Source: Microbacteriaceae bacterium
Lineage (GTDB): Bacteria; Actinomycetota; Actinomycetes; Actinomycetales; Microbacteriaceae
Assembly: GCA_014377425.1 (NCBI GenBank)
Contig: JACMPQ010000085.1
Coordinates: 1-64,000, forward strand
Length of the DNA stretch: 64,000 nucleotides
Direction of reading: 5' to 3'
Part shown: positions 1-64,000 of the stretch, piece by piece
Layout: every line of letters begins with the position of its first letter
How positions within the stretch are numbered: position 1 is the stretch's first letter
Notes under the pieces: generated by a model
Told to the model about the DNA's origin: nothing
The model's input: the letters and a program-made list of their open reading frames with translations, nothing else
The model's database searches: none
Position numbers and translations under genes: made by a program

Positions 1-231
1 GGGGGGGCGGTCCCAGCCGACGCCCGGGGGGTTGGGGCGCGCACGGTTGCGGTCGACTTAACGGATGACAGCGGTCAGCGCGTGGTGCAGACCAGGGCCC
101 CGACCCGGGGGGGGCCCCTCACCGGGATCGGCGCCGTGATCTGCACCACGAGCTGACCGTTGTCATCGCTTAAGTCGACCGAAACGGTGCGCGCCTCAAC
201 CCCGAGGGCTTCGGCTGACACCGCCCCCACG
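1..231. repeat. Degraded inverted repeat (foldback) at contig edge
   Basis: Bases 1 to about 110 align to the reverse complement of about 122-231 without indels (position i pairs with 232-i). There are roughly 18 mismatches, and essentially every mismatch in the left arm is to G or C. The right arm reads as a normal gene (118-296, minus), while the left arm is a corrupted copy. This fits a foldback or low-quality read end at a contig terminus better than a biological hairpin. Confidence 0.8.
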
Positions 232-296
232 ACCCGATCGAGTGCCCGAGAAGTGATGCGAGTACGCCCGCCGTGCGCCCGGTCACCGACGCTCAC
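118..296 (-). CDS. Small Asp23-cluster protein, N-terminal fragment
   Basis: Third gene of the envelope-stress cluster. Its GTG start at 296 overlaps the TGA of the DUF2273 gene (GTGA), so it is probably translationally coupled. About 58 residues look genuine: they open MSVGDRAHGG and continue with a segment around TSRALDRVVGAVSAEALGV and an amphipathic VSVDLSDDNGQLVVQI strand pair, like small Asp23-related proteins found next to DUF2273 genes in actinobacteria. Frame continuation left of about 118 enters the foldback artefact (1-231), so the apparent C-terminus there should not be trusted. The rest of the gene lies outside the window. Function is unknown. Confidence 0.6.
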
Positions 297-484
297 GAGG
301 AGGAGCGCTTGCCGCGGAGGGCATCCAGAAGGCTGGCAACGCTGAGCTTCCCGTCAATGGCGCGGCCAACGAGGGCTCCAATAACCATGGCAACCGCCAC
401 GAAGAGAAACGACCAGAAGCCGAAAATTGACCAGGTCAGGGCGAGGATCGCCCCGATCAGGATGCCAAATTTGGCCGGGGTCAC
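293..484 (-). CDS. DUF2273 small membrane protein
   Basis: A 63-residue protein with two hydrophobic segments (about residues 6-24 and 26-42) separated by a short turn, then a basic tail with the pattern IDGKLSVASLLDALRGKR. Size, topology and position directly behind an Asp23 gene match the DUF2273 family, which in Firmicutes and actinobacteria is co-transcribed with Asp23 and is thought to help tether it to the membrane. The GTG start overlaps the stop of the Asp23 gene by four bases (GTGA), and its own TGA overlaps the next start in the same way. The three genes therefore form a tightly coupled operon. Confidence 0.8.
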   Translation of the reverse strand: MTPAKFGILIGAILALTWSIFGFWSFLFVAVAMVIGALVGRAIDGKLSVASLLDALRGKRSSS

Positions 485-1014
485 TGAACGCGCCCCTCGG
501 TCTCGGCGGAGCTGTCGTCGCTGGGCAGGTGCACGTCGTTGACGGTGACGTTCACCTCGGTTACCTCCATGCCGACGAGGGTTTCGATTGCGGTGGTGAT
601 GGCGCTGCGCACATTGTCGGCGACGCGCTGCAACGGCACCGGGTATTCGGCCACAATGCTGACATCCACGGCAACCTGCGATTCGCCAACCTCGACCGAG
701 ATTCCCTGGGTGAGATCGGTGTTGTTGAGCGCTCCGCGGATGGCGCCGAGGGCGCGAGCGGCCCCGCCGCCAAGGCCATAAACTCCGGCGACCTCGCGGG
801 CAGCGATGCCCGCCATTTTGGCGATGACGGCGTCGTTGACAACCGTCTTTCCGCCGCTGCCAGCCGAAGACGCTGAGTTCAATGGTTCGGCAATGGGAGC
901 GGAAGCCGCGGCGCTCCCGATTCCACTTCCGGCGACGTCGACACTGACACTGCTGCTTCTGCTTCTGCCACTGCTACTGCTACTGCTACTGCTGGGGGTG
1001 GGTGTGTTGGCCAC
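481..1014 (-). CDS. Asp23/Gls24 family envelope stress protein
   Basis: 177 residues. Residues 1-55 are low complexity (a run of eight serines, then Ser/Ala/Gly), and residues about 56-165 form the Asp23 domain, with VVNDAVIAKMAGIAAREVAGV at its start and EVTEVNVTVNDVHLP near its end. Family members are abundant membrane-associated proteins linked to cell-envelope and alkaline stress. The GTG start at 1014 is supported by an AGGAG ribosome site six bases upstream. The poly-Ser run is encoded by a trinucleotide repeat that could change length. First gene of a three-gene coupled operon with a DUF2273 protein. Confidence 0.85.
   Translation of the reverse strand: MANTPTPSSSSSSSSGRSRSSSVSVDVAGSGIGSAAASAPIAEPLNSASSAGSGGKTVVNDAVIAKMAGIAAREVAGVYGLGGGAARALGAIRGALNNTDLTQGISVEVGESQVAVDVSIVAEYPVPLQRVADNVRSAITTAIETLVGMEVTEVNVTVNDVHLPSDDSSAETEGRVQ
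947..996. repeat. Trinucleotide repeat encoding poly-Ser in Asp23 protein
   Basis: Imperfect run of ctg/ctt/cta triplets on the plus strand, read as Ser codons on the minus strand (residues about 7-25 of the Asp23 protein). Such tracts can gain or lose triplets without shifting the frame. Confidence 0.7.
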
Positions 1015-1206
1015 GGGGTGCTCCTAGGGTTCATGGTGAACGTGAGGCGCTGAGCGTGTTTCCGCCAGCGGCGCTACATGTTACGAAATTAGCTTCCAAG
1101 CTGGACTTATCCCTCAGCTTTTTTAAAGTTTTGGCGACTCCCGGTTTTTGAAAGAGGCTGGTTTAGGGTTTTGAAAGATTTGGTTACGGAGGAAAGAGGC
1201 AACGGC

Positions 1207-2043
1207 ATGCAGGACGGCGAAGAACCCCCGGCCACTCGGAATGCGGGCGTCCGGGCCGAGCTTCGAGACGACCGCTTCGTCGGCGATCGGGATCTCACCC
1301 ACTGGTACACACCGTTTGGGCGATTTCTCTCGGGAATGGCCCGCCGGATTAGTGGAAAATTAGGCGCGAATGCCGCGCTCATCATCACCCTCCTGGTGGG
1401 AATGGCGATGGCCGTGGTGTTGAGCGCCCTGGCAGTGCAGGTCTACGACGCCGTGACCGATTCTGATGGTGTGGCCGGGCTTGATCGCCCATTGCTCGCC
1501 GCCGCTATCGGTCTCCGGTCACCGATTGCTGACACCCTGGCAACTGGCTACACGGACATCGCCGGACCAATCGGAATGCCTGTGCTTGCCGTGGCAGCAC
1601 TGCTGTTCCTGTCGATCCGGCGCAAATCGTGGACTCCGGCGATTTTGATTGCCGCGGCCGGCACCGGATCTCTGCTGATGACCATCGCGGGAAAGCAGCT
1701 CATCGGACGCACTCGACCGCCGCTCTGGGATGCCGTACCGCCCTACGAGTATTCGCCGTCATTTCCAAGCGGCCATTCGCTGAACGCGGTGGTGATCGCG
1801 GGTGTCGTGGCGTACCTGCTGATTTTGCGGCAGCACCGGGTACGTGTTCGCGTGACCACCGTGGTTGTTGCCGCGGTCTTTGCCTTCACCATCGGGGTCA
1901 GTCGGGTGTTTTTGGGCCATCACTGGTTCACCGACGTGCTCGCGGCTTGGGCTCTCGGTGCGGCCTGGTTGGCGTTGGTGATCACCGCCCACCGGCTGTA
2001 CCTCACGGTGCGTCAGCGGGGTGTGGCTCCCGCTACGCCGTAG
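1207..2043 (+). CDS. PAP2 family membrane phosphatase
   Basis: 278 residues with about six membrane helices. The three phosphatase signature motifs of the type 2 phosphatidic acid phosphatase superfamily are present in order: KQLIGRTRPP, PSFPSGHS and SRVFLGHHWFTDV. These supply the Lys/Arg, Ser-Gly-His and Arg-His-Asp catalytic residues, which face the outside of the membrane in this family. Likely substrates are lipid phosphates or undecaprenyl diphosphate; the sequence does not decide between them. ATG at 1207 is preferred because AGAGG sits seven bases upstream; an in-frame TTG at 1171 would add 12 residues. Transcribed divergently from the Asp23 operon. Confidence 0.85.
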   Translation: MQDGEEPPATRNAGVRAELRDDRFVGDRDLTHWYTPFGRFLSGMARRISGKLGANAALIITLLVGMAMAVVLSALAVQVYDAVTDSDGVAGLDRPLLAAAIGLRSPIADTLATGYTDIAGPIGMPVLAVAALLFLSIRRKSWTPAILIAAAGTGSLLMTIAGKQLIGRTRPPLWDAVPPYEYSPSFPSGHSLNAVVIAGVVAYLLILRQHRVRVRVTTVVVAAVFAFTIGVSRVFLGHHWFTDVLAAWALGAAWLALVITAHRLYLTVRQRGVAPATP

Positions 2044-2091
2044 AGCACCACACCGATTGTGCACTTACCGGGTCTAGTAACTTGCTCCGGC

Positions 2092-2529
2092 TCACGGCCG
2101 TTTCCCCTCGGCGATATAGGCCAAGCGGCGGAGGGTTTCGGTGTTGCGCAGGTGAAGCAGCGCATCGACGATTACGCGGGGCAGAAGCATCAGTGGTCCG
2201 CGTACCGGGTGTTCAACAATGCGCACCACGGAGCCTGATCTGTGCGCCCGCACGTCGATCAGCACCCGAGCCTCCCCGATCGGCCAGCCCTTCGGCTGCA
2301 TCGCCAGGTGCCGCGGGGCATCCCAACGCAGCATCACGGTCTCATCGTTGAGTAACAGCGGCCAAACGCCAACGGAATGATGAAGTCGACTGCCTTCGGC
2401 TGGCCACTGTGGCTCAACGTTGCGCATTCGGGAAGCACCGACTACCCAGGTCGGATAGAGCCAGCCATCGGCGAGTACGGCAAATACCTCGGTTGGACTG
2501 CACCGCATTCGGCGATAGTTGGTTGACAT
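2092..2529 (-). CDS. SRPBCC (START-like) family protein
   Basis: 145 residues. The opening YRRMRCSPTEVFAVLADGW, the central SVGVWPLL and the C-terminal helix after VRGPLMLLP fit the SRPBCC/polyketide-cyclase fold, a small hydrophobic-ligand-binding domain. The ligand is unknown. ATG at 2529 is chosen over an upstream in-frame ATG at 2595 because a CAGAAT box lies exactly six bases before it and GTGACA stands 17 bases further upstream, which predicts a leaderless message. The gene follows a short-chain dehydrogenase on the same strand with a 72-base gap, so it could be read from its own promoter and from the upstream gene. Confidence 0.75.
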   Translation of the reverse strand: MSTNYRRMRCSPTEVFAVLADGWLYPTWVVGASRMRNVEPQWPAEGSRLHHSVGVWPLLLNDETVMLRWDAPRHLAMQPKGWPIGEARVLIDVRAHRSGSVVRIVEHPVRGPLMLLPRVIVDALLHLRNTETLRRLAYIAEGKRP

Positions 2530-2535
2530 TATTTG

Positions 2536-2564
2536 ATTCTGCCCAAGGCGATGATGGATGTCAC
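2536..2564 (-). promoter_or_regulatory. Predicted promoter for leaderless SRPBCC gene
   Basis: On the minus strand: GTGACA (2564-2559), a 17-base spacer, CAGAAT (2541-2536), then six bases and the ATG at 2529. The -35 box matches 5 of 6 of TTGACA. It lies just inside the gap after the upstream SDR gene. Confidence 0.6.
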
Positions 2565-2601
2565 GCGAAAGGTAGCTTGCTGAGCCACGCACCATCCGCG
2601 G

Positions 2602-3441
2602 TCAGCCCACCGGCAACAGCCCGACGAGCTCGGTGCTGCGTTGCCACAGCTGCCTAGCCAGGATTGGGTCTCCGGCCTGGCGATTGACGCGGCCGTTGGG
2701 TGTCAGCATGTCGAAATAAGTGCCGTTGGGCGAGCCGACGGTGCGGTCGGACGCCAACCGGACCAGTGGCACCGCTCCGGCCTGAGCGGTGATGCCGTAT
2801 TGGCCTCGGCTGAGCATGCCGTTAATTCGCATGAGGGTGGACCCGTTACCAAAATTGGTGGCGACAAATCCCGGATGAAAGGAGTACGAAGTGAGGGCGG
2901 TGTGCTCCGTGCGACGGGCAAGTTCCTGAATAAACAGGATTGTTTCCAATTTGCTCGTCCCGTAGGCCCGCCAGCCGCCCAAATACGGCCCGCGGCGAGA
3001 GTCGAGATTGTCGAGCCGGAGCGATCCAAATCGATTGGCCACGCTCGCGGTAGAGATCACCCGGCCAGCGCTTTCGATCAACCTCGGAAGCAATAGGTTG
3101 GTCAGGAGGAACGGCGCGAGGTGGTTGGACTGAAAAGTACGCTCGTGTCCGTCGACGGTGTAGCCGCGTCGAGGAATGAGTCCGCCCGCATTGTTCGCCA
3201 ATACGTCGATCCGCTCGAAACGGTTGAGCAAGGACTCCGCGAGCTCCCGCACATCGTCGAGGCGATCAAAGTCGGCAATAAACGGATGCCCACCAATCTC
3301 GGCTGCGACCTGACGGGTGCGTTCGTTGTTGCGACCCACGACGGCGATTGTGGCCCCCTGAGCTGCAAGTTCACGAGCGGCCTCCCGGCCGAGGCCGGAG
3401 CTCGCTCCGGTGAGAACCATGGTGGTGTGGTTCAGGGTCAT
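2602..3441 (-). CDS. Short-chain dehydrogenase/reductase
   Basis: 279 residues with the classical SDR layout: the cofactor-binding TGASSGLG at about residue 11, NNAG near 87, a catalytic Ser in the STASVAN segment, and YGTSK (YxxxK) near 160. The acidic/basic cofactor determinants after the second strand (VVGRNNERT) favour NADP(H), as inference. Sequence features resemble the retinol dehydrogenase/oxidoreductase-like branch of extended-length classical SDRs; the substrate cannot be read from sequence. The ATG is supported by AAGGAG nine bases upstream. Stop lies 72 bases before the SRPBCC gene. Divergent from the MshA-like gene. Confidence 0.85.
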   Translation of the reverse strand: MTLNHTTMVLTGASSGLGREAARELAAQGATIAVVGRNNERTRQVAAEIGGHPFIADFDRLDDVRELAESLLNRFERIDVLANNAGGLIPRRGYTVDGHERTFQSNHLAPFLLTNLLLPRLIESAGRVISTASVANRFGSLRLDNLDSRRGPYLGGWRAYGTSKLETILFIQELARRTEHTALTSYSFHPGFVATNFGNGSTLMRINGMLSRGQYGITAQAGAVPLVRLASDRTVGSPNGTYFDMLTPNGRVNRQAGDPILARQLWQRSTELVGLLPVG

Positions 3442-3494
3442 GCGGGGCTCCTTGCGGTTCGGGCGGGGTTGTTGCGGTCTGGATCTGTTTCGGG

Positions 3495-3526
3495 CGGGGT
3501 TTGTTGTGGGCGGGGTTTGTTGTGGG
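3495..3526. repeat. 16-bp direct tandem repeat, 2 copies
   Basis: The unit cggggtttgttgtggg occurs at 3495-3510 and again at 3511-3526, with a partial, diverged copy just upstream (about 3465-3480). It lies in the divergent gap (3442-3719) between the SDR gene and the MshA-like gene, where no coding sequence is seen. Confidence 0.8.
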
Positions 3527-3707
3527 ATGAATGTCGGCAGGTTCGGATTCGGGGGACACTGGTTGATCCCTACCGCAGCTGACCGGCACAGCCATGGTCA
3601 CACCGATACGGTTCGTACTCGCGCCCGCATCAGTGTGACCCGCATGGCCCGGTGTCACCGTGAGAGGTAGCTGAGTGTTAGCTGAAGGTGGTCCACCCGG
3701 GTCGCAA

Positions 3708-3713
3708 TAGGGT
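3708..3713 (+). promoter_or_regulatory. Predicted -10 box, leaderless MshA-like gene
   Basis: TAGGGT ends exactly six bases before the ATG at 3720, the spacing of a leaderless transcript. No convincing -35 box is visible. Confidence 0.45.
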
Positions 3714-3719
3714 TGCGGC

Positions 3720-4976
3720 ATGGAGAATTCGGGCAAACGGGTGGCCATGGTCTCGATGCATACCTCCCCCTCGGCACCCGCGGGAAGCCGGGATGCGGGC
3801 GGAATGAACGTCTTCATCCGTTCCGTAGCGACAGAGCTGGCCGGGCGCGGCGTGCAGGTCGACCTTCTGACCCGAGCTGAGGGCGAGCCCGCGGTTACGG
3901 AGCTTTCGGCGGGGGTGACCCTGCGAGAATTGCGGGCTGGTCCGGCCGGAATGCTTCCCAAAAATCAGCTTATCGATGCGACCGACGAATTTGGGGAGGC
4001 GGTGGCCGACCTCGCCTCCCGCCGCGATCTGGGGTACAGCGCCATCCATGCGCACTATTGGTTGAGCGGCATTGCGACGCTCCCGGTGGCGTTGGCCTGC
4101 GGCATCCCGTTTGTGCAGAGTTTCCACACCCTCGCGGTGATGAAAAACGCCTCCCGTGCCGCGGGCCAGCAGCCCGAAGATGAGTTGCGGCAAAAGAGTG
4201 AGATGTTTTTGGCCGGGCAGGCAAGCGCGGTAATAGCAGCCTCCGCGGCCGAGGCTACAGCCCTCGTCGACGAGGTGCGGGCCCCGGCATCTCGCGTTTG
4301 GGTGATTCCGCCGGGGGTCGACATTGACACCTTCACGCCGGAGCGCGCAGTTGCCGGCGAATCCGCGGTGCGGGCGCTTCTCGGCCTCGGCGCTAATCAG
4401 CCCATCCTCGTGGTCGCCGGACGAATCCAGCCGCTCAAGGCACAGGATCTCGCCATCCGCACCCTGGCGTCACAGACCGCTTCGACCACGAGCGCGATCG
4501 AAATGCCTGTTCTGGTGATCGCGGGGGAAGCAACCCCCGGCGACGACGACTATCTGTTTTCTCTGCACGCGCTCGTCGCGCAGCTCGGGCTGGGATCACG
4601 GGTGTTCTTTGTCGGAGCCCTCGACCGGGGGCCGCTTGCCGACCTGCTGGCCGCGGCGGCAATCGTCTTGCTACCCTCGCACTCGGAAACATTCGGCCTA
4701 GTGGCGATCGAAGCCGCCGCCAGCGGAACCCCGGTGATTGGATTTCGCACCTCCGGCCTGCTCGATGCGGTGGCGGAGGGCCGCAGCGGAGTGCTTGTGG
4801 ACTCGCGAGATCCCGAGGTGTGGGGGGCGGCGGTGGCGGCACTGTTGCGAGACACGGATGCCCGTTCCTCCCTCGCACGACTCGCCCGGCACCACGCGGA
4901 GGGGTACACCTGGCGGGCGACCGCCGCGACGCTTCTGAGCTTGTATGCCAGCGTCGGGGCGGACGTCCGGGACTGA
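3720..4976 (+). CDS. mshA: GT4 glycosyltransferase, MshA-like
   Basis: 418 residues, GT-B fold family 4. Motifs match D-inositol-3-phosphate glycosyltransferase (MshA), the first step of mycothiol synthesis: DAGGMNVFI near residue 25, HAHYWLSG near 103, HTLAVMKN near 137, PGVD near 199, GRIQPLKA near 236, and the E-x7-E nucleotide-sugar motif in SETFGLVAIEAAASGTPV near 325. MshA transfers GlcNAc from UDP-GlcNAc to inositol phosphate in the cytoplasm. Other GT4 enzymes share some of these motifs, so the assignment is probable rather than certain. The start follows a -10-like box by six bases (leaderless). The stop codon lies inside the first unit of a tandem repeat (4964-5100). Convergent with the reductase gene. 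Confidence 0.7.
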   Translation: MENSGKRVAMVSMHTSPSAPAGSRDAGGMNVFIRSVATELAGRGVQVDLLTRAEGEPAVTELSAGVTLRELRAGPAGMLPKNQLIDATDEFGEAVADLASRRDLGYSAIHAHYWLSGIATLPVALACGIPFVQSFHTLAVMKNASRAAGQQPEDELRQKSEMFLAGQASAVIAASAAEATALVDEVRAPASRVWVIPPGVDIDTFTPERAVAGESAVRALLGLGANQPILVVAGRIQPLKAQDLAIRTLASQTASTTSAIEMPVLVIAGEATPGDDDYLFSLHALVAQLGLGSRVFFVGALDRGPLADLLAAAAIVLLPSHSETFGLVAIEAAASGTPVIGFRTSGLLDAVAEGRSGVLVDSRDPEVWGAAVAALLRDTDARSSLARLARHHAEGYTWRATAATLLSLYASVGADVRD

Positions 4977-5100
4977 GCCGTCTGGGAGGTGAGCAGTGCG
5001 GGAGGTGAGCCGTGCGGGACTGAACAGTCTAAAAGTGACCGGTCTAGGAGTGAGCGGTCTAAGAATGAGCGGTCTAAGAATGAGCCGTCTCGGAGCGCGC
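4964..5100. repeat. 15/16-bp degenerate tandem repeat, about nine units
   Basis: Units of the form gGTCTaaGAaTGAGC are repeated head to tail; 5056-5070 and 5071-5085 are identical and the flanking units are progressively diverged. The first unit contains the TGA stop of the MshA-like gene. The array fills most of the 207-base gap between two convergent genes. No spacer structure is present, so it is not a CRISPR array. Confidence 0.8.
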
Positions 5101-5183
5101 TGTCCTGGTTGCAGGCAATCCTGGGAGCACGCAATCCTGGAAAAGAGCACGCCCTGCGGAGGCGAGCGCCGTTGCGCAGAGGG

Positions 5184-6608
5184 TCAGGCCGAGGCCCGAC
5201 CGTAGTTTTCCAGTAGCCGCAACCACACCTCGTTGATCGTTGGGTAGGCCGGCACCGCATGCCACAGTCGATTCAGCGGAACTTCGGCGACGACGGCGAT
5301 CGTGGCGGCGTGGAGCATTTCGGAGACATCCGGCCCGACGAAGGTCACCCCGAGCACAACCCGACGCTTCTCGTCGACCACCATGCGCGCCTGGCCGGTG
5401 TAGCCGTCGGCGTGCAGGCTGGAGCCGGCAACCGAACCCAGGTTGTAGTCGATAACGCGGATGTCGTAGCCGGCCTTTTCGGCGGCTGCCGCGGTGAGCC
5501 CCACCGACGCCACCTCCGGATCGGTGAACGTGACTTGGGGGACTGCCTCATGGTCAGCGGTTGCCACGTGGGCACCCCACGGTTTGACGAACACGTCGGT
5601 GGCGGTGGCCCGGGCGACAATGACATCCCCGGCGGCCCGCGCCTGATACTTGCCCTGGTGCGTCAACAGGGCGCGATGGTTAACGTCCCCCACGGCGTAC
5701 AGCCACTCGTGGCCGGTCACTCGCAGAGTGTCGTCGGTGCTGAGCCAGTCGCCGGCCGTCAGCCCTACGGTGTCGAGGCCGAGATCGTCGGTGCGCGGGG
5801 TGCGCCCGGTCGCAATCAGCAGCTCCTCTGAGATGATGGAACTGCCGTCTTCAAGTAGCACCGTCGTGAATCCGTCGCCCCGGGAGACGGAGACAGGCGA
5901 CACGGCCGTGTGAACGGTGGCACCGAGTTCGCGCAGGGCTGCCGTTACCAGTTCGCCGGCGAAAGGTTCCTGCCCGGCAAGGATCGGACCGCGGGATAGC
6001 AGGGTGACCTCGGTGCCAAAACTGGCATAGGCGGTAGCCATTTCGGCGCCGACCACGCCACCGCCAATGATGGTCAGGCTTTTCGGTGCGTGGGTGGCGC
6101 TGGTTGCTTCCCGGCTGGTCCAGGGGGCGGAGTCGGCGAGCCCGGTGATGGCGGGCAAGAGTGCTGCCGAACCGGTACTGATCACCACGGCATGATTGGC
6201 GATCAACTTGGTGATGGTGCCGTCGGCGGCGGTGACCGTGACCGTTTTTTCGCCGCTGAGACGCCCGTGACCGCGCACGAGGTCGATACCGGCACCGTCG
6301 AGCCATCCGGCCTGCCCATCATCTTGATAATGGCTGGTGAAGTTGTCGCGTCGAGCGAAGATAGCCGCGACATCCAAATCTCCGGTGATGGCCTCCTTCG
6401 CCCCACCCACCGCACGCGCGGCCCGCAACACTATTCCGCTGCGCAGGAGCGCCTTCGAGGGCATGCAGGCCCAATAGGAGCATTCCCCGCCGACCAGTTC
6501 GCTTTCTACAATGACGGCGCTGAGCCCGCCCTGCACAACGCGGTCGGCGACATTCTCGCCAACCGCGCCGGCTCCGATAACAATGACGTCGTAGTGGGTG
6601 GGGGACAT
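5184..6608 (-). CDS. FAD/NAD(P)-dependent pyridine nucleotide-disulfide oxidoreductase
   Basis: 474 residues with the class I flavoprotein reductase layout: FAD-binding VIGAGAVGENVAD at the N-terminus, second Rossmann motif IIGGGVVGAEMA near 180, FAD-binding AVGDVNHR near 312, and a dimerisation domain (residues about 350-474) starting near VTFTDPEVASVGLT. The redox-active disulfide region reads GGECSYWACMPSK, keeping the CxxxxC spacing but not the usual CxNxGC. Near the C-terminus, where classical disulfide reductases have HPTxxE, this protein has YPTINE. It therefore belongs to a divergent branch, and dihydrolipoamide, mycothione or mercuric reductase activity cannot be assumed. TTGGAG precedes the ATG. 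Confidence 0.8.
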   Translation of the reverse strand: MSPTHYDVIVIGAGAVGENVADRVVQGGLSAVIVESELVGGECSYWACMPSKALLRSGIVLRAARAVGGAKEAITGDLDVAAIFARRDNFTSHYQDDGQAGWLDGAGIDLVRGHGRLSGEKTVTVTAADGTITKLIANHAVVISTGSAALLPAITGLADSAPWTSREATSATHAPKSLTIIGGGVVGAEMATAYASFGTEVTLLSRGPILAGQEPFAGELVTAALRELGATVHTAVSPVSVSRGDGFTTVLLEDGSSIISEELLIATGRTPRTDDLGLDTVGLTAGDWLSTDDTLRVTGHEWLYAVGDVNHRALLTHQGKYQARAAGDVIVARATATDVFVKPWGAHVATADHEAVPQVTFTDPEVASVGLTAAAAEKAGYDIRVIDYNLGSVAGSSLHADGYTGQARMVVDEKRRVVLGVTFVGPDVSEMLHAATIAVVAEVPLNRLWHAVPAYPTINEVWLRLLENYGRASA

Positions 6609-6688
6609 TGTGGCTCCAATGGTGGTTGGGGTTGGGCTGAATTGGGCGGGGCGGGGGTTTTCCGGGAGTGTGCGGTGCTGAGTGACTG

Positions 6689-7489
6689 TCAGCGCCCGAT
6701 GAAGGTGGCGCTCTGACGGTTGAGAAAGGCGTTCATACCGATGGCGGCGTCTTCGCTGGCGATAAGCGCGACAAGCGTCGACTGCAGGGCTGCGGCTGCC
6801 GCGACATCCCCCTCGGCAACGGCGAGCTGCGCGCTGGCGAGAGTCGCCTGAACGGCGAGGGGCGCCTGTGCGGCAATCCGCTGCGCGATCGCCAAGCCTC
6901 GGGTGTACTGCGCCCCATCGGCAACAACCTCCTGCACGAGACCGCTACGGTGTGCCTCGGCGGCGTCGAAGGTGTCACCGGTGAGCATCCACCGCATCGC
7001 GTTACCCCACCCGATTGCCCGCGGTAACCGCAGGGTCGCCCCGCCGAACGGCAAAATACCGCGGCTCACCTCGATCTGACCGAAGCGCGTGGAGTTTGAC
7101 GCGACCGCGATCTCGCAGGCCAGGATGAGCTCAATGCCCAGGGTCAGGCAGCTCCCCTGGACGGCAATCACGACCGGCTTCCGTTGGCGCTCACCGGTGA
7201 GCCCCCACGGATCGATTCCACCCTCCGGCACGAGTTCGAGCCCGCGGGGGCCGATGCGGGGGGCGATGTCAGCAAGGTCGAGCCCCGCGGTGAAATGCTC
7301 GCCGTGCGCAAAAAGAAACCCCACCCGCAATCCGGGATCGCGGTGCAGGGTGCCGTAGGCGAGCGCGAGTTCCGTGATCAGTTGGAGGTCGGCGGCGTTG
7401 CGTTTCTCGGGCCGGTTGAGGCCGATCAGCAGCACGTGGCCTTCACGTTCTACGGTGACGCGAGGCGGGGCATCCGAGGCGGGGGGCAT
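6689..7489 (-). CDS. Enoyl-CoA hydratase/isomerase (crotonase) family protein
   Basis: 266 residues. HFTAGLDL (near residue 70) and GSCLTLGIELILACEIAVA (near 112) supply the crotonase oxyanion-hole backbone. Glutamates corresponding to the two catalytic acids of enoyl-CoA hydratase appear to be kept (GIE, and FGQIEVSRGILPFGG). Substrate is probably an acyl-CoA thioester, chain length unknown; hydratase versus isomerase cannot be decided. The ATG at 7489 follows TAGGCT by exactly six bases, suggesting a leaderless message. No beta-oxidation partners are adjacent. Confidence 0.85.
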   Translation of the reverse strand: MPPASDAPPRVTVEREGHVLLIGLNRPEKRNAADLQLITELALAYGTLHRDPGLRVGFLFAHGEHFTAGLDLADIAPRIGPRGLELVPEGGIDPWGLTGERQRKPVVIAVQGSCLTLGIELILACEIAVASNSTRFGQIEVSRGILPFGGATLRLPRAIGWGNAMRWMLTGDTFDAAEAHRSGLVQEVVADGAQYTRGLAIAQRIAAQAPLAVQATLASAQLAVAEGDVAAAAALQSTLVALIASEDAAIGMNAFLNRQSATFIGR

Positions 7490-7495
7490 GAGCGC

Positions 7496-7501
7496 AGCCT
7501 A
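7496..7501 (-). promoter_or_regulatory. Predicted -10 box, leaderless crotonase gene
   Basis: TAGGCT on the minus strand, ending six bases before the ATG at 7489. No clear -35 box. Confidence 0.45.
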
Positions 7502-7556
7502 GAACCTCGGTGGGGGAGGCGCCTGAGCAAAAAACGAACCGGCTTCCCGCCCCGTG

Positions 7557-8378
7557 TTACAGCTTCTTGCTTACCGCTGCGAGGATGCGCAGGATGCTGG
7601 TGAGGTCGTCGGCGGCGGCATCCGGTGTGGGCGGAGCGAAGCCGGTAATACCGACACCGGCCACCGGAAGCACGGCCCGGGCGGCGGCGATGAGGTGCAG
7701 CAGGGCAACGAGAGCGAGCCCAAACGGTTCGGCTGAGCCCACGCAGGAAAACTCGGCCGGGTCGAGAACATCGAGGTCAATGTGCAGATACACCGAACTC
7801 GCGCCGCTGGTTACGATTGCGGCGGTGAGGGTTTCCGGGGTGAGGATTTTGGGCGACAGGTGCGTGATGCCGGATGCCGAAATATACTCGCTCTCAGACT
7901 CGTCTAGTGCGCGCACTCCCGCCAAAATTACCCGATCGGCGGTGAGAGCCCGTGGCGGACGAATGCTCTCGGGGGCATCCCCGAGCAGGGTACGAAGCAC
8001 CATTCCGCCGAAGGAACCCGAGGGCGATGACGCTGGCGTGTTGAGGTCTCCGTGCGCGTCGAACCAGATCAGCACGAGGTCGTGGTTCGCGGCCGCATGT
8101 TGCACCGCGGCCAGCTCGACGCCGCAGTCGCCGCCGATCGTGACCGTGGTCTCCTCGGCGTCGTGAAGCGCGGCGAGCATCTCGTCACGCACGAATTGGA
8201 TCGAGCTCAATCGCAGAATTCCGCTGTCGAGTGCGGAACCGGCGCCGCTCGGTGGCGTGATCCTCAACGCGGAGCTCGGCAACTCAGCGCCAATGGCTGC
8301 AGCGCCGTCGATGAGACGCATGGCTCGGGATGATCCGGAGCCCTGCCACTGGGGAACAACGAGGTAGGTCACGGGCAC
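7557..8378 (-). CDS. Arginase/ureohydrolase family protein with Cys at a metal ligand
   Basis: 273 residues. The ureohydrolase metal motifs are present: GGDC near residue 98, WFDAHGDLN near 120, and HIDLDVLDP near 198. In arginases and agmatinases the first motif is GGDH, whose His binds one Mn; here it is Cys, as in a subset of actinobacterial family members. The aspartates and His of the other two motifs are intact. Substrate (arginine, agmatine, formiminoglutamate or another guanidino compound) cannot be assigned. GTG start. The 127-base gap to the next gene holds a tandem repeat. Confidence 0.8.
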   Translation of the reverse strand: MPVTYLVVPQWQGSGSSRAMRLIDGAAAIGAELPSSALRITPPSGAGSALDSGILRLSSIQFVRDEMLAALHDAEETTVTIGGDCGVELAAVQHAAANHDLVLIWFDAHGDLNTPASSPSGSFGGMVLRTLLGDAPESIRPPRALTADRVILAGVRALDESESEYISASGITHLSPKILTPETLTAAIVTSGASSVYLHIDLDVLDPAEFSCVGSAEPFGLALVALLHLIAAARAVLPVAGVGITGFAPPTPDAAADDLTSILRILAAVSKKL

Positions 8379-8414
8379 TCACTAAGTTTGGCACGCGCTG
8401 TGCCTGCCGCGGCT

Positions 8415-8476
8415 GGAAGCGCTGGGTCTGCTGGAAGTGCTGGGTCTGCGGGAAGCGCTGGGTCTGCTGGAAGCAC
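8415..8476. repeat. 18-bp tandem repeat, 3.4 copies
   Basis: Units at 8415-8432, 8433-8450 and 8451-8468 (ggaagcgctgggtctgct, two substitutions in the second copy) plus a partial fourth. They occupy the intergenic space between the NADP oxidoreductase-like gene and the arginase-like gene. Confidence 0.85.
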
Positions 8477-8505
8477 AACCCGACTGAAACCCGGGGCCCG
8501 CGATA

Positions 8506-9165
8506 TTATTCGGATGCCGGGCTGTTTTTATCCCGGGTTGCGCGGGCCACATTTGACCGCAGTTCTTCCTCGTTTTGTGGAACACCGTAGGCGGGCTGAT
8601 CACGCTCGATTCGCCAGCTCTCGCTCAGCGGCCCGACATCCACGGTGTCAAAGCCCAACTCGTCGTAAAATTCCGCGACCAGATTCTTGGCATCGGGATT
8701 GTCACCGGCGAGTCCGAGGGCCCGGCGATTCGGGGTATTCGCGGGCCGACCATCACGGGTAATGTCGGCCGCCCCCACGTGGTTGAAGCCCTTAATCACG
8801 GTGCTGGTCGGCAGGTGGGACTGCAGCAGTTCGGTGACGGTGGCGAGCTCGTTGTCGAGTTCGGAGATGTGCCCGTCACGTTCGGGATAGTAGTTATTGG
8901 TGTCGATGACGAGCTTGCCGGCGAGTGGTTCGACGGGTACCTGGGCGATGTTCTTCAGTGGAATGGTGACCACGGCAAAATCGCCGAGAGCGGCTGCCTC
9001 TGCGGCGCTGGCCGCTCGGGCCTTCGAGCCGAGGTCGGCGATGAGGTCGGTGAGGGTCTCTGGGCCTCGGGAGTTGCTGATTACGACGTCGTAGCCGACG
9101 GCGATTGCGGCACGGGCGAGTTGGCTGCCTATGTTTCCGGCGCCGATGATTGCGATGGTTGTCAT
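8506..9165 (-). CDS. NADPH-dependent F420 reductase-like NADP-binding protein
   Basis: 219 residues. The N-terminal Rossmann motif IIGAGNIGSQLARAA and the following SNSRGPETL (a phosphate-binding loop typical of NADP specificity) match the F420-dependent NADP oxidoreductase-like family. Later blocks include VIDTNNYYPERDG and KGFNHVGA. Members transfer hydride between NADP and F420 or act on unknown substrates; true F420 use is not shown by sequence. The ATG lies five bases after the stop of glycerate kinase, so the two genes form an operon. Confidence 0.8.
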   Translation of the reverse strand: MTTIAIIGAGNIGSQLARAAIAVGYDVVISNSRGPETLTDLIADLGSKARAASAAEAAALGDFAVVTIPLKNIAQVPVEPLAGKLVIDTNNYYPERDGHISELDNELATVTELLQSHLPTSTVIKGFNHVGAADITRDGRPANTPNRRALGLAGDNPDAKNLVAEFYDELGFDTVDVGPLSESWRIERDQPAYGVPQNEEELRSNVARATRDKNSPASE

Positions 9166-9170
9166 GGCAT

Positions 9171-10313
9171 TCAGACTAGTTTCTGTTGCTGCGCGAGCAT
9201 CCGAGCCGCCATTTTTAGGTATGGCCGGGGATTGGCCAGGGCCTCCTCGACGGAACCTGCGAGCTGGGAGAGGGAGAGCGCTGTGGCCGGGGAAGCACGT
9301 TTGAGTTGCCCGGTATTGAAAGCGATTTGCCCAGCAATCAGCGCGACCGGCACGGCGTGTCTCTGCGCCAGTGTCAGGACATTTCCGACGACCTTGCCGT
9401 GCAGAGAACTCTCGTCGAAGCGGCCCTCGCCGGTGATAATCAGCTGCGCCCGGGTCAGAGCGCGGGGGAGCCCGCTGAGTTGAGCAAGAAATTCGGCACC
9501 CGGGATGATGCCGGCATCCCAGAGCGCAGCAAAACCCCAGGCTGTTCCGCCCGCCGCGCCCGCACCCGGTGTTTCGGGGTCTATCGGAGTTTCGAGTGTC
9601 TGGGAAAAGCGGCGTAGCCCGGAATCGAGCAGCAGTACCTCGGCCGAACTCGCACCCTTTTGCGGTGCGAAAGTGAGGGCTGCGCCACTTTGGCCATAAA
9701 GCACAGACACGACATCGGTGAGGAGAAAGACGCCTCCGGGCGGAGGCGGGCGCATTTTCGAGCGGTCAGCCCGGGAAAGCTGGTTAAGCGCCCCACCGCC
9801 ATCAGCCAGTGCTCGGCCGGCGGAGTCGAAAAGTCGCAGCCCGAGCGCACACAGCGCACCAGCGCCAGCGTCGGTCGAGGCCGATCCGCCAAGGCCGATC
9901 AGTAGCTTCTGGGCGCCGGCATCGAGGGCGTGCCCGATGACTTCGCCGAGGCCGCGGGTGGATGCGCCGCAGGCATCCGGCAACCGCATGAGCGGGAGAC
10001 CACTGCACTGAGCGAGTTCGACCACTGCGGTGCCATCGGGCAGCAGAAGCCATTGGCCGCGTGTCGGTCGACCGTCGGGGCCGGTCACCTCGCCGGCGTC
10101 GCGACGACGTGCGCCGGCAATAGAGAGCTCGATCGCGTCGAGGGTACCCTCACCGCCGTCGGCCTGCGGAACCAGCACCAGCTCGTCGCCTGGCAAAATC
10201 TCGCGCCAGCCGGCGGCGATTTCCGCAGCGACGGCTGACGCCGAGAGGGAGGATTTGAAGGAATCCGGGGCGATCACCACCGTGCGGCGCGGGGCCAAGG
10301 TAGGGGGGGTCAT
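9171..10313 (-). CDS. Glycerate kinase (GlxK/GarK family)
   Basis: 380 residues, the family's usual length. Conserved blocks are APDSFKSSLSA near residue 15, ADGGEGTLDA near 50, LIGLGGSASTDAGAGALCALG near 137 and GEGRFDESSLHGKV near 290. The enzyme phosphorylates D-glycerate with ATP to 2- or 3-phosphoglycerate, feeding glyoxylate or glycerate breakdown products into glycolysis. It is read together with the NADP-binding oxidoreductase downstream (five-base gap), which could supply or remove a related hydroxyacid; that link is inference. Confidence 0.9.
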   Translation of the reverse strand: MTPPTLAPRRTVVIAPDSFKSSLSASAVAAEIAAGWREILPGDELVLVPQADGGEGTLDAIELSIAGARRRDAGEVTGPDGRPTRGQWLLLPDGTAVVELAQCSGLPLMRLPDACGASTRGLGEVIGHALDAGAQKLLIGLGGSASTDAGAGALCALGLRLFDSAGRALADGGGALNQLSRADRSKMRPPPPGGVFLLTDVVSVLYGQSGAALTFAPQKGASSAEVLLLDSGLRRFSQTLETPIDPETPGAGAAGGTAWGFAALWDAGIIPGAEFLAQLSGLPRALTRAQLIITGEGRFDESSLHGKVVGNVLTLAQRHAVPVALIAGQIAFNTGQLKRASPATALSLSQLAGSVEEALANPRPYLKMAARMLAQQQKLV

Positions 10314-10349
10314 TTCGGAAGCACAGCGTTCAATCCCCCAGCACAGCGG

Positions 10350-10760
10350 TCATTCCAGCAGCAACAGGATCAGCTGAATCAGGACCGCCAAGATACCGAT
10401 TGCCATCAGCATGATTCCGGTAACGCGAAACACCCGGCCGTCGGTAGAGGGATGATCGAGGCGACCGTTTTCGGAATTGCGCGGGTCGAAGAAAACGGTG
10501 ACCTCATCGCCGATGGTGTGATCAGCGGCATCCGCCAGGGGAATCGGCGCCGACTGCAGTTCTCGGTCGAGATCGAGCCAACGAATCCAGGGATGTGCTG
10601 TCCCCGCAGGTGAGGCGATGACCACCCCGCAGGTCTCCTCAAAACGCTTGGCCCAGGCACGGCGGGCCAGCCCGATCAGGAGCAGCACACTCCCGGGCAC
10701 CAGCGCCAACCAGGTGAGCAGCTCCAACGCGAGCGAGATGGCGTCCGACGGAGTGAGCAC
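10350..10760 (-). CDS. DUF3592-like small membrane protein
   Basis: 136 residues from GTG at 10760. One or two N-terminal hydrophobic stretches (about residues 8-32), a central soluble part with DEVTVFFDPRNSENGRLD, and a C-terminal membrane helix (about 112-134). This two-helix sandwich with a VxVxYDPxNP-like block resembles DUF3592 proteins, whose function is unknown. A longer reading from TTG at 10847 exists, but a TACTAT box exactly six bases before 10760 argues for the shorter, leaderless form. Confidence 0.6.
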   Translation of the reverse strand: MLTPSDAISLALELLTWLALVPGSVLLLIGLARRAWAKRFEETCGVVIASPAGTAHPWIRWLDLDRELQSAPIPLADAADHTIGDEVTVFFDPRNSENGRLDHPSTDGRVFRVTGIMLMAIGILAVLIQLILLLLE

Positions 10761-10766
10761 CCTTCG

Positions 10767-10772
10767 ATAGTA
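10767..10772 (-). promoter_or_regulatory. Predicted -10 box, leaderless DUF3592-like gene
   Basis: TACTAT on the minus strand, six bases before the GTG at 10760. Confidence 0.45.
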
Positions 10773-11008
10773 GGAGAGCTTCAGCGGCCACGCACACAGA
10801 CCGGCGTCATCCGTGCGGTGTTGCACAGCGTTTTCGGGCGATGACAACCCTGGTCGAATTCCTCGGTCGTGCAGTGCGGTCAGGCCAGGTCGAAGGCTAG
10901 CGTCGCTGCGAAAAAAGTTTTTTGAGGAACTGCGTAATGAGATTGAGGATTTGGACTCTTATAACTGAGGCCACTTCTGGACTTCACGCTACCTAAGGAA
11001 AATCACGC

Positions 11009-11683
11009 ATGGTCGATAGCCCAGCCCCCGCCCTTCCCCGCCACCAACCGGTGCGTTCCCGCGCAACCTCAACCCTCGACGCGCTGCTGAAAAGCGCCGC
11101 GCTGATCGTGCACTCGGTCGGGGCGGAACGTTTGACTTCGGAACTGGTGGGCATCGGATCCGGGTACTCCATCGGCACCGTATATCGCTACTTTCTAAAT
11201 CGACTGCACATTCTTGACGCGCTGAGCCAGCAGAACATGGACCGTTTTGTGAAGGATTGCCTGCCGAGCATCACCCCCCGACGCCATTCCACTTGGCTGG
11301 ATGCCTTCACAAGCGTGCTCGACTACTTTGAGCTTGAATTCGCGACCCGGCCGGGGTTTCGCTCCATCCGTTTCGGCGATCACCTCGACAGCCGCATTGG
11401 CGCTCGGAATCAAACGAACATTGCCCGAGCGGCGTCGATTTTTGCCTCCACCCTGGGAGATAACTACCCCGCGATTGTGGGAACCGCAGTGTTGGAGCGA
11501 ATCGAAGTAGCCCTACTGATCCACGACTCGCTGCTTGCCCGAGCGTTTGCGCATTCTGATCTGGGTGACACCCGGCTGATCGCCGATTCTCGCCAGGTGG
11601 CTATCAGCTACCTCACGGCACTAGACCCGACGTGGCTGGCGCCCGGTTCGACGGCACCGAAGGAGCCCTTAGCTAGCTCATAG
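11009..11683 (+). CDS. TetR family transcriptional regulator
   Basis: 224 residues. The N-terminal helix-turn-helix (about residues 20-65) ends in SIGTVYRYFLNRLHILDAL, the TetR recognition-helix hallmark; the preceding SELVGIGSGY is somewhat unusual where most members have a GVS-type turn. The C-terminal ligand and dimer domain shows no family-specific motif. ATG preceded by AAGGAAA. Target and ligand are unknown; candidates are the divergent upstream gene or the downstream secreted hydrolase region. Confidence 0.85.
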   Translation: MVDSPAPALPRHQPVRSRATSTLDALLKSAALIVHSVGAERLTSELVGIGSGYSIGTVYRYFLNRLHILDALSQQNMDRFVKDCLPSITPRRHSTWLDAFTSVLDYFELEFATRPGFRSIRFGDHLDSRIGARNQTNIARAASIFASTLGDNYPAIVGTAVLERIEVALLIHDSLLARAFAHSDLGDTRLIADSRQVAISYLTALDPTWLAPGSTAPKEPLASS

Positions 11684-11738
11684 CTTCTTCTTAGTCAGCA
11701 CCAAATCACCGCAACCTCAATGGAATTTCGATCGAGCT

Positions 11739-12251
11739 CGCACCATCCAGCTCGTCGCGGTGCTTGTTGTAACCGTGTCTGCGGCGGGCGTGGCAGGGCT
11801 GTTCGCCGTCGATTCCGCGATTGCGGCCACGGAACACGCCTCCCGCTCGCTGATGGCCACGACCCGGGCGTCGGTGGCGGTTCCGTCACCTTCGGGGTCG
11901 CTCCGTCTGCGCCGGTGGCAGCACCAGATACCTCGGCGGGGGAGGCCGCGGGTGGCAGCTACTGTGATGTTTTGCAACCGCTCTCGGGTCACCCCGAACT
12001 TATGCAGGGCGACGACGTACACCCGACACCCGTCGCCGCGAAAACACCGTGAGTGAAACAAGCTGCGTCGGGAATCGACGGGCAGAACCAAATTCGCCGC
12101 CGATTTAGCCACCTCAACTCCGCTGCGGGTTTCTGCCGCGGTGTCCCACACCCCGCAACTGATTGCGGCATCGGCCGCGGTGGGCGATAAAATTCGCCTA
12201 GCGGATGCAGAGCTTGCGTCGATGACTGCGAGAGTGCCGCCGCCGCCGTAA
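11739..12251 (+). pseudogene. Frameshifted gene for a small membrane-anchored secreted protein
   Basis: The reading frame is broken but coding character persists. In one frame (11739 to about 11900) there is a signal-anchor-like stretch (IQLVAVLVVTVSAAGVAGLF) followed by an Ala/Thr/Ser-rich part. The signal then moves to another frame (about 11870-12049) with GGSYCDVLQPLSGHPELM, and returns to the first frame (about 12075-12251) with STGRTKFAADLATSTP and an Ala-rich helix ending at a TAA at 12249-12251. No single frame is open throughout. At least two compensating indels are inferred. It could also be explained by sequencing error. Fills most of the 634-base gap between TetR and the hydrolase. 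Confidence 0.55.
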
Positions 12252-12317
12252 CGCCTGTTCCGCAGCCACCCCGCCGGACCGCGGGAATGGGTCCGAACTC
12301 CTACTGCAAGGTCATCA

Positions 12318-13862
12318 GTGCCCAATTTGCTTTTCACAACCCCAAGGCTTTCAACGCTTACACGGTTTCTCGCCCTGGCACTGGGGATTTCCCTTGCTCT
12401 CACCGGATGTTCCGCTCCTGTGCTGCCCGCCATCGATGTGAAGTATGCGAAATATTACGAACAAGTCGTTGTCTGGACCGCCTGCGGAACCGGGTTGCGT
12501 TGCACGACGGCGATGGCACCCCTCGATTGGAATCAGCCGCAGGGCGTCACCATCACACTGGCGCTGGTGAAGCGTCAAGCACTCGGGACCAGAAGGGGAT
12601 CGATTCTGGTCAACCCCGGTGGCCCGGGCGAATCCGGGGTGGCAATGATTACCGACTCCGTCGATGCCGTCGACGCGACCCTCAGAAAGAACTTCGACAT
12701 CGTTGGATTCGATCCGCGCGGAGTGGGTAAATCCACGCCGGTAAGTTGCTTCACCGCGGCAGAGAAGGACCGCTACCTCTACGGGATCGTTCCGGGCGAC
12801 ATCGGTTCGGACCAGTGGATCGACGGGAAAACCATTGTGGAGCAGTCCTATGCCGCTGCCTGCGCAAAAAATACCGGCCCATTACTGGCTCACGTCGACA
12901 CGCAAAGCGCCGCCCGAGATCTCGATGTGCTTCGAGCAATACTCGGTGAGACCAGACTGAATTATTTGGGCTATTCCTACGGCACGTTTTTGGGAACGGT
13001 GTACGCGGGGCTGTTCCCGCAGCGGGTCGGAAGAATGGTTTTCGACGGAATCGACAACCCGTGGGCGTCGGCCGCGGCCGACGGAAAGGGCGAGGCTGCG
13101 CCATCCGATTCCTTCGAATCTGCACTGCACGCTTTTCTAGCCAGCTGTGTGTCGGGCTCCACGGAGGCGGTCGCAGACCAGAGCTGCGCCTACCGCGGCT
13201 CGGCGGACTCCGCGATGACCGCGGTCGCAGCCCTCTTAAGCTCAGTGTCCAAGACACCGCTGAAGAATGTCGACGACAGAATGCTGGGGGGCTCAACCCT
13301 GTACACCGCGATCACCAATCATCTCTACAGCCTCGGAGCGTGGCCCGACCTAAACATCATGTTGCGGGACGTGCAGGCGGGCGATCCACACACCGCCTTT
13401 GAGTCGGCGGACAGCGCGAACGGTCGCGGCGGTGATGGCGGCTACGAAGGCAACAGCAGCGATGCGTTTCGTGCGATCAACTGTCTAGACGGCACCGCTG
13501 GTGGTGACCCATTGGCGATGAAGGAGCAGGCGGCAGAACTCGTGAAGGGGGCGCCGGTCTTTGGAATTTATGAGGCCTACGGCGCACTGGATTGTTCATC
13601 GTGGAGCGCAGCAGCGAAGCCGATGATGGATCCGGTGACCGCCGAGGGGGCGGCCCCAATTTTGCTCTTGGGCACCACCAACGATCCGGCCACTCCCTAC
13701 GAGGATGCCCAAGCGCTTGCCGAGCAATTGAGCGACGGCCACCTCGTGACCTACACGGGGGAGGGGCACACCGCCTACAACCTCGGCAACTCCTGCGTTG
13801 ATAATGCCGTCGATCGCTATTTTGTGTCCGGAACCGTTCCCGACTCCGATCCCAAATGTTGA
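12318..13862 (+). CDS. Secreted alpha/beta-hydrolase lipoprotein, TAP-like peptidase
   Basis: 514 residues. N-terminal signal peptide with lipobox LALTGC (Cys near residue 31), so probably lipid-anchored outside the cell. The S33/tripeptidyl aminopeptidase-type hydrolase fold follows: oxyanion region NPGGPGESG near 97, nucleophile elbow GYSYGT near 221, acid Asp in TTNDPATPY near 457, and His in GEGHTAY near 484, followed by the CVDNAVDRYF segment of the TAP C-terminal domain. The likely role is trimming N-terminal peptides for uptake. GTG start with AAGG upstream. A perfect hairpin follows the stop. Confidence 0.85.
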   Translation: MPNLLFTTPRLSTLTRFLALALGISLALTGCSAPVLPAIDVKYAKYYEQVVVWTACGTGLRCTTAMAPLDWNQPQGVTITLALVKRQALGTRRGSILVNPGGPGESGVAMITDSVDAVDATLRKNFDIVGFDPRGVGKSTPVSCFTAAEKDRYLYGIVPGDIGSDQWIDGKTIVEQSYAAACAKNTGPLLAHVDTQSAARDLDVLRAILGETRLNYLGYSYGTFLGTVYAGLFPQRVGRMVFDGIDNPWASAAADGKGEAAPSDSFESALHAFLASCVSGSTEAVADQSCAYRGSADSAMTAVAALLSSVSKTPLKNVDDRMLGGSTLYTAITNHLYSLGAWPDLNIMLRDVQAGDPHTAFESADSANGRGGDGGYEGNSSDAFRAINCLDGTAGGDPLAMKEQAAELVKGAPVFGIYEAYGALDCSSWSAAAKPMMDPVTAEGAAPILLLGTTNDPATPYEDAQALAEQLSDGHLVTYTGEGHTAYNLGNSCVDNAVDRYFVSGTVPDSDPKC

Positions 13863-13872
13863 CCTGAAACGC

Positions 13873-13904
13873 GATAAGCCAACCCGCGCACGGGTTGGCT
13901 TATC
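13873..13904. terminator. Perfect 14-bp inverted repeat, likely bidirectional terminator
   Basis: gataagccaacccg, a four-base loop (cgca), then the exact complement, ten bases after the hydrolase stop. No T-tract follows on either side, so termination may rely on the hairpin alone. It separates the plus-strand hydrolase from the minus-strand permease remnant. Confidence 0.65.
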
Positions 13905-13921
13905 GGTAGGCGGGGTGACGG

Positions 13922-14046
13922 TTAGGCCTGCTTGCGGCTGGCCCGCCGGTCGGTCATCACCGCGGTACCGATGACGAACCCGATGACGACGGGCTGCAGG
14001 ATGCGCGACACGTTGAGCAGCGACATCCCGTTGTTGAGAACCGGGC
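13922..14046 (-). pseudogene. C-terminal remnant of sugar ABC transporter permease
   Basis: On the minus strand, directly after the TAG of the alcohol dehydrogenase and in the same frame, about 40 codons read VLNNGMSLLNVSRILQPVV, then IGFVIGTAVMTDRR and a basic tail ending KQA-stop. This matches the last membrane helix and tail of RbsC/XylH-type sugar permeases (the pattern LxNGMsLLnVs ... GxVixxAVmxD). There is no start or upstream portion, so the rest was lost. The dehydrogenase gene now abuts it, suggesting a deletion or replacement event. The identification rests on a short segment. Confidence 0.6.
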
Positions 14047-14047
14047 G

Positions 14048-15106
14048 CTACTTGAGTGTTGCGACGTCGATCACGAAGCGGTAGCGAACGTCGGAGCTAA
14101 GCACACGCTCGTAGGCGGCGTTGATGCCATCGGCCGAAATGACTTCAACCTCAGGGGCGATGTTGTGCTCGGCGCAGAAATCGAGCATCTCCTGCGTTTC
14201 GCGGATGCCGCCGATGGTGGATCCGGCAAAGGATCGGCGATTGGTGAACAGGGTGAACACGTGCAGGGGGAGCGCCTCGGGCGGTGCCCCAACGTTCACC
14301 ATGGTGCCGTCGAGGGCCAGCATCGACAGGTAGGAGTCGAGTTCGAGCTTGGCGCTCACGGTATTGATGATCAGGTCAAAAGTATTTGCGAGGGTCGTGA
14401 AGGTTTCACTGTCGCTTGTGGCGTAGTAGTGATCCGCTCCGAAGCGCAGGCCGTCATCGCGCTTGCTCAGCGACTGTGAAAGCACGGTAACCTCCGCGCC
14501 CATCGCGTGAGCGATTTTGACCGCCATGTGGCCGAGCCCGCCCATGCCCACCACCGCGACCTTCTTTCCCGGGCCGGCGTTCCAGTGGGCCAGAGGGGAG
14601 TAGGTCGTGATGCCGGCGCAGAGAAGCGGTGCGGCCGCCTCGTAGGGGATGTTCTCGGGCACTTTCAGCACGAAGTGCTCGACCACAACGATGTGCGTTG
14701 AGTACCCGCCCTGGGTGATCGTGCCGTCTTGATCGGTAGCGGCATAGGTGCCGGTATTGCCCTTCAGGCAGTACTGCTCAACCCCGGCAAGGCAGTTGGC
14801 GCATGCTCCGCAGGAGTTCACCATGCAACCAACCCCCACCCGGTCACCGACGCGGTGCAACGTCACCTCGGTGCCCACCTCGGTGACAACTCCGACAATT
14901 TCGTGGCCCACCGTGAGCGGGTACGGCATCGGGCCCCATTCGCCGCGCACGGTGTGGATGTCGGAATGGCAGATTCCGGAGTAGGCGATTTCGATCAGCA
15001 CATCGTGGGCACCGACGGCGCGCCGTTCAATGGTGGTGCGAACGAGCGGTTCGGTGGCGGAGGTCGCGGCGTAGGCGTTGACGGTGGTCGTGTTCACGGT
15101 TGACAA
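14048..15106 (-). CDS. Zinc-dependent NAD(P) alcohol dehydrogenase (CAD/YahK-like)
   Basis: 352 residues from TTG at 15106, chosen because GGAG lies at the right distance and the length then matches the family; a longer open frame upstream lacks conservation. GICHSDIH and VGHEIVGVV near residue 40 hold catalytic zinc ligands, [15 protein letters not shown] near 95 holds the four structural-zinc cysteines, and [15 protein letters not shown] near 177 is the cofactor fold. Members of this cinnamyl alcohol dehydrogenase-like group reduce many aldehydes, usually with NADPH. A truncated sugar permease follows the stop immediately. Confidence 0.88.
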
Positions 15107-15306
15107 GAAAACTCCAGTTTCGTTTTGTCGGTGTGGTTTGCAGCGTAATGCGGCTTCCGGCGGCACGACTCTGGGCTCGCGATCGGTTCGGTTCCAGTCA
15201 AGCTCAGTTTTTCGTCGACGCTGACCATTAGGGCGCACACCATCGCAGCTTTGACGAGTCCCGGCTGCGGTGCATCGGTGCCTCAGGCAGTCGAATCGGT
15301 GACAGC

Positions 15307-15732
15307 ATGATTCAGATGACCGACCTGATGGCGCGCAATTCACTGTTCGACCGGGGAATCGCCCTCGGCCTCACCTGGACGCGGGGTGAGACTCCCGGCG
15401 GTCGACCTACCATTTACTTGCCACTGCGCGACCCACTGGCGTTGCGGGCCTCGCTTTACCCCTTTTCCCACAACTGGATGCTCAGTTGGACCTCGCCCAT
15501 GCACGGCACCGAGACGATCAAAGTCGACAAACTCGGGCGAGATTTGCGAGTGGTGCTTCAGGCCTTGGGAGCCGCAATTGTGCTCGTAATCGATCGATCG
15601 GTCGACTCGGAGCCGACATCCGCTCTGCAAATCATCGGTTTTCTCGGGGCACTGGGAGTAGCTCTCGAGGATGACGCGATATTGGCCACAGCGGTGGCAG
15701 GGAGACAGCGCGCGCAAAACCGCGTGGGGTGA
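15307..15732 (+). CDS. Conserved-type hypothetical protein
   Basis: 141 residues, not recognised. The central part (about residues 30-75) is rich in aromatic residues ([19 protein letters not shown]) followed by a predicted strand-helix ([26 protein letters not shown]). The C-terminal third is hydrophobic but has no clear membrane helix. No signal peptide. ATG at 15307 is weakly supported by GGTGA; an ATG at 15316 is an alternative. The stop lies three bases from the 3' end of the convergent tRNA-Arg. Confidence 0.6.
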
Positions 15733-15735
15733 ATG

Positions 15736-15810
15736 CGTGGTGCCCCCAGGCAGATTCGAACTGCCGCCACCGCCTCCGGAGGGCGGTGCTCTATCCCCTG
15801 AGCTATGGGG
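15736..15810 (-). tRNA. tRNA-Arg (anticodon CCG)
   Basis: Reads GCCCCCATAGCTCAGGGGAT from 15810 downward. Acceptor stem gccccca/tgggggc, D arm with AGCTCAG, anticodon stem ccgcc/ggcgg around loop CTCCGGA (anticodon CCG, decoding CGG), T arm with GTTCGAATC, and an encoded CCA at the 3' end (15738-15736). No repeat of the 3' end is seen nearby, so there is no sign of integration at this tRNA. Confidence 0.95.
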
Positions 15811-15882
15811 GCCCAAGTGCCTTCCTACGCTATCAGGGTGTCGAGGTGGTGACGTGCGCGGCGCTCTGTCACCCGCGCTCAA

Positions 15883-15888
15883 TAGGGT
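15883..15888 (+). promoter_or_regulatory. Predicted -10 box, leaderless PdxH-like gene
   Basis: TAGGGT, ending six bases before the ATG at 15895. The same hexamer and spacing occur before the MshA-like gene. Confidence 0.45.
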
Positions 15889-15894
15889 GTGGGC

Positions 15895-16554
15895 ATGAGC
15901 GATAACCCAGCGGCCCCCGGCATCCGCGCCCCCCGAACTGCGCAGCCCGCCTTTCCAATTTTTGATCCGGATGCGGCCCCGGCGAACCCGGTAACCCTCG
16001 TTCAGGAGTGGTTGGCATTCGCGGTCGCTGGCGGGGTCTCGCAACCGAAGGTGATGACGCTCGCCACCGCATCCGCCGCGGGAATTCCGTCGGCGCGCAG
16101 CCTGCTGCTGCAGCACATCACCGATGAGGGGTTTTGGTTCGCAAGCCTCGCCGACACGCCGAAGGGGCGGGAGCTTGCCGAGAACCCGTGCGCCGCCCTC
16201 ACCCTGTACTGGCGGGAGCATGGTCGGCAGGTGCGGGTGAGCGGTGCGGTGACGGTGGGCCCGCGAGAGACCGCCGAAGGGGACTTTCGCGCCCGGCACC
16301 CGAATGCTCGGGCGCGGGCAATCGCCGGGGAGCAGAGCGAAGTATTGCCGCCTATTGATGAGATGTCCCGCCTTATTGCGGGGGCTGCGTCGCAGCTCGA
16401 CGGGGAGCCAGAATTTGTTCCGCAGGATTGGACCGCCTACGTGGTGGCACCCGACATGGTCGAATTTTGGCAGGCTGCCGCAGGTCACGAAGAACTGCGA
16501 TTGCGCTATCGGCGCGAGGGTGCCGGGTGGGCGAAAGAACGGCTCTGGCCCTAG
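15895..16554 (+). CDS. Pyridoxamine 5'-phosphate oxidase family protein (PdxH-like)
   Basis: 219 residues. Blocks match PdxH: VMTLATASAAGIPSARSLLL and GFWFASLADTPKGRELAENP (FMN binding), ALTLYWREHGRQVRVSG, and the C-terminal dimerisation block WTAYVVAPDMVEFWQ. PdxH uses FMN and oxygen to make pyridoxal 5'-phosphate. The usual C-terminal RLHDR-type substrate motif is replaced by LRLRYRRE, so the substrate may differ. ATG at 15895 is preferred to GTG at 15889 because of the six-base spacing to a -10 box. Confidence 0.75.
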   Translation: MSDNPAAPGIRAPRTAQPAFPIFDPDAAPANPVTLVQEWLAFAVAGGVSQPKVMTLATASAAGIPSARSLLLQHITDEGFWFASLADTPKGRELAENPCAALTLYWREHGRQVRVSGAVTVGPRETAEGDFRARHPNARARAIAGEQSEVLPPIDEMSRLIAGAASQLDGEPEFVPQDWTAYVVAPDMVEFWQAAAGHEELRLRYRREGAGWAKERLWP

Positions 16555-16614
16555 GGATCGAGTTGCAGGCATTCGCGGCAAAACGGCGGTGTCGCGACGT
16601 GCCAAGATTTCCTA

Positions 16615-17409
16615 ATGCAACGCAACGTCACCTCCCATCTTGAGCTCGAGATCCGCGGCCGCACCAAAATTGTCTTCAGCGTCGCGGTGGCGCAAAACAA
16701 TCTTCTCGGCGCTGAGAGCCTGAGCTTTGTTCTCGATGGCGTGGAGGTTGGGTCGAAAGAAATTATCGACCGGCACGGAACGCGGCTGCACCAGGTGATC
16801 GCCACCCCTGGAGCCATGGTGGTCGACTACGCCGCCGAGATTGTGGGCACGAGTCTTCCGATTTATAGCGAAGACATCGAGCAGATCAGCTACCTGCGCC
16901 AGAGTCGCTACTGCGAATCCGACGTGCTTACCCCCACTGCGCGCGCCGAATTTTCCGGTCTCGTGGGTCACGAATTGTTGGCCGCGGTGAGCTCCTGGGT
17001 CGGCACCAAATTGCGCTACCTGCGCGGCTCGAGCCGATCTACCGATGGGGCGGTGCACACCCTGCTGCTGCGAGCCGGGGTTTGCCGCGACTTCGCCCAC
17101 GTGGCCATCGCGCTGCTTCGCGCCCTCGGCATCCCGGCCCGAATGGTGTCGGTTTATGCTCCGGGGCTCACCCCGATGGACTTTCACGCAGTTTGCGAGG
17201 CCTATGTTGATGGCAGCTGGCATCTAATCGACGCGACCGGGCTCGCACCGCGGCAAAGTCTCGTGCGCATTGCCACCGGCCGCGACGCCGCGGATGTCGC
17301 ATTCCTCACCAACCACTGGGCCGACCTGATCTTACGCAAGCTCACGGTGACCGCGATGGTCGATGAGTTGCCCGTTGACGACACCCGGCAACTGGTGGCG
17401 TTGGGCTAG
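16615..17409 (+). CDS. Transglutaminase-like family protein
   Basis: 264 residues. The N-terminal beta-rich part (residues 1-95) precedes a transglutaminase core with the catalytic Cys in GVCRDFAHVA (near 157), His in MDFHAVCEAYV (near 190) and Asp in WHLIDATG (near 207). No signal peptide or membrane helix. Bacterial members are mostly thiol proteases or amidases of unknown substrate. The start is preceded by CAAGAT six bases upstream. Convergent with the lipoprotein gene (nine-base gap). Confidence 0.85.
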   Translation: MQRNVTSHLELEIRGRTKIVFSVAVAQNNLLGAESLSFVLDGVEVGSKEIIDRHGTRLHQVIATPGAMVVDYAAEIVGTSLPIYSEDIEQISYLRQSRYCESDVLTPTARAEFSGLVGHELLAAVSSWVGTKLRYLRGSSRSTDGAVHTLLLRAGVCRDFAHVAIALLRALGIPARMVSVYAPGLTPMDFHAVCEAYVDGSWHLIDATGLAPRQSLVRIATGRDAADVAFLTNHWADLILRKLTVTAMVDELPVDDTRQLVALG

Positions 17410-17418
17410 AGCCAGAAG

Positions 17419-18105
17419 TTAGGCCAGCGCGCCCATCACGACGCTCATCAGTGGCCGAGCATCGGCGGGGGTTGCAAACGCCGTCGAAGAAAGTGCGATC
17501 CAATAGGGCCCGACGAATCGTTGGAGAACGCCAACGCCGTGACTTACGGCGAAGTGTTCACCCGATGCCGTGGCCGTACCAGCTGTGGCGTTTAGCGCGG
17601 TGAGCGAGGTCGCTGATGGACGGGCCACAGCCAGGTCAATGGTGATTTTGCTGCTCTGCTGGAGCCAGCCGCAGGCGACTCCGCTCATGGCCAGAGCATT
17701 CGCGCCAGCAGTCTTCGCGGTCGGAACGTAGCCTGCAATCACCCCGAAGTTCGGGTCGTAGTTGTACATGCTCTGCAGCGACACGAGGTCGAGACATTTT
17801 TTTGCTACGGCCGTACCCGAGAGCGGTGCCGCCGTTGCCGTTGCCGTTGCCGTCGGTTTGCTGGAGTTACCGGGAGCGGGCGAAGTCGCGCCGGGGGTAT
17901 TTGACGCGCCGGGCGAGGCTCCTGCCGACGCGGTGGCGGTTGAGGGTTTCGTCGAAACCGAAACAGACGCCGAGGGCGAGGCCAAACCTCCGGGATCCGC
18001 GCAGCCGCTGAGGGCCACAACAAGCACAGCCACAAATGCCGAAGAGATCCCTATGGTCAGCCAAGGAGTGCGGGTGGGGCGAGGCATCCGGATGCTACGT
18101 GACAA
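17419..18105 (-). CDS. Putative secreted lipoprotein with Ser/Thr/Ala linker
   Basis: 228 residues. Signal peptide with lipobox VALSGC (Cys near residue 35), then a 60-residue linker rich in Ser, Thr, Ala and Pro, then a globular domain (about 100-228) containing two cysteines (KKCLDL and VACGWLQQ) that could pair. The pattern resembles actinobacterial substrate-sensing lipoproteins without known function. TTG at 18105 has GAGAGG upstream; ATG at 18087 is an alternative start. Divergent from argS. Confidence 0.7.
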
Positions 18106-18187
18106 TTGTTCGACCTCTCAGACGGTGTTTTCCCATCCTCCTGTACGGCACCGCGGGCAGGGCCCAAGGCGCGCCACGGTCGGCGGA

Positions 18188-18193
18188 TAGAAT
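18188..18193 (+). promoter_or_regulatory. Predicted -10 box for argS
   Basis: TAGAAT, eight bases before the GTG of argS, predicting a transcript with almost no leader. No clear -35 box. Confidence 0.4.
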
Positions 18194-18201
18194 TAGCCCC
18201 C

Positions 18202-19872
18202 GTGACTCCCGCTGAACTCTCCGCATTCCTCCTGGCCGCTGTCGGCCGCGTGATCGCCCGCTTAGAGGCGCAAGCTGAACCGCTGGCCGAACTTACCGTC
18301 GTCGACCTCGCTCTTGACCGCCCGAAAAATCGCGACCACGGCGATTGGGCGTCGAACATCGCACTGAAGCTGGCGAAGAAGTTGGGTACCAATCCGCGGG
18401 AGCTCGCTGCCGTATTCGCCGAAGAGTTCAGCCTGATTGAGGGTGTGGCCTCGGTGGATGTTGCCGGCCCCGGTTTTATCAACCTCACACTGGATGCCGC
18501 TGCCGCCGGGGCCCTCGCGAAGACCATCGTGGAGCTCGGCGCCGAGTACGGCCGCGGCGACCTCTACGCCGGCGTCACCATTAACCTCGAGTTCGTCTCG
18601 GCGAACCCCACCGGACCGATCCACATCGGAGGGGTGCGCTGGGCCGCCGTCGGCGACAGCCTTGCGCGCATCTTCACCGCCGAGGGCGGGATCGTGACCC
18701 GGGAGTACTACTTCAACGATCACGGCGCGCAAATCGACAAATTCGCTCGCAGCCTGCTGGCGAGCTTTCACGGCGAGCCCGCACCGGAAGACGGCTACGG
18801 CGGCCAGTACATCTCCGACATTGCCGACCGCGTAGTGGACGAGCACGCCGGTGATCTCGCCCTGCTCAACCGGGATGACGCCCAGGAACTGTTTCGCGCC
18901 CGTGGCGTCGACCTGATGTTCACCGACATCAAGGCGAGCCTGCACGACTTTGGGGTCGACTTCGACGTCTACTTTCACGAGAATTCGCTGCACGAATCCA
19001 ACGCGGTTGCGCACGCGATCGCACGCCTTCGCGAACTCGGCCACATGTACGAGGCCGAGGGCGCCACCTGGCTGCGCACCACCGACTTTGGAGACGACCG
19101 CGACCGCGTGGTGATCAAGAGCGACGGTGAGGCTGCCTACATCGCCGCCGACCTTGCCTACTATCTGAACAAGCGCGAACGCGGCTTCGAACGCAACCTG
19201 ATCATGCTCGGGGCCGACCACCACGGCTACGTCGCGAGGCTAATGGCCATGGTTTCGGCCTTTGGCGATACCCCGCGCTACCACCTCGAAATTCTGATCG
19301 GCCAAATGGTGAACCTGCTGCGCGACGGCCAGCCGATGCGCATGAGCAAGCGCGCCGGCACCGTGGTGACCATGGAGGATCTGGTCGACGCGGTAGGAGT
19401 GGATGCCGCCCGCTACGCCCTCGTGCGCAGTAGCAGTGACTCGCAACTTGACGTCGACCTCGACCAGCTCGGTAAGCGCACCAACGACAACCCGGTGTTT
19501 TACGTGCAGTACGCTCACGCCCGCACCCGGTCGGTGGCGATCAACGCCGCGGCATCCGGAGTTGATCGCAGCGTGTTTGACGCCTCCCTTCTCACCCATG
19601 ACAGCGAGAGTGTGCTGCTCGGCGTGTTGGCAGAACTGCCACGGGTGGTGCGTCAGGCCGCAGAGCTGCGCGAACCGCACCGCATCGCCCGCTACTGCGA
19701 AGAACTTGCCGGGGCCTATCACCGCTGGTACGACAATTGTCGAGTCACGCCCCTCGGTGACGAAGAGGTCAGCGACCTGCACCGCACGCGGCTGTGGCTC
19801 AACGACGCCACCGGAACCGTGCTGCGCAACGGGCTCGGCCTCCTCGGCGTGAGTGCACCAGACCGGATGTAG
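18202..19872 (+). CDS. argS: Arginyl-tRNA synthetase
   Basis: 556 residues. Class I synthetase: the HIGH-type motif is in [10 protein letters not shown] (near residue 134) and the KMSKS-type loop is MRMSKRAGT (near 380). The N-terminal tRNA-recognition domain and the C-terminal anticodon-binding helical domain, ending in [11 protein letters not shown], are intact. Charges tRNA-Arg with arginine. GTG at 18202 is taken as start because it fits family length; the frame stays open upstream to 18106 with no family similarity. lmeA follows nine bases after the stop. Confidence 0.97.
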
Positions 19873-19875
19873 CCT
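19870..19875 (+). promoter_or_regulatory. Predicted -10 box, leaderless lmeA
   Basis: TAGCCT, whose first three bases are the argS stop codon, ending six bases before the GTG at 19882. It would let lmeA be transcribed separately from argS. Confidence 0.4.
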
Positions 19876-19881
19876 TCAGTC

Positions 19882-20625
19882 GTGCGCAAGCGAATGATCG
19901 GGGCGCTCGTAGCGCTGGTAGTGGTAACCGCGGCATTAGTCATTGCCGATTCGGCGATTCGCAGCTACGCCAGCGAGCGCATCGCCAGCGAGCTGAGAAC
20001 CGCATTCAAATTAGCGCCGACCGCCCCGCTGCGCGTCGATGTACAGGGTTTTTCCGCTCTTCTGCAATTGGCCCAGCAGCGTCTCGACCGGGTGGAAGTG
20101 CGCGCCGACACCGTGACGTTCGACGGTCTAACCGGTTCGGCGATACTCACGGCCACCGGCGTGCCGCTGGATGCTGCGGCATCCGTCTCCCGTCTCTCTC
20201 TGGAATTTGGCCTCAACGCCACCCGGCTGCGCACGCTTTCGGCAAGCCTGAGCGAGCTAAAGGTCAGTGCGGTGGCGCTGGCCGACCCGAACGTCGTGGT
20301 GACCGCGCCACTGTCGCTGCTCGGGCTCAGCGTTCCGGTCGAGGTGGCAATTCGGCCCTCGGCCGCAGCCGGTGCGCTCGTGCTCACGCCCACCACCGTG
20401 TCGGTGGCCGGAATTGCATTGCCGGCCGAGCAATTGTCACGCCGGTTCGGTGCGGGGGCTACGGCCGCGCTGGCAGGGCGAACCGTGTGCGTGGCCAAGT
20501 ATCTGCCCGCGGTGCTCAGCCTGAGCCGTGCCGAGGTGCAGAACAACAAACTCGTACTCACCCTCGCTGGCACCGGGGTACGACTCAACGCCACGACGCT
20601 CTCCGCGGTGGGGCGCTGCGTTTAA
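19882..20625 (+). CDS. lmeA: LmeA-like phospholipid-binding protein (DUF2993)
   Basis: 247 residues with an N-terminal membrane anchor or signal peptide (about residues 5-23) and a beta-rich domain rich in short repeats of Leu, Val and Ala, as in DUF2993. In mycobacteria LmeA is a periplasmic phospholipid-binding protein needed for lipomannan elongation; in this lineage the ligand is not shown. VDVQGFSALLQLAQQRLDRV near residue 55 is a typical family block. The placement between argS and lysA is common in relatives. Confidence 0.75.
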   Translation: MRKRMIGALVALVVVTAALVIADSAIRSYASERIASELRTAFKLAPTAPLRVDVQGFSALLQLAQQRLDRVEVRADTVTFDGLTGSAILTATGVPLDAAASVSRLSLEFGLNATRLRTLSASLSELKVSAVALADPNVVVTAPLSLLGLSVPVEVAIRPSAAAGALVLTPTTVSVAGIALPAEQLSRRFGAGATAALAGRTVCVAKYLPAVLSLSRAEVQNNKLVLTLAGTGVRLNATTLSAVGRCV

Positions 20626-20737
20626 GCAACTGCGGCTGCCAGCACCCTCGGCAAGCGTTCGCTAGAATTCAACGGGCAGGCTCAACCGAACTCGGTGAGC
20701 GCGCCTCACCGTCGTTTGTCTCCCCGTGAGGTTATCT

Positions 20738-22192
20738 GTGTCCCGTAATCCGCTCGCTCCGTCGTGGCTCGTGCAGCCCCAAAGTGCCAATGCGCTCGCA
20801 CCCCGTGTCTGGTCGCACAATGCCGTACGTGCGGCATCTGGCGAGATCGAGGTCGCCGGGGTGAGCTCCACTGCCCTCGCGCTCCAATTCGGCACGCCGC
20901 TGTTCGTGATTGACGAAGCGGATGTTCGCGCCCGAGCCGTTGAGGCCGTTGCCGTGTTTACGCGCGAGTTCGCCCGCATCGGTGCTGCCACCCACATCTA
21001 TTACGCCGGCAAGGCGTTTCTGTCCACCGAAGTCGCCCGATGGGTGACCGAGGCGGGACTGAACATCGACGTCTGCAGCGGGGGAGAACTCGCCGTGGCC
21101 CTGGCCGCTGGTGTTCCCGCCGAAAAGCTCGGCTTTCACGGCAACAACAAGTCGCACGCCGAAATCGAGCGCGCGGTGGCTCTCGGCGTGGGAGTGATCG
21201 TGATCGACAGCCTGATCGAGATTGAGCGCGTGGCGGATGCCGCGGCGCACCACGGTCGCACGCAAGCCGTACGCCTGCGCGTGAACACCGGCGTGCACGC
21301 CCATACCCACGAGTACCTCGCCACCGCGCGCGAGGACCAGAAGTTTGGGATTACCCTGGCCGACGCGCCGGCCGCGGTGGCCGGCATCCGCTCGCATGCG
21401 TCCCTGTGCTTTTTGGGGCTGCATTCGCACATTGGCTCGCAGATTTTTGGTACCGACGGGTTCGGCGAGGCGGTGAGCCGGCTGCTGGAGCTGCACGCGC
21501 AGCTGCTGGCGACCGGCCCGGTGCCCGAGCTCAACCTCGGCGGCGGATTTGGCATTGCCTACACCGACGTAGACGAGCCGGTCGGCTTCTCGGAAATCGC
21601 GGCGGCGCTGGCTGACTACGTGCTTGCAGCCGCAACGCGTCTCGGCATCCGCGTTCCCGCTATTGCCTTGGAGCCCGGCCGCGCCATTGTCGGCCCTTCA
21701 ACATTCACCCTGTACGAGGTCGGCACGATCAAAAACGTGGAGGTGACCGGTGCAAACGGCGACACCTCCGTGCGCCGCTACGTGAGCGTCGACGGCGGAA
21801 TGAGCGACAACGTGCGCACCGCCCTCTACGCCGCCGACTACTCGGTGCGCATCGCCAATCGGGCCTCGGATGTCGCCGCCGAGCTCGTGCGCGTGGTCGG
21901 TAAGCACTGCGAAAGCGGTGACATTGTCGTGCTCGCCGACTATCTGCCGGGCGACGTTACCCCGGGTGACCTGCTCGCTGTGCCGGCCACCGGCGCCTAC
22001 TGCTGGTCGCTGGCCAGCAACTACAACTATCTCGGCCGGCCCGCCGTTGTCGCAGTGCGCGACGGCGCCGCGCGCGTGATCGTGCGCCGCGAGACCGAGG
22101 CGGATCTGCTCTCTCGTGACGCCGGCATCTCATCGCCCAGTCTTCCAACACCCGAACAAGCAGCGCAGCCCGTAATGAATGGAATCGCATGA
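20738..22192 (+). CDS. lysA: Diaminopimelate decarboxylase
   Basis: 484 residues. Fold III PLP enzyme: catalytic Lys in IYYAGKAFLS (near residue 91), glycine-rich phosphate loop LNLGGGFGIAY (near 265), ALEPGR (near 312), and the active-site Cys in GKHCESGDIV. Decarboxylates meso-diaminopimelate to L-lysine, the last step of lysine synthesis. GTG at 20738 is preferred to GTG at 20726 because GAGG lies seven bases upstream. Overlaps hom by four bases (ATGA), so lysine and threonine genes form one transcription unit. Confidence 0.95.
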   Translation: MSRNPLAPSWLVQPQSANALAPRVWSHNAVRAASGEIEVAGVSSTALALQFGTPLFVIDEADVRARAVEAVAVFTREFARIGAATHIYYAGKAFLSTEVARWVTEAGLNIDVCSGGELAVALAAGVPAEKLGFHGNNKSHAEIERAVALGVGVIVIDSLIEIERVADAAAHHGRTQAVRLRVNTGVHAHTHEYLATAREDQKFGITLADAPAAVAGIRSHASLCFLGLHSHIGSQIFGTDGFGEAVSRLLELHAQLLATGPVPELNLGGGFGIAYTDVDEPVGFSEIAAALADYVLAAATRLGIRVPAIALEPGRAIVGPSTFTLYEVGTIKNVEVTGANGDTSVRRYVSVDGGMSDNVRTALYAADYSVRIANRASDVAAELVRVVGKHCESGDIVVLADYLPGDVTPGDLLAVPATGAYCWSLASNYNYLGRPAVVAVRDGAARVIVRRETEADLLSRDAGISSPSLPTPEQAAQPVMNGIA

Positions 22193-23526
22193 TCGAATAT
22201 CGCAACCTCCGCGTGGCCCTCCTCGGTGCCGGCTCGGTCGGTGCTCAAGTCGTCAAGCTGCTGCTGCAGCACGGCGACGAGCTCGCCCAGCGTTCCGGTG
22301 CCGGACTCGAGCTCGTCGGCGTTGCCGTGCGCGACCTCGACGCGCCGCGCACTGCCGATATTCCAAAGCACCTCCTCACCACCAACGCCGAAGAGCTCAT
22401 TCTCGGTGCCGACATCGTGGTGGAGCTCATTGGTGGGCTGGAGCCCGCCCGCAGCTACATTCTTCAGGCGCTGAACTCCGGAGCCGACGTAATTACCGCC
22501 AACAAAGCACTGTTGGCAACGCACGGCCCCGAGCTGTTTGAGGCGGCCGAGCAGGTAGGCGCGCAGCTCTACTACGAGGCCGCCGTGGCAGCCGCGATTC
22601 CGATCATCCGACCGCTGCGCGACAGCCTCGCCGGCGACCGCATCCAGCGCATCATGGGCATCGTCAACGGCACCACCAACTTCATTCTTGACCGGATGGA
22701 TACGGCCGGAGAGTCCCTCGAACACGCCCTGGCCACCGCCACCGAACTCGGCTACGCAGAAGCCGACCCGACCGCCGACATCGAAGGTTACGACGCGGCG
22801 CAAAAAGCCGCCATTCTGGCCAGCCTCGCCTTTCACACCACGGTGCCGATCGACAAGGTGTACCGCGAGGGCATCACCGCGGTCACCCTTGATCAGGTGG
22901 AGGCGGCCAAAAAGGCCGGCTACGTCGTGAAACTTCTGGCCATCGCCGAGCGGGTAACCGATCCCGCGACCGGAGTCGAGGGGGTCAGCGCCCGGGTGTA
23001 CCCCGCGCTCATTGCCCGCACGCATCCTCTCGCCACCGTTCACGGCGGAAAAAACGCCGTCTTTATCGAGGCCGAAGCCGCCGGTGACCTGATGTTCTAC
23101 GGCGCCGGTGCGGGTGGCGTCGAAACCGCCTCGGCCGTTTTGGGCGACCTGGTTTCCGCTGCCCGCCGTCACGTCATTGGCGGACCGGGGGTGGCCGAAT
23201 CCAACAACGCCAACCTGCCGATTCTGCCCATCGACCGCGTGATCACCCGCTACCAGATTACCCTCAGCGTGGTGGATCAGCCGGGCGTCTTAGCCGCCGT
23301 TGCCACCCTCTTCAGCGAGCACGACGTCTCAATCGAGACCGTGCAGCAGAGCGTTGCCCCCTTGGCCCCCGCCGAGCGGGCCGGCGACACCGAACTCGGG
23401 GCTACCCTAGTGATCGGCACGCATCAGGCCGCTGAGGCCGATCTGTCAGCCACCGTGCTCGCCCTCGCGGCGAGTGCCGTGGTGCATTCCGTGACATCCG
23501 TTCTCCGAGTTGAAGGTAACGAGTAA
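22189..23526 (+). CDS. hom: Homoserine dehydrogenase
   Basis: 445 residues. NAD(P)-binding LLGAGSVGAQVVK at the N-terminus, catalytic block IMGIVNGTTNFILDRM near residue 155 and GYAEADPTADIEGYDAAQK near 190. A C-terminal ACT domain (about 355-440, starting near YQITLSVVDQPGVLA) suggests feedback control by threonine, as known for actinobacterial enzymes. Reduces aspartate semialdehyde to homoserine. Start overlaps lysA by four bases; its stop overlaps the thrC ATG by one base (TAATG). Confidence 0.97.
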   Translation: MIEYRNLRVALLGAGSVGAQVVKLLLQHGDELAQRSGAGLELVGVAVRDLDAPRTADIPKHLLTTNAEELILGADIVVELIGGLEPARSYILQALNSGADVITANKALLATHGPELFEAAEQVGAQLYYEAAVAAAIPIIRPLRDSLAGDRIQRIMGIVNGTTNFILDRMDTAGESLEHALATATELGYAEADPTADIEGYDAAQKAAILASLAFHTTVPIDKVYREGITAVTLDQVEAAKKAGYVVKLLAIAERVTDPATGVEGVSARVYPALIARTHPLATVHGGKNAVFIEAEAAGDLMFYGAGAGGVETASAVLGDLVSAARRHVIGGPGVAESNNANLPILPIDRVITRYQITLSVVDQPGVLAAVATLFSEHDVSIETVQQSVAPLAPAERAGDTELGATLVIGTHQAAEADLSATVLALAASAVVHSVTSVLRVEGNE

Positions 23527-24650
23527 TGCCAGAAGACGTGGTGCCCGCGGGCACGAACCAGTCCCCGATGAGCCGGCAGTGGCGCGGGCTGTTGCGCGAA
23601 TACGCCGACCGCCTCAACATCACCGAGGCCACGCCGATTGTCACCCTCGGTGAGGGCGGTACGCCGCTGATCGCCGCGCCCGCGCTGAGCGCGCGCACCG
23701 GGGCGAACGTGTTCGTAAAGTACGAGGGGATGAACCCCACCGGATCCTTCAAGGATCGCGGCATGACAATGGCCATTTCCAAAGCGGTTGAGCACGGCGC
23801 CAAAGCGGTTATCTGCGCATCCACCGGAAACACCTCGGCGTCTGCCGCCGCCTACGCCGCGCACGCCGGAATCACCTCGGTCGTGCTCATCCCGGCCGGC
23901 AAAATCTCGATGGGAAAACTCAGCCAGGCCGTGGCGCACAATGCCGAAATTCTTCAGGTCGAAGGTAATTTCGACGACTGCCTCGAGATTGCGCGCGAAC
24001 TGGCAGCGTACTACCCGGTGCACCTGGTGAACTCGGTAAACCCCGACCGCATCGCCGGTCAAAAGACCGCCGCGTTTGAGGTTATCGAGGTGCTCGGAGA
24101 TGCGCCCGACTTCCATTTCATCCCCGTGGGTAACGCCGGAAACTACACCGCCTACTACCGCGGTTACAGCGAAGACCTCGCGCGCGGTGCCTCCACCAAG
24201 TTGCCCCGCATGTTCGGCTTCCAAGCCGAAGGCAGCGCGCCGCTCGTGCGCGGCGAGGTCGTAAAGAACCCGGAAACCATCGCCAGCGCGATTCGCATTG
24301 GCAACCCCGCCTCCTGGAACTTCGCCATAGAGGCGCACGCCGGCAGCAACGGCTACTTCGGTGCTATCTCCGACGCGAACATTCTGGAAGCCCAACGCAT
24401 TCTCTCGGCCGAGGTCGGCATTTTCGTCGAGCCGGCCTCTGCGATCAGTGTCGCCGGACTCCTCGAGCGCTCAGCCGCGGGAGAGGTGCCGAAGGGCTCG
24501 AAGGTGGTTCTCACCGTTACCGGCCACGGCCTGAAAGACCCGCAGTGGGCATTGCGTCGCGCCGACGGAACCGACGTGTCACCGCGCCTGGTGCCGATCG
24601 ACATTACCGAGATTGCGGGAATCCTTGGCCTGCAGAAGGTCGCTGAGTGA
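23526..24650 (+). CDS. thrC: Threonine synthase
   Basis: 374 residues. PLP enzyme of fold type II; catalytic Lys in NPTGSFKDRGM (near residue 80), phosphate-binding STGNTSASAAAYAA (near 102) and VGNAGNYTAYYRG (near 199). Converts O-phosphohomoserine to threonine. Coupled to hom upstream (one-base overlap) and to thrB downstream (GTGA overlap). Confidence 0.97.
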   Translation: MPEDVVPAGTNQSPMSRQWRGLLREYADRLNITEATPIVTLGEGGTPLIAAPALSARTGANVFVKYEGMNPTGSFKDRGMTMAISKAVEHGAKAVICASTGNTSASAAAYAAHAGITSVVLIPAGKISMGKLSQAVAHNAEILQVEGNFDDCLEIARELAAYYPVHLVNSVNPDRIAGQKTAAFEVIEVLGDAPDFHFIPVGNAGNYTAYYRGYSEDLARGASTKLPRMFGFQAEGSAPLVRGEVVKNPETIASAIRIGNPASWNFAIEAHAGSNGYFGAISDANILEAQRILSAEVGIFVEPASAISVAGLLERSAAGEVPKGSKVVLTVTGHGLKDPQWALRRADGTDVSPRLVPIDITEIAGILGLQKVAE

Positions 24651-25630
24651 CCCTCGCCCTCCGGGCCGTGCCGTTGGATCGCTCCGTTACGGTGCGGGTT
24701 CCGGCCACCACCGCGAACCTTGGCCCAGGATTCGACACCCTTGGGCTTGCACTGTCGCTCTACGACGAGCTGACAGTCACCGTGCGCGCTGAGCCCGGCG
24801 TGTTCGTGAACGTCATCGGCGTTGGCGCGGGAGAAGTGCCGACCGACGACAGCAATCTCGTCATCACCGCCCTGCGATACGCGCTCGGTGTGCACGGCTA
24901 CGACCTGCCGAACCTTGACGTCGTAGCGCGCAACGCGATTCCACACGGGCGTGGGCTCGGGTCATCCGGCGCCGCGATCGTTGCGGGCATTATGGCGGCG
25001 AAGGGCCTGCTCGAGGGGCTCGTGGAGATTGACTCGGATGCCCTGCTGTCGATGGCGACCGAGCTGGAGGGCCACCCCGACAACGTCGCCCCCGCACTCT
25101 TCGGTGGACTCACCATTGCCTGGACCACGGATGCCGGGCCGCAGCACAAGAAGCTGATGGTGCACCGCGGGGTTTCCCCCCTCATTTGTGTGCCCGAAGC
25201 CACAATGTCGACAAAGTTGGCGCGAAGCCTGCGGCCCGAATCAGTGCCGCACGAAGATGCCATCTTCAACGTCTCACGGTCTGCGCTGCTGATTGCAGCG
25301 CTCATTCAGAGCCCCGAACTGCTGCTGGCGGCCACCGAAGATCGCCTGCATCAGAGCTATCGCGCTGCCGCGATGCCCGGTACCGACACCTTGATCGGCA
25401 CCCTCCGCTCACACGGTCTCGCCGCGGTGGTTTCCGGTGCCGGACCCTCCATTTTGGTGCTCTGCAGCGACCCTGCGCAGCGTCTAGAGGCAGCCTCCGT
25501 GGTCTCGGCCGACACGGCCACGCCCTGGCTCAACCTCATGCTTGCCGTTGATTTCAAAGGTGCTACAGTGAACTCGCACCCGGTGGAAGCGTTGGCCCGG
25601 CCAAAAGCCACGACCTCACCCGCATCTTAG
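24647..25630 (+). CDS. thrB: Homoserine kinase
   Basis: 327 residues. GHMP kinase: N-terminal VRVPATTANLGPGFDTLGLA, ATP-binding loop GRGLGSSGAAIVAG near residue 105, and C-terminal GLAAVVSGAGPSILVL near 262. Phosphorylates homoserine for ThrC. GTG start inside the thrC stop region (GTGA). Last gene of the lysA-hom-thrC-thrB operon; a 152-base gap with no visible gene precedes rho. Confidence 0.96.
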   Translation: MTLALRAVPLDRSVTVRVPATTANLGPGFDTLGLALSLYDELTVTVRAEPGVFVNVIGVGAGEVPTDDSNLVITALRYALGVHGYDLPNLDVVARNAIPHGRGLGSSGAAIVAGIMAAKGLLEGLVEIDSDALLSMATELEGHPDNVAPALFGGLTIAWTTDAGPQHKKLMVHRGVSPLICVPEATMSTKLARSLRPESVPHEDAIFNVSRSALLIAALIQSPELLLAATEDRLHQSYRAAAMPGTDTLIGTLRSHGLAAVVSGAGPSILVLCSDPAQRLEAASVVSADTATPWLNLMLAVDFKGATVNSHPVEALARPKATTSPAS

Positions 25631-25782
25631 ATCTCGTCGTGCCGCCCGGAGCATTCAATTAGCAATCGCTACTTCCGCTTTATAACCCTGCGCCTTCTCA
25701 ATGGTGCAATCCGGCTCTAAGCGGATAACCGATCAGCTTCCCCTCGGAGACATTTCGCCCGGGGCGAAAGGAACCAAACTCA

Positions 25783-28578
25783 GTGTCAGACGTCAATGTC
25801 CGCGAATCCGCCGCGGATTCCCGTGCCCCCCTGAGCGCCCTGCGCCTGCCGGAGCTTCAAGCTCTCGCCGCGCAGCTCGGCATCAGTGGCACCTCAAAAC
25901 TACGTAAAGGAGAACTCGTGAACGCAATCACCGAGGCTCAGAACTCTTCCCAAGGCCAGCCGTCGTCCTCCGCGGATGCCACGGAGGCAGCAGCCACGAC
26001 CGAATCGGCCCCCGCGGTCGAGACATCCGCTGACGCTGCGCCCGTCGAAACGGCCGCAGCTGTTGAGACCGCAGTGGTTGAAACCGCAGCTGTTGAAACC
26101 GCAGCTGTCGAAGCTTCCGCTTCCGAAAGCACCGCTTCCGAAAGCACCGCTGCCGAAAGCACCGCCGCCGAACACGCCGCGACTGAGATCGGCGCTGATT
26201 CTGTTGCCGTCGATTCTGTTGCCGTCGAGCCTGTTGCCGTCGACGCCGCGCCCGTTGAGGCACCGCGCAAACGCGCATCCCGTCGTGTCAGCGCAGCCGC
26301 TGCTGCCCCGGCGGCCCTCCCGGATCCGATCATCGTTGCTGCCCCGCAGGTGGTGGCAGTTGACCATGCCAACCGTGGCGCTGCGGGAGTCACCGTTGCC
26401 CCTGTTGCCGACGTTCCGGTCGCCTCAGTTCGCAATAACTCTCGCTCCCGTTCAAACGGAGTGGCAGACGTAAACGAAACGGCCAATGCCAACACGAGCG
26501 GTAACTCCAACGGCACTGCAAACCGGGCGCCGAGCCGTCGCGTAACCTCCGCCGAAGTGAGTGCGCGTCACGCACCGGCCGGTGCCGTTGTTGAGCCCGA
26601 TGCTTCCGCCGATGTCGTTGAGAACGCCACCGAAGCGGTCGAATCGGCAGTGCGTGCGCCGTCTCGTCGTCGTCGTGCCTCGGACGCCCGCAACACCGAG
26701 CCGCGCACCACCGACGCAACTGAATCCCTCGAGCTTCCCGTCGGCGCGGTCGCCGACGCAGCTCAAGTCTCCGGCGCCGACGGTGCCACCACAACCGCCC
26801 CTGGTACACCCGCCGACACCGAGGGAGAAACCGACGACCAGCCGCAGCAGCGCGGTAGCCGCAACCGTCGGAGCCGCGGCGATCGCAACGATCGCCAGCA
26901 GGATGACCGCCAGCAGAGTGACCGCCAGCAGAGTGACCGCCAGGTCGGGGAGGGTCAGTCGGTAGACGAAATCCCGACCACCGATGCCTCCGCCACGGAT
27001 GCATCTGATGAAACCACCGAGAACACCCCGCGTAATGCACGCTCGGCGCGCACCACCCGAGCCGAGCGCGCCGAAATTCGCGACAACCAGCGGGCCGAGA
27101 ACGCCACCCGAGATGCCGCCCAGCGCGGAGAAATTCAGCGGGCAGAGAACATCGGTCGCGACGAGAACCAGCGCGAACAGCGCGGTAACGCCCGCAATGA
27201 CGGTGCCACACGCAACGAGCGTCAGCGCCCCGACGTTCAGCAGCGCACAGATGGCCAGCGCACAGATGGCCAGCGCACAGATGGCCAGCGAGGAGATGGT
27301 CGGGACAACGACCGGATGCTCCCGAACGATCTCGATAACGACCGCAACGGCCGCAACCGCTACCGCGACCGCAAGCGTCGCGGCCCGGGCGCCGGCGACG
27401 ACTTCGAGCCCGAAATCACCGAGGATGACGTGCTCATCCCGGTCGCCGGAATCCTCGACGTGCTCGACAACTACGCCTTCGTGCGCACGAGCGGGTACCT
27501 GCCCGGCAACAACGATGTTTACGTCTCGCTCGGCCAGGTGAAGAAATACCACCTGCGCAAGGGGGATGCCGTGGTTGGCTCCATCCGCCAGCCGAGAGAC
27601 AACGACTCCAACGGTCGCCAGAAGTACAACGCCATCGTGAGGATCGACTCGATCAACGGTTTCCCGATCGAGCAGGCTGCTGACCGCGTCGAGTTCAGCA
27701 AGCTCACCCCGCTCTACCCGCAGGAGCGTCTGCGACTTGAGACCGAGTCGACCAAGCTCACCACCCGCATCATCGACCTCGTGTCGCCGATCGGTAAGGG
27801 ACAGCGTGGACTCATCGTTTCGCCTCCGAAGGCCGGCAAGACTCTCGTACTGCAGGCCATCGCGAACGCGATCGCCAAGAACAACCCCGAGGTTCACCTC
27901 ATGGTCGTGCTGGTTGACGAGCGTCCCGAAGAGGTGACCGAGATGCAGCGCACGGTGAAGGGTGAGGTCATTGCCTCTACTTTTGATCGTCCGGCGGAGG
28001 ATCACACCACCCTCGCCGAACTCGCTATCGAGCGGGCCAAGCGTCTGGTGGAGCTCGGCCACGATGTCGTCGTGCTGCTCGACTCGATCACCCGCCTGGG
28101 TCGCGCGTATAACCTTGCGGCGCCGGCATCCGGTCGCATTCTTTCCGGGGGAGTTGACTCTTCGGCCCTTTATCCGCCGAAGCGTTTCTTCGGTGCGGCA
28201 CGCAACATCGAAGACGGTGGCTCGCTCACCATCATCGCGACCGCACTGGTGGAGACCGGATCCAAAATGGATGAGGTCATCTTCGAGGAGTTCAAGGGCA
28301 CCGGCAACATGGAGCTGCGTCTTTCTCGCCAGCTCGCCGACAAGCGCATCTTCCCGGCCGTGGATGTCAACGCCTCCGGCACCCGCCGCGAGGAACTGTT
28401 GATGGGCGTCGACGAGACCAAGATCAACTGGAAGCTGCGCCGCGTGCTCTCCGGACTCGACACCCAGCAGGCGCTGGAAACCGTGCTGGGTCGTTTGAAA
28501 GAGACCACGAGCAACGTGGAATTCCTCATGCAGGTTCAGAAGTCGATGCCGGCGGCGCCTGGCTCAGAAAAAGAGTAA
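25783..28578 (+). CDS. rho: Transcription termination factor Rho with long disordered insert
   Basis: 931 residues, over twice the E. coli length. A Rho N-terminal helical domain (about 15-50, [19 protein letters not shown]) is followed by a low-complexity insert (about 55-540): first an acidic Ala/Glu/Ser/Val part, then an Arg/Asn/Gln/Asp-rich part with RTDGQ repeats. The cold-shock RNA-binding domain (about 545-625) and the RecA-type ATPase (Walker A SPPKAGKT near 684, Walker [14 protein letters not shown] near 762) complete it. Inserts of this kind are known in actinobacterial Rho and bind RNA. GTG start with AAAGGAA upstream. prfA begins three bases after the stop. Confidence 0.97.
26905..26943. 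repeat. 15-bp tandem repeat in rho insert
   Basis: gaccgccagcagagt at 26905-26919 and 26920-26934, plus nine bases of a third unit; a diverged unit precedes. Encodes DRQQS repeats in the RNA-binding insert of Rho. Confidence 0.85.
27241..27285. repeat. Exact triplicated 15-bp repeat in rho insert
   Basis: cagcgcacagatggc occurs three times without change at 27241-27255, 27256-27270 and 27271-27285, encoding QRTDG repeats. Sequence identity between copies suggests recent expansion. Confidence 0.9.
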
Positions 28579-28581
28579 AGC

Positions 28582-29664
28582 GTGTTCGAGTCAGTCCAAA
28601 CGCTACTGACCGAGCATGACGAGCTCCAGGTAATGCTGGCTGACCCGTCGCTGCACTCGGACCCGGCGCGATCCAAAAAGGTCAACCGGCGCTACGCCGA
28701 ACTCGCTCGCATTGTTGCCTCGTACCACCTGTGGCAGCAGCAGAGCGATGATTTGTCCGCTGCCACCGAGATGGCGGTGGAGGATGTCTCCTTCGCAGAG
28801 GAACTTCCCGAGTTGCAGGCGAGCGTGGATGAGTCGTCGGAGAGACTGCGCCGACTGCTCATCCCGCGCGACCCCAACGATGCCCGAGACGTAATCATGG
28901 AGATCAAGATGGGGGAGGGCGGCGCCGAGTCGGCACTGTTTGCCGCCGACCTCCTGCGCATGTACCTGCACTACGCCGAGTCGAAAAAGTGGAAAACCGA
29001 AATTATCGAGCAAACCTCGAGTGACCTTGGCGGCTTCAAAGACGTGCAGCTTGCAATCAAGGGATCGTCCAACGATCCCGCGCAGGGCGTGTGGGCGCAC
29101 CTCAAATACGAGGGTGGGGTGCACCGCGTGCAGCGGGTTCCCGCCACCGAGTCGCAGGGACGTATTCACACGTCGGCGGCCGGCGTGCTGGTCTTTCCGG
29201 AGGTCGATGAGCCCGAAGAGGTGGAGATCAGTCAGAACGATCTCAAGATCGATGTGTACCGCTCCAGCGGCCCCGGCGGTCAGTCGGTGAACACCACCGA
29301 CTCGGCGGTGCGCATCACGCATCTTCCGACCGGCATCGTGGTGGCCATGCAGAATGAGAAAAGCCAGCTGCAAAACCGCGAGGCCGGTATGCGCGTGCTT
29401 CGTGCCCGGGTGCTCGCGCGTCAGCAGGAGGAGCTCGATGCCGCAGCATCCCTCGTGCGCAAGAGCCAGATTCGCACGATGGACCGCTCCGAGCGCATCC
29501 GCACCTACAATTTTCCCGAAAACCGCATCGCCGATCATCGCACCGGCTACAAGGCCTATAACCTCGACGCCGTGATGAATGGCGCGCTCGAAGCCGTAGT
29601 GGTGTCCTGCATTCAGGCAGACGAAGAGGCTCGGCTCGCCGACCTCGGCGACACCTCGCAGTAA
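28582..29664 (+). CDS. prfA: Peptide chain release factor 1
   Basis: 360 residues. The catalytic GGQ is in [18 protein letters not shown] (near residue 229), the stop-codon reading block around [18 protein letters not shown] (near 178-200) is intact. RF1 releases peptides at UAA and UAG. GTG start three bases after the rho stop; prmC, which methylates the GGQ glutamine, follows 17 bases downstream. Confidence 0.97.
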
Positions 29665-29681
29665 CGGGTGCGACACCAACG

Positions 29682-30545
29682 ATGAGCGAGCTCTCGGTCG
29701 CTTCGGCACGCGATAATGCAATTTCAGCATTGACGGCTTCGGGAATCGAATCCGCCAACGTCGACGCCGAACTTCTGGTCGGTTGGGTGCTCGGCCTCAG
29801 CCGCGGTCAGGTGCAGGCGAAAGCAATCATCGGAACCTCAATATCTGAGCCGGATGCCGCAGCGCTCGCCGCCGCGGTGGCGAGACGCACCGCGCGCGAG
29901 CCGCTGCAGCACATCACCGGGCTCGCGCCATTTCGCAGCTTCGAGCTGGCGGTCGGCCCGGGAGTCTTCGTTCCCCGGCCCGAAACCGAGCTGGTGGCAC
30001 AGTTTGCCATTGACGCGCTTAAGGCCGTGGCTCACGGTAATCCGATCGGAGTCGACCTCGGTACGGGCAGCGGGGCGATCGCGATTGCGCTGGCCACCGA
30101 GGTATTACATGCCACCGTTTATGGGGTCGAAAATTCGGCCGAAGCGTTTGTGTGGACTCAGAAAAACTTCGACTCCGTCGCGGGCGCCAACGCCCACCTT
30201 GTGTTTGGTGACCTCGCCGACGCACTACCGGAACTCAATGGCACGGTCGACGTCGTGATCTCCAATCCGCCGTACATCCCGCTCGGGGCGATCCCGCGAG
30301 ATCCGGAGGTGCGTCTGTTTGACCCGGCGCATGCGCTCTACGGGGGAGTGGATGGATTGGATGTCGTGCACCTGGTGTCTGCAACGGCAAAGCGGTTGCT
30401 GCATCCGGGCGGCACCCTCGTTGTGGAGCACGGCGAGCTGCAGGGTGTGGCGATCGCGAGTCTGTTGCGCGCCGACGGCTGGAATGCCGTCGCCACCCAT
30501 CGGGATCTGCTCGGTCGCGATCGTTCGACCACGGCACTGCGCTAA
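29682..30545 (+). CDS. prmC: Release factor glutamine methyltransferase
   Basis: 287 residues. N-terminal helical domain, then a Rossmann methyltransferase with SAM motif VDLGTGSGAIAIAL near residue 125 and the catalytic NPPY in VISNPPYIPLG near 190. Methylates the glutamine of the GGQ motif in release factors RF1 and RF2. Gene order with prfA supports this. A small Cys-containing protein starts 18 bases after the stop. Confidence 0.95.
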   Translation: MSELSVASARDNAISALTASGIESANVDAELLVGWVLGLSRGQVQAKAIIGTSISEPDAAALAAAVARRTAREPLQHITGLAPFRSFELAVGPGVFVPRPETELVAQFAIDALKAVAHGNPIGVDLGTGSGAIAIALATEVLHATVYGVENSAEAFVWTQKNFDSVAGANAHLVFGDLADALPELNGTVDVVISNPPYIPLGAIPRDPEVRLFDPAHALYGGVDGLDVVHLVSATAKRLLHPGGTLVVEHGELQGVAIASLLRADGWNAVATHRDLLGRDRSTTALR

Positions 30546-30563
30546 AGGCGAGAGCCGACCGCA

Positions 30564-30785
30564 ATGACTGACTACCCCGGCAACCCGAACCGATTTTCGC
30601 GCTTCATCGAGCGGATCAATTCACGGCTCCGGCCCTACATCGGTGGGAGTCAGCTCGGGCCGCCGAATGAAGCACCGCTGGTGGCGCCCGCGCACGGCGG
30701 TGCGTGTCCGCTGTGCGGTCGCCCCATGGACCAACACACGGTGGATCGCTCCGGAGTTCGCACAATGTTGCACTGTCCGCGGTAG
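30564..30785 (+). CDS. Small conserved-type protein with Cys motif
   Basis: 73 residues, not assigned to a named family. The C-terminal half carries CPLCGRPM and HCPR, a CxxC plus distal His-Cys arrangement that could form a small zinc-binding knuckle (CPLC, then DQHTVDRSG and LHCPR). The N-terminal half is basic and proline-rich. Position between prmC and sua5 and coding-like composition support a real gene. No membrane segment. Function unknown. Confidence 0.7.
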   Translation: MTDYPGNPNRFSRFIERINSRLRPYIGGSQLGPPNEAPLVAPAHGGACPLCGRPMDQHTVDRSGVRTMLHCPR

Positions 30786-30854
30786 TTGGGGCGTTTCGGT
30801 TGATTAGCGTGCCTGCGGGAGGCGCTCGCATCGACGGCTACGCTAGAGACCGAA

Positions 30855-31688
30855 ATGGCGACCATCTTTGACTGCTCTGACGACTCGAGCCTCCTGACCG
30901 GAATGCGCTTGGCGCGGGCTGCGATCGGCCGCGGCGATCTCGTCGTGATCCCCACCGATACCGTCTACGGTCTTGCCGCAAACGCCTTCGACGTGGCAGC
31001 CGTGCAGAAACTACTCGATGCGAAGGGCCGCAGCCGGCAGGCCCCGCCCCCCGTGCTAATTCCCGGTATTCCCACTCTCGACGCCCTCACCGAGCAGGTG
31101 CCGCCCGAGGTGCGCACCCTCGTCGCCAAGTTCTGGCCGGGAGGGCTCACCGTCATCCTCCCCGCTCGCAGTTCTTTGCACTGGGATCTCGGCGAAACCG
31201 GCGGCACGGTTGCGCTGCGCATGCCGAGCAATCGCATCGCGTTGGAGCTCCTCTCGGAAACGGGCCCGCTGGCGGTTTCTTCCGCCAATCTCTCCGGCGA
31301 GACGGCGGCAACCACCGCGGTCGAGGCGGAACGGATGCTCGGCGACTCGGTTTCGGTCTACCTCGACGGCGGCACCGCCGGTGACACAGGGCCCGATGGG
31401 CCGCCGACCGGAACGGGTTCGACGATCGTGGATGCCACGGGCCTTTTGGTTCCCGGTGGGCAGTTGCGTATTGTGCGCGAGGGCGTGATCCCGGCCGGCG
31501 AGATATTCGCGGAACTCGCGCAGCACCATCCCGAAACCTTCAACCTGTTCGGCCAAATCGCCCCCACCGCGGCTGCGGCCGAGGTTGCACCGACGGTCGC
31601 ACCGGGCCAGCGCCACGCTGTCCTCCCCTCGGATGCGACCCCAGAAACCGTGACGGACGTGCCGCCGACGAATCCGGCGGCGCAATGA
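30855..31688 (+). CDS. tsaC: L-threonylcarbamoyladenylate synthase
   Basis: 277 residues. Sua5/YciO/YrdC fold: VIPTDTVYGLAANAFD near residue 34, KGRSRQAPPPVLIP near 60, FWPGGLTVILPA near 96, and AVSSANLSGE near 143. Makes threonylcarbamoyl-AMP for the t6A37 modification of tRNAs. A C-terminal Ala/Pro-rich tail (about 232-277) is an extension without recognisable domain. The stop overlaps the next start by four bases (ATGA). Confidence 0.92.
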   Translation: MATIFDCSDDSSLLTGMRLARAAIGRGDLVVIPTDTVYGLAANAFDVAAVQKLLDAKGRSRQAPPPVLIPGIPTLDALTEQVPPEVRTLVAKFWPGGLTVILPARSSLHWDLGETGGTVALRMPSNRIALELLSETGPLAVSSANLSGETAATTAVEAERMLGDSVSVYLDGGTAGDTGPDGPPTGTGSTIVDATGLLVPGGQLRIVREGVIPAGEIFAELAQHHPETFNLFGQIAPTAAAAEVAPTVAPGQRHAVLPSDATPETVTDVPPTNPAAQ

Positions 31689-32962
31689 GTCTGACTTATT
31701 ACGTTTTGGCGGCCGGGATAGCCGCAATTTTTACCCTCGCGCTGTCGCTTGTCATCCTCAAGCTCAGCCTGCACTACCGCCTGTATCCGAAAATTCGGGA
31801 CCGTGACGTGCACACCCGCCCCACCCCGCGGCTGGGCGGTGTGGCCATGTTCCTCGGAATTTTGGCGTCATTTTGGGTCGCCTCGCAGCTGCCGCAGTTC
31901 TCGCTAATCTTCGGAACCAACCCGGGGCGCGTGATTGCGATCCTCGTAGCCGCCCTTATCATCGTTGTTATCGGCGTCGCAGACGATATTTGGGATTTGG
32001 ACTGGCTCACCAAGCTGGCTGGTCAGGCAATTGCCGCTGGCCTTCTGGTCTGGCAAGGGGTACAACTGCTCACCGTTCCAATCGGTGGGGTGACGGTACT
32101 TCCGCCAGTACTGGGCCTCGTAATCACCGTGGTGGCCGTGGTGCTGGTGATGAACGCGGTCAATTTCATCGACGGCCTCGACGGTCTCGTTGCCGGGGTG
32201 GCACTGATTTCCAATGGCGTGTTCTTTATCTACACCTACACCCTCACCACCCAGAGCGCCCCCTCGGTGTACTTCAACCTCGCCTCACTAATCAGCGCAG
32301 TGCTGATCGGCGCATGTGTGGGGTTTTTGCCGTTCAACTGGCATCCGGCGAGGATGTTCATGGGCGACGCCGGAGCGCTCTTGGTGGGGCTGTTGATGGC
32401 CGCATCCGCCGTCTCGGTGACCGGAGATATTGATCCCGGCGCGATAACCTCCGGCAGCAAACTGCTTCCCGCCTTCATCCCGATCCTCCTGCCGCTGGCG
32501 GTTCTGGTCATCCCGCTGCTCGATTTCGGTCTGGCCGTCTTTCGGCGACTGCGGGCAGGAAAGAGCCCGTTCAGCGCCGACCGCCTGCACCTGCATCATC
32601 GCCTTCTCGACATGGGGCACAGTCACTTTCACGCCGTGCTCATTTTCTACTCCTGGACGGCAGTGGTGTCGGTGGGCTTTCTGGCCTTCCTGTTCGTTCC
32701 GGTTGCCGCCGCCGTAACCTTCATCGTCGTCGGGCTGGTGATCTGCTCGGTCGTGACGCTCGCACCGCTCACCCGGAACAAGGCCGTGGAGTATGCGGTG
32801 CAATCGGCCAGCACCCAGAACGTCGACAGCATTGATGCCGCCCGATTCGACCCGCTCGATGCGCGAGCCGTTGATGAGGTCGATGACACCGAACGCAGCA
32901 CCCAAAATATCACCGCGCGGGATGTCGTCTTCGACGCCCTCGCCAGGAAGGAAAAACCTTGA
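31685..32962 (+). CDS. WecA/MraY family undecaprenyl-phosphate sugar-1-phosphate transferase
   Basis: 425 residues with about eleven membrane helices. Family motifs: ADDIWDLDWLTK near residue 99 (Asp pair), NAVNFIDGLDGLVAG near 157 (nucleotide/Mg binding), MFMGDAGAL near 224 and HLHHRLL near 301. These are the residues of WecA-type enzymes that put a sugar phosphate on undecaprenyl phosphate in wall-linked glycan synthesis. The C-terminal 80 residues are cytoplasmic and polar. The gene order tsaC-wecA-atpI-atpB is conserved in actinobacteria. Confidence 0.9.
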   Translation: MSLTYYVLAAGIAAIFTLALSLVILKLSLHYRLYPKIRDRDVHTRPTPRLGGVAMFLGILASFWVASQLPQFSLIFGTNPGRVIAILVAALIIVVIGVADDIWDLDWLTKLAGQAIAAGLLVWQGVQLLTVPIGGVTVLPPVLGLVITVVAVVLVMNAVNFIDGLDGLVAGVALISNGVFFIYTYTLTTQSAPSVYFNLASLISAVLIGACVGFLPFNWHPARMFMGDAGALLVGLLMAASAVSVTGDIDPGAITSGSKLLPAFIPILLPLAVLVIPLLDFGLAVFRRLRAGKSPFSADRLHLHHRLLDMGHSHFHAVLIFYSWTAVVSVGFLAFLFVPVAAAVTFIVVGLVICSVVTLAPLTRNKAVEYAVQSASTQNVDSIDAARFDPLDARAVDEVDDTERSTQNITARDVVFDALARKEKP

Positions 32963-33396
32963 GCGCACTACCCGTATTGCGAAGGGCACTGTTCTTTGGC
33001 CTCCTCTTCGCGTTGGGCTTAGCCATTGTCGGTGCCGTAGTCGGCTCAATGGCGGCTGGCGGACGCGGAATTGTGTCGGGCCTCATCGGTGCCGCAATGG
33101 CCGCCGTGTTTCTCGCGATCACTGCCCTCAGTATCATTTTGGCCAGCAAATTCGACATCATCGCCTTCTTTGGAATCGTCATGGGCGCCTGGCTGGCGAA
33201 GTTTGTGGTGTTCATCGTCTTGGCGCTTCTTCTGCGCGATCAGCCGTGGATTCAGCCCACGGTGCTGTTTCTCACCCTTGTCGTGGGTGTTATTGGAACA
33301 CTCGTCGTTGACCTCGTGGTGATCGCTAAGTCCCGTATGCCCTACGTCAGCGACATCGCCCTCCCGGGGGACAAAACCCCGCATTCGGGCGTCTGA
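32959..33396 (+). CDS. AtpI-like membrane protein of the ATP synthase operon
   Basis: 145 residues with four predicted membrane helices (about residues 10-32, 40-60, 67-90, 98-120). TTG start overlaps the previous stop (TTGA). The position directly upstream of atpB and the four-helix topology match AtpI-like proteins, proposed to help assemble the c-ring. Sequence identity to well-studied AtpI is not judged here. Confidence 0.7.
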   Translation: MSALPVLRRALFFGLLFALGLAIVGAVVGSMAAGGRGIVSGLIGAAMAAVFLAITALSIILASKFDIIAFFGIVMGAWLAKFVVFIVLALLLRDQPWIQPTVLFLTLVVGVIGTLVVDLVVIAKSRMPYVSDIALPGDKTPHSGV

Positions 33397-33479
33397 TACC
33401 GCGCTGACGATTGGCCTAAAGCTCACCTGTCCAATAGAGTTAGGGCCGAACCAAACCCCCCATTTTCATCGCCGCATGT

Positions 33480-34322
33480 TTGCATGCCCCGATTCAGGAG
33501 TGCGCGCTGCTACTCAACGCTCTCAATACGCTCATTCCCCTCGCCGCCGAAGGTGACGGGCAATTCGTCGGACCATCGATTGGCGAATTTTTTCCCGCTA
33601 CCGTTCTGTTTGCCGGTACCCCCTTCGAGATGAACCGGATCATGCTGATCCGCGTACTCGTAGTCGTTGCAATCATGGTCTTCTTCTACGTCGCTACCCG
33701 CCGCATGAAGCTCGTACCGACCCGCATGCAGAGCCTTGCCGAAATGGGACTCGGCCTGGTTCGCGTAAACATCGCCGAAGATCTGCTTGGTAAAAAAGAG
33801 GGCGCGCGCTTCTTGCCGCTCTTGACCACGATCTTTTTCCTGGTTCTCGGTATGAACATCACCGGTATTGTTCCGCTGCTGAACATTGCTGGAAGCTCCG
33901 TGATCGGAATCCCGCTGGTTCTTGCGGTCATCTCCTACCTCGTCTTCATTTATGCGGGGCTCAAGAAGCACCCGGGCAAGTTTCTTCGCAACTCGCTATT
34001 CCCGCCCGGGGTGCCGTGGTTTCTCTATCTGATTGTCACGCCGATCGAGTTCGTGTCGACCTTCATTCTCCGTCCCATCACGCTCACGCTTCGACTGCTA
34101 ATGAACATGATCGTTGGCCACCTCCTGCTGGTGCTGTTCTTCTTGGCCACCCAGTTCTTCTTCTTTCAGGCGGATGGCGGTTTCAAGCTCTTCGGGCTCG
34201 GAACCCTGGCCTTCGGGTTTGTCTTCACCCTGTTTGAAATCTTGGTGGCGGTGTTGCAGGCCTACGTCTTCACACTGCTGACCGCCGTCTACCTCCAGCT
34301 TGCGCTGGCAGACGAGCATTAA
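33480..34322 (+). CDS. atpB: ATP synthase subunit a
   Basis: 280 residues from TTG at 33480. Five to six membrane helices; the essential Arg lies in the RPITLTLRLLMNMIVGH segment (near residue 200). Forms the proton half-channels against the c-ring in the membrane. No ribosome site precedes the TTG; AGGAG at about 33495 stands six bases before an in-frame CTG, so the true start could be a non-standard codon around 33506. Confidence 0.93.
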   Translation: MHAPIQECALLLNALNTLIPLAAEGDGQFVGPSIGEFFPATVLFAGTPFEMNRIMLIRVLVVVAIMVFFYVATRRMKLVPTRMQSLAEMGLGLVRVNIAEDLLGKKEGARFLPLLTTIFFLVLGMNITGIVPLLNIAGSSVIGIPLVLAVISYLVFIYAGLKKHPGKFLRNSLFPPGVPWFLYLIVTPIEFVSTFILRPITLTLRLLMNMIVGHLLLVLFFLATQFFFFQADGGFKLFGLGTLAFGFVFTLFEILVAVLQAYVFTLLTAVYLQLALADEH

Positions 34323-34344
34323 TAGTACTTACCGTTTTATCTGA

Positions 34345-34638
<294 letters not shown>

Positions 34639-34649
34639 GGATCCCTTCC

Positions 34650-35207
34650 ATGGTTTTTGGAACACTCGTCGCGGCAGCAGGGGAAGCACCACACAACCCA
34701 CTGCTGCCGGAAATCCCAGACCTTATCTGGGCTTCGGTTGTGTTCGCGGTCCTTTTCACCTTCTTCCTGGTCAAGATTCTCCCGGCTGTTAAGAAGAACC
34801 TCGACGAACGCGCCGAGGTCATCGAGGGCGGAATCACAAAGGCGCAAAACGCCCAGGCGGAAGCCACCGCGATGCTCGAGAAGTACAACGAGCAACTCGC
34901 TGAGGCCCGCGCCGAAGCCGGACGAATCCGCGAGGCCGCTCGCGCGGACGGCGTGAAGATTCTGAACGAGCTCAAGGCACAGGCAACCGCCGAAGCAGCT
35001 CGCATCACGGCCAACGCTTCTGCCCAAATCGAAGCCGAGCGCCAAAGCGCCTTGGTTTCGCTCCGTGCCGAAGTCGGCTCGCTAGCCATCGATCTCGCCT
35101 CCGGCGTCATCGGGGAAAGCCTCACCGACGACGCGCGGTCTGCCGCGCTCGTTGACCGTTTCTTGGCCGACCTCGAAGCCTCCGAAGCCGAAAAGGCGAG
35201 CAAGTAA
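34650..35207 (+). CDS. atpF: ATP synthase subunit b
   Basis: 185 residues. One N-terminal membrane helix (about 25-45) and a long charged coiled coil (about 50-150), the peripheral stator stalk. ATG with AAGGA upstream, eleven bases after atpE. atpH follows after two bases. Confidence 0.95.
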   Translation: MVFGTLVAAAGEAPHNPLLPEIPDLIWASVVFAVLFTFFLVKILPAVKKNLDERAEVIEGGITKAQNAQAEATAMLEKYNEQLAEARAEAGRIREAARADGVKILNELKAQATAEAARITANASAQIEAERQSALVSLRAEVGSLAIDLASGVIGESLTDDARSAALVDRFLADLEASEAEKASK

Positions 35208-35209
35208 CC

Positions 35210-36007
35210 GTGGGTAGCGCGACCAGACAATCACTTTCCACGTCGAGGGCGGCTCTAACCGCACTCGGCGCCGCGGTTGATTTGGCCTGCGCCGAAGAAC
35301 TGTTTGCCGCGGCCCGCGCCATCGGTTCCTCGCTGCAACTGCGAGCCATGCTTTCGGACGCGGCAACCGAGGCCAGCGAGAAGAAAGCTGTCATTGACGC
35401 CGTCTTCGCCAAAAGCCTGGGGGATACGGCACTGAACCTGCTCACCGTCGCCGCGAGCGATCGTTGGTCTTCGGATGACGACCTCCTCGGCGGCATCGAA
35501 GACCTCGGTCTTCGCGCGGCCGCGGTGTCAGTCTCGACTGGCGTGAGCATTGAATCCGAGCTGTTCGCCATCGGGCGAGCAGTAACCTCCGACGCTGCCC
35601 TCGAGCTTGCGCTCGGAAGCAAACTCGGTGAGACCGCGGCTAAGGTCACGCTCATCACGACCCTGCTCGACGGCAAAGTTTCCGCCCAGACGCTCGCGAT
35701 CGTGCGGCATCTTCTGCAGCTGCCCCGCGGTCGTCGCATTGGCGCTTTGCTTCGTCACGCGGCATCCGTTGTTGCCGACCAGTCCGGACTTGCTGTCGCA
35801 ACTGTCACCTCGGCCAAGCCGATTGCCGCAGCCCAGCTTGACCGCCTGCAAAGGGGTCTGTCGCAGAGCTACGGAAAAGAACTTCGCATTAACGCCGTCG
35901 TCGATCCCGCCCTCATCGGTGGGGTTCGCGTGCAGGTCGGCGATGATGTCATCGACGGCAGTGTCGCGTCAAAGCTCAATGAACTCAGGCTCCAACTCGC
36001 CGGCTAA
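35210..36007 (+). CDS. atpH: ATP synthase subunit delta
   Basis: 265 residues, the longer actinobacterial form (E. coli 177). A central helical domain followed by the conserved C-terminal block GLAVATVTSAKPI and VDPALIGGVRVQVGD near residue 227. Links the stator to the F1 head. GTG start. Confidence 0.93.
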   Translation: MGSATRQSLSTSRAALTALGAAVDLACAEELFAAARAIGSSLQLRAMLSDAATEASEKKAVIDAVFAKSLGDTALNLLTVAASDRWSSDDDLLGGIEDLGLRAAAVSVSTGVSIESELFAIGRAVTSDAALELALGSKLGETAAKVTLITTLLDGKVSAQTLAIVRHLLQLPRGRRIGALLRHAASVVADQSGLAVATVTSAKPIAAAQLDRLQRGLSQSYGKELRINAVVDPALIGGVRVQVGDDVIDGSVASKLNELRLQLAG

Positions 36008-36080
36008 CGCCGCCGCCGTGAGGCGTCCGCACGATCAGATTTCGAGGCTCACCGCCTCGTTCAGCTAAAAGGAAGACACG

Positions 36081-37718
36081 ATGGCAGAAGTAACGATCAG
36101 CCCGGATGAGATTCGCGACGCCCTCAAGAGTTTCGTCAAGTCATACGACCCGAGCTCCGCCGCCACCACTGAGGTCGGTTATGTCACCGACTCCGGAGAC
36201 GGTATTGCGCACGTTGAGGGCCTTCCGGGCGTCATGGCCAACGAGCTCATCACTTTTGCTGATGGCACGCTGGGGCTCGCTCAGAACCTCGAAGAGAACC
36301 AGATCGGTGTGGTTATCCTCGGGGAATTCGACGGCATCCAGGCCGGTATGGAGGTCACCCGCACGGGTGAAGTTCTCTCCGTTCCCGTCGGAGACGGCTA
36401 CCTCGGTCGCGTCGTTGACCCGCTCGGCGCCCCGATGGACGGGCTCGGCGAGATTGCCTCCGAAGGCCGTCGAGCTCTGGAGCTTCAGGCTCCCGGCGTC
36501 ATGCAGCGCAAGAGCGTGCACGAGCCGATGCAGACCGGTATCAAGGCGATTGACGCCATGATCCCCATCGGTCGTGGCCAGCGCCAGCTGATCATTGGTG
36601 ACCGCCAGACGGGTAAAACCGCCATCGCGCTTGACACCATCATCAACCAGAAAGCCAACTGGGCTTCCGGGGACGTCAACAAGCAGGTCCGCTGCATCTA
36701 CGTTGCCATCGGCCAAAAGGGTTCGACCATTGCCGGTATCAAGAGTGCGCTGGAAGAAGCCGGAGCCATGGAGTACACGACGATCGTTGCGTCTCCCGCC
36801 TCCGACCCGGCTGGCTTCAAGTACCTTGCTCCCTACACCGGTTCGGCCATCGGCCAGCACTGGATGTACGGCGGCAAGCACGTGCTCATCGTCTTTGACG
36901 ACCTTTCCAAGCAGGCCGAGGCTTACCGTGCCGTTTCCCTTCTGTTGCGCCGCCCGCCGGGGCGCGAAGCGTACCCGGGCGACGTGTTCTACCTGCACTC
37001 TCGCCTGCTCGAGCGTTGCGCCAAGCTTTCCGACGCCCTCGGCGCAGGCTCCATGACCGGACTCCCGATCATCGAGACCAAGGCCAACGACGTGTCGGCC
37101 TACATCCCGACCAACGTGATCTCGATCACCGATGGCCAGATCTTCCTGCAGTCCGACCTGTTCAACGCCAACCAGCGTCCCGCGGTCGACGTGGGTATCT
37201 CTGTCTCACGTGTTGGTGGAGACGCTCAGGTCAAGAGCATCAAGAAGGTTTCAGGAACCCTGAAGCTTGAACTTGCTCAGTACCGTTCGCTTGAGGCCTT
37301 CGCGATGTTCGCGTCCGACCTCGACGCGACCAGTCGTCGCCAGCTCGCTCGCGGTGCTCGCCTTACCGAACTCCTGCGCCAGCCGCAGTACTCGCCGTAC
37401 CCAGTCGAGGAGCAGGTCGTTTCGATCTGGGCAGGAACCAACGGCAAGCTCGATGAGGTTCCGGTCGAAGACATCCTGCGCTTCGAGCGGGAGTTGCTCG
37501 ACTTCCTGGCGCGCAACACCGAGATTCTTACGGTGTTGCGTGAGACCAACGTGCTCAGCGATGACACCACGGCGGCCCTGGTCGAGCAGATCGACAAGTT
37601 CAAGCTCGAGTTTTTGACTGGCGAGGGCAACCCGCTCGCCTCCGTCGGCAGCGAAAAGTTTGACAACATGCCTGCCGAGGACGTCAACCAGGAGAAGATC
37701 GTCAAGGTTCGTCGCTGA
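36081..37718 (+). CDS. atpA: ATP synthase subunit alpha
   Basis: 545 residues. Walker [13 protein letters not shown] near residue 172, Arg-finger region and [14 protein letters not shown] near 362. Non-catalytic nucleotide-binding subunit of F1. ATG with AAAAGGAAG upstream; the 73-base gap from atpH contains a small hairpin (gaggctcaccgcctc) around 36042-36056. Confidence 0.98.
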
Positions 37719-37719
37719 T

Positions 37720-40123
<2,404 letters not shown>

Positions 40124-40124
40124 C

Positions 40125-40391
40125 GTGGCTGAACTTACTGTCAGCGTCGTGTCAGCCGACCAAGAAGTTTGGTCGGGTAGCGCGAGCATGGTTGTCGCCC
40201 GCACCACCGAGGGTCAGATCGGAATCCTGCCCGGCCACGAGCCGATGCTGGCAATTCTGGCCACCGGCGAGGTTCGAGTCACGACCCCGAGCGGCGTCAT
40301 AACGGCCTCGGCCGAGGAGGGCTTTCTCTCGGTGGCGCAGGATGTCATCACGATCGTTGCTCGCAGCGCAGAGCTTACGAACGCGAAGTAA
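40125..40391 (+). CDS. atpC: ATP synthase subunit epsilon
   Basis: 88 residues, consisting of the beta-sandwich domain (ARTTEGQIGILPGHEPMLAI) with almost no C-terminal helical domain, the short form seen in several actinobacteria. GTG one base after atpD stop. A strong terminator follows 22 bases after the stop, closing the operon. Confidence 0.95.
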   Translation: MAELTVSVVSADQEVWSGSASMVVARTTEGQIGILPGHEPMLAILATGEVRVTTPSGVITASAEEGFLSVAQDVITIVARSAELTNAK

Positions 40392-40413
40392 CTCAACCAA
40401 CACCACCTCAGAC

Positions 40414-40459
40414 GCCACCCGTCGTTCCGGTTCTCCGGAAACGTCGGGTGGCTTTTCTG
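40414..40459 (+). terminator. Rho-independent terminator of the atp operon
   Basis: Left arm gccacccgtcgttccgg (40414-40430), loop ttct, right arm ccggaaacgtcgggtggc (40435-40452), then TTTTCTGTTT. Nearly perfect 17-bp stem. Confidence 0.9.
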
Positions 40460-40564
40460 TTTGATTTAGGGCTGCTGTCGCCAGACATCAGACACCTCGA
40501 TTTATTGCCCTGAACTTTCTCGCCACACACCAACTCGCCACGCACCAAAGAGAGCGGCACGACA

Positions 40565-41341
40565 ATGCTGATTATTTTGCCGCCCTCGGAAACCAAGCGC
40601 GACGGGGGAGCAGGCACCTTGAGCCTTGCGGGGCTCAGTTCACCCGCGTTGGCTCCTGTTCGTTCGGCAGTAACGGCTGCTCTTTCGGTGCTGTCGCTTG
40701 ATCGGTCCGCGGCGATGCTGGCTTTGAAGCTGGGCGCAACTCAGGCCATCGAAATTGACCGCAATCGCGCCCTGTTTACTGCGCCGGTGTTACCCGCGCT
40801 TGAGCGCTACACGGGTGTACTGTACGACGCACTCGACGTTGCGACGTTAGCACCGGATGCTCGCTCCCTTGCCGCCCGGTCGGTGCTGATTCATTCGGCA
40901 CTGTTCGGGCTGCTGCGCGCGGATGATGCGATTCCGGCGTACCGGCTCTCGCACAACTCCCGACTGCCGGGCCTCGCCCTGGGCCCGCTATGGCGCGGTG
41001 CTATCTCTGAGGAGTTGGATGCCCGCTTAGGGCTACTGCTCGATCTGCGCTCCGCGTCGTACGTGGCGCTCGGCCCGATTGCCGCGAGCCCTGAGCGCTT
41101 TGTGCTGCGGGTCATGGCCGTCGACGGGAGCGGTCGACGTCTATCGCTGACGCACTTCAACAAGAAGGGCAAGGGCGAGCTGGTACGGGAGATTCTGGCA
41201 TCCGGAATCGAGCACGAGTCTGTGGACTCGCTGCTGCTGTGGGCGGCCTCGGTCGGTATCGCCTTGGAACGGGGTGCTGCGGGGGTGTTGGAGTTGACCG
41301 TGAGCAACCTGCCCGGGGCGCCGGCGCTGCGCGGCATTTAG
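40565..41341 (+). CDS. yaaA: YaaA family peroxide-stress protein (DUF328)
   Basis: 258 residues. Opening LIILPPSETKRDGG, central VLIHSALFGLLRADDAIPAYRLSHN and C-terminal SLTHFNKKGKGELVREILASG are YaaA hallmarks. E. coli YaaA lowers intracellular free iron and limits DNA damage during peroxide stress. Located next to alkylation-repair genes, which are convergent. ATG at 40565 with GAGAG upstream. Confidence 0.88.
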   Translation: MLIILPPSETKRDGGAGTLSLAGLSSPALAPVRSAVTAALSVLSLDRSAAMLALKLGATQAIEIDRNRALFTAPVLPALERYTGVLYDALDVATLAPDARSLAARSVLIHSALFGLLRADDAIPAYRLSHNSRLPGLALGPLWRGAISEELDARLGLLLDLRSASYVALGPIAASPERFVLRVMAVDGSGRRLSLTHFNKKGKGELVREILASGIEHESVDSLLLWAASVGIALERGAAGVLELTVSNLPGAPALRGI

Positions 41342-41355
41342 GTGATTCGGCCGGT

Positions 41356-41952
41356 TTAGTCGGCGCGCCAGCACCCTGCGAAGTGATCGTCTAACATGCC
41401 GGTGGATTGCATGAGGGCGTGCATCGTGGTGGGTCCAACGAAGCGGAATCCACGGCTGCGTAACGTTTCGCTGAGGGCAGTGGATTCCGCGGTGTTCGCG
41501 AAGACGTCCTCTCGCCCGACCGGTCTGGCGCGCGGGCCCGCGGGCGCAAAGCTCCAGAGCAGTTCGTCGAGGGCCCCGGGGTGGCCCGCGATCAATTCTT
41601 GGGCGATGCGCGCATTGGCGATCGTCGCCAGTATCTTGGCGCGGTTTCGGATGATGCCGGCGTCGAGCATCAGCCGCGAAACATCCGCATCGCCGAACGC
41701 TGCGACGGCATCGACGGTGAAATCGGAGAATGCGCGGCGGAAGGTGGGCCGCCGATTCAGGATGGTGATCCAACTCAGCCCGGACTGGAACGCTTCGAGG
41801 CTGAGTTTTTCGAATAGCGGCCGATCGCCGTGCAGTGGAATGCCCCACTCTTCGTCGTGGTAGCGGCGATACTCGGCGCTGGGGTCACTCCAATAGCAGC
41901 GCGGGGTTCCGGTCTCGTCGGTGATGATGCTCGCATCTGTTCGGGCGATCAC
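41356..41952 (-). CDS. tag: DNA-3-methyladenine glycosylase I
   Basis: 198 residues from GTG at 41952. Tag signatures: zinc Cys in PRCYW and His in YRRYHDEEWGIPLHGD near residue 30, FQSGLSWITILNRRPTFRRAF near 57, and the C-terminal zinc His/Cys in MHALMQSTGMLDDHFAGCW. Excises 3-methyladenine from DNA. The start lies four bases after the stop of the methyltransferase gene, so the two repair genes are one operon. A longer open frame upstream overlaps that gene and has no Tag similarity. Confidence 0.92.
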   Translation of the reverse strand: MIARTDASIITDETGTPRCYWSDPSAEYRRYHDEEWGIPLHGDRPLFEKLSLEAFQSGLSWITILNRRPTFRRAFSDFTVDAVAAFGDADVSRLMLDAGIIRNRAKILATIANARIAQELIAGHPGALDELLWSFAPAGPRARPVGREDVFANTAESTALSETLRSRGFRFVGPTTMHALMQSTGMLDDHFAGCWRAD

Positions 41953-41956
41953 GACA

Positions 41957-42670
41957 TCAGCGATGATCGATTCCTTCGTGATCGAGCAGCCAAATTTTGG
42001 TCGATACCCCTTCGCCACCGCTGTAGCCGGTGATTTTGCGGTTGCCGGCGAGTACGCGGTGGCATCCCACGATGATCGGGATTGGGTTCGCGCCAACGGC
42101 GCCGCCCACCGCGCGACCCGCGGTTGCTCTTCCGGTGGCGAATCCGATTTCTCCATAGCTTGCAACTTCACCCCAGCGGATTTGCCTAAGTTCTTGCCAG
42201 ACCGCGCGTTGAAAAGCGGTGCCAACCAGCGCAATTGGTAGCTCAAATTCTCGGCGGGTACCGGCGAAATATTCGCCGAGCTGATCGGCTGCGCGATCAA
42301 GGATTTCGTCGGAAGCTTCGGGAAGCTCGTCATTGGGTAGGCGACCTGCCGATTCGATCACCAGCGCCGTGACTGCGCTGCCGTTGCCGACCAGCTCGAG
42401 TCGCCCGATCGGGCTTCTGAGGCGGCGAAGGCGTTTCGGTTTCTCGATGCTTGAGGGAGACACCGCGGTTGAGGGAGATTCCGCGGTTGGAGGAGATTCC
42501 GCGGGTGGAGGAGATTCCGCGGTTAAGGAAGTTTCCGCTGCAGAAGGGGACACCGCGTCTGCGGCGGCAAGATCAATCGAATTTGTAGCTGCGGAAAGCG
42601 GTGATGCTGAAGTGGCTGAATTACTGGGCCCGACCGTAGCGGAGCCGCTCAAGTTTGTGGCGTTGCTCAT
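41957..42670 (-). CDS. ogt: O6-alkylguanine-DNA alkyltransferase, GCHR variant
   Basis: 237 residues. Residues 1-75 are a low-complexity extension with six AESPPx-type repeats; residues about 80-237 are the methyltransferase domain. AFQRAVWQELRQIRWGEVASYGEI near 165 is the DNA-binding helix-turn-helix. The acceptor-Cys motif, normally PCHRV, reads GCHRV (IIVGCHRVLA near 211): the Cys, His and Arg are kept but the Pro is Gly. Removes alkyl groups from guanine by self-methylation. ATG at 42670 follows TACTGT by six bases (leaderless). First gene of an ogt-tag operon. Confidence 0.88.
   Translation of the reverse strand: MSNATNLSGSATVGPSNSATSASPLSAATNSIDLAAADAVSPSAAETSLTAESPPPAESPPTAESPSTAVSPSSIEKPKRLRRLRSPIGRLELVGNGSAVTALVIESAGRLPNDELPEASDEILDRAADQLGEYFAGTRREFELPIALVGTAFQRAVWQELRQIRWGEVASYGEIGFATGRATAGRAVGGAVGANPIPIIVGCHRVLAGNRKITGYSGGEGVSTKIWLLDHEGIDHR
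42453..42560. repeat. 18-bp tandem repeat, six units, in ogt 5' region
   Basis: Units of the type gagggagattccgcggtt at 42453, 42471, 42489, 42507, 42525 and 42543, the inner ones nearly identical and outer ones diverged. In frame, each encodes six residues (AESPPT-like) of the N-terminal extension. Confidence 0.85.
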
Positions 42671-42676
42671 CTTTCG

Positions 42677-42682
42677 ACAGTA
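42677..42682 (-). promoter_or_regulatory. Predicted -10 box, leaderless ogt
   Basis: TACTGT on the minus strand, six bases before the ATG at 42670. Divergent from the aldo/keto reductase promoter in a 121-base gap. Confidence 0.45.
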
Positions 42683-42779
42683 GCGAAAGCGTCGGTCACG
42701 GGGCCAGCCGTTGTTGACACCAATGCAGACTCCGGCACGCCCGCGCAACGGGGAGGAACAGTGCGCATCCCTCAACCCG

Positions 42780-42785
42780 TAGGCT
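42780..42785 (+). promoter_or_regulatory. Predicted -10 box, leaderless aldo/keto reductase
   Basis: TAGGCT, six bases before the ATG at 42792. Confidence 0.45.
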
Positions 42786-42791
42786 CGGGAA

Positions 42792-43763
42792 ATGCCTGAA
42801 ATTGAATACCGCCCGCTTGGAAAATCCGGTTTGATCGTTTCCACGATCGGGCTCGGGTGCAATAATTTCGGACGCAACAAGACGGCCACCGAAACCCAAG
42901 CGGGAACGGACGCCGTGATTCACGCGGCGATCGATGCCGGAGTCACCCTGTTCGACGGTGCCGACATCTACGGCGCAACGCGCGGACTCAGCGAAACACT
43001 CATGGGAAACTCGCTGCGGGGTCGACGCCACGAGATCGTGCTTGCAACCAAGTTCGGGATGGACATGGCCGGGCTGAACGGGCCGGATTGGGGCGTGCGC
43101 GGCTCGCGCCGGTACATCCGGTTAGCTATCGAATCGTCGCTTCGGCGGCTGCGGACCGACTGGATCGACCTGTACCAACTCCATCAACCCGACGCGGTGA
43201 CCCCGATTGAGGAAACTCTCGCGGCGCTCGATGAGCTCATTGCCGAGGGCAAGATTCGCTATATCGGGCATTCGAACCTCGCCGGCTGGCAGATCGCGCA
43301 GGCGGAGTATGTCGCCGAGCTCCACGGACACCCTAAATTTATTTCCGCCCAGGATGAATACAGCCTGTTGGTCCGCGAAGTAGAGAAGGAGGTACTGCCG
43401 GCCGTAAATGAATTCGGTCTCGGGTTCTTGCCCTACTTCCCGCTTGCTAATGGCCTGTTCACCGGTAAGTTCTCACGCAAGGGGGGCCCGGCCGACAGCC
43501 GAATCATGCACACCCGGCCGCAGGTGCTGGAACACGCGCCATGGGATGCTCTGGAGGCGTTTGCGGCGTTCTGTGCCGAGCGCGGAATCAGCATGCTGGA
43601 GGCAACCCTTGCCTGGTTGCTCGCACAACCGGGGCTCACGAGCGTCATTGCCGGTGTTACCAAGCCCAGCCAAATCGAGCAGAATGCGCTGGCCGCGAGC
43701 GCCTGGCATCCGTCAAGTGCCGAAGTTGCCGAGATCGGTGCCCTCTTCGCCCCGGCCGCTTAG
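42792..43763 (+). CDS. Aldo/keto reductase
   Basis: 323 residues, TIM-barrel NADPH reductase. N-terminal RPLGKSGLIVSTIGLG, catalytic Asp/Tyr in FDGADIYG near residue 57, Lys in LATKFGM near 87, and His in YQLHQPD near 130. C-terminal VIAGVTKPSQIEQN near 294 is the cofactor phosphate site. Substrate is unknown. Leaderless start predicted. Divergent from the ogt-tag operon. Confidence 0.9.
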   Translation: MPEIEYRPLGKSGLIVSTIGLGCNNFGRNKTATETQAGTDAVIHAAIDAGVTLFDGADIYGATRGLSETLMGNSLRGRRHEIVLATKFGMDMAGLNGPDWGVRGSRRYIRLAIESSLRRLRTDWIDLYQLHQPDAVTPIEETLAALDELIAEGKIRYIGHSNLAGWQIAQAEYVAELHGHPKFISAQDEYSLLVREVEKEVLPAVNEFGLGFLPYFPLANGLFTGKFSRKGGPADSRIMHTRPQVLEHAPWDALEAFAAFCAERGISMLEATLAWLLAQPGLTSVIAGVTKPSQIEQNALAASAWHPSSAEVAEIGALFAPAA

Positions 43764-43941
43764 TCGTAACGCGGTACCCCGCTTACCTCAGCGCGACGCG
43801 GCTAAATCCGCATCGCCGTGTGGGGGAAACAAAACCCCTGTGCAAATTCGTTAAGATCAAGGAAGACTTTGCGGTTTTTGCCGCGCTCGATCGAACTCGA
43901 ACCACTAAACACGCTCTCTCGAACTCAGTTGAAGGATTCCC

Positions 43942-44832
43942 ATGCGCGCTAAATTCATCCTCCCGGCTCTTGCCGCGGCCACCGCACTGCTGCTTACCGG
44001 TTGCGTAGATAACTCCGCCCCGGCCGAGTCGAATGCGCCGACCACGACTGCTGTCAGCAAAGATGCGAAGGCAGCAGCCCTGGTGCCCGAGGCCACCGCG
44101 AAATCTGGCACGCTCGTGATCGCCACCGATCCAAGCTACGCCCCGAATGAGTTCAAAGACGAAGCTGGCAACCCCACCGGGTGGGGCATTGAGCTTGCCA
44201 GTGCCGTTGCCGCCAAGCTCGGCCTCAAGCCGACCTTTCAGGTGTCGAAGTTCGACAACATCATCCCGAGCGTCACCGGTGGCAAAGCCGACATCGGGGA
44301 ATCATCGTTCACCGACACGGTCGAGCGTGAGAAGCAGGTCGACTTCGTCAACTACTACACCGCAGGCATCTTGTGGGCCTCGGGCAAGGGCAAAGCCGTT
44401 GACCCTGACAATGCCTGTGGGATGAAGGTCGCCGTTCAGGCAACCACCTACCAAGACACCGATGAGATTCCGGCCAAGAGTGCCGCGTGTGTAAAGGCTG
44501 GCAAAGCACCGATCGAAAAACTGCCCTTTGACACTCAGGATCTCGCCACCAACGCCGTGGTGCTCGGCCAGGCCGACGCCCTCAGCGCCGACTCCCCGGT
44601 TAGCCTGTATGCGGTGAGCAAGACCGGCGGCAAGCTTCAGGTTGCCGGGAAGTCCTTCGAAGTTGCTCCCTACGGCCTCGTCGTTGCCAAGGGTTCGAAG
44701 CTGTCGGAGGCGCTGAAGGCGGCCCTGCAGTCACTCGTTGACGACGGCGGTTACGCCAAAATTCTGACAAAGTGGGGCGTCGCCGACGGCGGCATCAAGA
44801 CCATCACAATCAACGCAGCTGCAAACGGCTAA
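43942..44832 (+). CDS. Polar amino-acid ABC transporter, substrate-binding lipoprotein
   Basis: 296 residues. Lipobox LLLTGC (Cys near residue 20). Solute-binding family 3 blocks: TLVIATDPSYAPNEFKDEAGNP near 53, WGIELASAVAAKLGL, and ADIGESSFTDTVEREKQVDFVNYY near 113. Binds an amino acid outside the cell and hands it to the permease; specificity not readable. ATG with GAAGGA upstream. The permease gene follows three bases after the stop. The 178-base gap upstream shows no gene. Confidence 0.92.
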   Translation: MRAKFILPALAAATALLLTGCVDNSAPAESNAPTTTAVSKDAKAAALVPEATAKSGTLVIATDPSYAPNEFKDEAGNPTGWGIELASAVAAKLGLKPTFQVSKFDNIIPSVTGGKADIGESSFTDTVEREKQVDFVNYYTAGILWASGKGKAVDPDNACGMKVAVQATTYQDTDEIPAKSAACVKAGKAPIEKLPFDTQDLATNAVVLGQADALSADSPVSLYAVSKTGGKLQVAGKSFEVAPYGLVVAKGSKLSEALKAALQSLVDDGGYAKILTKWGVADGGIKTITINAAANG

Positions 44833-44835
44833 CCG

Positions 44836-45867
44836 ATGAGCAGCGCACAGTCGAACCGCGCCCCGGCGGTGCCCGGAAACGACCGTTCGTTGCCGAGTAC
44901 GGCCGCTCCGATCAAGGCCATCCGCTTGCGGCATCCGTGGCGCACCGTTTTTGCGGTCATCATTGTGCTGCTGGCGGTGACCTTCATTCTGGATGCCGCC
45001 CAGCGACCGGCCTACGACTGGCCCTCGGTCGCCAAGTACGTCTTCGATCGCCGGATCACGCTCGCCGCGATCACGACGCTTGAGCTGACGGTTTTGTCGA
45101 TGGTCATCGCCATTGTGCTGGGAATCGTTCTGGCCATCATGCGCCTCTCGCCAAATCCAGTGGTCAAGAGCGTGGCCTGGGTGTATCTCTGGATCTTTCG
45201 TGGTACCCCGGTGTACGTCCAACTGGTTTTTTGGGGCCTCTTCGCACTGATCTACAAAACGATTACCGTGGGGATTCCGTTCGGCGAGCCGCTGATGACC
45301 TTTGATACCCGCTCGGTGATCAATACCTTCGGGCTGGCTGTGATCGGTCTGGCGCTGAATGAAGCCGCGTATATGGCAGAAATCGTGCGCGCCGGGCTCC
45401 TTTCGGTGGATCGCGGGCAGGAAGAGGCCGCGACCGCTCTGGGCATGAGCTGGTTCCAGACCATGCGCCGAGTGATTGTGCCGCAGTCGATGCGCATCAT
45501 CATCCCGCCCACCGGCAACGAGGTGATCTCGATGCTGAAAACTACCTCGCTCGTTACGGCGGTGCCCTTTAGCTACGACCTGTACACGCGCTCACGGGAC
45601 ATCTCGGCGGAGACCTTCAACGTCATCCCAATGCTTTTGGTTGCCTCGATCTGGTACCTGCTCTTTACTTCGATACTGATGGTGGGCCAATACTTTTTGG
45701 AGCGTCGCTTCGCCCGCGGAGTGGGTGATCGCCGACCCGATCGCAAATCGTCGGCCACGAGGGTGCTGCCGATCGTCGGTGCTCACCAGGCGACGGTCAT
45801 TGGCACTCCCGCAACGTCAGGGCAAAACCCGCGGCTCGGCCGGGGCAGGAACGAGAACGATGAGTGA
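44836..45867 (+). CDS. Polar amino-acid ABC transporter permease
   Basis: 343 residues. A polar N-terminal stretch, then about five membrane helices. The EAA loop [20 protein letters not shown] with EAATALGMS (near 180-205) contacts the ATPase. A single permease suggests a homodimeric channel. The C-terminal 45 residues are polar. The gene overlaps the ATPase gene by eight bases. Confidence 0.92.
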
Positions 45868-46630
45868 TGCAATTCCCATGGTGCTCGCCGAGGGCGTGAC
45901 CAAGAGTTTTGGCTCCAACGAGGTTCTCAAGGGAATCTCCCTCGAGGTGCAGCGCGGCGAAGTGATGTGCCTTGTTGGTCCGTCTGGCTCCGGCAAGTCA
46001 ACCTTCTTGCGCTGCATCAACCATCTCGAGGTGCTCTCGGCCGGTCGGTTGAGCGTGGACGGCGAATTGGTCGGTTATCGCGAGATGAACGGCAAACTGT
46101 TTGAGCTGCATCCGAAGGAGGCCGCGCGTCAGCGCCGCGATATCGGAATGGTCTTCCAGCGTTTCAATCTGTTTCCGCATATGACCGCGCTGCAGAACGT
46201 GACTGAGGCCCCACAGCGGGTCAAGGGTTTGCCGAAGGCCCAAGTTGAGAGGCAGGCGCGAGAGCTCTTGGCTCGGGTGGGGCTCGATGACCGAGCGGAT
46301 TACTATCCGGCGCACCTCTCCGGGGGTCAACAGCAGCGTGTGGCCATTGCGCGGGCTCTGGCGATGGAGCCTAAGCTCATGCTGTTCGATGAGCCGACCA
46401 GCGCATTGGATCCTGAACTCGTCGGCGAAGTGCTCGACGTGATGAAGGGCCTGGCGAAATCCGGCATGACCATGATCGTGGTCACCCACGAGATGGGGTT
46501 TGCCCGTGAGGTGGCCGACTCCCTGGTCTTCATGGATGGCGGCGTCGTGGTTGAGGCCGGAGATCCGGCTGTGGTGTTGAGCAACCCCCAACACCAGCGC
46601 ACCCAGGCCTTCCTTTCTAAGGTTCTCTAG
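45860..46630 (+). CDS. Polar amino-acid ABC transporter ATP-binding protein
   Basis: 256 residues from ATG at 45860. Walker [10 protein letters not shown] near residue 39, signature [15 protein letters not shown] near 153, Walker [14 protein letters not shown] near 174, H-loop VVTHEMGF. Matches the HisP/GlnQ group. Overlaps the permease by eight bases; ends ten bases before the convergent VOC gene. An open extension upstream in the same frame overlaps the permease and is not conserved. Confidence 0.94.
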
Positions 46631-46640
46631 CGTCCAGCAG

Positions 46641-47063
46641 TCAGCGCCGGGCGATGAATTCCAGCGCGATGTTATCGGGGTCGCGAAATTCGAGCACGTG
46701 ACTGGTGCCGAGGTCTTTTACCCCGGAGTGAGCGATTCCGAGGTCATTGAGCAGCGCTTCTGCAGCGGTGAGCTCGGTAAGAGATACGACGGCGAAGCTG
46801 AGGTGGTCGAGGCCGACCCGGTCTTCGTTAAAACGATCACCGGTGGCCGCCACCGGTCGCAGCCCCAGGATGCCGCCCGCGAAACCGTAAATGACCCCGC
46901 CGAAGAGAAACGAAAATTGATCTTTGGTTGCCTGGTCTGCGTTTGCCGGTGGGGCTTCATAGACGACTGGAAAACCGAAGACAGCCTCGTAGAAGGCGCG
47001 GGATCGCACAATGTCGGTGACGGTGAGCCGCACGTGGGAGTAGGCGAGTACGGGAACAGGCAT
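46641..47063 (-). CDS. VOC (glyoxalase/dioxygenase-like) family protein
   Basis: 140 residues, two paired beta-alpha-beta-beta-beta modules. AYSHVRLTVTDIVRSRAFYEAVFGF at the N-terminus and GLDHLSFAVVSLTELTAAEALL near 84; FRDPDNIALEFI near the end supplies the usual metal-ligand Glu. Substrate unknown. GGAG precedes the ATG. Confidence 0.8.
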   Translation of the reverse strand: MPVPVLAYSHVRLTVTDIVRSRAFYEAVFGFPVVYEAPPANADQATKDQFSFLFGGVIYGFAGGILGLRPVAATGDRFNEDRVGLDHLSFAVVSLTELTAAEALLNDLGIAHSGVKDLGTSHVLEFRDPDNIALEFIARR

Positions 47064-47181
47064 GGGGCTCCAAAGAATGTTGGGCGAGAAGACTGCGGGG
47101 CGACGCTGCGGTTAGCGTAGGGGTAGCGCGCGCCGAGAAGCTGGGGGAGGCCGCCCATGCGACGCCCATAGAGAATTTTGA

Positions 47182-47958
47182 CTAGTTCAGCACTCGCGTG
47201 TTCGTGGGCAGCGCGCCGCCGTCCAGAAGTGCGGTCGCGGCGTCGGCCAGGGCGGTGAGGGCCACGCGCTGCATCCACGGTCCGTAGCTGATGCGTGCGA
47301 CTCCGAGCTGCTGGAGGAGGGCCGGTGAGAGGGAACCTGGAAGGTTGATCACACTGAGCCGGTTGGGGCCGAACTCCTCGACGAGGGCTATAACGGTGGG
47401 TTCGTCGAGCATTCCCGGGGTGAAGACGGTGGTGGCACCGACATCAAGAAACGCTTTTCCACGCTCGATGGCGTCAGCAAGGACATCTTTTGGGTCGCGG
47501 CCGGCTCCGCGAGCAAACGCGTCGGTGCGGGCGTTCAGCACAAAGGGGATGCCTTCAGCCGCGCCCGCCGCGACCACATCGCTCATCTGTCGCACCGCGT
47601 CGGCCAGAGGGATCATGCGATCCTCGATGTTTGCGCCCACTATGCCCACAGCGATGGCTCGTCGCACGGTCTCACCGGGGTTACCAAAGCCGGCCTCGAG
47701 GTCGGCGGTGACCGGGAGCTCGGTGCTGGCCGCAATGCGTGCTACGGCTTCGAGCATCGTTTCCAGCGGCATGGTGCCATCGGCGTACCCGTACGCGGCA
47801 GCAATGGAGTGACCGGCGGTAGCAAGTGCGGTGGTGCGCGGCAGATCAGCAATGACGGTGGCGGAGATGACATCCCACACGTTGATCAGCTGCAGCACCT
47901 CGGGGGCTCGGTGCAGCTCAAGAAGGGTGGCGGCTTTATCAGTGCGGGAAGCAGTCAT
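47182..47958 (-). CDS. Isocitrate lyase/phosphoenolpyruvate mutase family protein
   Basis: 258 residues. TIM-barrel with Mg-site and active-site blocks VTADLEAGFGNP (near residue 84), GANIEDRM (near 109) and VLNARTDAFARG (near 140). The isocitrate lyase KKCGH Cys loop is absent, so it is closer to the small PEP mutase/carboxyvinyl-carboxyphosphonate mutase-like group; several such proteins cleave 2-methylisocitrate-like acids. Lies 120 bases after the putrescine oxidase-like gene, and could be separate from it. Confidence 0.8.
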   Translation of the reverse strand: MTASRTDKAATLLELHRAPEVLQLINVWDVISATVIADLPRTTALATAGHSIAAAYGYADGTMPLETMLEAVARIAASTELPVTADLEAGFGNPGETVRRAIAVGIVGANIEDRMIPLADAVRQMSDVVAAGAAEGIPFVLNARTDAFARGAGRDPKDVLADAIERGKAFLDVGATTVFTPGMLDEPTVIALVEEFGPNRLSVINLPGSLSPALLQQLGVARISYGPWMQRVALTALADAATALLDGGALPTNTRVLN

Positions 47959-48078
47959 GGCGTCAGCTTAGTGTTGAGCCATCGCCCGCCCGGCTCGGCA
48001 ATCACGCGCAATGACGCTGGGCGACGATACCGGGAGAAGATGCCGGGAGAAGACTCTGCGCCGGCGATGTCGGTGAGC

Positions 48079-49461
48079 TCAGTGCCCGACCAGGGGCGCC
48101 ATGAGCCGCGCCGCGAGTGACGATCGGCCAGTGATGCCCTCCTCGGTATCGGCGACGGTCATCGCGGCGAGCCCCAAATTTGAGCCGATGAAGCGCCAGG
48201 GCTCCGGTTCCCAGCGCGGGGACTGGTGCCCTACCCAGGGCAGCCGCGTGAGCTCGCTGTTGGTGCCGGTGACCAGGTCGGCCAGGGTGCGCCCAGCAAG
48301 GTTGGTGGTGCTCAGCCCGTCGCCCACGTACCCGCCGGCGCGGCCGATCCCGGTATTGGGGTCATAGTTCACGGCGGCGTGCCAGTCACGGGGAACCCCG
48401 AGCGGGCCGCCCCAGCTGTGGGTGATCGCGGTATTTGCTGTTTGCGGGAATAGACCAACGAGCGAGCGGCGCAGGTGTTCGAACACACGCGGGTCGCGGT
48501 CATAGTCGGACCGGATGCTGCTGCCCCAGTGATACCGGGCACCGCGACCACCAAACGCGAAGCGGTTGTCGGCCGTGCGCTGACCGTAGATCAGCAGGTG
48601 ACGGTGGTCGGTAAAGGTCTGGCCGTGCTCGATCCCGATTTCCTGCCAGAGCGCTTCGGGAAGGGGCTCGGTGGCGATCATGAGCGAATACAGCGGCAGG
48701 ATGGCGCGATCGGTGGCCGCGCCCGGTGCGCCGTAGCCTTCCGTGGCAACGATTACACTGGTACCGTTCACCGAACCTGCGGCGGTCTGCACCCGTCTGG
48801 CGCCAAAGCTGAGCACCTCGGATCGCTCGTAGATGATGACGCCCCGGCGTTCGAGCAGCGCGGCGAGCCCGCGCACGAGTTTCGCCGGCTGCAATCTGGC
48901 GCAGGCCGGATCGTAGGAGGCTCCGAGGCCCAGCGGGCTGCGTTCGGCATCCCACAGTTCGAGGCGGTCGACGCCGTACGACTCGGCCTCGGCAACCTCT
49001 GCCTGCGCCGCGAGCCACTGCACCCGGTCGCGCGCGAACGCGACAGTACCGCCCCTCTTGAAGTCGCAGTCGATCGATTCCAGAGTCGCCACCCGCCTGA
49101 CCTCGTCGACGGTTTCGATCATTGCCCGGCGCATGGCCAGTGCGGCCTCCCGGCCGTGGCGACGCTCAAGCGCGGCCGTAGACGAGGGAAAGAGTGCAGA
49201 ACACCAGCCGCCGTTGCGCCCCGAGGCACCGAAGCCGGCAATGTGCTTCTCGAGCACCACAATCTTGAGCGACGGAGTCCGCTGATTCAGGTAGTAGGCC
49301 GTCCACAGCCCGGTGAGGCCAGCGCCGATGATGACCACGTCCGCGTGCGCGTCGCCCGAAAGCGCGACACGCGGTACGAGGTCATCCGCCCCGGACTCGA
49401 CGAGGGAGTCAAGCCAAAAACTCAGCGTGCGATACTTCGATTCCGTCGTCGTTGACGTCAT
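48079..49461 (-). CDS. FAD-dependent oxidoreductase (DAO/PuuB-like)
   Basis: 460 residues. N-terminal FAD-binding VIIGAGLTGLWTAYYL (near residue 40) and FGASGRNGGWCSALF (near 77), which recurs in gamma-glutamylputrescine oxidase-like DAO proteins. C-terminal YVGDGLSTTNLAGRTLADL completes the fold. Probably oxidises an amine or amino acid, plausible as a polyamine pathway step because an aminotransferase and an aldehyde dehydrogenase flank it. ATG at 49461 with CGGAG upstream. Last gene of the lrp-aminotransferase-oxidase operon. Confidence 0.82.
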   Translation of the reverse strand: MTSTTTESKYRTLSFWLDSLVESGADDLVPRVALSGDAHADVVIIGAGLTGLWTAYYLNQRTPSLKIVVLEKHIAGFGASGRNGGWCSALFPSSTAALERRHGREAALAMRRAMIETVDEVRRVATLESIDCDFKRGGTVAFARDRVQWLAAQAEVAEAESYGVDRLELWDAERSPLGLGASYDPACARLQPAKLVRGLAALLERRGVIIYERSEVLSFGARRVQTAAGSVNGTSVIVATEGYGAPGAATDRAILPLYSLMIATEPLPEALWQEIGIEHGQTFTDHRHLLIYGQRTADNRFAFGGRGARYHWGSSIRSDYDRDPRVFEHLRRSLVGLFPQTANTAITHSWGGPLGVPRDWHAAVNYDPNTGIGRAGGYVGDGLSTTNLAGRTLADLVTGTNSELTRLPWVGHQSPRWEPEPWRFIGSNLGLAAMTVADTEEGITGRSSLAARLMAPLVGH

Positions 49462-49481
49462 GAAACTCCGATAATTCGTGT

Positions 49482-51095
49482 TTAGAGCAGGTTTCCGGCT
49501 TCGGTGAGAACGCCGCGCAAAATGTTCTCGATCTCGTCGAATTCTTTTGGCCCGATGGTGAGGGGAGGCGCGAGCTGCACGACCGGATCGCCGCGGTCGT
49601 CGGCCCGGCAATAGAGACCGGCGTCGAAAAGCGCCTTCGACATGAAGCCGCGCAGCAGACGCTCGGACTCCTCGTCGTTAAACGACTCCTTAGTGGCTTT
49701 GTCTTTGACCAGTTCGATTCCGAAGAAGTACCCGTCGCCGCGCACGTCTCCCACGATCGGAAGGTCGAGCAGTTTCTCGAGCGTCTGGCGGAAGATCGGC
49801 GAGTTCGTTCGCACGTTCTCGGTGATCTTCTCCTCCTCGAAGATGTCGAGGTTGGCCAAGGCAACCGCCGAGGAGACCGGATGTCCCCCGAAGGTGTACC
49901 CGTGATAAAAAGCGGTGTCGCCGTGCTTGAACGGCTCGTAGATCTTTTCGCTCACGATCGTGGCACCGATGGGGGAGTAGCCGCTGGTCATGCCCTTGGC
50001 GCAGGTGATCATGTCGGGCACGAAGTCGTAGGCGTTGCAGGCGAAGATCTCACCGATTCGACCGAACGCGCAGATGACCTCGTCACTCACCAGCAGCACG
50101 TCGTACTGGTCGCAAATTTCACGTACGCGCTTGAAGTAGCCGGGGGGCGGGGGAAAGCATCCGCCGCTGTTCTGCACGGGCTCGAGGAAGATCGCCGCGA
50201 CTGTTTCCGGGCCCTCGAATTGAATCATCTCTTCAATGCGGTTGGCGGCCCACTGGCCGAAGGCGTCGAGGTCATCGCCGAAACCAGAGCCCATTTCATC
50301 CGCGCGGTAAAAGTTGGTGTTTGGCACGCGGAAGCCACCGGGGGTGACCGGCTCGAACATTTCCTTCATGGCCGGGATGCCGGTGATCGCTAATGCGCCC
50401 TGAGTGGTGCCGTGGTAGGCGATCGCTCGTGAGAGCACCTTGTGCTTGGTGGGGCGGCCCTTGAGCTTCCAGTAATACTTGGCTAGCTTAAACGCGGTCT
50501 CAACCGCCTCCCCTCCACCGGTGGAGAAGAAGACTCGGTTGAGACCCTCAGGGGCGAAGTCGGCGAGGCGGTCGGCTAATTCAATGGCCGCCGGATGTGC
50601 GTACGACCAGAGCGGGAAGAACGCGAGCTCTTCCGCCTGCTTGGCCGCCACCTCGGCGAGACGCTTGCGGCCGTGGCCAGCGTTTACAACGAACAGGCCG
50701 CTGAGGCCGTCGATGTATTTCTTGCCCCGGCTATCGAAGATGTGGTGGCCCTCACCCTTGACGATGATGGGCACGCCGTTGCCGTTCTCCATGCCCGACT
50801 GGCGGGTGAAGTGCATCCAGAGGTGATCTTTGGCTTTCTGCTGCAGATCGGCCTCCACCTCGGCGGCGAGGGGGGAGATAGCGGCATCCGCGCTCACGGT
50901 CGATGCCGGACCGGCACCGGACGACGCGGCGGGCGCTGTTGCCGCGGCGGCGAGGTTGGCTGCGGTGCCGCCCGCAACGTGATGGCCGTGCGGCGCGTGG
51001 TGGCTGGAATGATCGTCGGAACTAAAATTTGCGGAAGCAGAATCCGCGGACTCAGTTTCGATAAGGTCGGGGGAAAGAGCGTTGTTTGTTGTCAT
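49482..51095 (-). CDS. Class III aminotransferase with His-rich N-terminal extension
   Basis: 537 residues, about 75 more than usual. Residues 1-75 are Ala/Ser-rich with six His in residues 29-39 (DHSSHHAPHGHH). The PLP-dependent class III fold follows: STGGGEAVETAFKLAK near 192, YHGTTQGAL, LLVSDEVICAFGRIG near 330, and the PLP Lys in MITCAKGMTSGYSPIG near 363. This branch resembles putrescine/omega-amino acid-pyruvate aminotransferases. Its product with putrescine would be 4-aminobutyraldehyde, the substrate of the divergent dehydrogenase. Starts four bases after the lrp stop. Confidence 0.85.
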   Translation of the reverse strand: MTTNNALSPDLIETESADSASANFSSDDHSSHHAPHGHHVAGGTAANLAAAATAPAASSGAGPASTVSADAAISPLAAEVEADLQQKAKDHLWMHFTRQSGMENGNGVPIIVKGEGHHIFDSRGKKYIDGLSGLFVVNAGHGRKRLAEVAAKQAEELAFFPLWSYAHPAAIELADRLADFAPEGLNRVFFSTGGGEAVETAFKLAKYYWKLKGRPTKHKVLSRAIAYHGTTQGALAITGIPAMKEMFEPVTPGGFRVPNTNFYRADEMGSGFGDDLDAFGQWAANRIEEMIQFEGPETVAAIFLEPVQNSGGCFPPPPGYFKRVREICDQYDVLLVSDEVICAFGRIGEIFACNAYDFVPDMITCAKGMTSGYSPIGATIVSEKIYEPFKHGDTAFYHGYTFGGHPVSSAVALANLDIFEEEKITENVRTNSPIFRQTLEKLLDLPIVGDVRGDGYFFGIELVKDKATKESFNDEESERLLRGFMSKALFDAGLYCRADDRGDPVVQLAPPLTIGPKEFDEIENILRGVLTEAGNLL

Positions 51096-51099
51096 TTTT

Positions 51100-51582
51100 T
51101 TACCTGGTACCCCAGTTATAGAACTGTTTCTGCAGTTTCAAATAGACGAAGGTCTCGGTGGACTGCACGCCATCGATCCCGCGAATTTCCTTGTTCAATA
51201 GATCAATGAGCTGGTCGTCGTTTTCACAAACCACCTCGGCCAAAATGTCGAAGCTGCCGGCGGTGAGTACGAGATAGTCCACCGCGGAAATTTCGGCGAG
51301 GCTTTTGGCCACTTCGGTGGTGTCACCTTTCACCCGGATACCGATCATCGCCTGACGGTAGAAGCCAAGCTGCATTGGATCGGTGACCGCCACCACCTGC
51401 ATGACGCCAGACTCGGTGAGTTTTTGCACACGCTGACGCACGGCGGCCTCACTGAGACCCACCGCCTTTCCGATTTCGGCGTAGGAGCGCCGCCCATCGT
51501 CTTGGAGCTGCTCGATGATCATCTTCGACACTGAATCGAGCTGCACCGGCTTGGCGTTTGTCGCGCGCACCGTGGTAGTCAT
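51100..51582 (-). CDS. Lrp/AsnC family transcriptional regulator
   Basis: 160 residues. N-terminal winged helix (about residues 16-70, GRRSYAEIGKAVGLSEAAVRQRVQKL) and a C-terminal RAM/ligand domain (about 78-155, SFDILAEVVCENDDQL). Likely regulates the adjoining putrescine-type genes, sensing an amino acid or polyamine. Divergent from the aldehyde dehydrogenase; the shared promoter gap is 120 bases. The -10/-35 arrangement predicts a leaderless message. Confidence 0.9.
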   Translation of the reverse strand: MTTTVRATNAKPVQLDSVSKMIIEQLQDDGRRSYAEIGKAVGLSEAAVRQRVQKLTESGVMQVVAVTDPMQLGFYRQAMIGIRVKGDTTEVAKSLAEISAVDYLVLTAGSFDILAEVVCENDDQLIDLLNKEIRGIDGVQSTETFVYLKLQKQFYNWGTR

Positions 51583-51588
51583 GAGTAG

Positions 51589-51617
51589 ATTCTGTCATTG
51601 GAATTCGACTCCAGCAA
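51589..51617 (-). promoter_or_regulatory. Predicted promoter, leaderless lrp-like gene
   Basis: On the minus strand TTGCTG (51617-51612), a 17-base spacer, CAGAAT (51594-51589), then six bases to the ATG at 51582. The neighbouring stretch holds two GAATTC-centred palindromes (about 51600 and 51650) that could be operator half-sites; this last point is speculative. Confidence 0.5.
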
Positions 51618-51690
51618 GCGAATCCGAACCCAGCACCTCATCTGACAACGAATTCGGTGGAATTTTGCTCCTTTCGCTTCGGGTACTGAC

Positions 51691-51696
51691 TAGATT
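51691..51696 (+). promoter_or_regulatory. Predicted -10 box, leaderless aldehyde dehydrogenase
   Basis: TAGATT, six bases before the ATG at 51703; no ribosome site is visible. Confidence 0.5.
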
Positions 51697-51702
51697 TGGT
51701 GC

Positions 51703-53139
51703 ATGTCAGCATCCGAATTACAGAACTTCATCAACGGTCGCTATGTCAATGCCCAAGCGGAGGAATCATTTGAGGTGATCAACCCGGCGACGGAGACGAG
51801 CTATGCGACCTCCCCGGTCTCTAGCCGCGCGGATGTGAACGACGCCTACAGCGCTGCGGCAGCGGCGTTTGACGTGTGGTCAGAAACCTCTCCGGCGGCG
51901 CGGCAACTCGCGCTGTTTCGGATCGCTGACCAGGTCGAGGTGCGGGCCGAGGAGTTTGCCAACCTCGAATGCCAGGACACCGGCAAACCGCGATCCACTC
52001 TCGTAGCGGATGAAATCTTGGCCTCGGTAGACCAAATCCGCTTCTTCGCTGGAGCCGCTCGCAATCTCGAAGGTCGGGCGGGGGCGGAATATCTGAAGGA
52101 TCACTCCTCTTATATTCGCCGCGAACCGATCGGTGTTGTCGGTCAGGTGACGCCGTGGAATTACCCGCTCAACATGGCGGTGTGGAAATTTGCTCCGGCC
52201 ATTGCCGCGGGCAACACTACGGTTTTGAAACCGAGCGACACCACACCGCAATCCACCCTGCTCCTGGCCGAGATTGCGGCAGAATTTCTTCCTGCCGGAG
52301 TGCTGAACGTCATCACTGGGGACCGCAGCACCGGTGCTGCAATGATCGAACACCGCACCCCGCAACTGGTCTCTATCACCGGGTCTGTGCGGGCTGGGAT
52401 GGAGGTTGCGCGGGCTGCTGCCAGTGACCTCAAACGCGTTCATTTGGAGTTGGGTGGAAAAGCGCCCGTCATTGTCTTCGCGGATGCCGACCTGAATCGC
52501 GCAGTAGAACAGATCGGAACTGCGGCGTACTTCAATGCCGGTCAGGATTGCACCGCCGCCACCCGGGTGTTGGTTCAGGCCGACATCCACGATGAATTTG
52601 TTGCGGCCCTTACCGTCTGGGCGTCCGCAAACGCCATCACCGGAGCGCCGGATGCCCCGGACATTCTTTTCGGCGCGCTGAACAACGCGGCACAGTTCGA
52701 GCGAGTTGCCGCGGTGATCGACGCCCTACCGGCGCACGCCGAGGTCAGGCTCGGTGGCCGGCGCCAGGGCTCGGTCGGCTACTTCTATGAGGCGACCGTA
52801 GTCTCCAACCTGCGCCAAGATGACGACATCGTGCAGAACGAGGTGTTCGGTCCGGTGATCACCGTGCAGACATTTTCGGATGAGGCAGAAGCTCTTCGCT
52901 TCGCCAACGATGTTCAGTACGGGCTGGCATCATCCGTGTGGACGAGCGATCACGGCAGGGCGATGCGATTGGCCAAGCGGCTTGATTTTGGCTGCGTGTG
53001 GATTAACGCCCACCTCCCAATTGTCGCGGAGATGCCGCACGGCGGGTTCAAGCACTCCGGCTACGGAAAAGACCTCTCCATGTACGGCTTCGAGGACTAC
53101 ACCCGGATAAAACACGTGATGAGTTACATCGGCAACTAA
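51703..53139 (+). CDS. Aldehyde dehydrogenase, probable aminobutyraldehyde dehydrogenase
   Basis: 478 residues. NAD-binding VTPWNYPLNMAVWK near residue 149, catalytic Glu in HLELGGKAP near 250, catalytic Cys in YFNAGQDCTAATRV near 285, and C-terminal EMPHGGFKHSGYGKDLS near 445. The FNAGQDC type of catalytic loop is seen in gamma-aminobutyraldehyde dehydrogenases (Prr/PatD-like), which fits the adjacent aminotransferase, oxidase and Lrp regulator. Would make 4-aminobutyrate. Leaderless start. Confidence 0.85.
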   Translation: MSASELQNFINGRYVNAQAEESFEVINPATETSYATSPVSSRADVNDAYSAAAAAFDVWSETSPAARQLALFRIADQVEVRAEEFANLECQDTGKPRSTLVADEILASVDQIRFFAGAARNLEGRAGAEYLKDHSSYIRREPIGVVGQVTPWNYPLNMAVWKFAPAIAAGNTTVLKPSDTTPQSTLLLAEIAAEFLPAGVLNVITGDRSTGAAMIEHRTPQLVSITGSVRAGMEVARAAASDLKRVHLELGGKAPVIVFADADLNRAVEQIGTAAYFNAGQDCTAATRVLVQADIHDEFVAALTVWASANAITGAPDAPDILFGALNNAAQFERVAAVIDALPAHAEVRLGGRRQGSVGYFYEATVVSNLRQDDDIVQNEVFGPVITVQTFSDEAEALRFANDVQYGLASSVWTSDHGRAMRLAKRLDFGCVWINAHLPIVAEMPHGGFKHSGYGKDLSMYGFEDYTRIKHVMSYIGN

Positions 53140-53255
53140 TTGGGGCTGGTAGTGCCGCCGGAGGCTGCGCCGGTAACCTTACGCCTGATAGTGATTGTCG
53201 GCCGCAGCACCGTTGCTCGCGGCACCGTTACCCGTGGCGGTTTTGGAAGGATCAG

Positions 53256-54131
53256 ATGACCGAAATTGGGCACGCGTCCGGGCGCGCATCGGTCTCTTTG
53301 CCTGCCCCTTTGGACCTGTCGGAGATTTTGCCAGATTCGTTCTCGCCCCCGCCGTCGGCGTCGGTCGGTGTTGAAATCGAGTTGGAGTGGGCGGCCGTCA
53401 GTGACATCGGTCGCCGCCGAGCCCACAACGAGGATAGTTTTCTGGCAGAGTCGCCCATTTTTGCCGTAGCCGACGGCATGGGGGGCCATTCCGCCGGGGA
53501 CGTGGCGAGCGCCGCCGTGGTTGCTCGGCTCTTTGAGTGTGCAAACGGCGAATTTGCCGACCCGACCGCTATCGTTCCGGCGCTTCGTGCGGCAACGGCC
53601 GACATCGCGTTGGCCGAGGACGTGCGCGAAATCGGGGTCGGCACCACGGTAACCGGAATTGCATTGACCCGGCAGGGGCACTATCCGGTCTGGACCGTAT
53701 TCAACATTGGCGACTCTCGGGTTTATTTATTCGAGGACGGTGTGTTGCGGCAGGTGACGGTGGATCATTCAGTGGTTCAGGAGCTGGTCGACGGCGGGAT
53801 AATTTCTGCTGCAGAGGCCGAGACCCACCCCAAACGCAACATCATCACCCGCGCTGTTGGCTTCAACGCGGAGCCATTTGCCGACACCTGGACGCTGCCC
53901 GTAAGCGCCCAAACGAGGTTGCTAGTCTGCTCCGACGGTCTGACCCGTGAGGTCAGCGACGAGCGAATCCGACGACATCTGGGTGCGGGGCTCTCTCCCA
54001 CCCTGACGGTATTCGCGCTGGTCGAAGCGGCCCTTGCCTCCGGTGGCAGTGACAATATCACCGCCATCATCGTCGACGTGGTGCACCTCAGCGACGGCAA
54101 CGAATGGGCCGACACCGTGCCTCGGCGCTGA
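53256..54131 (+). CDS. PP2C family Ser/Thr protein phosphatase
   Basis: 291 residues. After a 45-residue leader, PP2C motifs appear in order: RRRAHNEDSF near 53, VADGMGGHSAGDVAS near 71, FNIGDSRVYLF near 149 and GSDNITAIIVDV near 265, giving the metal-binding Asp set. No membrane helix. Probably reverses phosphorylation by the kinase 178 bases downstream. GGAAGG before the ATG. First gene of the surface-system cluster. Confidence 0.93.
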   Translation: MTEIGHASGRASVSLPAPLDLSEILPDSFSPPPSASVGVEIELEWAAVSDIGRRRAHNEDSFLAESPIFAVADGMGGHSAGDVASAAVVARLFECANGEFADPTAIVPALRAATADIALAEDVREIGVGTTVTGIALTRQGHYPVWTVFNIGDSRVYLFEDGVLRQVTVDHSVVQELVDGGIISAAEAETHPKRNIITRAVGFNAEPFADTWTLPVSAQTRLLVCSDGLTREVSDERIRRHLGAGLSPTLTVFALVEAALASGGSDNITAIIVDVVHLSDGNEWADTVPRR

Positions 54132-54164
54132 GCTCGCGGCATCCCGAAAAGACTGAAGAATCTT

Positions 54165-54184
54165 CACCCCCCGGACTGGGGGTG
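54165..54184. terminator. GC hairpin after PP2C gene
   Basis: caccccc, loop cggact, ggggGTG: a 7-bp stem 33 bases after the phosphatase stop, without a T-tract. May attenuate rather than end transcription before the kinase gene. Confidence 0.35.
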
Positions 54185-54309
54185 CCTGCTGCCACCATCG
54201 TCCGTGAAGAAACCCCCGATCAGGGGCGTGCGCGCCTAAGCTGAAAGAACCGTCGAAGGCTGCAGCATCCCCCTCATCCGCTCGCCTTCCGGTCGCAGGC
54301 AGGGGCAAA

Positions 54310-55737
54310 ATGGCGCGCAGACTGCCCTCACCGCCGCCCGTTCTGGCCGGTTTCGTGCATCAGCGTGTGCTCGGGTCGGGTGGCTTCGCTGACGTTTACC
54401 TGTATGAACAAAATCTGCCGCGGAGGCAGGTAGCGGTAAAGGCGTTGCTCAGTGAAATCGTTGACGAACACCTGCGCGGGATGTTTCGCGCCGAGGTAAA
54501 CGTGATGGCGCAGCTGAGCGCGCATCCGTCTATCTTGACCGTCTATCAGGCCGGGGTAGCCGCCGACGGCCGACCCTTCATGGTGATGGAGTTATGTTCC
54601 GGTGCGCTCGGCGATCGCTACCGCCGTGAACGGATTCCGGTTGCCGAGGTGTTGGGTATCGCCGTGAACATTGGTAGCGCCCTCGAGACGGCCCATCGCG
54701 CCGGGGTGTTACATCGCGACCTCAAACCGTCAAACATTTTGATCACCGCCTACGGGCATCCGGTGCTCTCCGATTTTGGGATTGCCTCCACGCTCGGTGA
54801 CGCGCAGCTCGCCGTTGGGCTGTCGGTGCCGTGGTCGGCGCCGGAGACGCTCATTGACGAGCTCCCGGTCACGGTAAGAAGTGAGGTATTCTCTTTCGCC
54901 GCCACGATTTATTCGCTGTTAGCCGGTCGGAGCCCGTGTGAAATTTCCGGGGCGACCACGACCGCGGGCGAGCTCACAGCGCGCATCGATCGCGGGCAAA
55001 TTCAGGGCATCGAACGACCGGATGTGCCAGCGAGCCTGGAACGAAGCCTTCGTCGCGCTCTGTCGCGGACTCCCGCCGAGCGGCCCGCCACAGTGCTGCA
55101 ACTGGTGCGGGAATTCCAGGCCTGCCAGAGCGAACTCGGACTTACCCAAACACCGATCGAGGTGGAATTTACCGATTGGGCGTTCCCGGCGGCATCAACA
55201 ATGGAGGAAAAAACCCTGCTCCGCGGGATTGGCAGTGAGGTGCCGACTTCTCCCAGTGCAATGCGAGCGCGCCGCCGCCGTTCTGACGGTGCCCGGTTGG
55301 ATAGCACCCGACTAACGGGTACCTCTGCCGACGGCTCTTTTGTGCTCGGCGATCGTGGAGCACTGAATAGCGGCGCGGTAAGGCGTCGGCGGCGCTTTGT
55401 TCCACTCTTCGCGTTTGGGGCGGTGATTCTCAGCGCTGCGATCACGGGTGTCGCAGTGGAGCTGACGCGATCGCAGCAGACTGAGATTCCGGTCGTGCGC
55501 GAGCTTCGCGCCGTTGGTTCGGTGGGCGCCGTGCGATTCTCCTGGACTGACCCGGGGGTGCGCGAAACGGATCGCTACCTGATCCATTCCCCCGGTTCCC
55601 TTTCGAGTGTGCAGACCGGGCGGGGTTTCACCATCGACGCCCGTGCTGGTGAGAGAGTGTGTGCGACCGTTACCGTCACCCGGGATTCTCGAAGCGGCAG
55701 GCCGAGCGCCAGCGTCTGCGCCACGGTGAACCTATGA
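54310..55737 (+). CDS. Membrane Ser/Thr protein kinase with small ectodomain
   Basis: 475 residues. Kinase domain about 15-275: VLGSGGFADVYLYE (Gly loop), VAVKAL (Lys), VLHRDLKPSNILI near 135, and DFGIAS near 155. A basic juxtamembrane linker is followed by one membrane helix (about 362-384) and an extracellular part of about 90 residues that resembles a fibronectin type III module (VRFSWTDP, ATVTVTRDS), not PASTA repeats. The cytoplasmic catalytic side and external ligand side point to signalling between surface and cell. ATG with AGGGGC upstream; stop lies in a 17-bp duplication. Confidence 0.93.
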   Translation: MARRLPSPPPVLAGFVHQRVLGSGGFADVYLYEQNLPRRQVAVKALLSEIVDEHLRGMFRAEVNVMAQLSAHPSILTVYQAGVAADGRPFMVMELCSGALGDRYRRERIPVAEVLGIAVNIGSALETAHRAGVLHRDLKPSNILITAYGHPVLSDFGIASTLGDAQLAVGLSVPWSAPETLIDELPVTVRSEVFSFAATIYSLLAGRSPCEISGATTTAGELTARIDRGQIQGIERPDVPASLERSLRRALSRTPAERPATVLQLVREFQACQSELGLTQTPIEVEFTDWAFPAASTMEEKTLLRGIGSEVPTSPSAMRARRRRSDGARLDSTRLTGTSADGSFVLGDRGALNSGAVRRRRRFVPLFAFGAVILSAAITGVAVELTRSQQTEIPVVRELRAVGSVGAVRFSWTDPGVRETDRYLIHSPGSLSSVQTGRGFTIDARAGERVCATVTVTRDSRSGRPSASVCATVNL

Positions 55738-55757
55738 AAACGGTGAACCTATGAAAA
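55724..55757. repeat. Exact 17-bp tandem duplication across kinase stop
   Basis: cggtgaacctatgaaaa at 55724-55740 and again at 55741-55757. The kinase TGA is in the first copy. The unit length is not a multiple of three. Confidence 0.9.
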
Positions 55758-55784
55758 CGGTGTTTACATGAGCGGGGTGAGCCC

Positions 55785-58700
55785 ATGATCGGGTGGCTGC
55801 GCGGACACCTTTCGCTCGTCGTAACCACAAGCAGTGCGCTGGTCGTGGGAATTCTGATATCGACGCTGGCCGTAATTTCCGGGGGCTACGACCGACAGCG
55901 CTATCAACTGGGTGACGGATCGGTTTGGGTGGCCAACAGCGCGCGGCAGGTGATCGGCCGAGTAAACACCGAGATTGAATCCCTCGACACCGTTGTGCCT
56001 TCCGGCGGGCGAGATCTCACCGTGGTGCAGCACGGAGAAACCGTGCTCGCCGTTGACGGGGTTCGCAATACCGTCGAGGTGGTGGATGCGGCGACCGCGA
56101 CGGTCGCGGTGAGTGTGGCGCTGCCCGCGCCAGTGAGCCCGGCTGGAGTGAGCGCTGCGGCAGGCAGCGGCGCAGTCAGCGCGCCAGCAACCGATCCCGG
56201 CGCCGCAACCAGTACCGTCGCGCTGGCCGGAGACAACGTGGTCATCCACGCCGCGCGAACCGGCCAAATCTGGATTCTGCCGCTCGCGGCGCTCAAAACC
56301 TTCGATGCGGCAGTTGCCCCCACCCTCACCGTGGGCAACAATTCGGTGCTGAGCGTCAGCCCGCGCGGCATCCTGTTTGCCTACTCCGCCGCGGGAAAAG
56401 TCGTATATCGGCTGGATGCGGCAGCCTCCGTGGGTTCGGTGCAGGGATCCGCGGTGACGCGCACACCGGTCACTTTTGGCCAAGTGGATGCGGGGCCGGC
56501 CGCCGAACCGCTCGCCATCACCTCGGTTGGCGGGCAATGGGTGCTGCTCAACCGAGCCACCGGCGTGCTGCTGCTGGCGGGGCATCCGGAACGGCCAATC
56601 ACCGGCCTAGTCGCTAAAGATTCCTCGGTGCTTCAGGGCGCGATCGATGACGGAGTGGCGGTAGTGGTGGCGTCGAGCGTTGGGCTGCGGTCGGTGCCGC
56701 TCGACGGATCGGCCCCCTCCGAGTTGTTAGCAACAACTTCGAACAATCCGGGGGTTGGCGGGGTTGCGGTGTCACCGATCATTCGCGCCGGATGCCTCTA
56801 CGCGGCCTGGTCGGCGGGGGCAAGTTTCGTGCACTGCGCCAACGCGCGCTCCACAATAAGCCGTCTTGACGGCGTTCCCGGCGACGCCGGCGCGCTGGTT
56901 TTTTCGTCCAACGGCGACCGCGTGTTGTTGAGCGATCCCCGGGCCGGGCGTAGTTGGGCCGTGCAGAACGGGGGAGCGGTGATCGACAACTGGGCGAAGT
57001 TGATCGCGGCGAGCCGGCCGGAAGCACCGGTCGACCACAACACGAGCGACACCCCACCGGTGTTGGAGAAGGTGCAGCAGCCGCCGGTGGCCGTGAACGA
57101 CGCGTTTGGGGCGCGGCCTGGCCGGGTTACCGTGCTGCCGGTGCTGCTGAACGACTTCGACGCCAACGGGGATGTGCTGGCGGTCACCGAGACGACCCTG
57201 CCGCAGTTCGCTAGCACCGGTATCAATGCCGGCTCCGACACCGGTGGCCAGCCGGTGGCCACGCTTAGTCTCATCAGCGATCGACAGCAATTACAGTTCA
57301 GCCTGACGGCAGCGGCATCCGGGATTATCAGTTTTGGCTATACCGTGAGTGATGGGCGTGGTGGAACAGCGTCGGCGCAGGTCACGGTGACGGTAAAGCC
57401 CGACACCGAAAACTCCGCACCGGTACAGCGCCGGGAGACTAGGGCGCTCGTTGCAAGTGGCGGTCGGGTGAGCGTTCCGGTGCTCGGCGACTGGGTTGAC
57501 CCGGAGGGGGATCCTCTATATCTCAGCGCCGCTATCGCCGCGGCTCCGAACACGCTCACCTTCACCCCACTCGGCGAGGTCGATTTTCGAGATGGCGGGG
57601 CAAGCCAAGCTAGCGGGTCAAGCGGAGATGGTCGTACGAGCGAGGTGACGCTGCGGGTCTCCGATTCGCGGGCCGAGGGCGCCGGTGTGCTGCGCATTAC
57701 GGCGTCGCCCTCCGGCCAAAGCTCGCTGATTGTCGAGCCATTTTTGGTGAACACCACTGTCGGGCGCACCGTCACCATCGAGCCGCTGCAACACGTGCGC
57801 GGTGGCAGTGGGGAAATTAGACTCACCGCGGTACCGGCAAAGCCGGGGTCCACCATCGAGCCAAGGCTCGCGGTCGGAACTTTTCAATTTTCCAGCGTCA
57901 ATGCCGGCACGCACTACCTCGACTTTGTCGTCACCGACGGCACTCAAACCGCAACCGGCGTTGTGCGAGTGGATGTGTCGGCACCGAGCGACGCGAACGC
58001 GACACCGCTCACCGTGCCGCACACCGTATTCATCCGCGCACTCAGTCAGCAAACCGTGGAGCTTTCGGCAAGCGATATTGACCCGGCCGGAGGTGTTCTG
58101 CTGGTAACCGGTGTCGCCGAGATGACCGCGGCGTCGGGCATCAAGGCCGAAATTCTGGATCATCGTGCGGTGCGCATCACCCTCACGGCGCCGCTCACCG
58201 CGGGTCCCGTGGCGGTGGGCTACCGCGTGTCCAACGGTCTTGCCGAGGCTGCCGGGGTGATCACCGTGGTACAGATCGCCGATCCGCTGCGCCGCCAACC
58301 GCCGGTGGCGAACGACGACACCGCCACCGTGCGAGTGGGGGATGCCATCAGTATCCCGGTACTGCAAAATGACAGCCAGAGCGACGGCGAGCTGAGGCTG
58401 AGTTCGCGGCTGGTGCGTGATGTACCAAGCGGCTCGGGGCTGCTCTTCGTGTCGGGCAATCAGCTGCGTTATCTTGCCCCAGAGACCCCCGGAAATTTCA
58501 GTGCCGTGTACGAGGTCTCGGGCCAAGACGGGCAGGTGGCTCAGGCGCAGTTGAACATCGCCGTACGGGAGGTGGTGGCGGCGAGCAATGCCGCGCCGGT
58601 TCCATTAACGGTTACCGCTCGCGTGGTTGCCGGAGGCTCGGTTCGGGTGCACATTCCGCTGAGCGGTATCGATCCGGATGGCGACTCGGTGCAGTTGCTC

Positions 58701-61700
58701 GGACAGCAAAGCAACCCGCAACGCGGAGCAGTGACGGCCATCGGCGCAGACTATTTGGATTACACGGCCGGGCTCTACTCCGCCGGAACCGACAGCTTCA
58801 GCTACACGGTAGGGGATTCGTTCGGGGCGCGGGCGTCGGCCACGGTGCGCGTCGGCATCATGGCTCCGCAAAACGGCTCGAGCAACCCGGTGGCGCTCGC
58901 CGACGAGGTGCGCTCGCGCCCGGGCATCACGGTGACCGTGCCGGTGTTGGCCAACGATTTCGATCCGGATGGTGGCGACCTGAGCGTCACCGCAGTGGTG
59001 GTGAGCACCGCCGGCATCCGTGCCGTCATCACCGGAACCTCGGTGCGCATCACCCCGCCGCGCACCCCAGGACGCTACGGGTTGGTCTACACGATCGCAA
59101 ACGAGTTGGGCGGCACGAGCTCAAATTTCATCACCGTCGTGGTCGACCCGCTGGCGCCGGTCGCCTCCCCGGTTGCCGCCGACACCGTGCTCGCCCTGAG
59201 CGACATCTCCCGCAGAGACACGGTGACCGTCGATGTGCTCAGCAACGTCACCTTTTCGGAAGGGGCCGTATCTTCCCTCACCCTTCAACTTGTCCCCTCG
59301 GCCGGTGGCTCAGATCGCTCCACCGCGCGGGTCACCCCGAATAAGCGAATCACGGTGACCCCTGCCGCCCGCCGCCAAATCATCCCCTTCGCCGTGGCGA
59401 ACCCCGAAGACCCCACGGCAGTCGCCTACGCCTTCATTTGGGTCCCCGGGTTGGACGAGGCTCTGCCCCAGCTCAACCGGTTGGCGGCCCCGCTCACGGT
59501 AGTCAGTGGTGAGTCGCTGCGAATTGCGGTGAACGACTATGTGATCGCCGCAGCCAACAAGCGGGTGCGATTGGTGTCTCCCGGTGCGGTTCAGGCCAGC
59601 CATGCCAACGGCGATCCCCTCGTGGTCGACGACACCACCCTGCTGTTCACCTCAGCTCCGGGGTACTTCGGTTTAGCGTCGATCGCTTTTGAGGTGACGG
59701 ATGCCGCGGCGCTCGCCGACCCGCAGGCAAAGAACGCCACCCTCGTGCTTCCGATCGTGGTGCTGCCGCGCGTCAACCAGCCTCCGGTGTTTTCCGGCGG
59801 CGTGATCAGTTTTGAACCGGGGGAGCAGAAAACGATTGACCTGGCACGGCTCACCAGCTACCCGGCACCGGGCAATCCGTCAACGCTGCGGTTCAGCATC
59901 ACCGGGGCGAACCCCGCAGACTTCGACGCCGTAATCACGGGGTCGTTGTTGAGTGTCTCCGCCCGGAGTTCAGCCGCGAAGGCTTCCTCCTCTTCGCTGT
60001 CCATTGCGGTGGGGGATGACGCCCAGGCGGGCATCACCGGGCGGCTCACGCTCAACGTTGTGGCGTCCACCCGCCCGCTCGCCCAGCCCGTGGCCGACAT
60101 CGTGATTGCGCCGCGGGGCCAGGTAACGCGTTTCGATCCGCTTACCAACGACGAAGCGACCAACCCGTTTCCCGGCACGCCGTTGCGCGTTGTCGATCTC
60201 ACGGCCGGTTCCGCCCTACCCGCGGGGGTTTCTTACACCCTGGCATCCGACGGCACGGTGTCGGTGACAGTCGGCCCCGATGCCGCACCGGTCGACACCA
60301 CACTGCAATATCGGGTGGCCGACGCCACGGCAGATCCCACCCGTGAAAGCTACGGCAGCGTGCGCATCTCGGTGCAGGATCGCCCCGATACTCCTTTAGC
60401 GCCCGATCGAGCGGATGCCAGCTACCGGGAGGGCGAACTCACCCTGCGACTCACTCCGCCCGCGGCCAACAATGCGCCGATCCTCGGCTACCGGGTGGTG
60501 AGCGGCAGCAACGGGGGCTATAGCGCGCAGTGCGGCACCGCCCTACGCTGCGTGTTGAGCGATCTGATTCCCGGTCAACGCTACGAATTTGCCGTGATCG
60601 CGACCAACTCGGTGGGAGACTCGGCGCCGAGCGCGCTCAGTACCCCGCTGAGCGCTGACTACCTGCCTGCAGCTCCCGCCACCGTGAGCGCGGTACCCAC
60701 CGGGTCGAACCCGGCAGGCGCGGCACTACTGATCAGCTGGTCAGCGGTCGCCGACCCGAGCCGCGGCAGCCCGGTGAGCGCGTACGCGGTTACGGTGACC
60801 GGGCCCGCTGTTCAGTACAGCACCCTGCTGCCGGCCACGGCGACGGCGTTTGAGACCACCGCCAGTAACTCCCTAGTGGCCAACGCCCTTTACGTGGTCA
60901 CGGTGTCGGCGCGAAATGATGCGGCGGTGCTGAGCGCCGGTGAGTGGCGCCTCACCGCCGCGCCACCGGTCGTGACGATCGGCCCGCCGCTGACCCCGGC
61001 CGGAGGGGTCACCGCGGTCTCCCGCGGCCGGGCGGGAACCATCGTGCTGAACTGGGCGGCGAGTGACCCTAACGGCGCCGAAGCGGTGCGCTACTCGATC
61101 GGCCGCTTCGAGGGCCCGCCGCCGGAGAGCCCCTGCGCCAGCCCACCCGCGGCGCGCGGTCTCGATGCGGGAAGTGGTGCTGCCGCGGTTCAAAGCGGTT
61201 GGTCCGACACCCGGGTTGTCGACGGCGTCAGCTACAGCTATGTGCTCTACAGCGAGAACGTTTTGTTTTGTACGGCCACGGCGTCGGCGGCGGTAGAGAG
61301 CCGCGCGGCACCGGGGGGAGCCACCGGCGAGACCGCGGTAGTCACCCGAGATGGCAAAGCCGATCTGCGGGTGGTGCGGGTGGGGGTGTCATCCGGAATC
61401 GCCGCCCGCTTTCAGGTGCGGGTGAGCGGGGGCGCCTGGGTCGATACCGCCGGCGGCAATTGGCTCACCTCGGCGGCCGACTCAAGCGTCTACGGCACCC
61501 CGCAGACGGTGACCTTTCGCGGCTGCCGGGATGACTCCGCAGAGCTGTGCGGCACCGAGAGTGCCGCGCAAACCCTTCGACCGGTAAACCTGCGGGCCAC
61601 CATTGACTCCTGCGTCGTGGGCGCAGTGCCGCAATCGACCGCACCGGTCAACACCCATAGTCCGCAGCTGCGCTTTCACTACTCGTACAACGACGGTTCT

Positions 61701-61943
61701 TCGCTGAGCAACCGGTGGAGCCCCTTCGTGACGGATGCCGCAGCGCCCCCACCGGCCCCCATCGGCTCCGGCGTCACCCGGGTACGGCTGCAGGCCGAGG
61801 TGAGCTTCGACCCGGGTGGCGGTGCGGGGGCCTCCACGACGCGAGACGACGGCTTCGACGAAGCGAGCTGCGACCCAGCACCCGCAACGACGGCGCCCGC
61901 AACGACGGCGCCCGCAACGACCCGAAAGGTAATTACCCGATGA
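55785..61943 (+). CDS. Giant N-anchored surface protein, tandem Ig-like and FN3 domains
   Basis: 2052 residues. One N-terminal membrane helix (about 10-32) anchors it; there is no LPXTG. Residues about 40-420 look like a beta-propeller-type region (VWVANSARQVIGRVN, LTVVQHGETVLAVDG). From about 430 to 1500 come tandem Ig/cadherin-like domains with the NDxDxDGxxLxV signature: VLLNDFDANGD near 445, VLGDWVDPEGDPL near 562, VLQNDSQSDGEL near 857, SGIDPDGDSVQL near 958, VLANDFDPDGGDL near 1053. About 1530-1840 hold three fibronectin III domains, and the end has PATTA repeats. Likely a long extracellular fibre or adhesin. Its stop overlaps the MoxR start. Confidence 0.88.
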   Translation: MIGWLRGHLSLVVTTSSALVVGILISTLAVISGGYDRQRYQLGDGSVWVANSARQVIGRVNTEIESLDTVVPSGGRDLTVVQHGETVLAVDGVRNTVEVVDAATATVAVSVALPAPVSPAGVSAAAGSGAVSAPATDPGAATSTVALAGDNVVIHAARTGQIWILPLAALKTFDAAVAPTLTVGNNSVLSVSPRGILFAYSAAGKVVYRLDAAASVGSVQGSAVTRTPVTFGQVDAGPAAEPLAITSVGGQWVLLNRATGVLLLAGHPERPITGLVAKDSSVLQGAIDDGVAVVVASSVGLRSVPLDGSAPSELLATTSNNPGVGGVAVSPIIRAGCLYAAWSAGASFVHCANARSTISRLDGVPGDAGALVFSSNGDRVLLSDPRAGRSWAVQNGGAVIDNWAKLIAASRPEAPVDHNTSDTPPVLEKVQQPPVAVNDAFGARPGRVTVLPVLLNDFDANGDVLAVTETTLPQFASTGINAGSDTGGQPVATLSLISDRQQLQFSLTAAASGIISFGYTVSDGRGGTASAQVTVTVKPDTENSAPVQRRETRALVASGGRVSVPVLGDWVDPEGDPLYLSAAIAAAPNTLTFTPLGEVDFRDGGASQASGSSGDGRTSEVTLRVSDSRAEGAGVLRITASPSGQSSLIVEPFLVNTTVGRTVTIEPLQHVRGGSGEIRLTAVPAKPGSTIEPRLAVGTFQFSSVNAGTHYLDFVVTDGTQTATGVVRVDVSAPSDANATPLTVPHTVFIRALSQQTVELSASDIDPAGGVLLVTGVAEMTAASGIKAEILDHRAVRITLTAPLTAGPVAVGYRVSNGLAEAAGVITVVQIADPLRRQPPVANDDTATVRVGDAISIPVLQNDSQSDGELRLSSRLVRDVPSGSGLLFVSGNQLRYLAPETPGNFSAVYEVSGQDGQVAQAQLNIAVREVVAASNAAPVPLTVTARVVAGGSVRVHIPLSGIDPDGDSVQLLGQQSNPQRGAVTAIGADYLDYTAGLYSAGTDSFSYTVGDSFGARASATVRVGIMAPQNGSSNPVALADEVRSRPGITVTVPVLANDFDPDGGDLSVTAVVVSTAGIRAVITGTSVRITPPRTPGRYGLVYTIANELGGTSSNFITVVVDPLAPVASPVAADTVLALSDISRRDTVTVDVLSNVTFSEGAVSSLTLQLVPSAGGSDRSTARVTPNKRITVTPAARRQIIPFAVANPEDPTAVAYAFIWVPGLDEALPQLNRLAAPLTVVSGESLRIAVNDYVIAAANKRVRLVSPGAVQASHANGDPLVVDDTTLLFTSAPGYFGLASIAFEVTDAAALADPQAKNATLVLPIVVLPRVNQPPVFSGGVISFEPGEQKTIDLARLTSYPAPGNPSTLRFSITGANPADFDAVITGSLLSVSARSSAAKASSSSLSIAVGDDAQAGITGRLTLNVVASTRPLAQPVADIVIAPRGQVTRFDPLTNDEATNPFPGTPLRVVDLTAGSALPAGVSYTLASDGTVSVTVGPDAAPVDTTLQYRVADATADPTRESYGSVRISVQDRPDTPLAPDRADASYREGELTLRLTPPAANNAPILGYRVVSGSNGGYSAQCGTALRCVLSDLIPGQRYEFAVIATNSVGDSAPSALSTPLSADYLPAAPATVSAVPTGSNPAGAALLISWSAVADPSRGSPVSAYAVTVTGPAVQYSTLLPATATAFETTASNSLVANALYVVTVSARNDAAVLSAGEWRLTAAPPVVTIGPPLTPAGGVTAVSRGRAGTIVLNWAASDPNGAEAVRYSIGRFEGPPPESPCASPPAARGLDAGSGAAAVQSGWSDTRVVDGVSYSYVLYSENVLFCTATASAAVESRAAPGGATGETAVVTRDGKADLRVVRVGVSSGIAARFQVRVSGGAWVDTAGGNWLTSAADSSVYGTPQTVTFRGCRDDSAELCGTESAAQTLRPVNLRATIDSCVVGAVPQSTAPVNTHSPQLRFHYSYNDGSSLSNRWSPFVTDAAAPPPAPIGSGVTRVRLQAEVSFDPGGGAGASTTRDDGFDEASCDPAPATTAPATTAPATTRKVITR
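61881..61921. repeat. 15-bp tandem repeat at the 3' end of the giant gene
   Basis: cccgcaacgacggcg at 61881 and 61896, with a partial third copy at 61911; encodes PATTA repeats. Confidence 0.85.
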
Positions 61944-62908
61944 CAATGACTGCGGAGCAGGCCGAACACTTTGTGGCAACTTTCACGCGTCTGGTTGACA
62001 ACGTTGAAACGGTGCTCATCGGCAAGTCGCTGGTGATTCGGCTGGCGTTCGCCACCCTGCTCTCCGACGGCCACCTGCTACTCGAGGACTTTCCTGGCAC
62101 CGGCAAAACCTCGCTCGCACGGGCTATTGCGCAGAGCGTTTCCGGGGTGAGTAACCGCATCCAGTTCACCCCCGACCTGTTACCGGGAGACATCACCGGG
62201 GTGAGCGTCTACGACCAGCGCAGTGGCGATTTCAGCTATCACCGCGGTCCGATCTTCGCCAACATCGTTCTGGCGGACGAAATCAACCGGGCGAGTCCGA
62301 AAACGCAGTCTGCGCTGCTCGAGGTGATGGAGGAGTCCACCGTCACCGTCGACGGCACTACGCATCCGGTTCCCAACCCGTTCATGGTGATCGCTACCCA
62401 AAACCCGATCGAGCAGGCAGGCACCTATCGCCTGCCCGAGGCCCAACTCGATCGCTTTCTCCTCAAAACCTCAATCGGGTACCCCGACCACGCCTCCACC
62501 CTTCGCATTCTCGAAACCGCCGATCTCAAAGCGCATGAGCGCACCCTCGATCCGGTCGCAAGCGCCGCCGAAATCGCGGCGATGACCGTGCTCGCTCGCA
62601 CCGTACACGTCGACGCCTCCATCAACGACTATGTGGCACGTTTGGTCGAGGCCAGTCGCTCCACCGCCGAGGTGCGCCTCGGAGTCTCGGTTCGCGGTGC
62701 GCTGGCACTGATTCGCTGCGCAAAGACCTGGGCGGCGGCATCCGGTCGTCACTATGTGGTTCCGGATGACATCAAAGTGCTCGCCTCGGCCGTGCTCGCT
62801 CATCGGCTGTTGCTCGACGCCGAAGCGGAGTTTGACGGCGTGACCGCGCCGAGCGTCATCGCCCAATTGCTGCTGGAGATCGCGCCGCCGAGTCAGCGGG
62901 GGAGCTAA
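61940..62908 (+). CDS. MoxR family AAA+ ATPase
   Basis: 322 residues. Walker A EDFPGTGKTSLARAIA near residue 48, Walker B IVLADEINRASPKTQSALLEVMEE near 109, sensor-type IATQNPIEQAGTYRLPEAQLDRF near 153. MoxR ATPases act as chaperones that load or mature partner proteins; genes for them pair with DUF58 proteins, as here. ATG overlaps the giant-gene stop (ATGA), so the two are coupled. DUF58 gene follows four bases after the stop. Confidence 0.95.
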   Translation: MTMTAEQAEHFVATFTRLVDNVETVLIGKSLVIRLAFATLLSDGHLLLEDFPGTGKTSLARAIAQSVSGVSNRIQFTPDLLPGDITGVSVYDQRSGDFSYHRGPIFANIVLADEINRASPKTQSALLEVMEESTVTVDGTTHPVPNPFMVIATQNPIEQAGTYRLPEAQLDRFLLKTSIGYPDHASTLRILETADLKAHERTLDPVASAAEIAAMTVLARTVHVDASINDYVARLVEASRSTAEVRLGVSVRGALALIRCAKTWAAASGRHYVVPDDIKVLASAVLAHRLLLDAEAEFDGVTAPSVIAQLLLEIAPPSQRGS

Positions 62909-62912
62909 GCGC

Positions 62913-64000
62913 GTGGCGACCGAGACCACGACCCGCAGTCGCACCCGCACCCGCACCCGCACCCGCACCCACAGTCGCGCCCGCACTCGCACCCGCACTG
63001 GGCGTTTCGCGGGTCGGGTGACCCCACTCGGCTGGACCCTGACCTTCACCGTTCCCGTTTTCCTTGTTGCGGGGTACCGCCTGGGGCTCACCGAGCTGAT
63101 CGTGCTCGGCTTTTCGGCGCTCACCCTGTGCGTAATTGCGCTGGCCCACCTGCTCAGCTCTACAGCGCTGTCGCTCAGGGTGACGCCTTCGGAGTCGCGC
63201 GTGGTGTCCGGAACCCCCGCCCGGCTACAGCTGACGGTAGTCAACAGCGGCGCTCGCCGGAGCCTGCCGCTCTTGGTAGAGCTGCCTATTCTCGCGAAAT
63301 CGAAGCAACTGGAAGTCGTGAGCATCCGGTTTCCGTTGCTGGCGCGCGATTCAGAGCGTGTGCAGGAGGCTGTGATTCCCGCGCGTGAACGCGGTCACTA
63401 CCAAATCGGTCCGGCGCGATCTGTGCGGGCAGATCCGGTAGGGCTGCTGCGACGGGATGTTCTCTGGGGCGGTGCGGTCACACTGCGCGTGCATCCGATC
63501 ACCCTCGCCATTACGAGTGCGGATGCCGGCCTGCTGCGCGATCTGGAGGGCAAAACCTCGCGCGCCATCACCGACAGTGACGTGTCATTCCACTCGTTGC
63601 GGGAATACCTTCCGGGCGATGCCCGCCATCACATCCACTGGAAGAGTTCGGCCAAAACCGGTACCGCCATGGTGCGGCAATTCGAGCAGACGCGGCGCAG
63701 TCGAGTTGTGGTAATTCTGAGTTTCGCCGCAGGCGACTACGGCAGCGCCGAACAGTTTGAGCTCGCGGTGAGTTGTGCCGGTTCTCTCGCGCTGCGCGCT
63801 CTGCGGGCGGCGGGGGAGGTTCAGGTTGTGGTGGGCGCTCGGGCAAACATCCGGTTTCTCGATGCGCGGACGCCACTCCGGTTGCTCGACGAGCTCTCGG
63901 AGGTCGACCTCGCCGAGTCGGCGCTGAGCCTGCGCACTGTCGCAGGGCTGGTCACCCGTCGCGTGGAGGCGATCTCGGTGGCGTACCTGATCTGTGGGTC
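62913..64000 (+). CDS. DUF58 domain protein, 3'-truncated by window edge
   Basis: About 362 residues visible, open to the end of the window. N-terminal Arg/Thr repeat (RTRTRT from a cgcacc hexamer repeat), two membrane helices (about 37-77), then an Ig-like part and the DUF58 block REYLPGDARHHIHWKSSAKTGTAMVRQFE near residue 229. GTG at 62913, four bases after the MoxR stop. Paired with MoxR as in many bacteria, where such proteins are thought to join a membrane assembly with transglutaminase-like partners. A transglutaminase-like gene would be expected next. Confidence 0.88.
   Translation, partial: MATETTTRSRTRTRTRTRTHSRARTRTRTGRFAGRVTPLGWTLTFTVPVFLVAGYRLGLTELIVLGFSALTLCVIALAHLLSSTALSLRVTPSESRVVSGTPARLQLTVVNSGARRSLPLLVELPILAKSKQLEVVSIRFPLLARDSERVQEAVIPARERGHYQIGPARSVRADPVGLLRRDVLWGGAVTLRVHPITLAITSADAGLLRDLEGKTSRAITDSDVSFHSLREYLPGDARHHIHWKSSAKTGTAMVRQFEQTRRSRVVVILSFAAGDYGSAEQFELAVSCAGSLALRALRAAGEVQVVVGARANIRFLDARTPLRLLDELSEVDLAESALSLRTVAGLVTRRVEAISVAYLICG
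62938..63000. repeat. Hexamer repeat at 5' end of DUF58 gene
   Basis: Consecutive and slightly diverged copies of cgcacc (about nine). Encodes an alternating Arg-Thr N-terminus before the first membrane helix. Confidence 0.8.

Follow-up and report, generated by a model that had tools for sequence, protein, structure and literature searches.

The window analyzed here is a 64,000-nucleotide stretch from a Microbacteriaceae bacterium whose minus strand carries an intact gene for a Zn-dependent alcohol dehydrogenase at positions 14048 to 15103. The assignment relies on matches to Pfam ADH_N and ADH_zinc_N and on homologues, and the start codon is uncertain. The nearest NCBIfam model is the aldehyde reductase Ahr (NF047908), but the score of 311.4 bits is below the cut-off of 470, and thus the enzyme is related to Ahr without being filed as Ahr. 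The TAG stop codon of the gene (14050-14048) is followed in the same frame by 41 sense codons (14047-13925) and a TAA stop codon (13924-13922). An earlier note on this DNA had placed the tail of a sugar permease at 13922-14046, in the dehydrogenase frame after the TAG. This placement is correct to within one base, and the frame is open through all 41 codons to the TAA. However, the note described the tail as fused to the dehydrogenase, which is too strong given the stop codon between them.

The first six bases after the TAG (14042-14047, minus strand) form a junction that leads to the first permease-like codon. The next 39 codons (13925-14041, minus strand) correspond to the end of an RbsC-type (BPD_transp_2) sugar ABC permease, and the TAA (13922-13924, minus strand) occupies the codon position at which the intact permease also stops in G380, the genome of the family sample with the closest match. 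DNA similarity to the G380 permease begins five bases past the dehydrogenase stop, at the last base of the junction (14042), and continues ungapped for 119 bases at 84% identity, ending with the first base of the TAA, whereas no G380 permease DNA aligns upstream of 14042 at this locus. The match has an E-value of 2e-32 in a 92-kb set, and the reverse search, with the G380 locus as query and 83 kb of the contig carrying the window as target, gave 2e-30. The tail includes a hydrophobic stretch of 19 residues with a mean hydropathy of 1.73, and its GC content is 67%, versus 63% for the window.

Downstream of the tail, a strong inverted repeat (13872-13905) lies between convergent genes and might serve as a shared terminator. 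RNA folding of the minus strand predicts a hairpin of -30.5 kcal/mol (z -5.7) with a stem of about 15 pairs and no T run. A consensus scan for sigma-70 promoters and T-run terminators found none, and the hairpin is not called a terminator. The convergent neighbor (12318-13862, plus strand) was named by eye as an alpha/beta hydrolase, with only weak NCBIfam matches, and has relatives at 46-49% identity in all five other members of the genus. On the other side of the dehydrogenase, a 141-codon ORF (15307-15732, plus strand) begins upstream of that gene on the opposite strand. It matches no Pfam family (E<=0.01) or NCBIfam family (E<=0.001), and probably is not a gene.

Matches to the tail peptide at E<=1 occur in 78 of the 99 genomes searched including its own (77 of 98 others), and 16 of 398 genomes in an even sample of the family, again counting its own (G000), match at E<=1e-4. 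In this family sample, the best other match is to G380 (87% over 39 residues, E 4.7e-15), followed by G184 (74%), G362 (71%), and G385 (67%). Of 30 loci translated, 10 were on the other strand and are left out; at each of the 20 readable ones, the match is located inside an open frame that ends 35 to 63 residues after the start of the match. The identification of the piece as the end of an RbsC/XylH-like permease, made in the earlier note, fits these data.

The tail corresponds to only 39 of the 346 residues of the intact G380 permease, at the C-terminal end. It shares with RbsC/AraH/XylH-type permeases (PF02653) the last ~39 residues and, relative to G380, the position of the stop codon, but everything before this is missing and one membrane helix is left. 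The intact G380 copy covers positions 1-269 of the PF02653 (BPD_transp_2) profile and so has the complete membrane domain of 269 positions expected of a functional permease, whereas a Pfam search with the fragment of ~39 residues alone returned 0 families. A search of solved structures with the 41 residues gave only three chance-level matches (E 0.73-2.3). The tail shares with gene remnants (pseudogenes) a much longer intact homologue and the loss of the start and most of the domain.

The arrangement of dehydrogenase and tail was not found in a second genome in the genus, in the 398-genome family sample, or in a 396-genome sample of the order. When the order sample was searched with the dehydrogenase end joined to the tail, 13 of 396 genomes including G000 matched at E<=1e-4. 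In G599 and G007, and to the extent of a few residues in G206, G671, and G481, the match extends beyond the dehydrogenase stop; what follows there is other sequence and no permease tail. A distant DNA search of a plasmid collection returned four weak records, none covering both parts: two from Rhizobium match part of the tail only, and two from Arthrobacter match the dehydrogenase end only. Separately, G380 carries a partial second permease end just after the stop codon of its intact permease (L065:1645-1680; 36 bases, 83% identical to the tail in the window, E 3e-5). It might be a further remnant at this gene end, produced by recombination inside permease ends.

The tail shows little decay. 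Between it and the G380 permease, 16 of 39 codons differ, 11 synonymously and 5 non-synonymously, and 12 of the 19 base differences are at third positions. Because the differences are mostly synonymous, a break would be recent. We also aligned eight tails, namely that of this locus and those of its seven nearest matches among 18 listed intact copies (two of the seven, G544 and G505, are identical), and considered those of columns 1-32 in which at least six of the other seven agree. The window departs from the consensus at 2 such columns versus 1-4 in the seven intact copies. This fits a young remnant and also retained use; the tail may have evolved as part of a working permease until recently, or may remain under constraint.

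A contig scan identified at least 590 relatives of the dehydrogenase, of which the best 80 loci were taken with flanks of up to 4 kb on each side. These 80 homologues are 63-82% identical and come from actinomycetes, bacilli, and Corallococcus. The aligned part extends as far as query residue 350 or 351 of 351, beyond which 48 of the 80 have no residues, 19 have one, and 13 have 2-10. In none of these best 80 of at least 590 loci did the dehydrogenase region and its flanks contain the tail or a full permease at E<=0.05. The earlier note held that its reading would fail if homologues normally carried the same tail by readthrough. With the permease piece at 0 of 80 loci this objection falls away, and a native C-terminal extension of the family is likewise not seen among them. 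Within the genus, two of the five other members have a DNA match to the dehydrogenase. Their enzymes are 80% and 66% identical, reside at other genomic places, and end without the tail.

The junction is located in a variable interval between two blocks of genes that are conserved in the genus. The left block (2602-10847) includes SDR-, glycosyltransferase-, and lipoamide-dehydrogenase-like and further genes, named by eye. In G005, a complete genome from the genus, positions 2602-9165 have the same order and the relative of 10350-10847 lies 15.7 kb further on, whereas 9171-10313 has no match in the G005 stretch. Parts of the left block are also present in G002, G003, and G004. The right block (15889-19872), with PdxH-, transglutaminase-, and lipoprotein-like genes and ArgS, also named by eye, is collinear in G005 and G004. 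Parts of it occur in G002 and G001, and it was not seen in G003.

In G005 the right block begins 76.7 kb past the left block, compared with 5.0 kb in the window, and the orientations agree. The two intervals (window 10847-15889 and G005:C1:1663484-1740191) therefore differ about 15-fold in length within one genus, either because the window lineage lost DNA or because G005 gained it. None of the window genes between the blocks (those at 11009 and 12318, the dehydrogenase, and the ORF at 15307) has a match in the G005 interval at E<=1e-8, and no permease relative was detected there even at E<=1. Of the five ORFs from the G005 interval that were tested (L190), one resembles a transposase (HTH_38, with rve just under the cut-off) and the other four gave no Pfam family. 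In relatives, an intact sugar ABC operon at the corresponding place, which the earlier note had named as confirmation of loss, was not found, and the equivalent G005 interval holds none. Thus, an operon may have been lost from this site, or its end alone may have moved here.

The closest intact relatives of the permease suggest what kind of cluster the tail came from. In G380, the gene order is binding protein, two-domain ATPase, permease, E1 alpha, E1 beta, GlpD-like, GlpK-like, aldolase, and acyltransferase-like, where all names derive from Pfam or NCBIfam matches except the last, which was assigned by eye. The GlpK-like protein scores above an NCBIfam subfamily cut-off, whereas the matches for the GlpD-like protein, E1 alpha, and the regulator are below their equivalog cut-offs. 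Among nine intact permease loci, four (G380, G184, G466, and G505) have the E1 alpha/beta, GlpD-like, and GlpK-like genes nearby. Three others (G385, G053, and G060) have the transporter without enzyme genes in the 12-19 kb seen, the G544 contig has only AraM-like, second kinase, and HAD-like genes before its end, and the G362 contig is too short to judge. Linkage between the transporter and the enzymes is thus common but not universal. A glycerol-like polyol would be our guess for the substrate. A literature search aimed at this cluster returned only unrelated work.

The window's own assembly is a draft of 100 contigs at 97% completeness, in which the tail lies on the 92-kb contig C47. In a search of the assembly with the permease, 8 matches were found, and those other than the tail are 30-39% identical; a binding-protein query found 9 at 23-34%. 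None of these is an orthologue. Elsewhere on C47, a search for transporter pieces gave only ABC-ATPase-like sequence (25-28%) and chance-level matches (E>=0.015). The earlier statement that the window contains no other part of a transporter therefore holds for this transporter, but not literally, since ABC-ATPase-like sequence of another kind, 25-28% identical, is present at about 45.9-46.5 kb. An intact transporter could be present in an assembly gap, given a draft of this number of contigs and completeness.

Enzyme genes of the same type are nonetheless present on another contig of this genome, C31. This 17-kb contig carries a full-length E1 alpha gene whose product is 90% identical to that of G380, followed by E1 beta (89%), GlpD-like (68%), and GlpK-like (70%) genes, and it breaks off inside the aldolase gene, with the first 23 residues at the contig end. 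No part of the transporter was found on C31 at E<=1e-3, and we note that the segment L215:1-6882 represents a catabolic cluster without an ABC transporter of the tail's kind. The position upstream of E1 alpha that the permease occupies in G380 is here taken by a gene judged by eye to be lipoate-ligase-like (L215 5908-6882), about 125 bases of which are similar to a gene at the distal end of the G380 cluster. The four intact clusters include a permease orthologous to the tail and have enzyme genes related to those of the window's genome, but in the latter the enzymes are on another contig and, by comparison with G380, the lipoate-ligase-like gene occupies the permease place. DNA identity to G380 is 84% for the tail, 80% for E1 alpha, 81% for E1 beta, and 71-72% for GlpD and the kinase, values that are compatible with a common origin of the tail and the enzyme genes but are no proof of it.

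Several other explanations for the tail were considered. It is unlikely that a misjoin in the draft put the permease end behind the dehydrogenase and left the rest of the permease in a gap. The number of contigs and the fact that the junction is shown by one genome only are consistent with such an artefact, but the junction is found 14 kb into a contig of 92 kb and is flanked by genus blocks of kept order, and the GC content of the tail is close to that of the window. Furthermore, no close copy of the tail exists elsewhere in the assembly (the other matches are 39% and 31% identical), so no repeat is available to cause a misjoin. We regard as very improbable a horizontally moved cassette in which the dehydrogenase arrived already carrying the transporter piece. 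The flanks of the best 80 of at least 590 dehydrogenase loci hold no such piece, and the genome has enzyme genes of the same cluster type, which argue against transfer despite the spread of the dehydrogenase from actinomycetes to bacilli and Corallococcus and its different placement in the two genus members where it is found.

The tail might instead be in use, although we consider this barely credible. A 34-codon ORF that starts at ATG 14026 could yield a one-helix membrane peptide by re-initiation after the dehydrogenase, or readthrough of the TAG could provide a membrane anchor, such that a transporter end would have been recruited to a new gene. The shared open frame, the hydrophobic stretch, and the low level of decay are in keeping with this possibility. 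However, a common frame arises by chance one time in three, no obvious ribosome-binding site was seen by eye before the ATG, and the arrangement does not recur in the genus, family, and order samples.

The 41 codons are thus very probably a non-functional 3' remnant of a lost permease, joined to the dehydrogenase by deletion or gene replacement. This origin of the junction, proposed in the earlier note, is supported as the best reading, and the family, orientation, and frame given there also fit the data. The lineage would once have had a sugar or polyol ABC transporter in a cluster of the type that is intact in G380, G184, G466, and G505. A deletion or gene replacement in the variable interval between the two conserved blocks would then have brought a broken permease to within a few bases of the stop codon of an intact dehydrogenase, so that the permease end, its stop, and the hairpin are what is left. 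By inference, the remnant and the C31 genes derive from a single ancestral cluster, whose enzyme genes would have survived on C31 while the transporter disappeared from the assembly. The tail itself presumably has no function.

Gene remnants of this kind are common. One study reports 238 and 305 intergenic gene remnants, called by Pseudofinder, in two genomes (PMC9336565). The tail resembles the intergenic remnants and truncated pseudogenes described there in that a short segment of a known gene lies between genes and has full-length homologues elsewhere, and differs in that enzyme genes of the parent type are still identifiable in the same genome. What is added here is the parent cluster and the survival of its enzyme-type genes. 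On the best reading, the tail is a young permease remnant formed by ordinary gene decay, with a parent cluster that is unusually traceable. Further evidence would be needed before the 41 codons are annotated as a gene or as an extension of the dehydrogenase. For the organism, the finding looks like a step in pathway decay, in which a catabolic cluster loses its dedicated transporter while the enzymes stay well conserved. With E1 alpha 90% identical to that of another genus, the question is how these enzymes are fed now.
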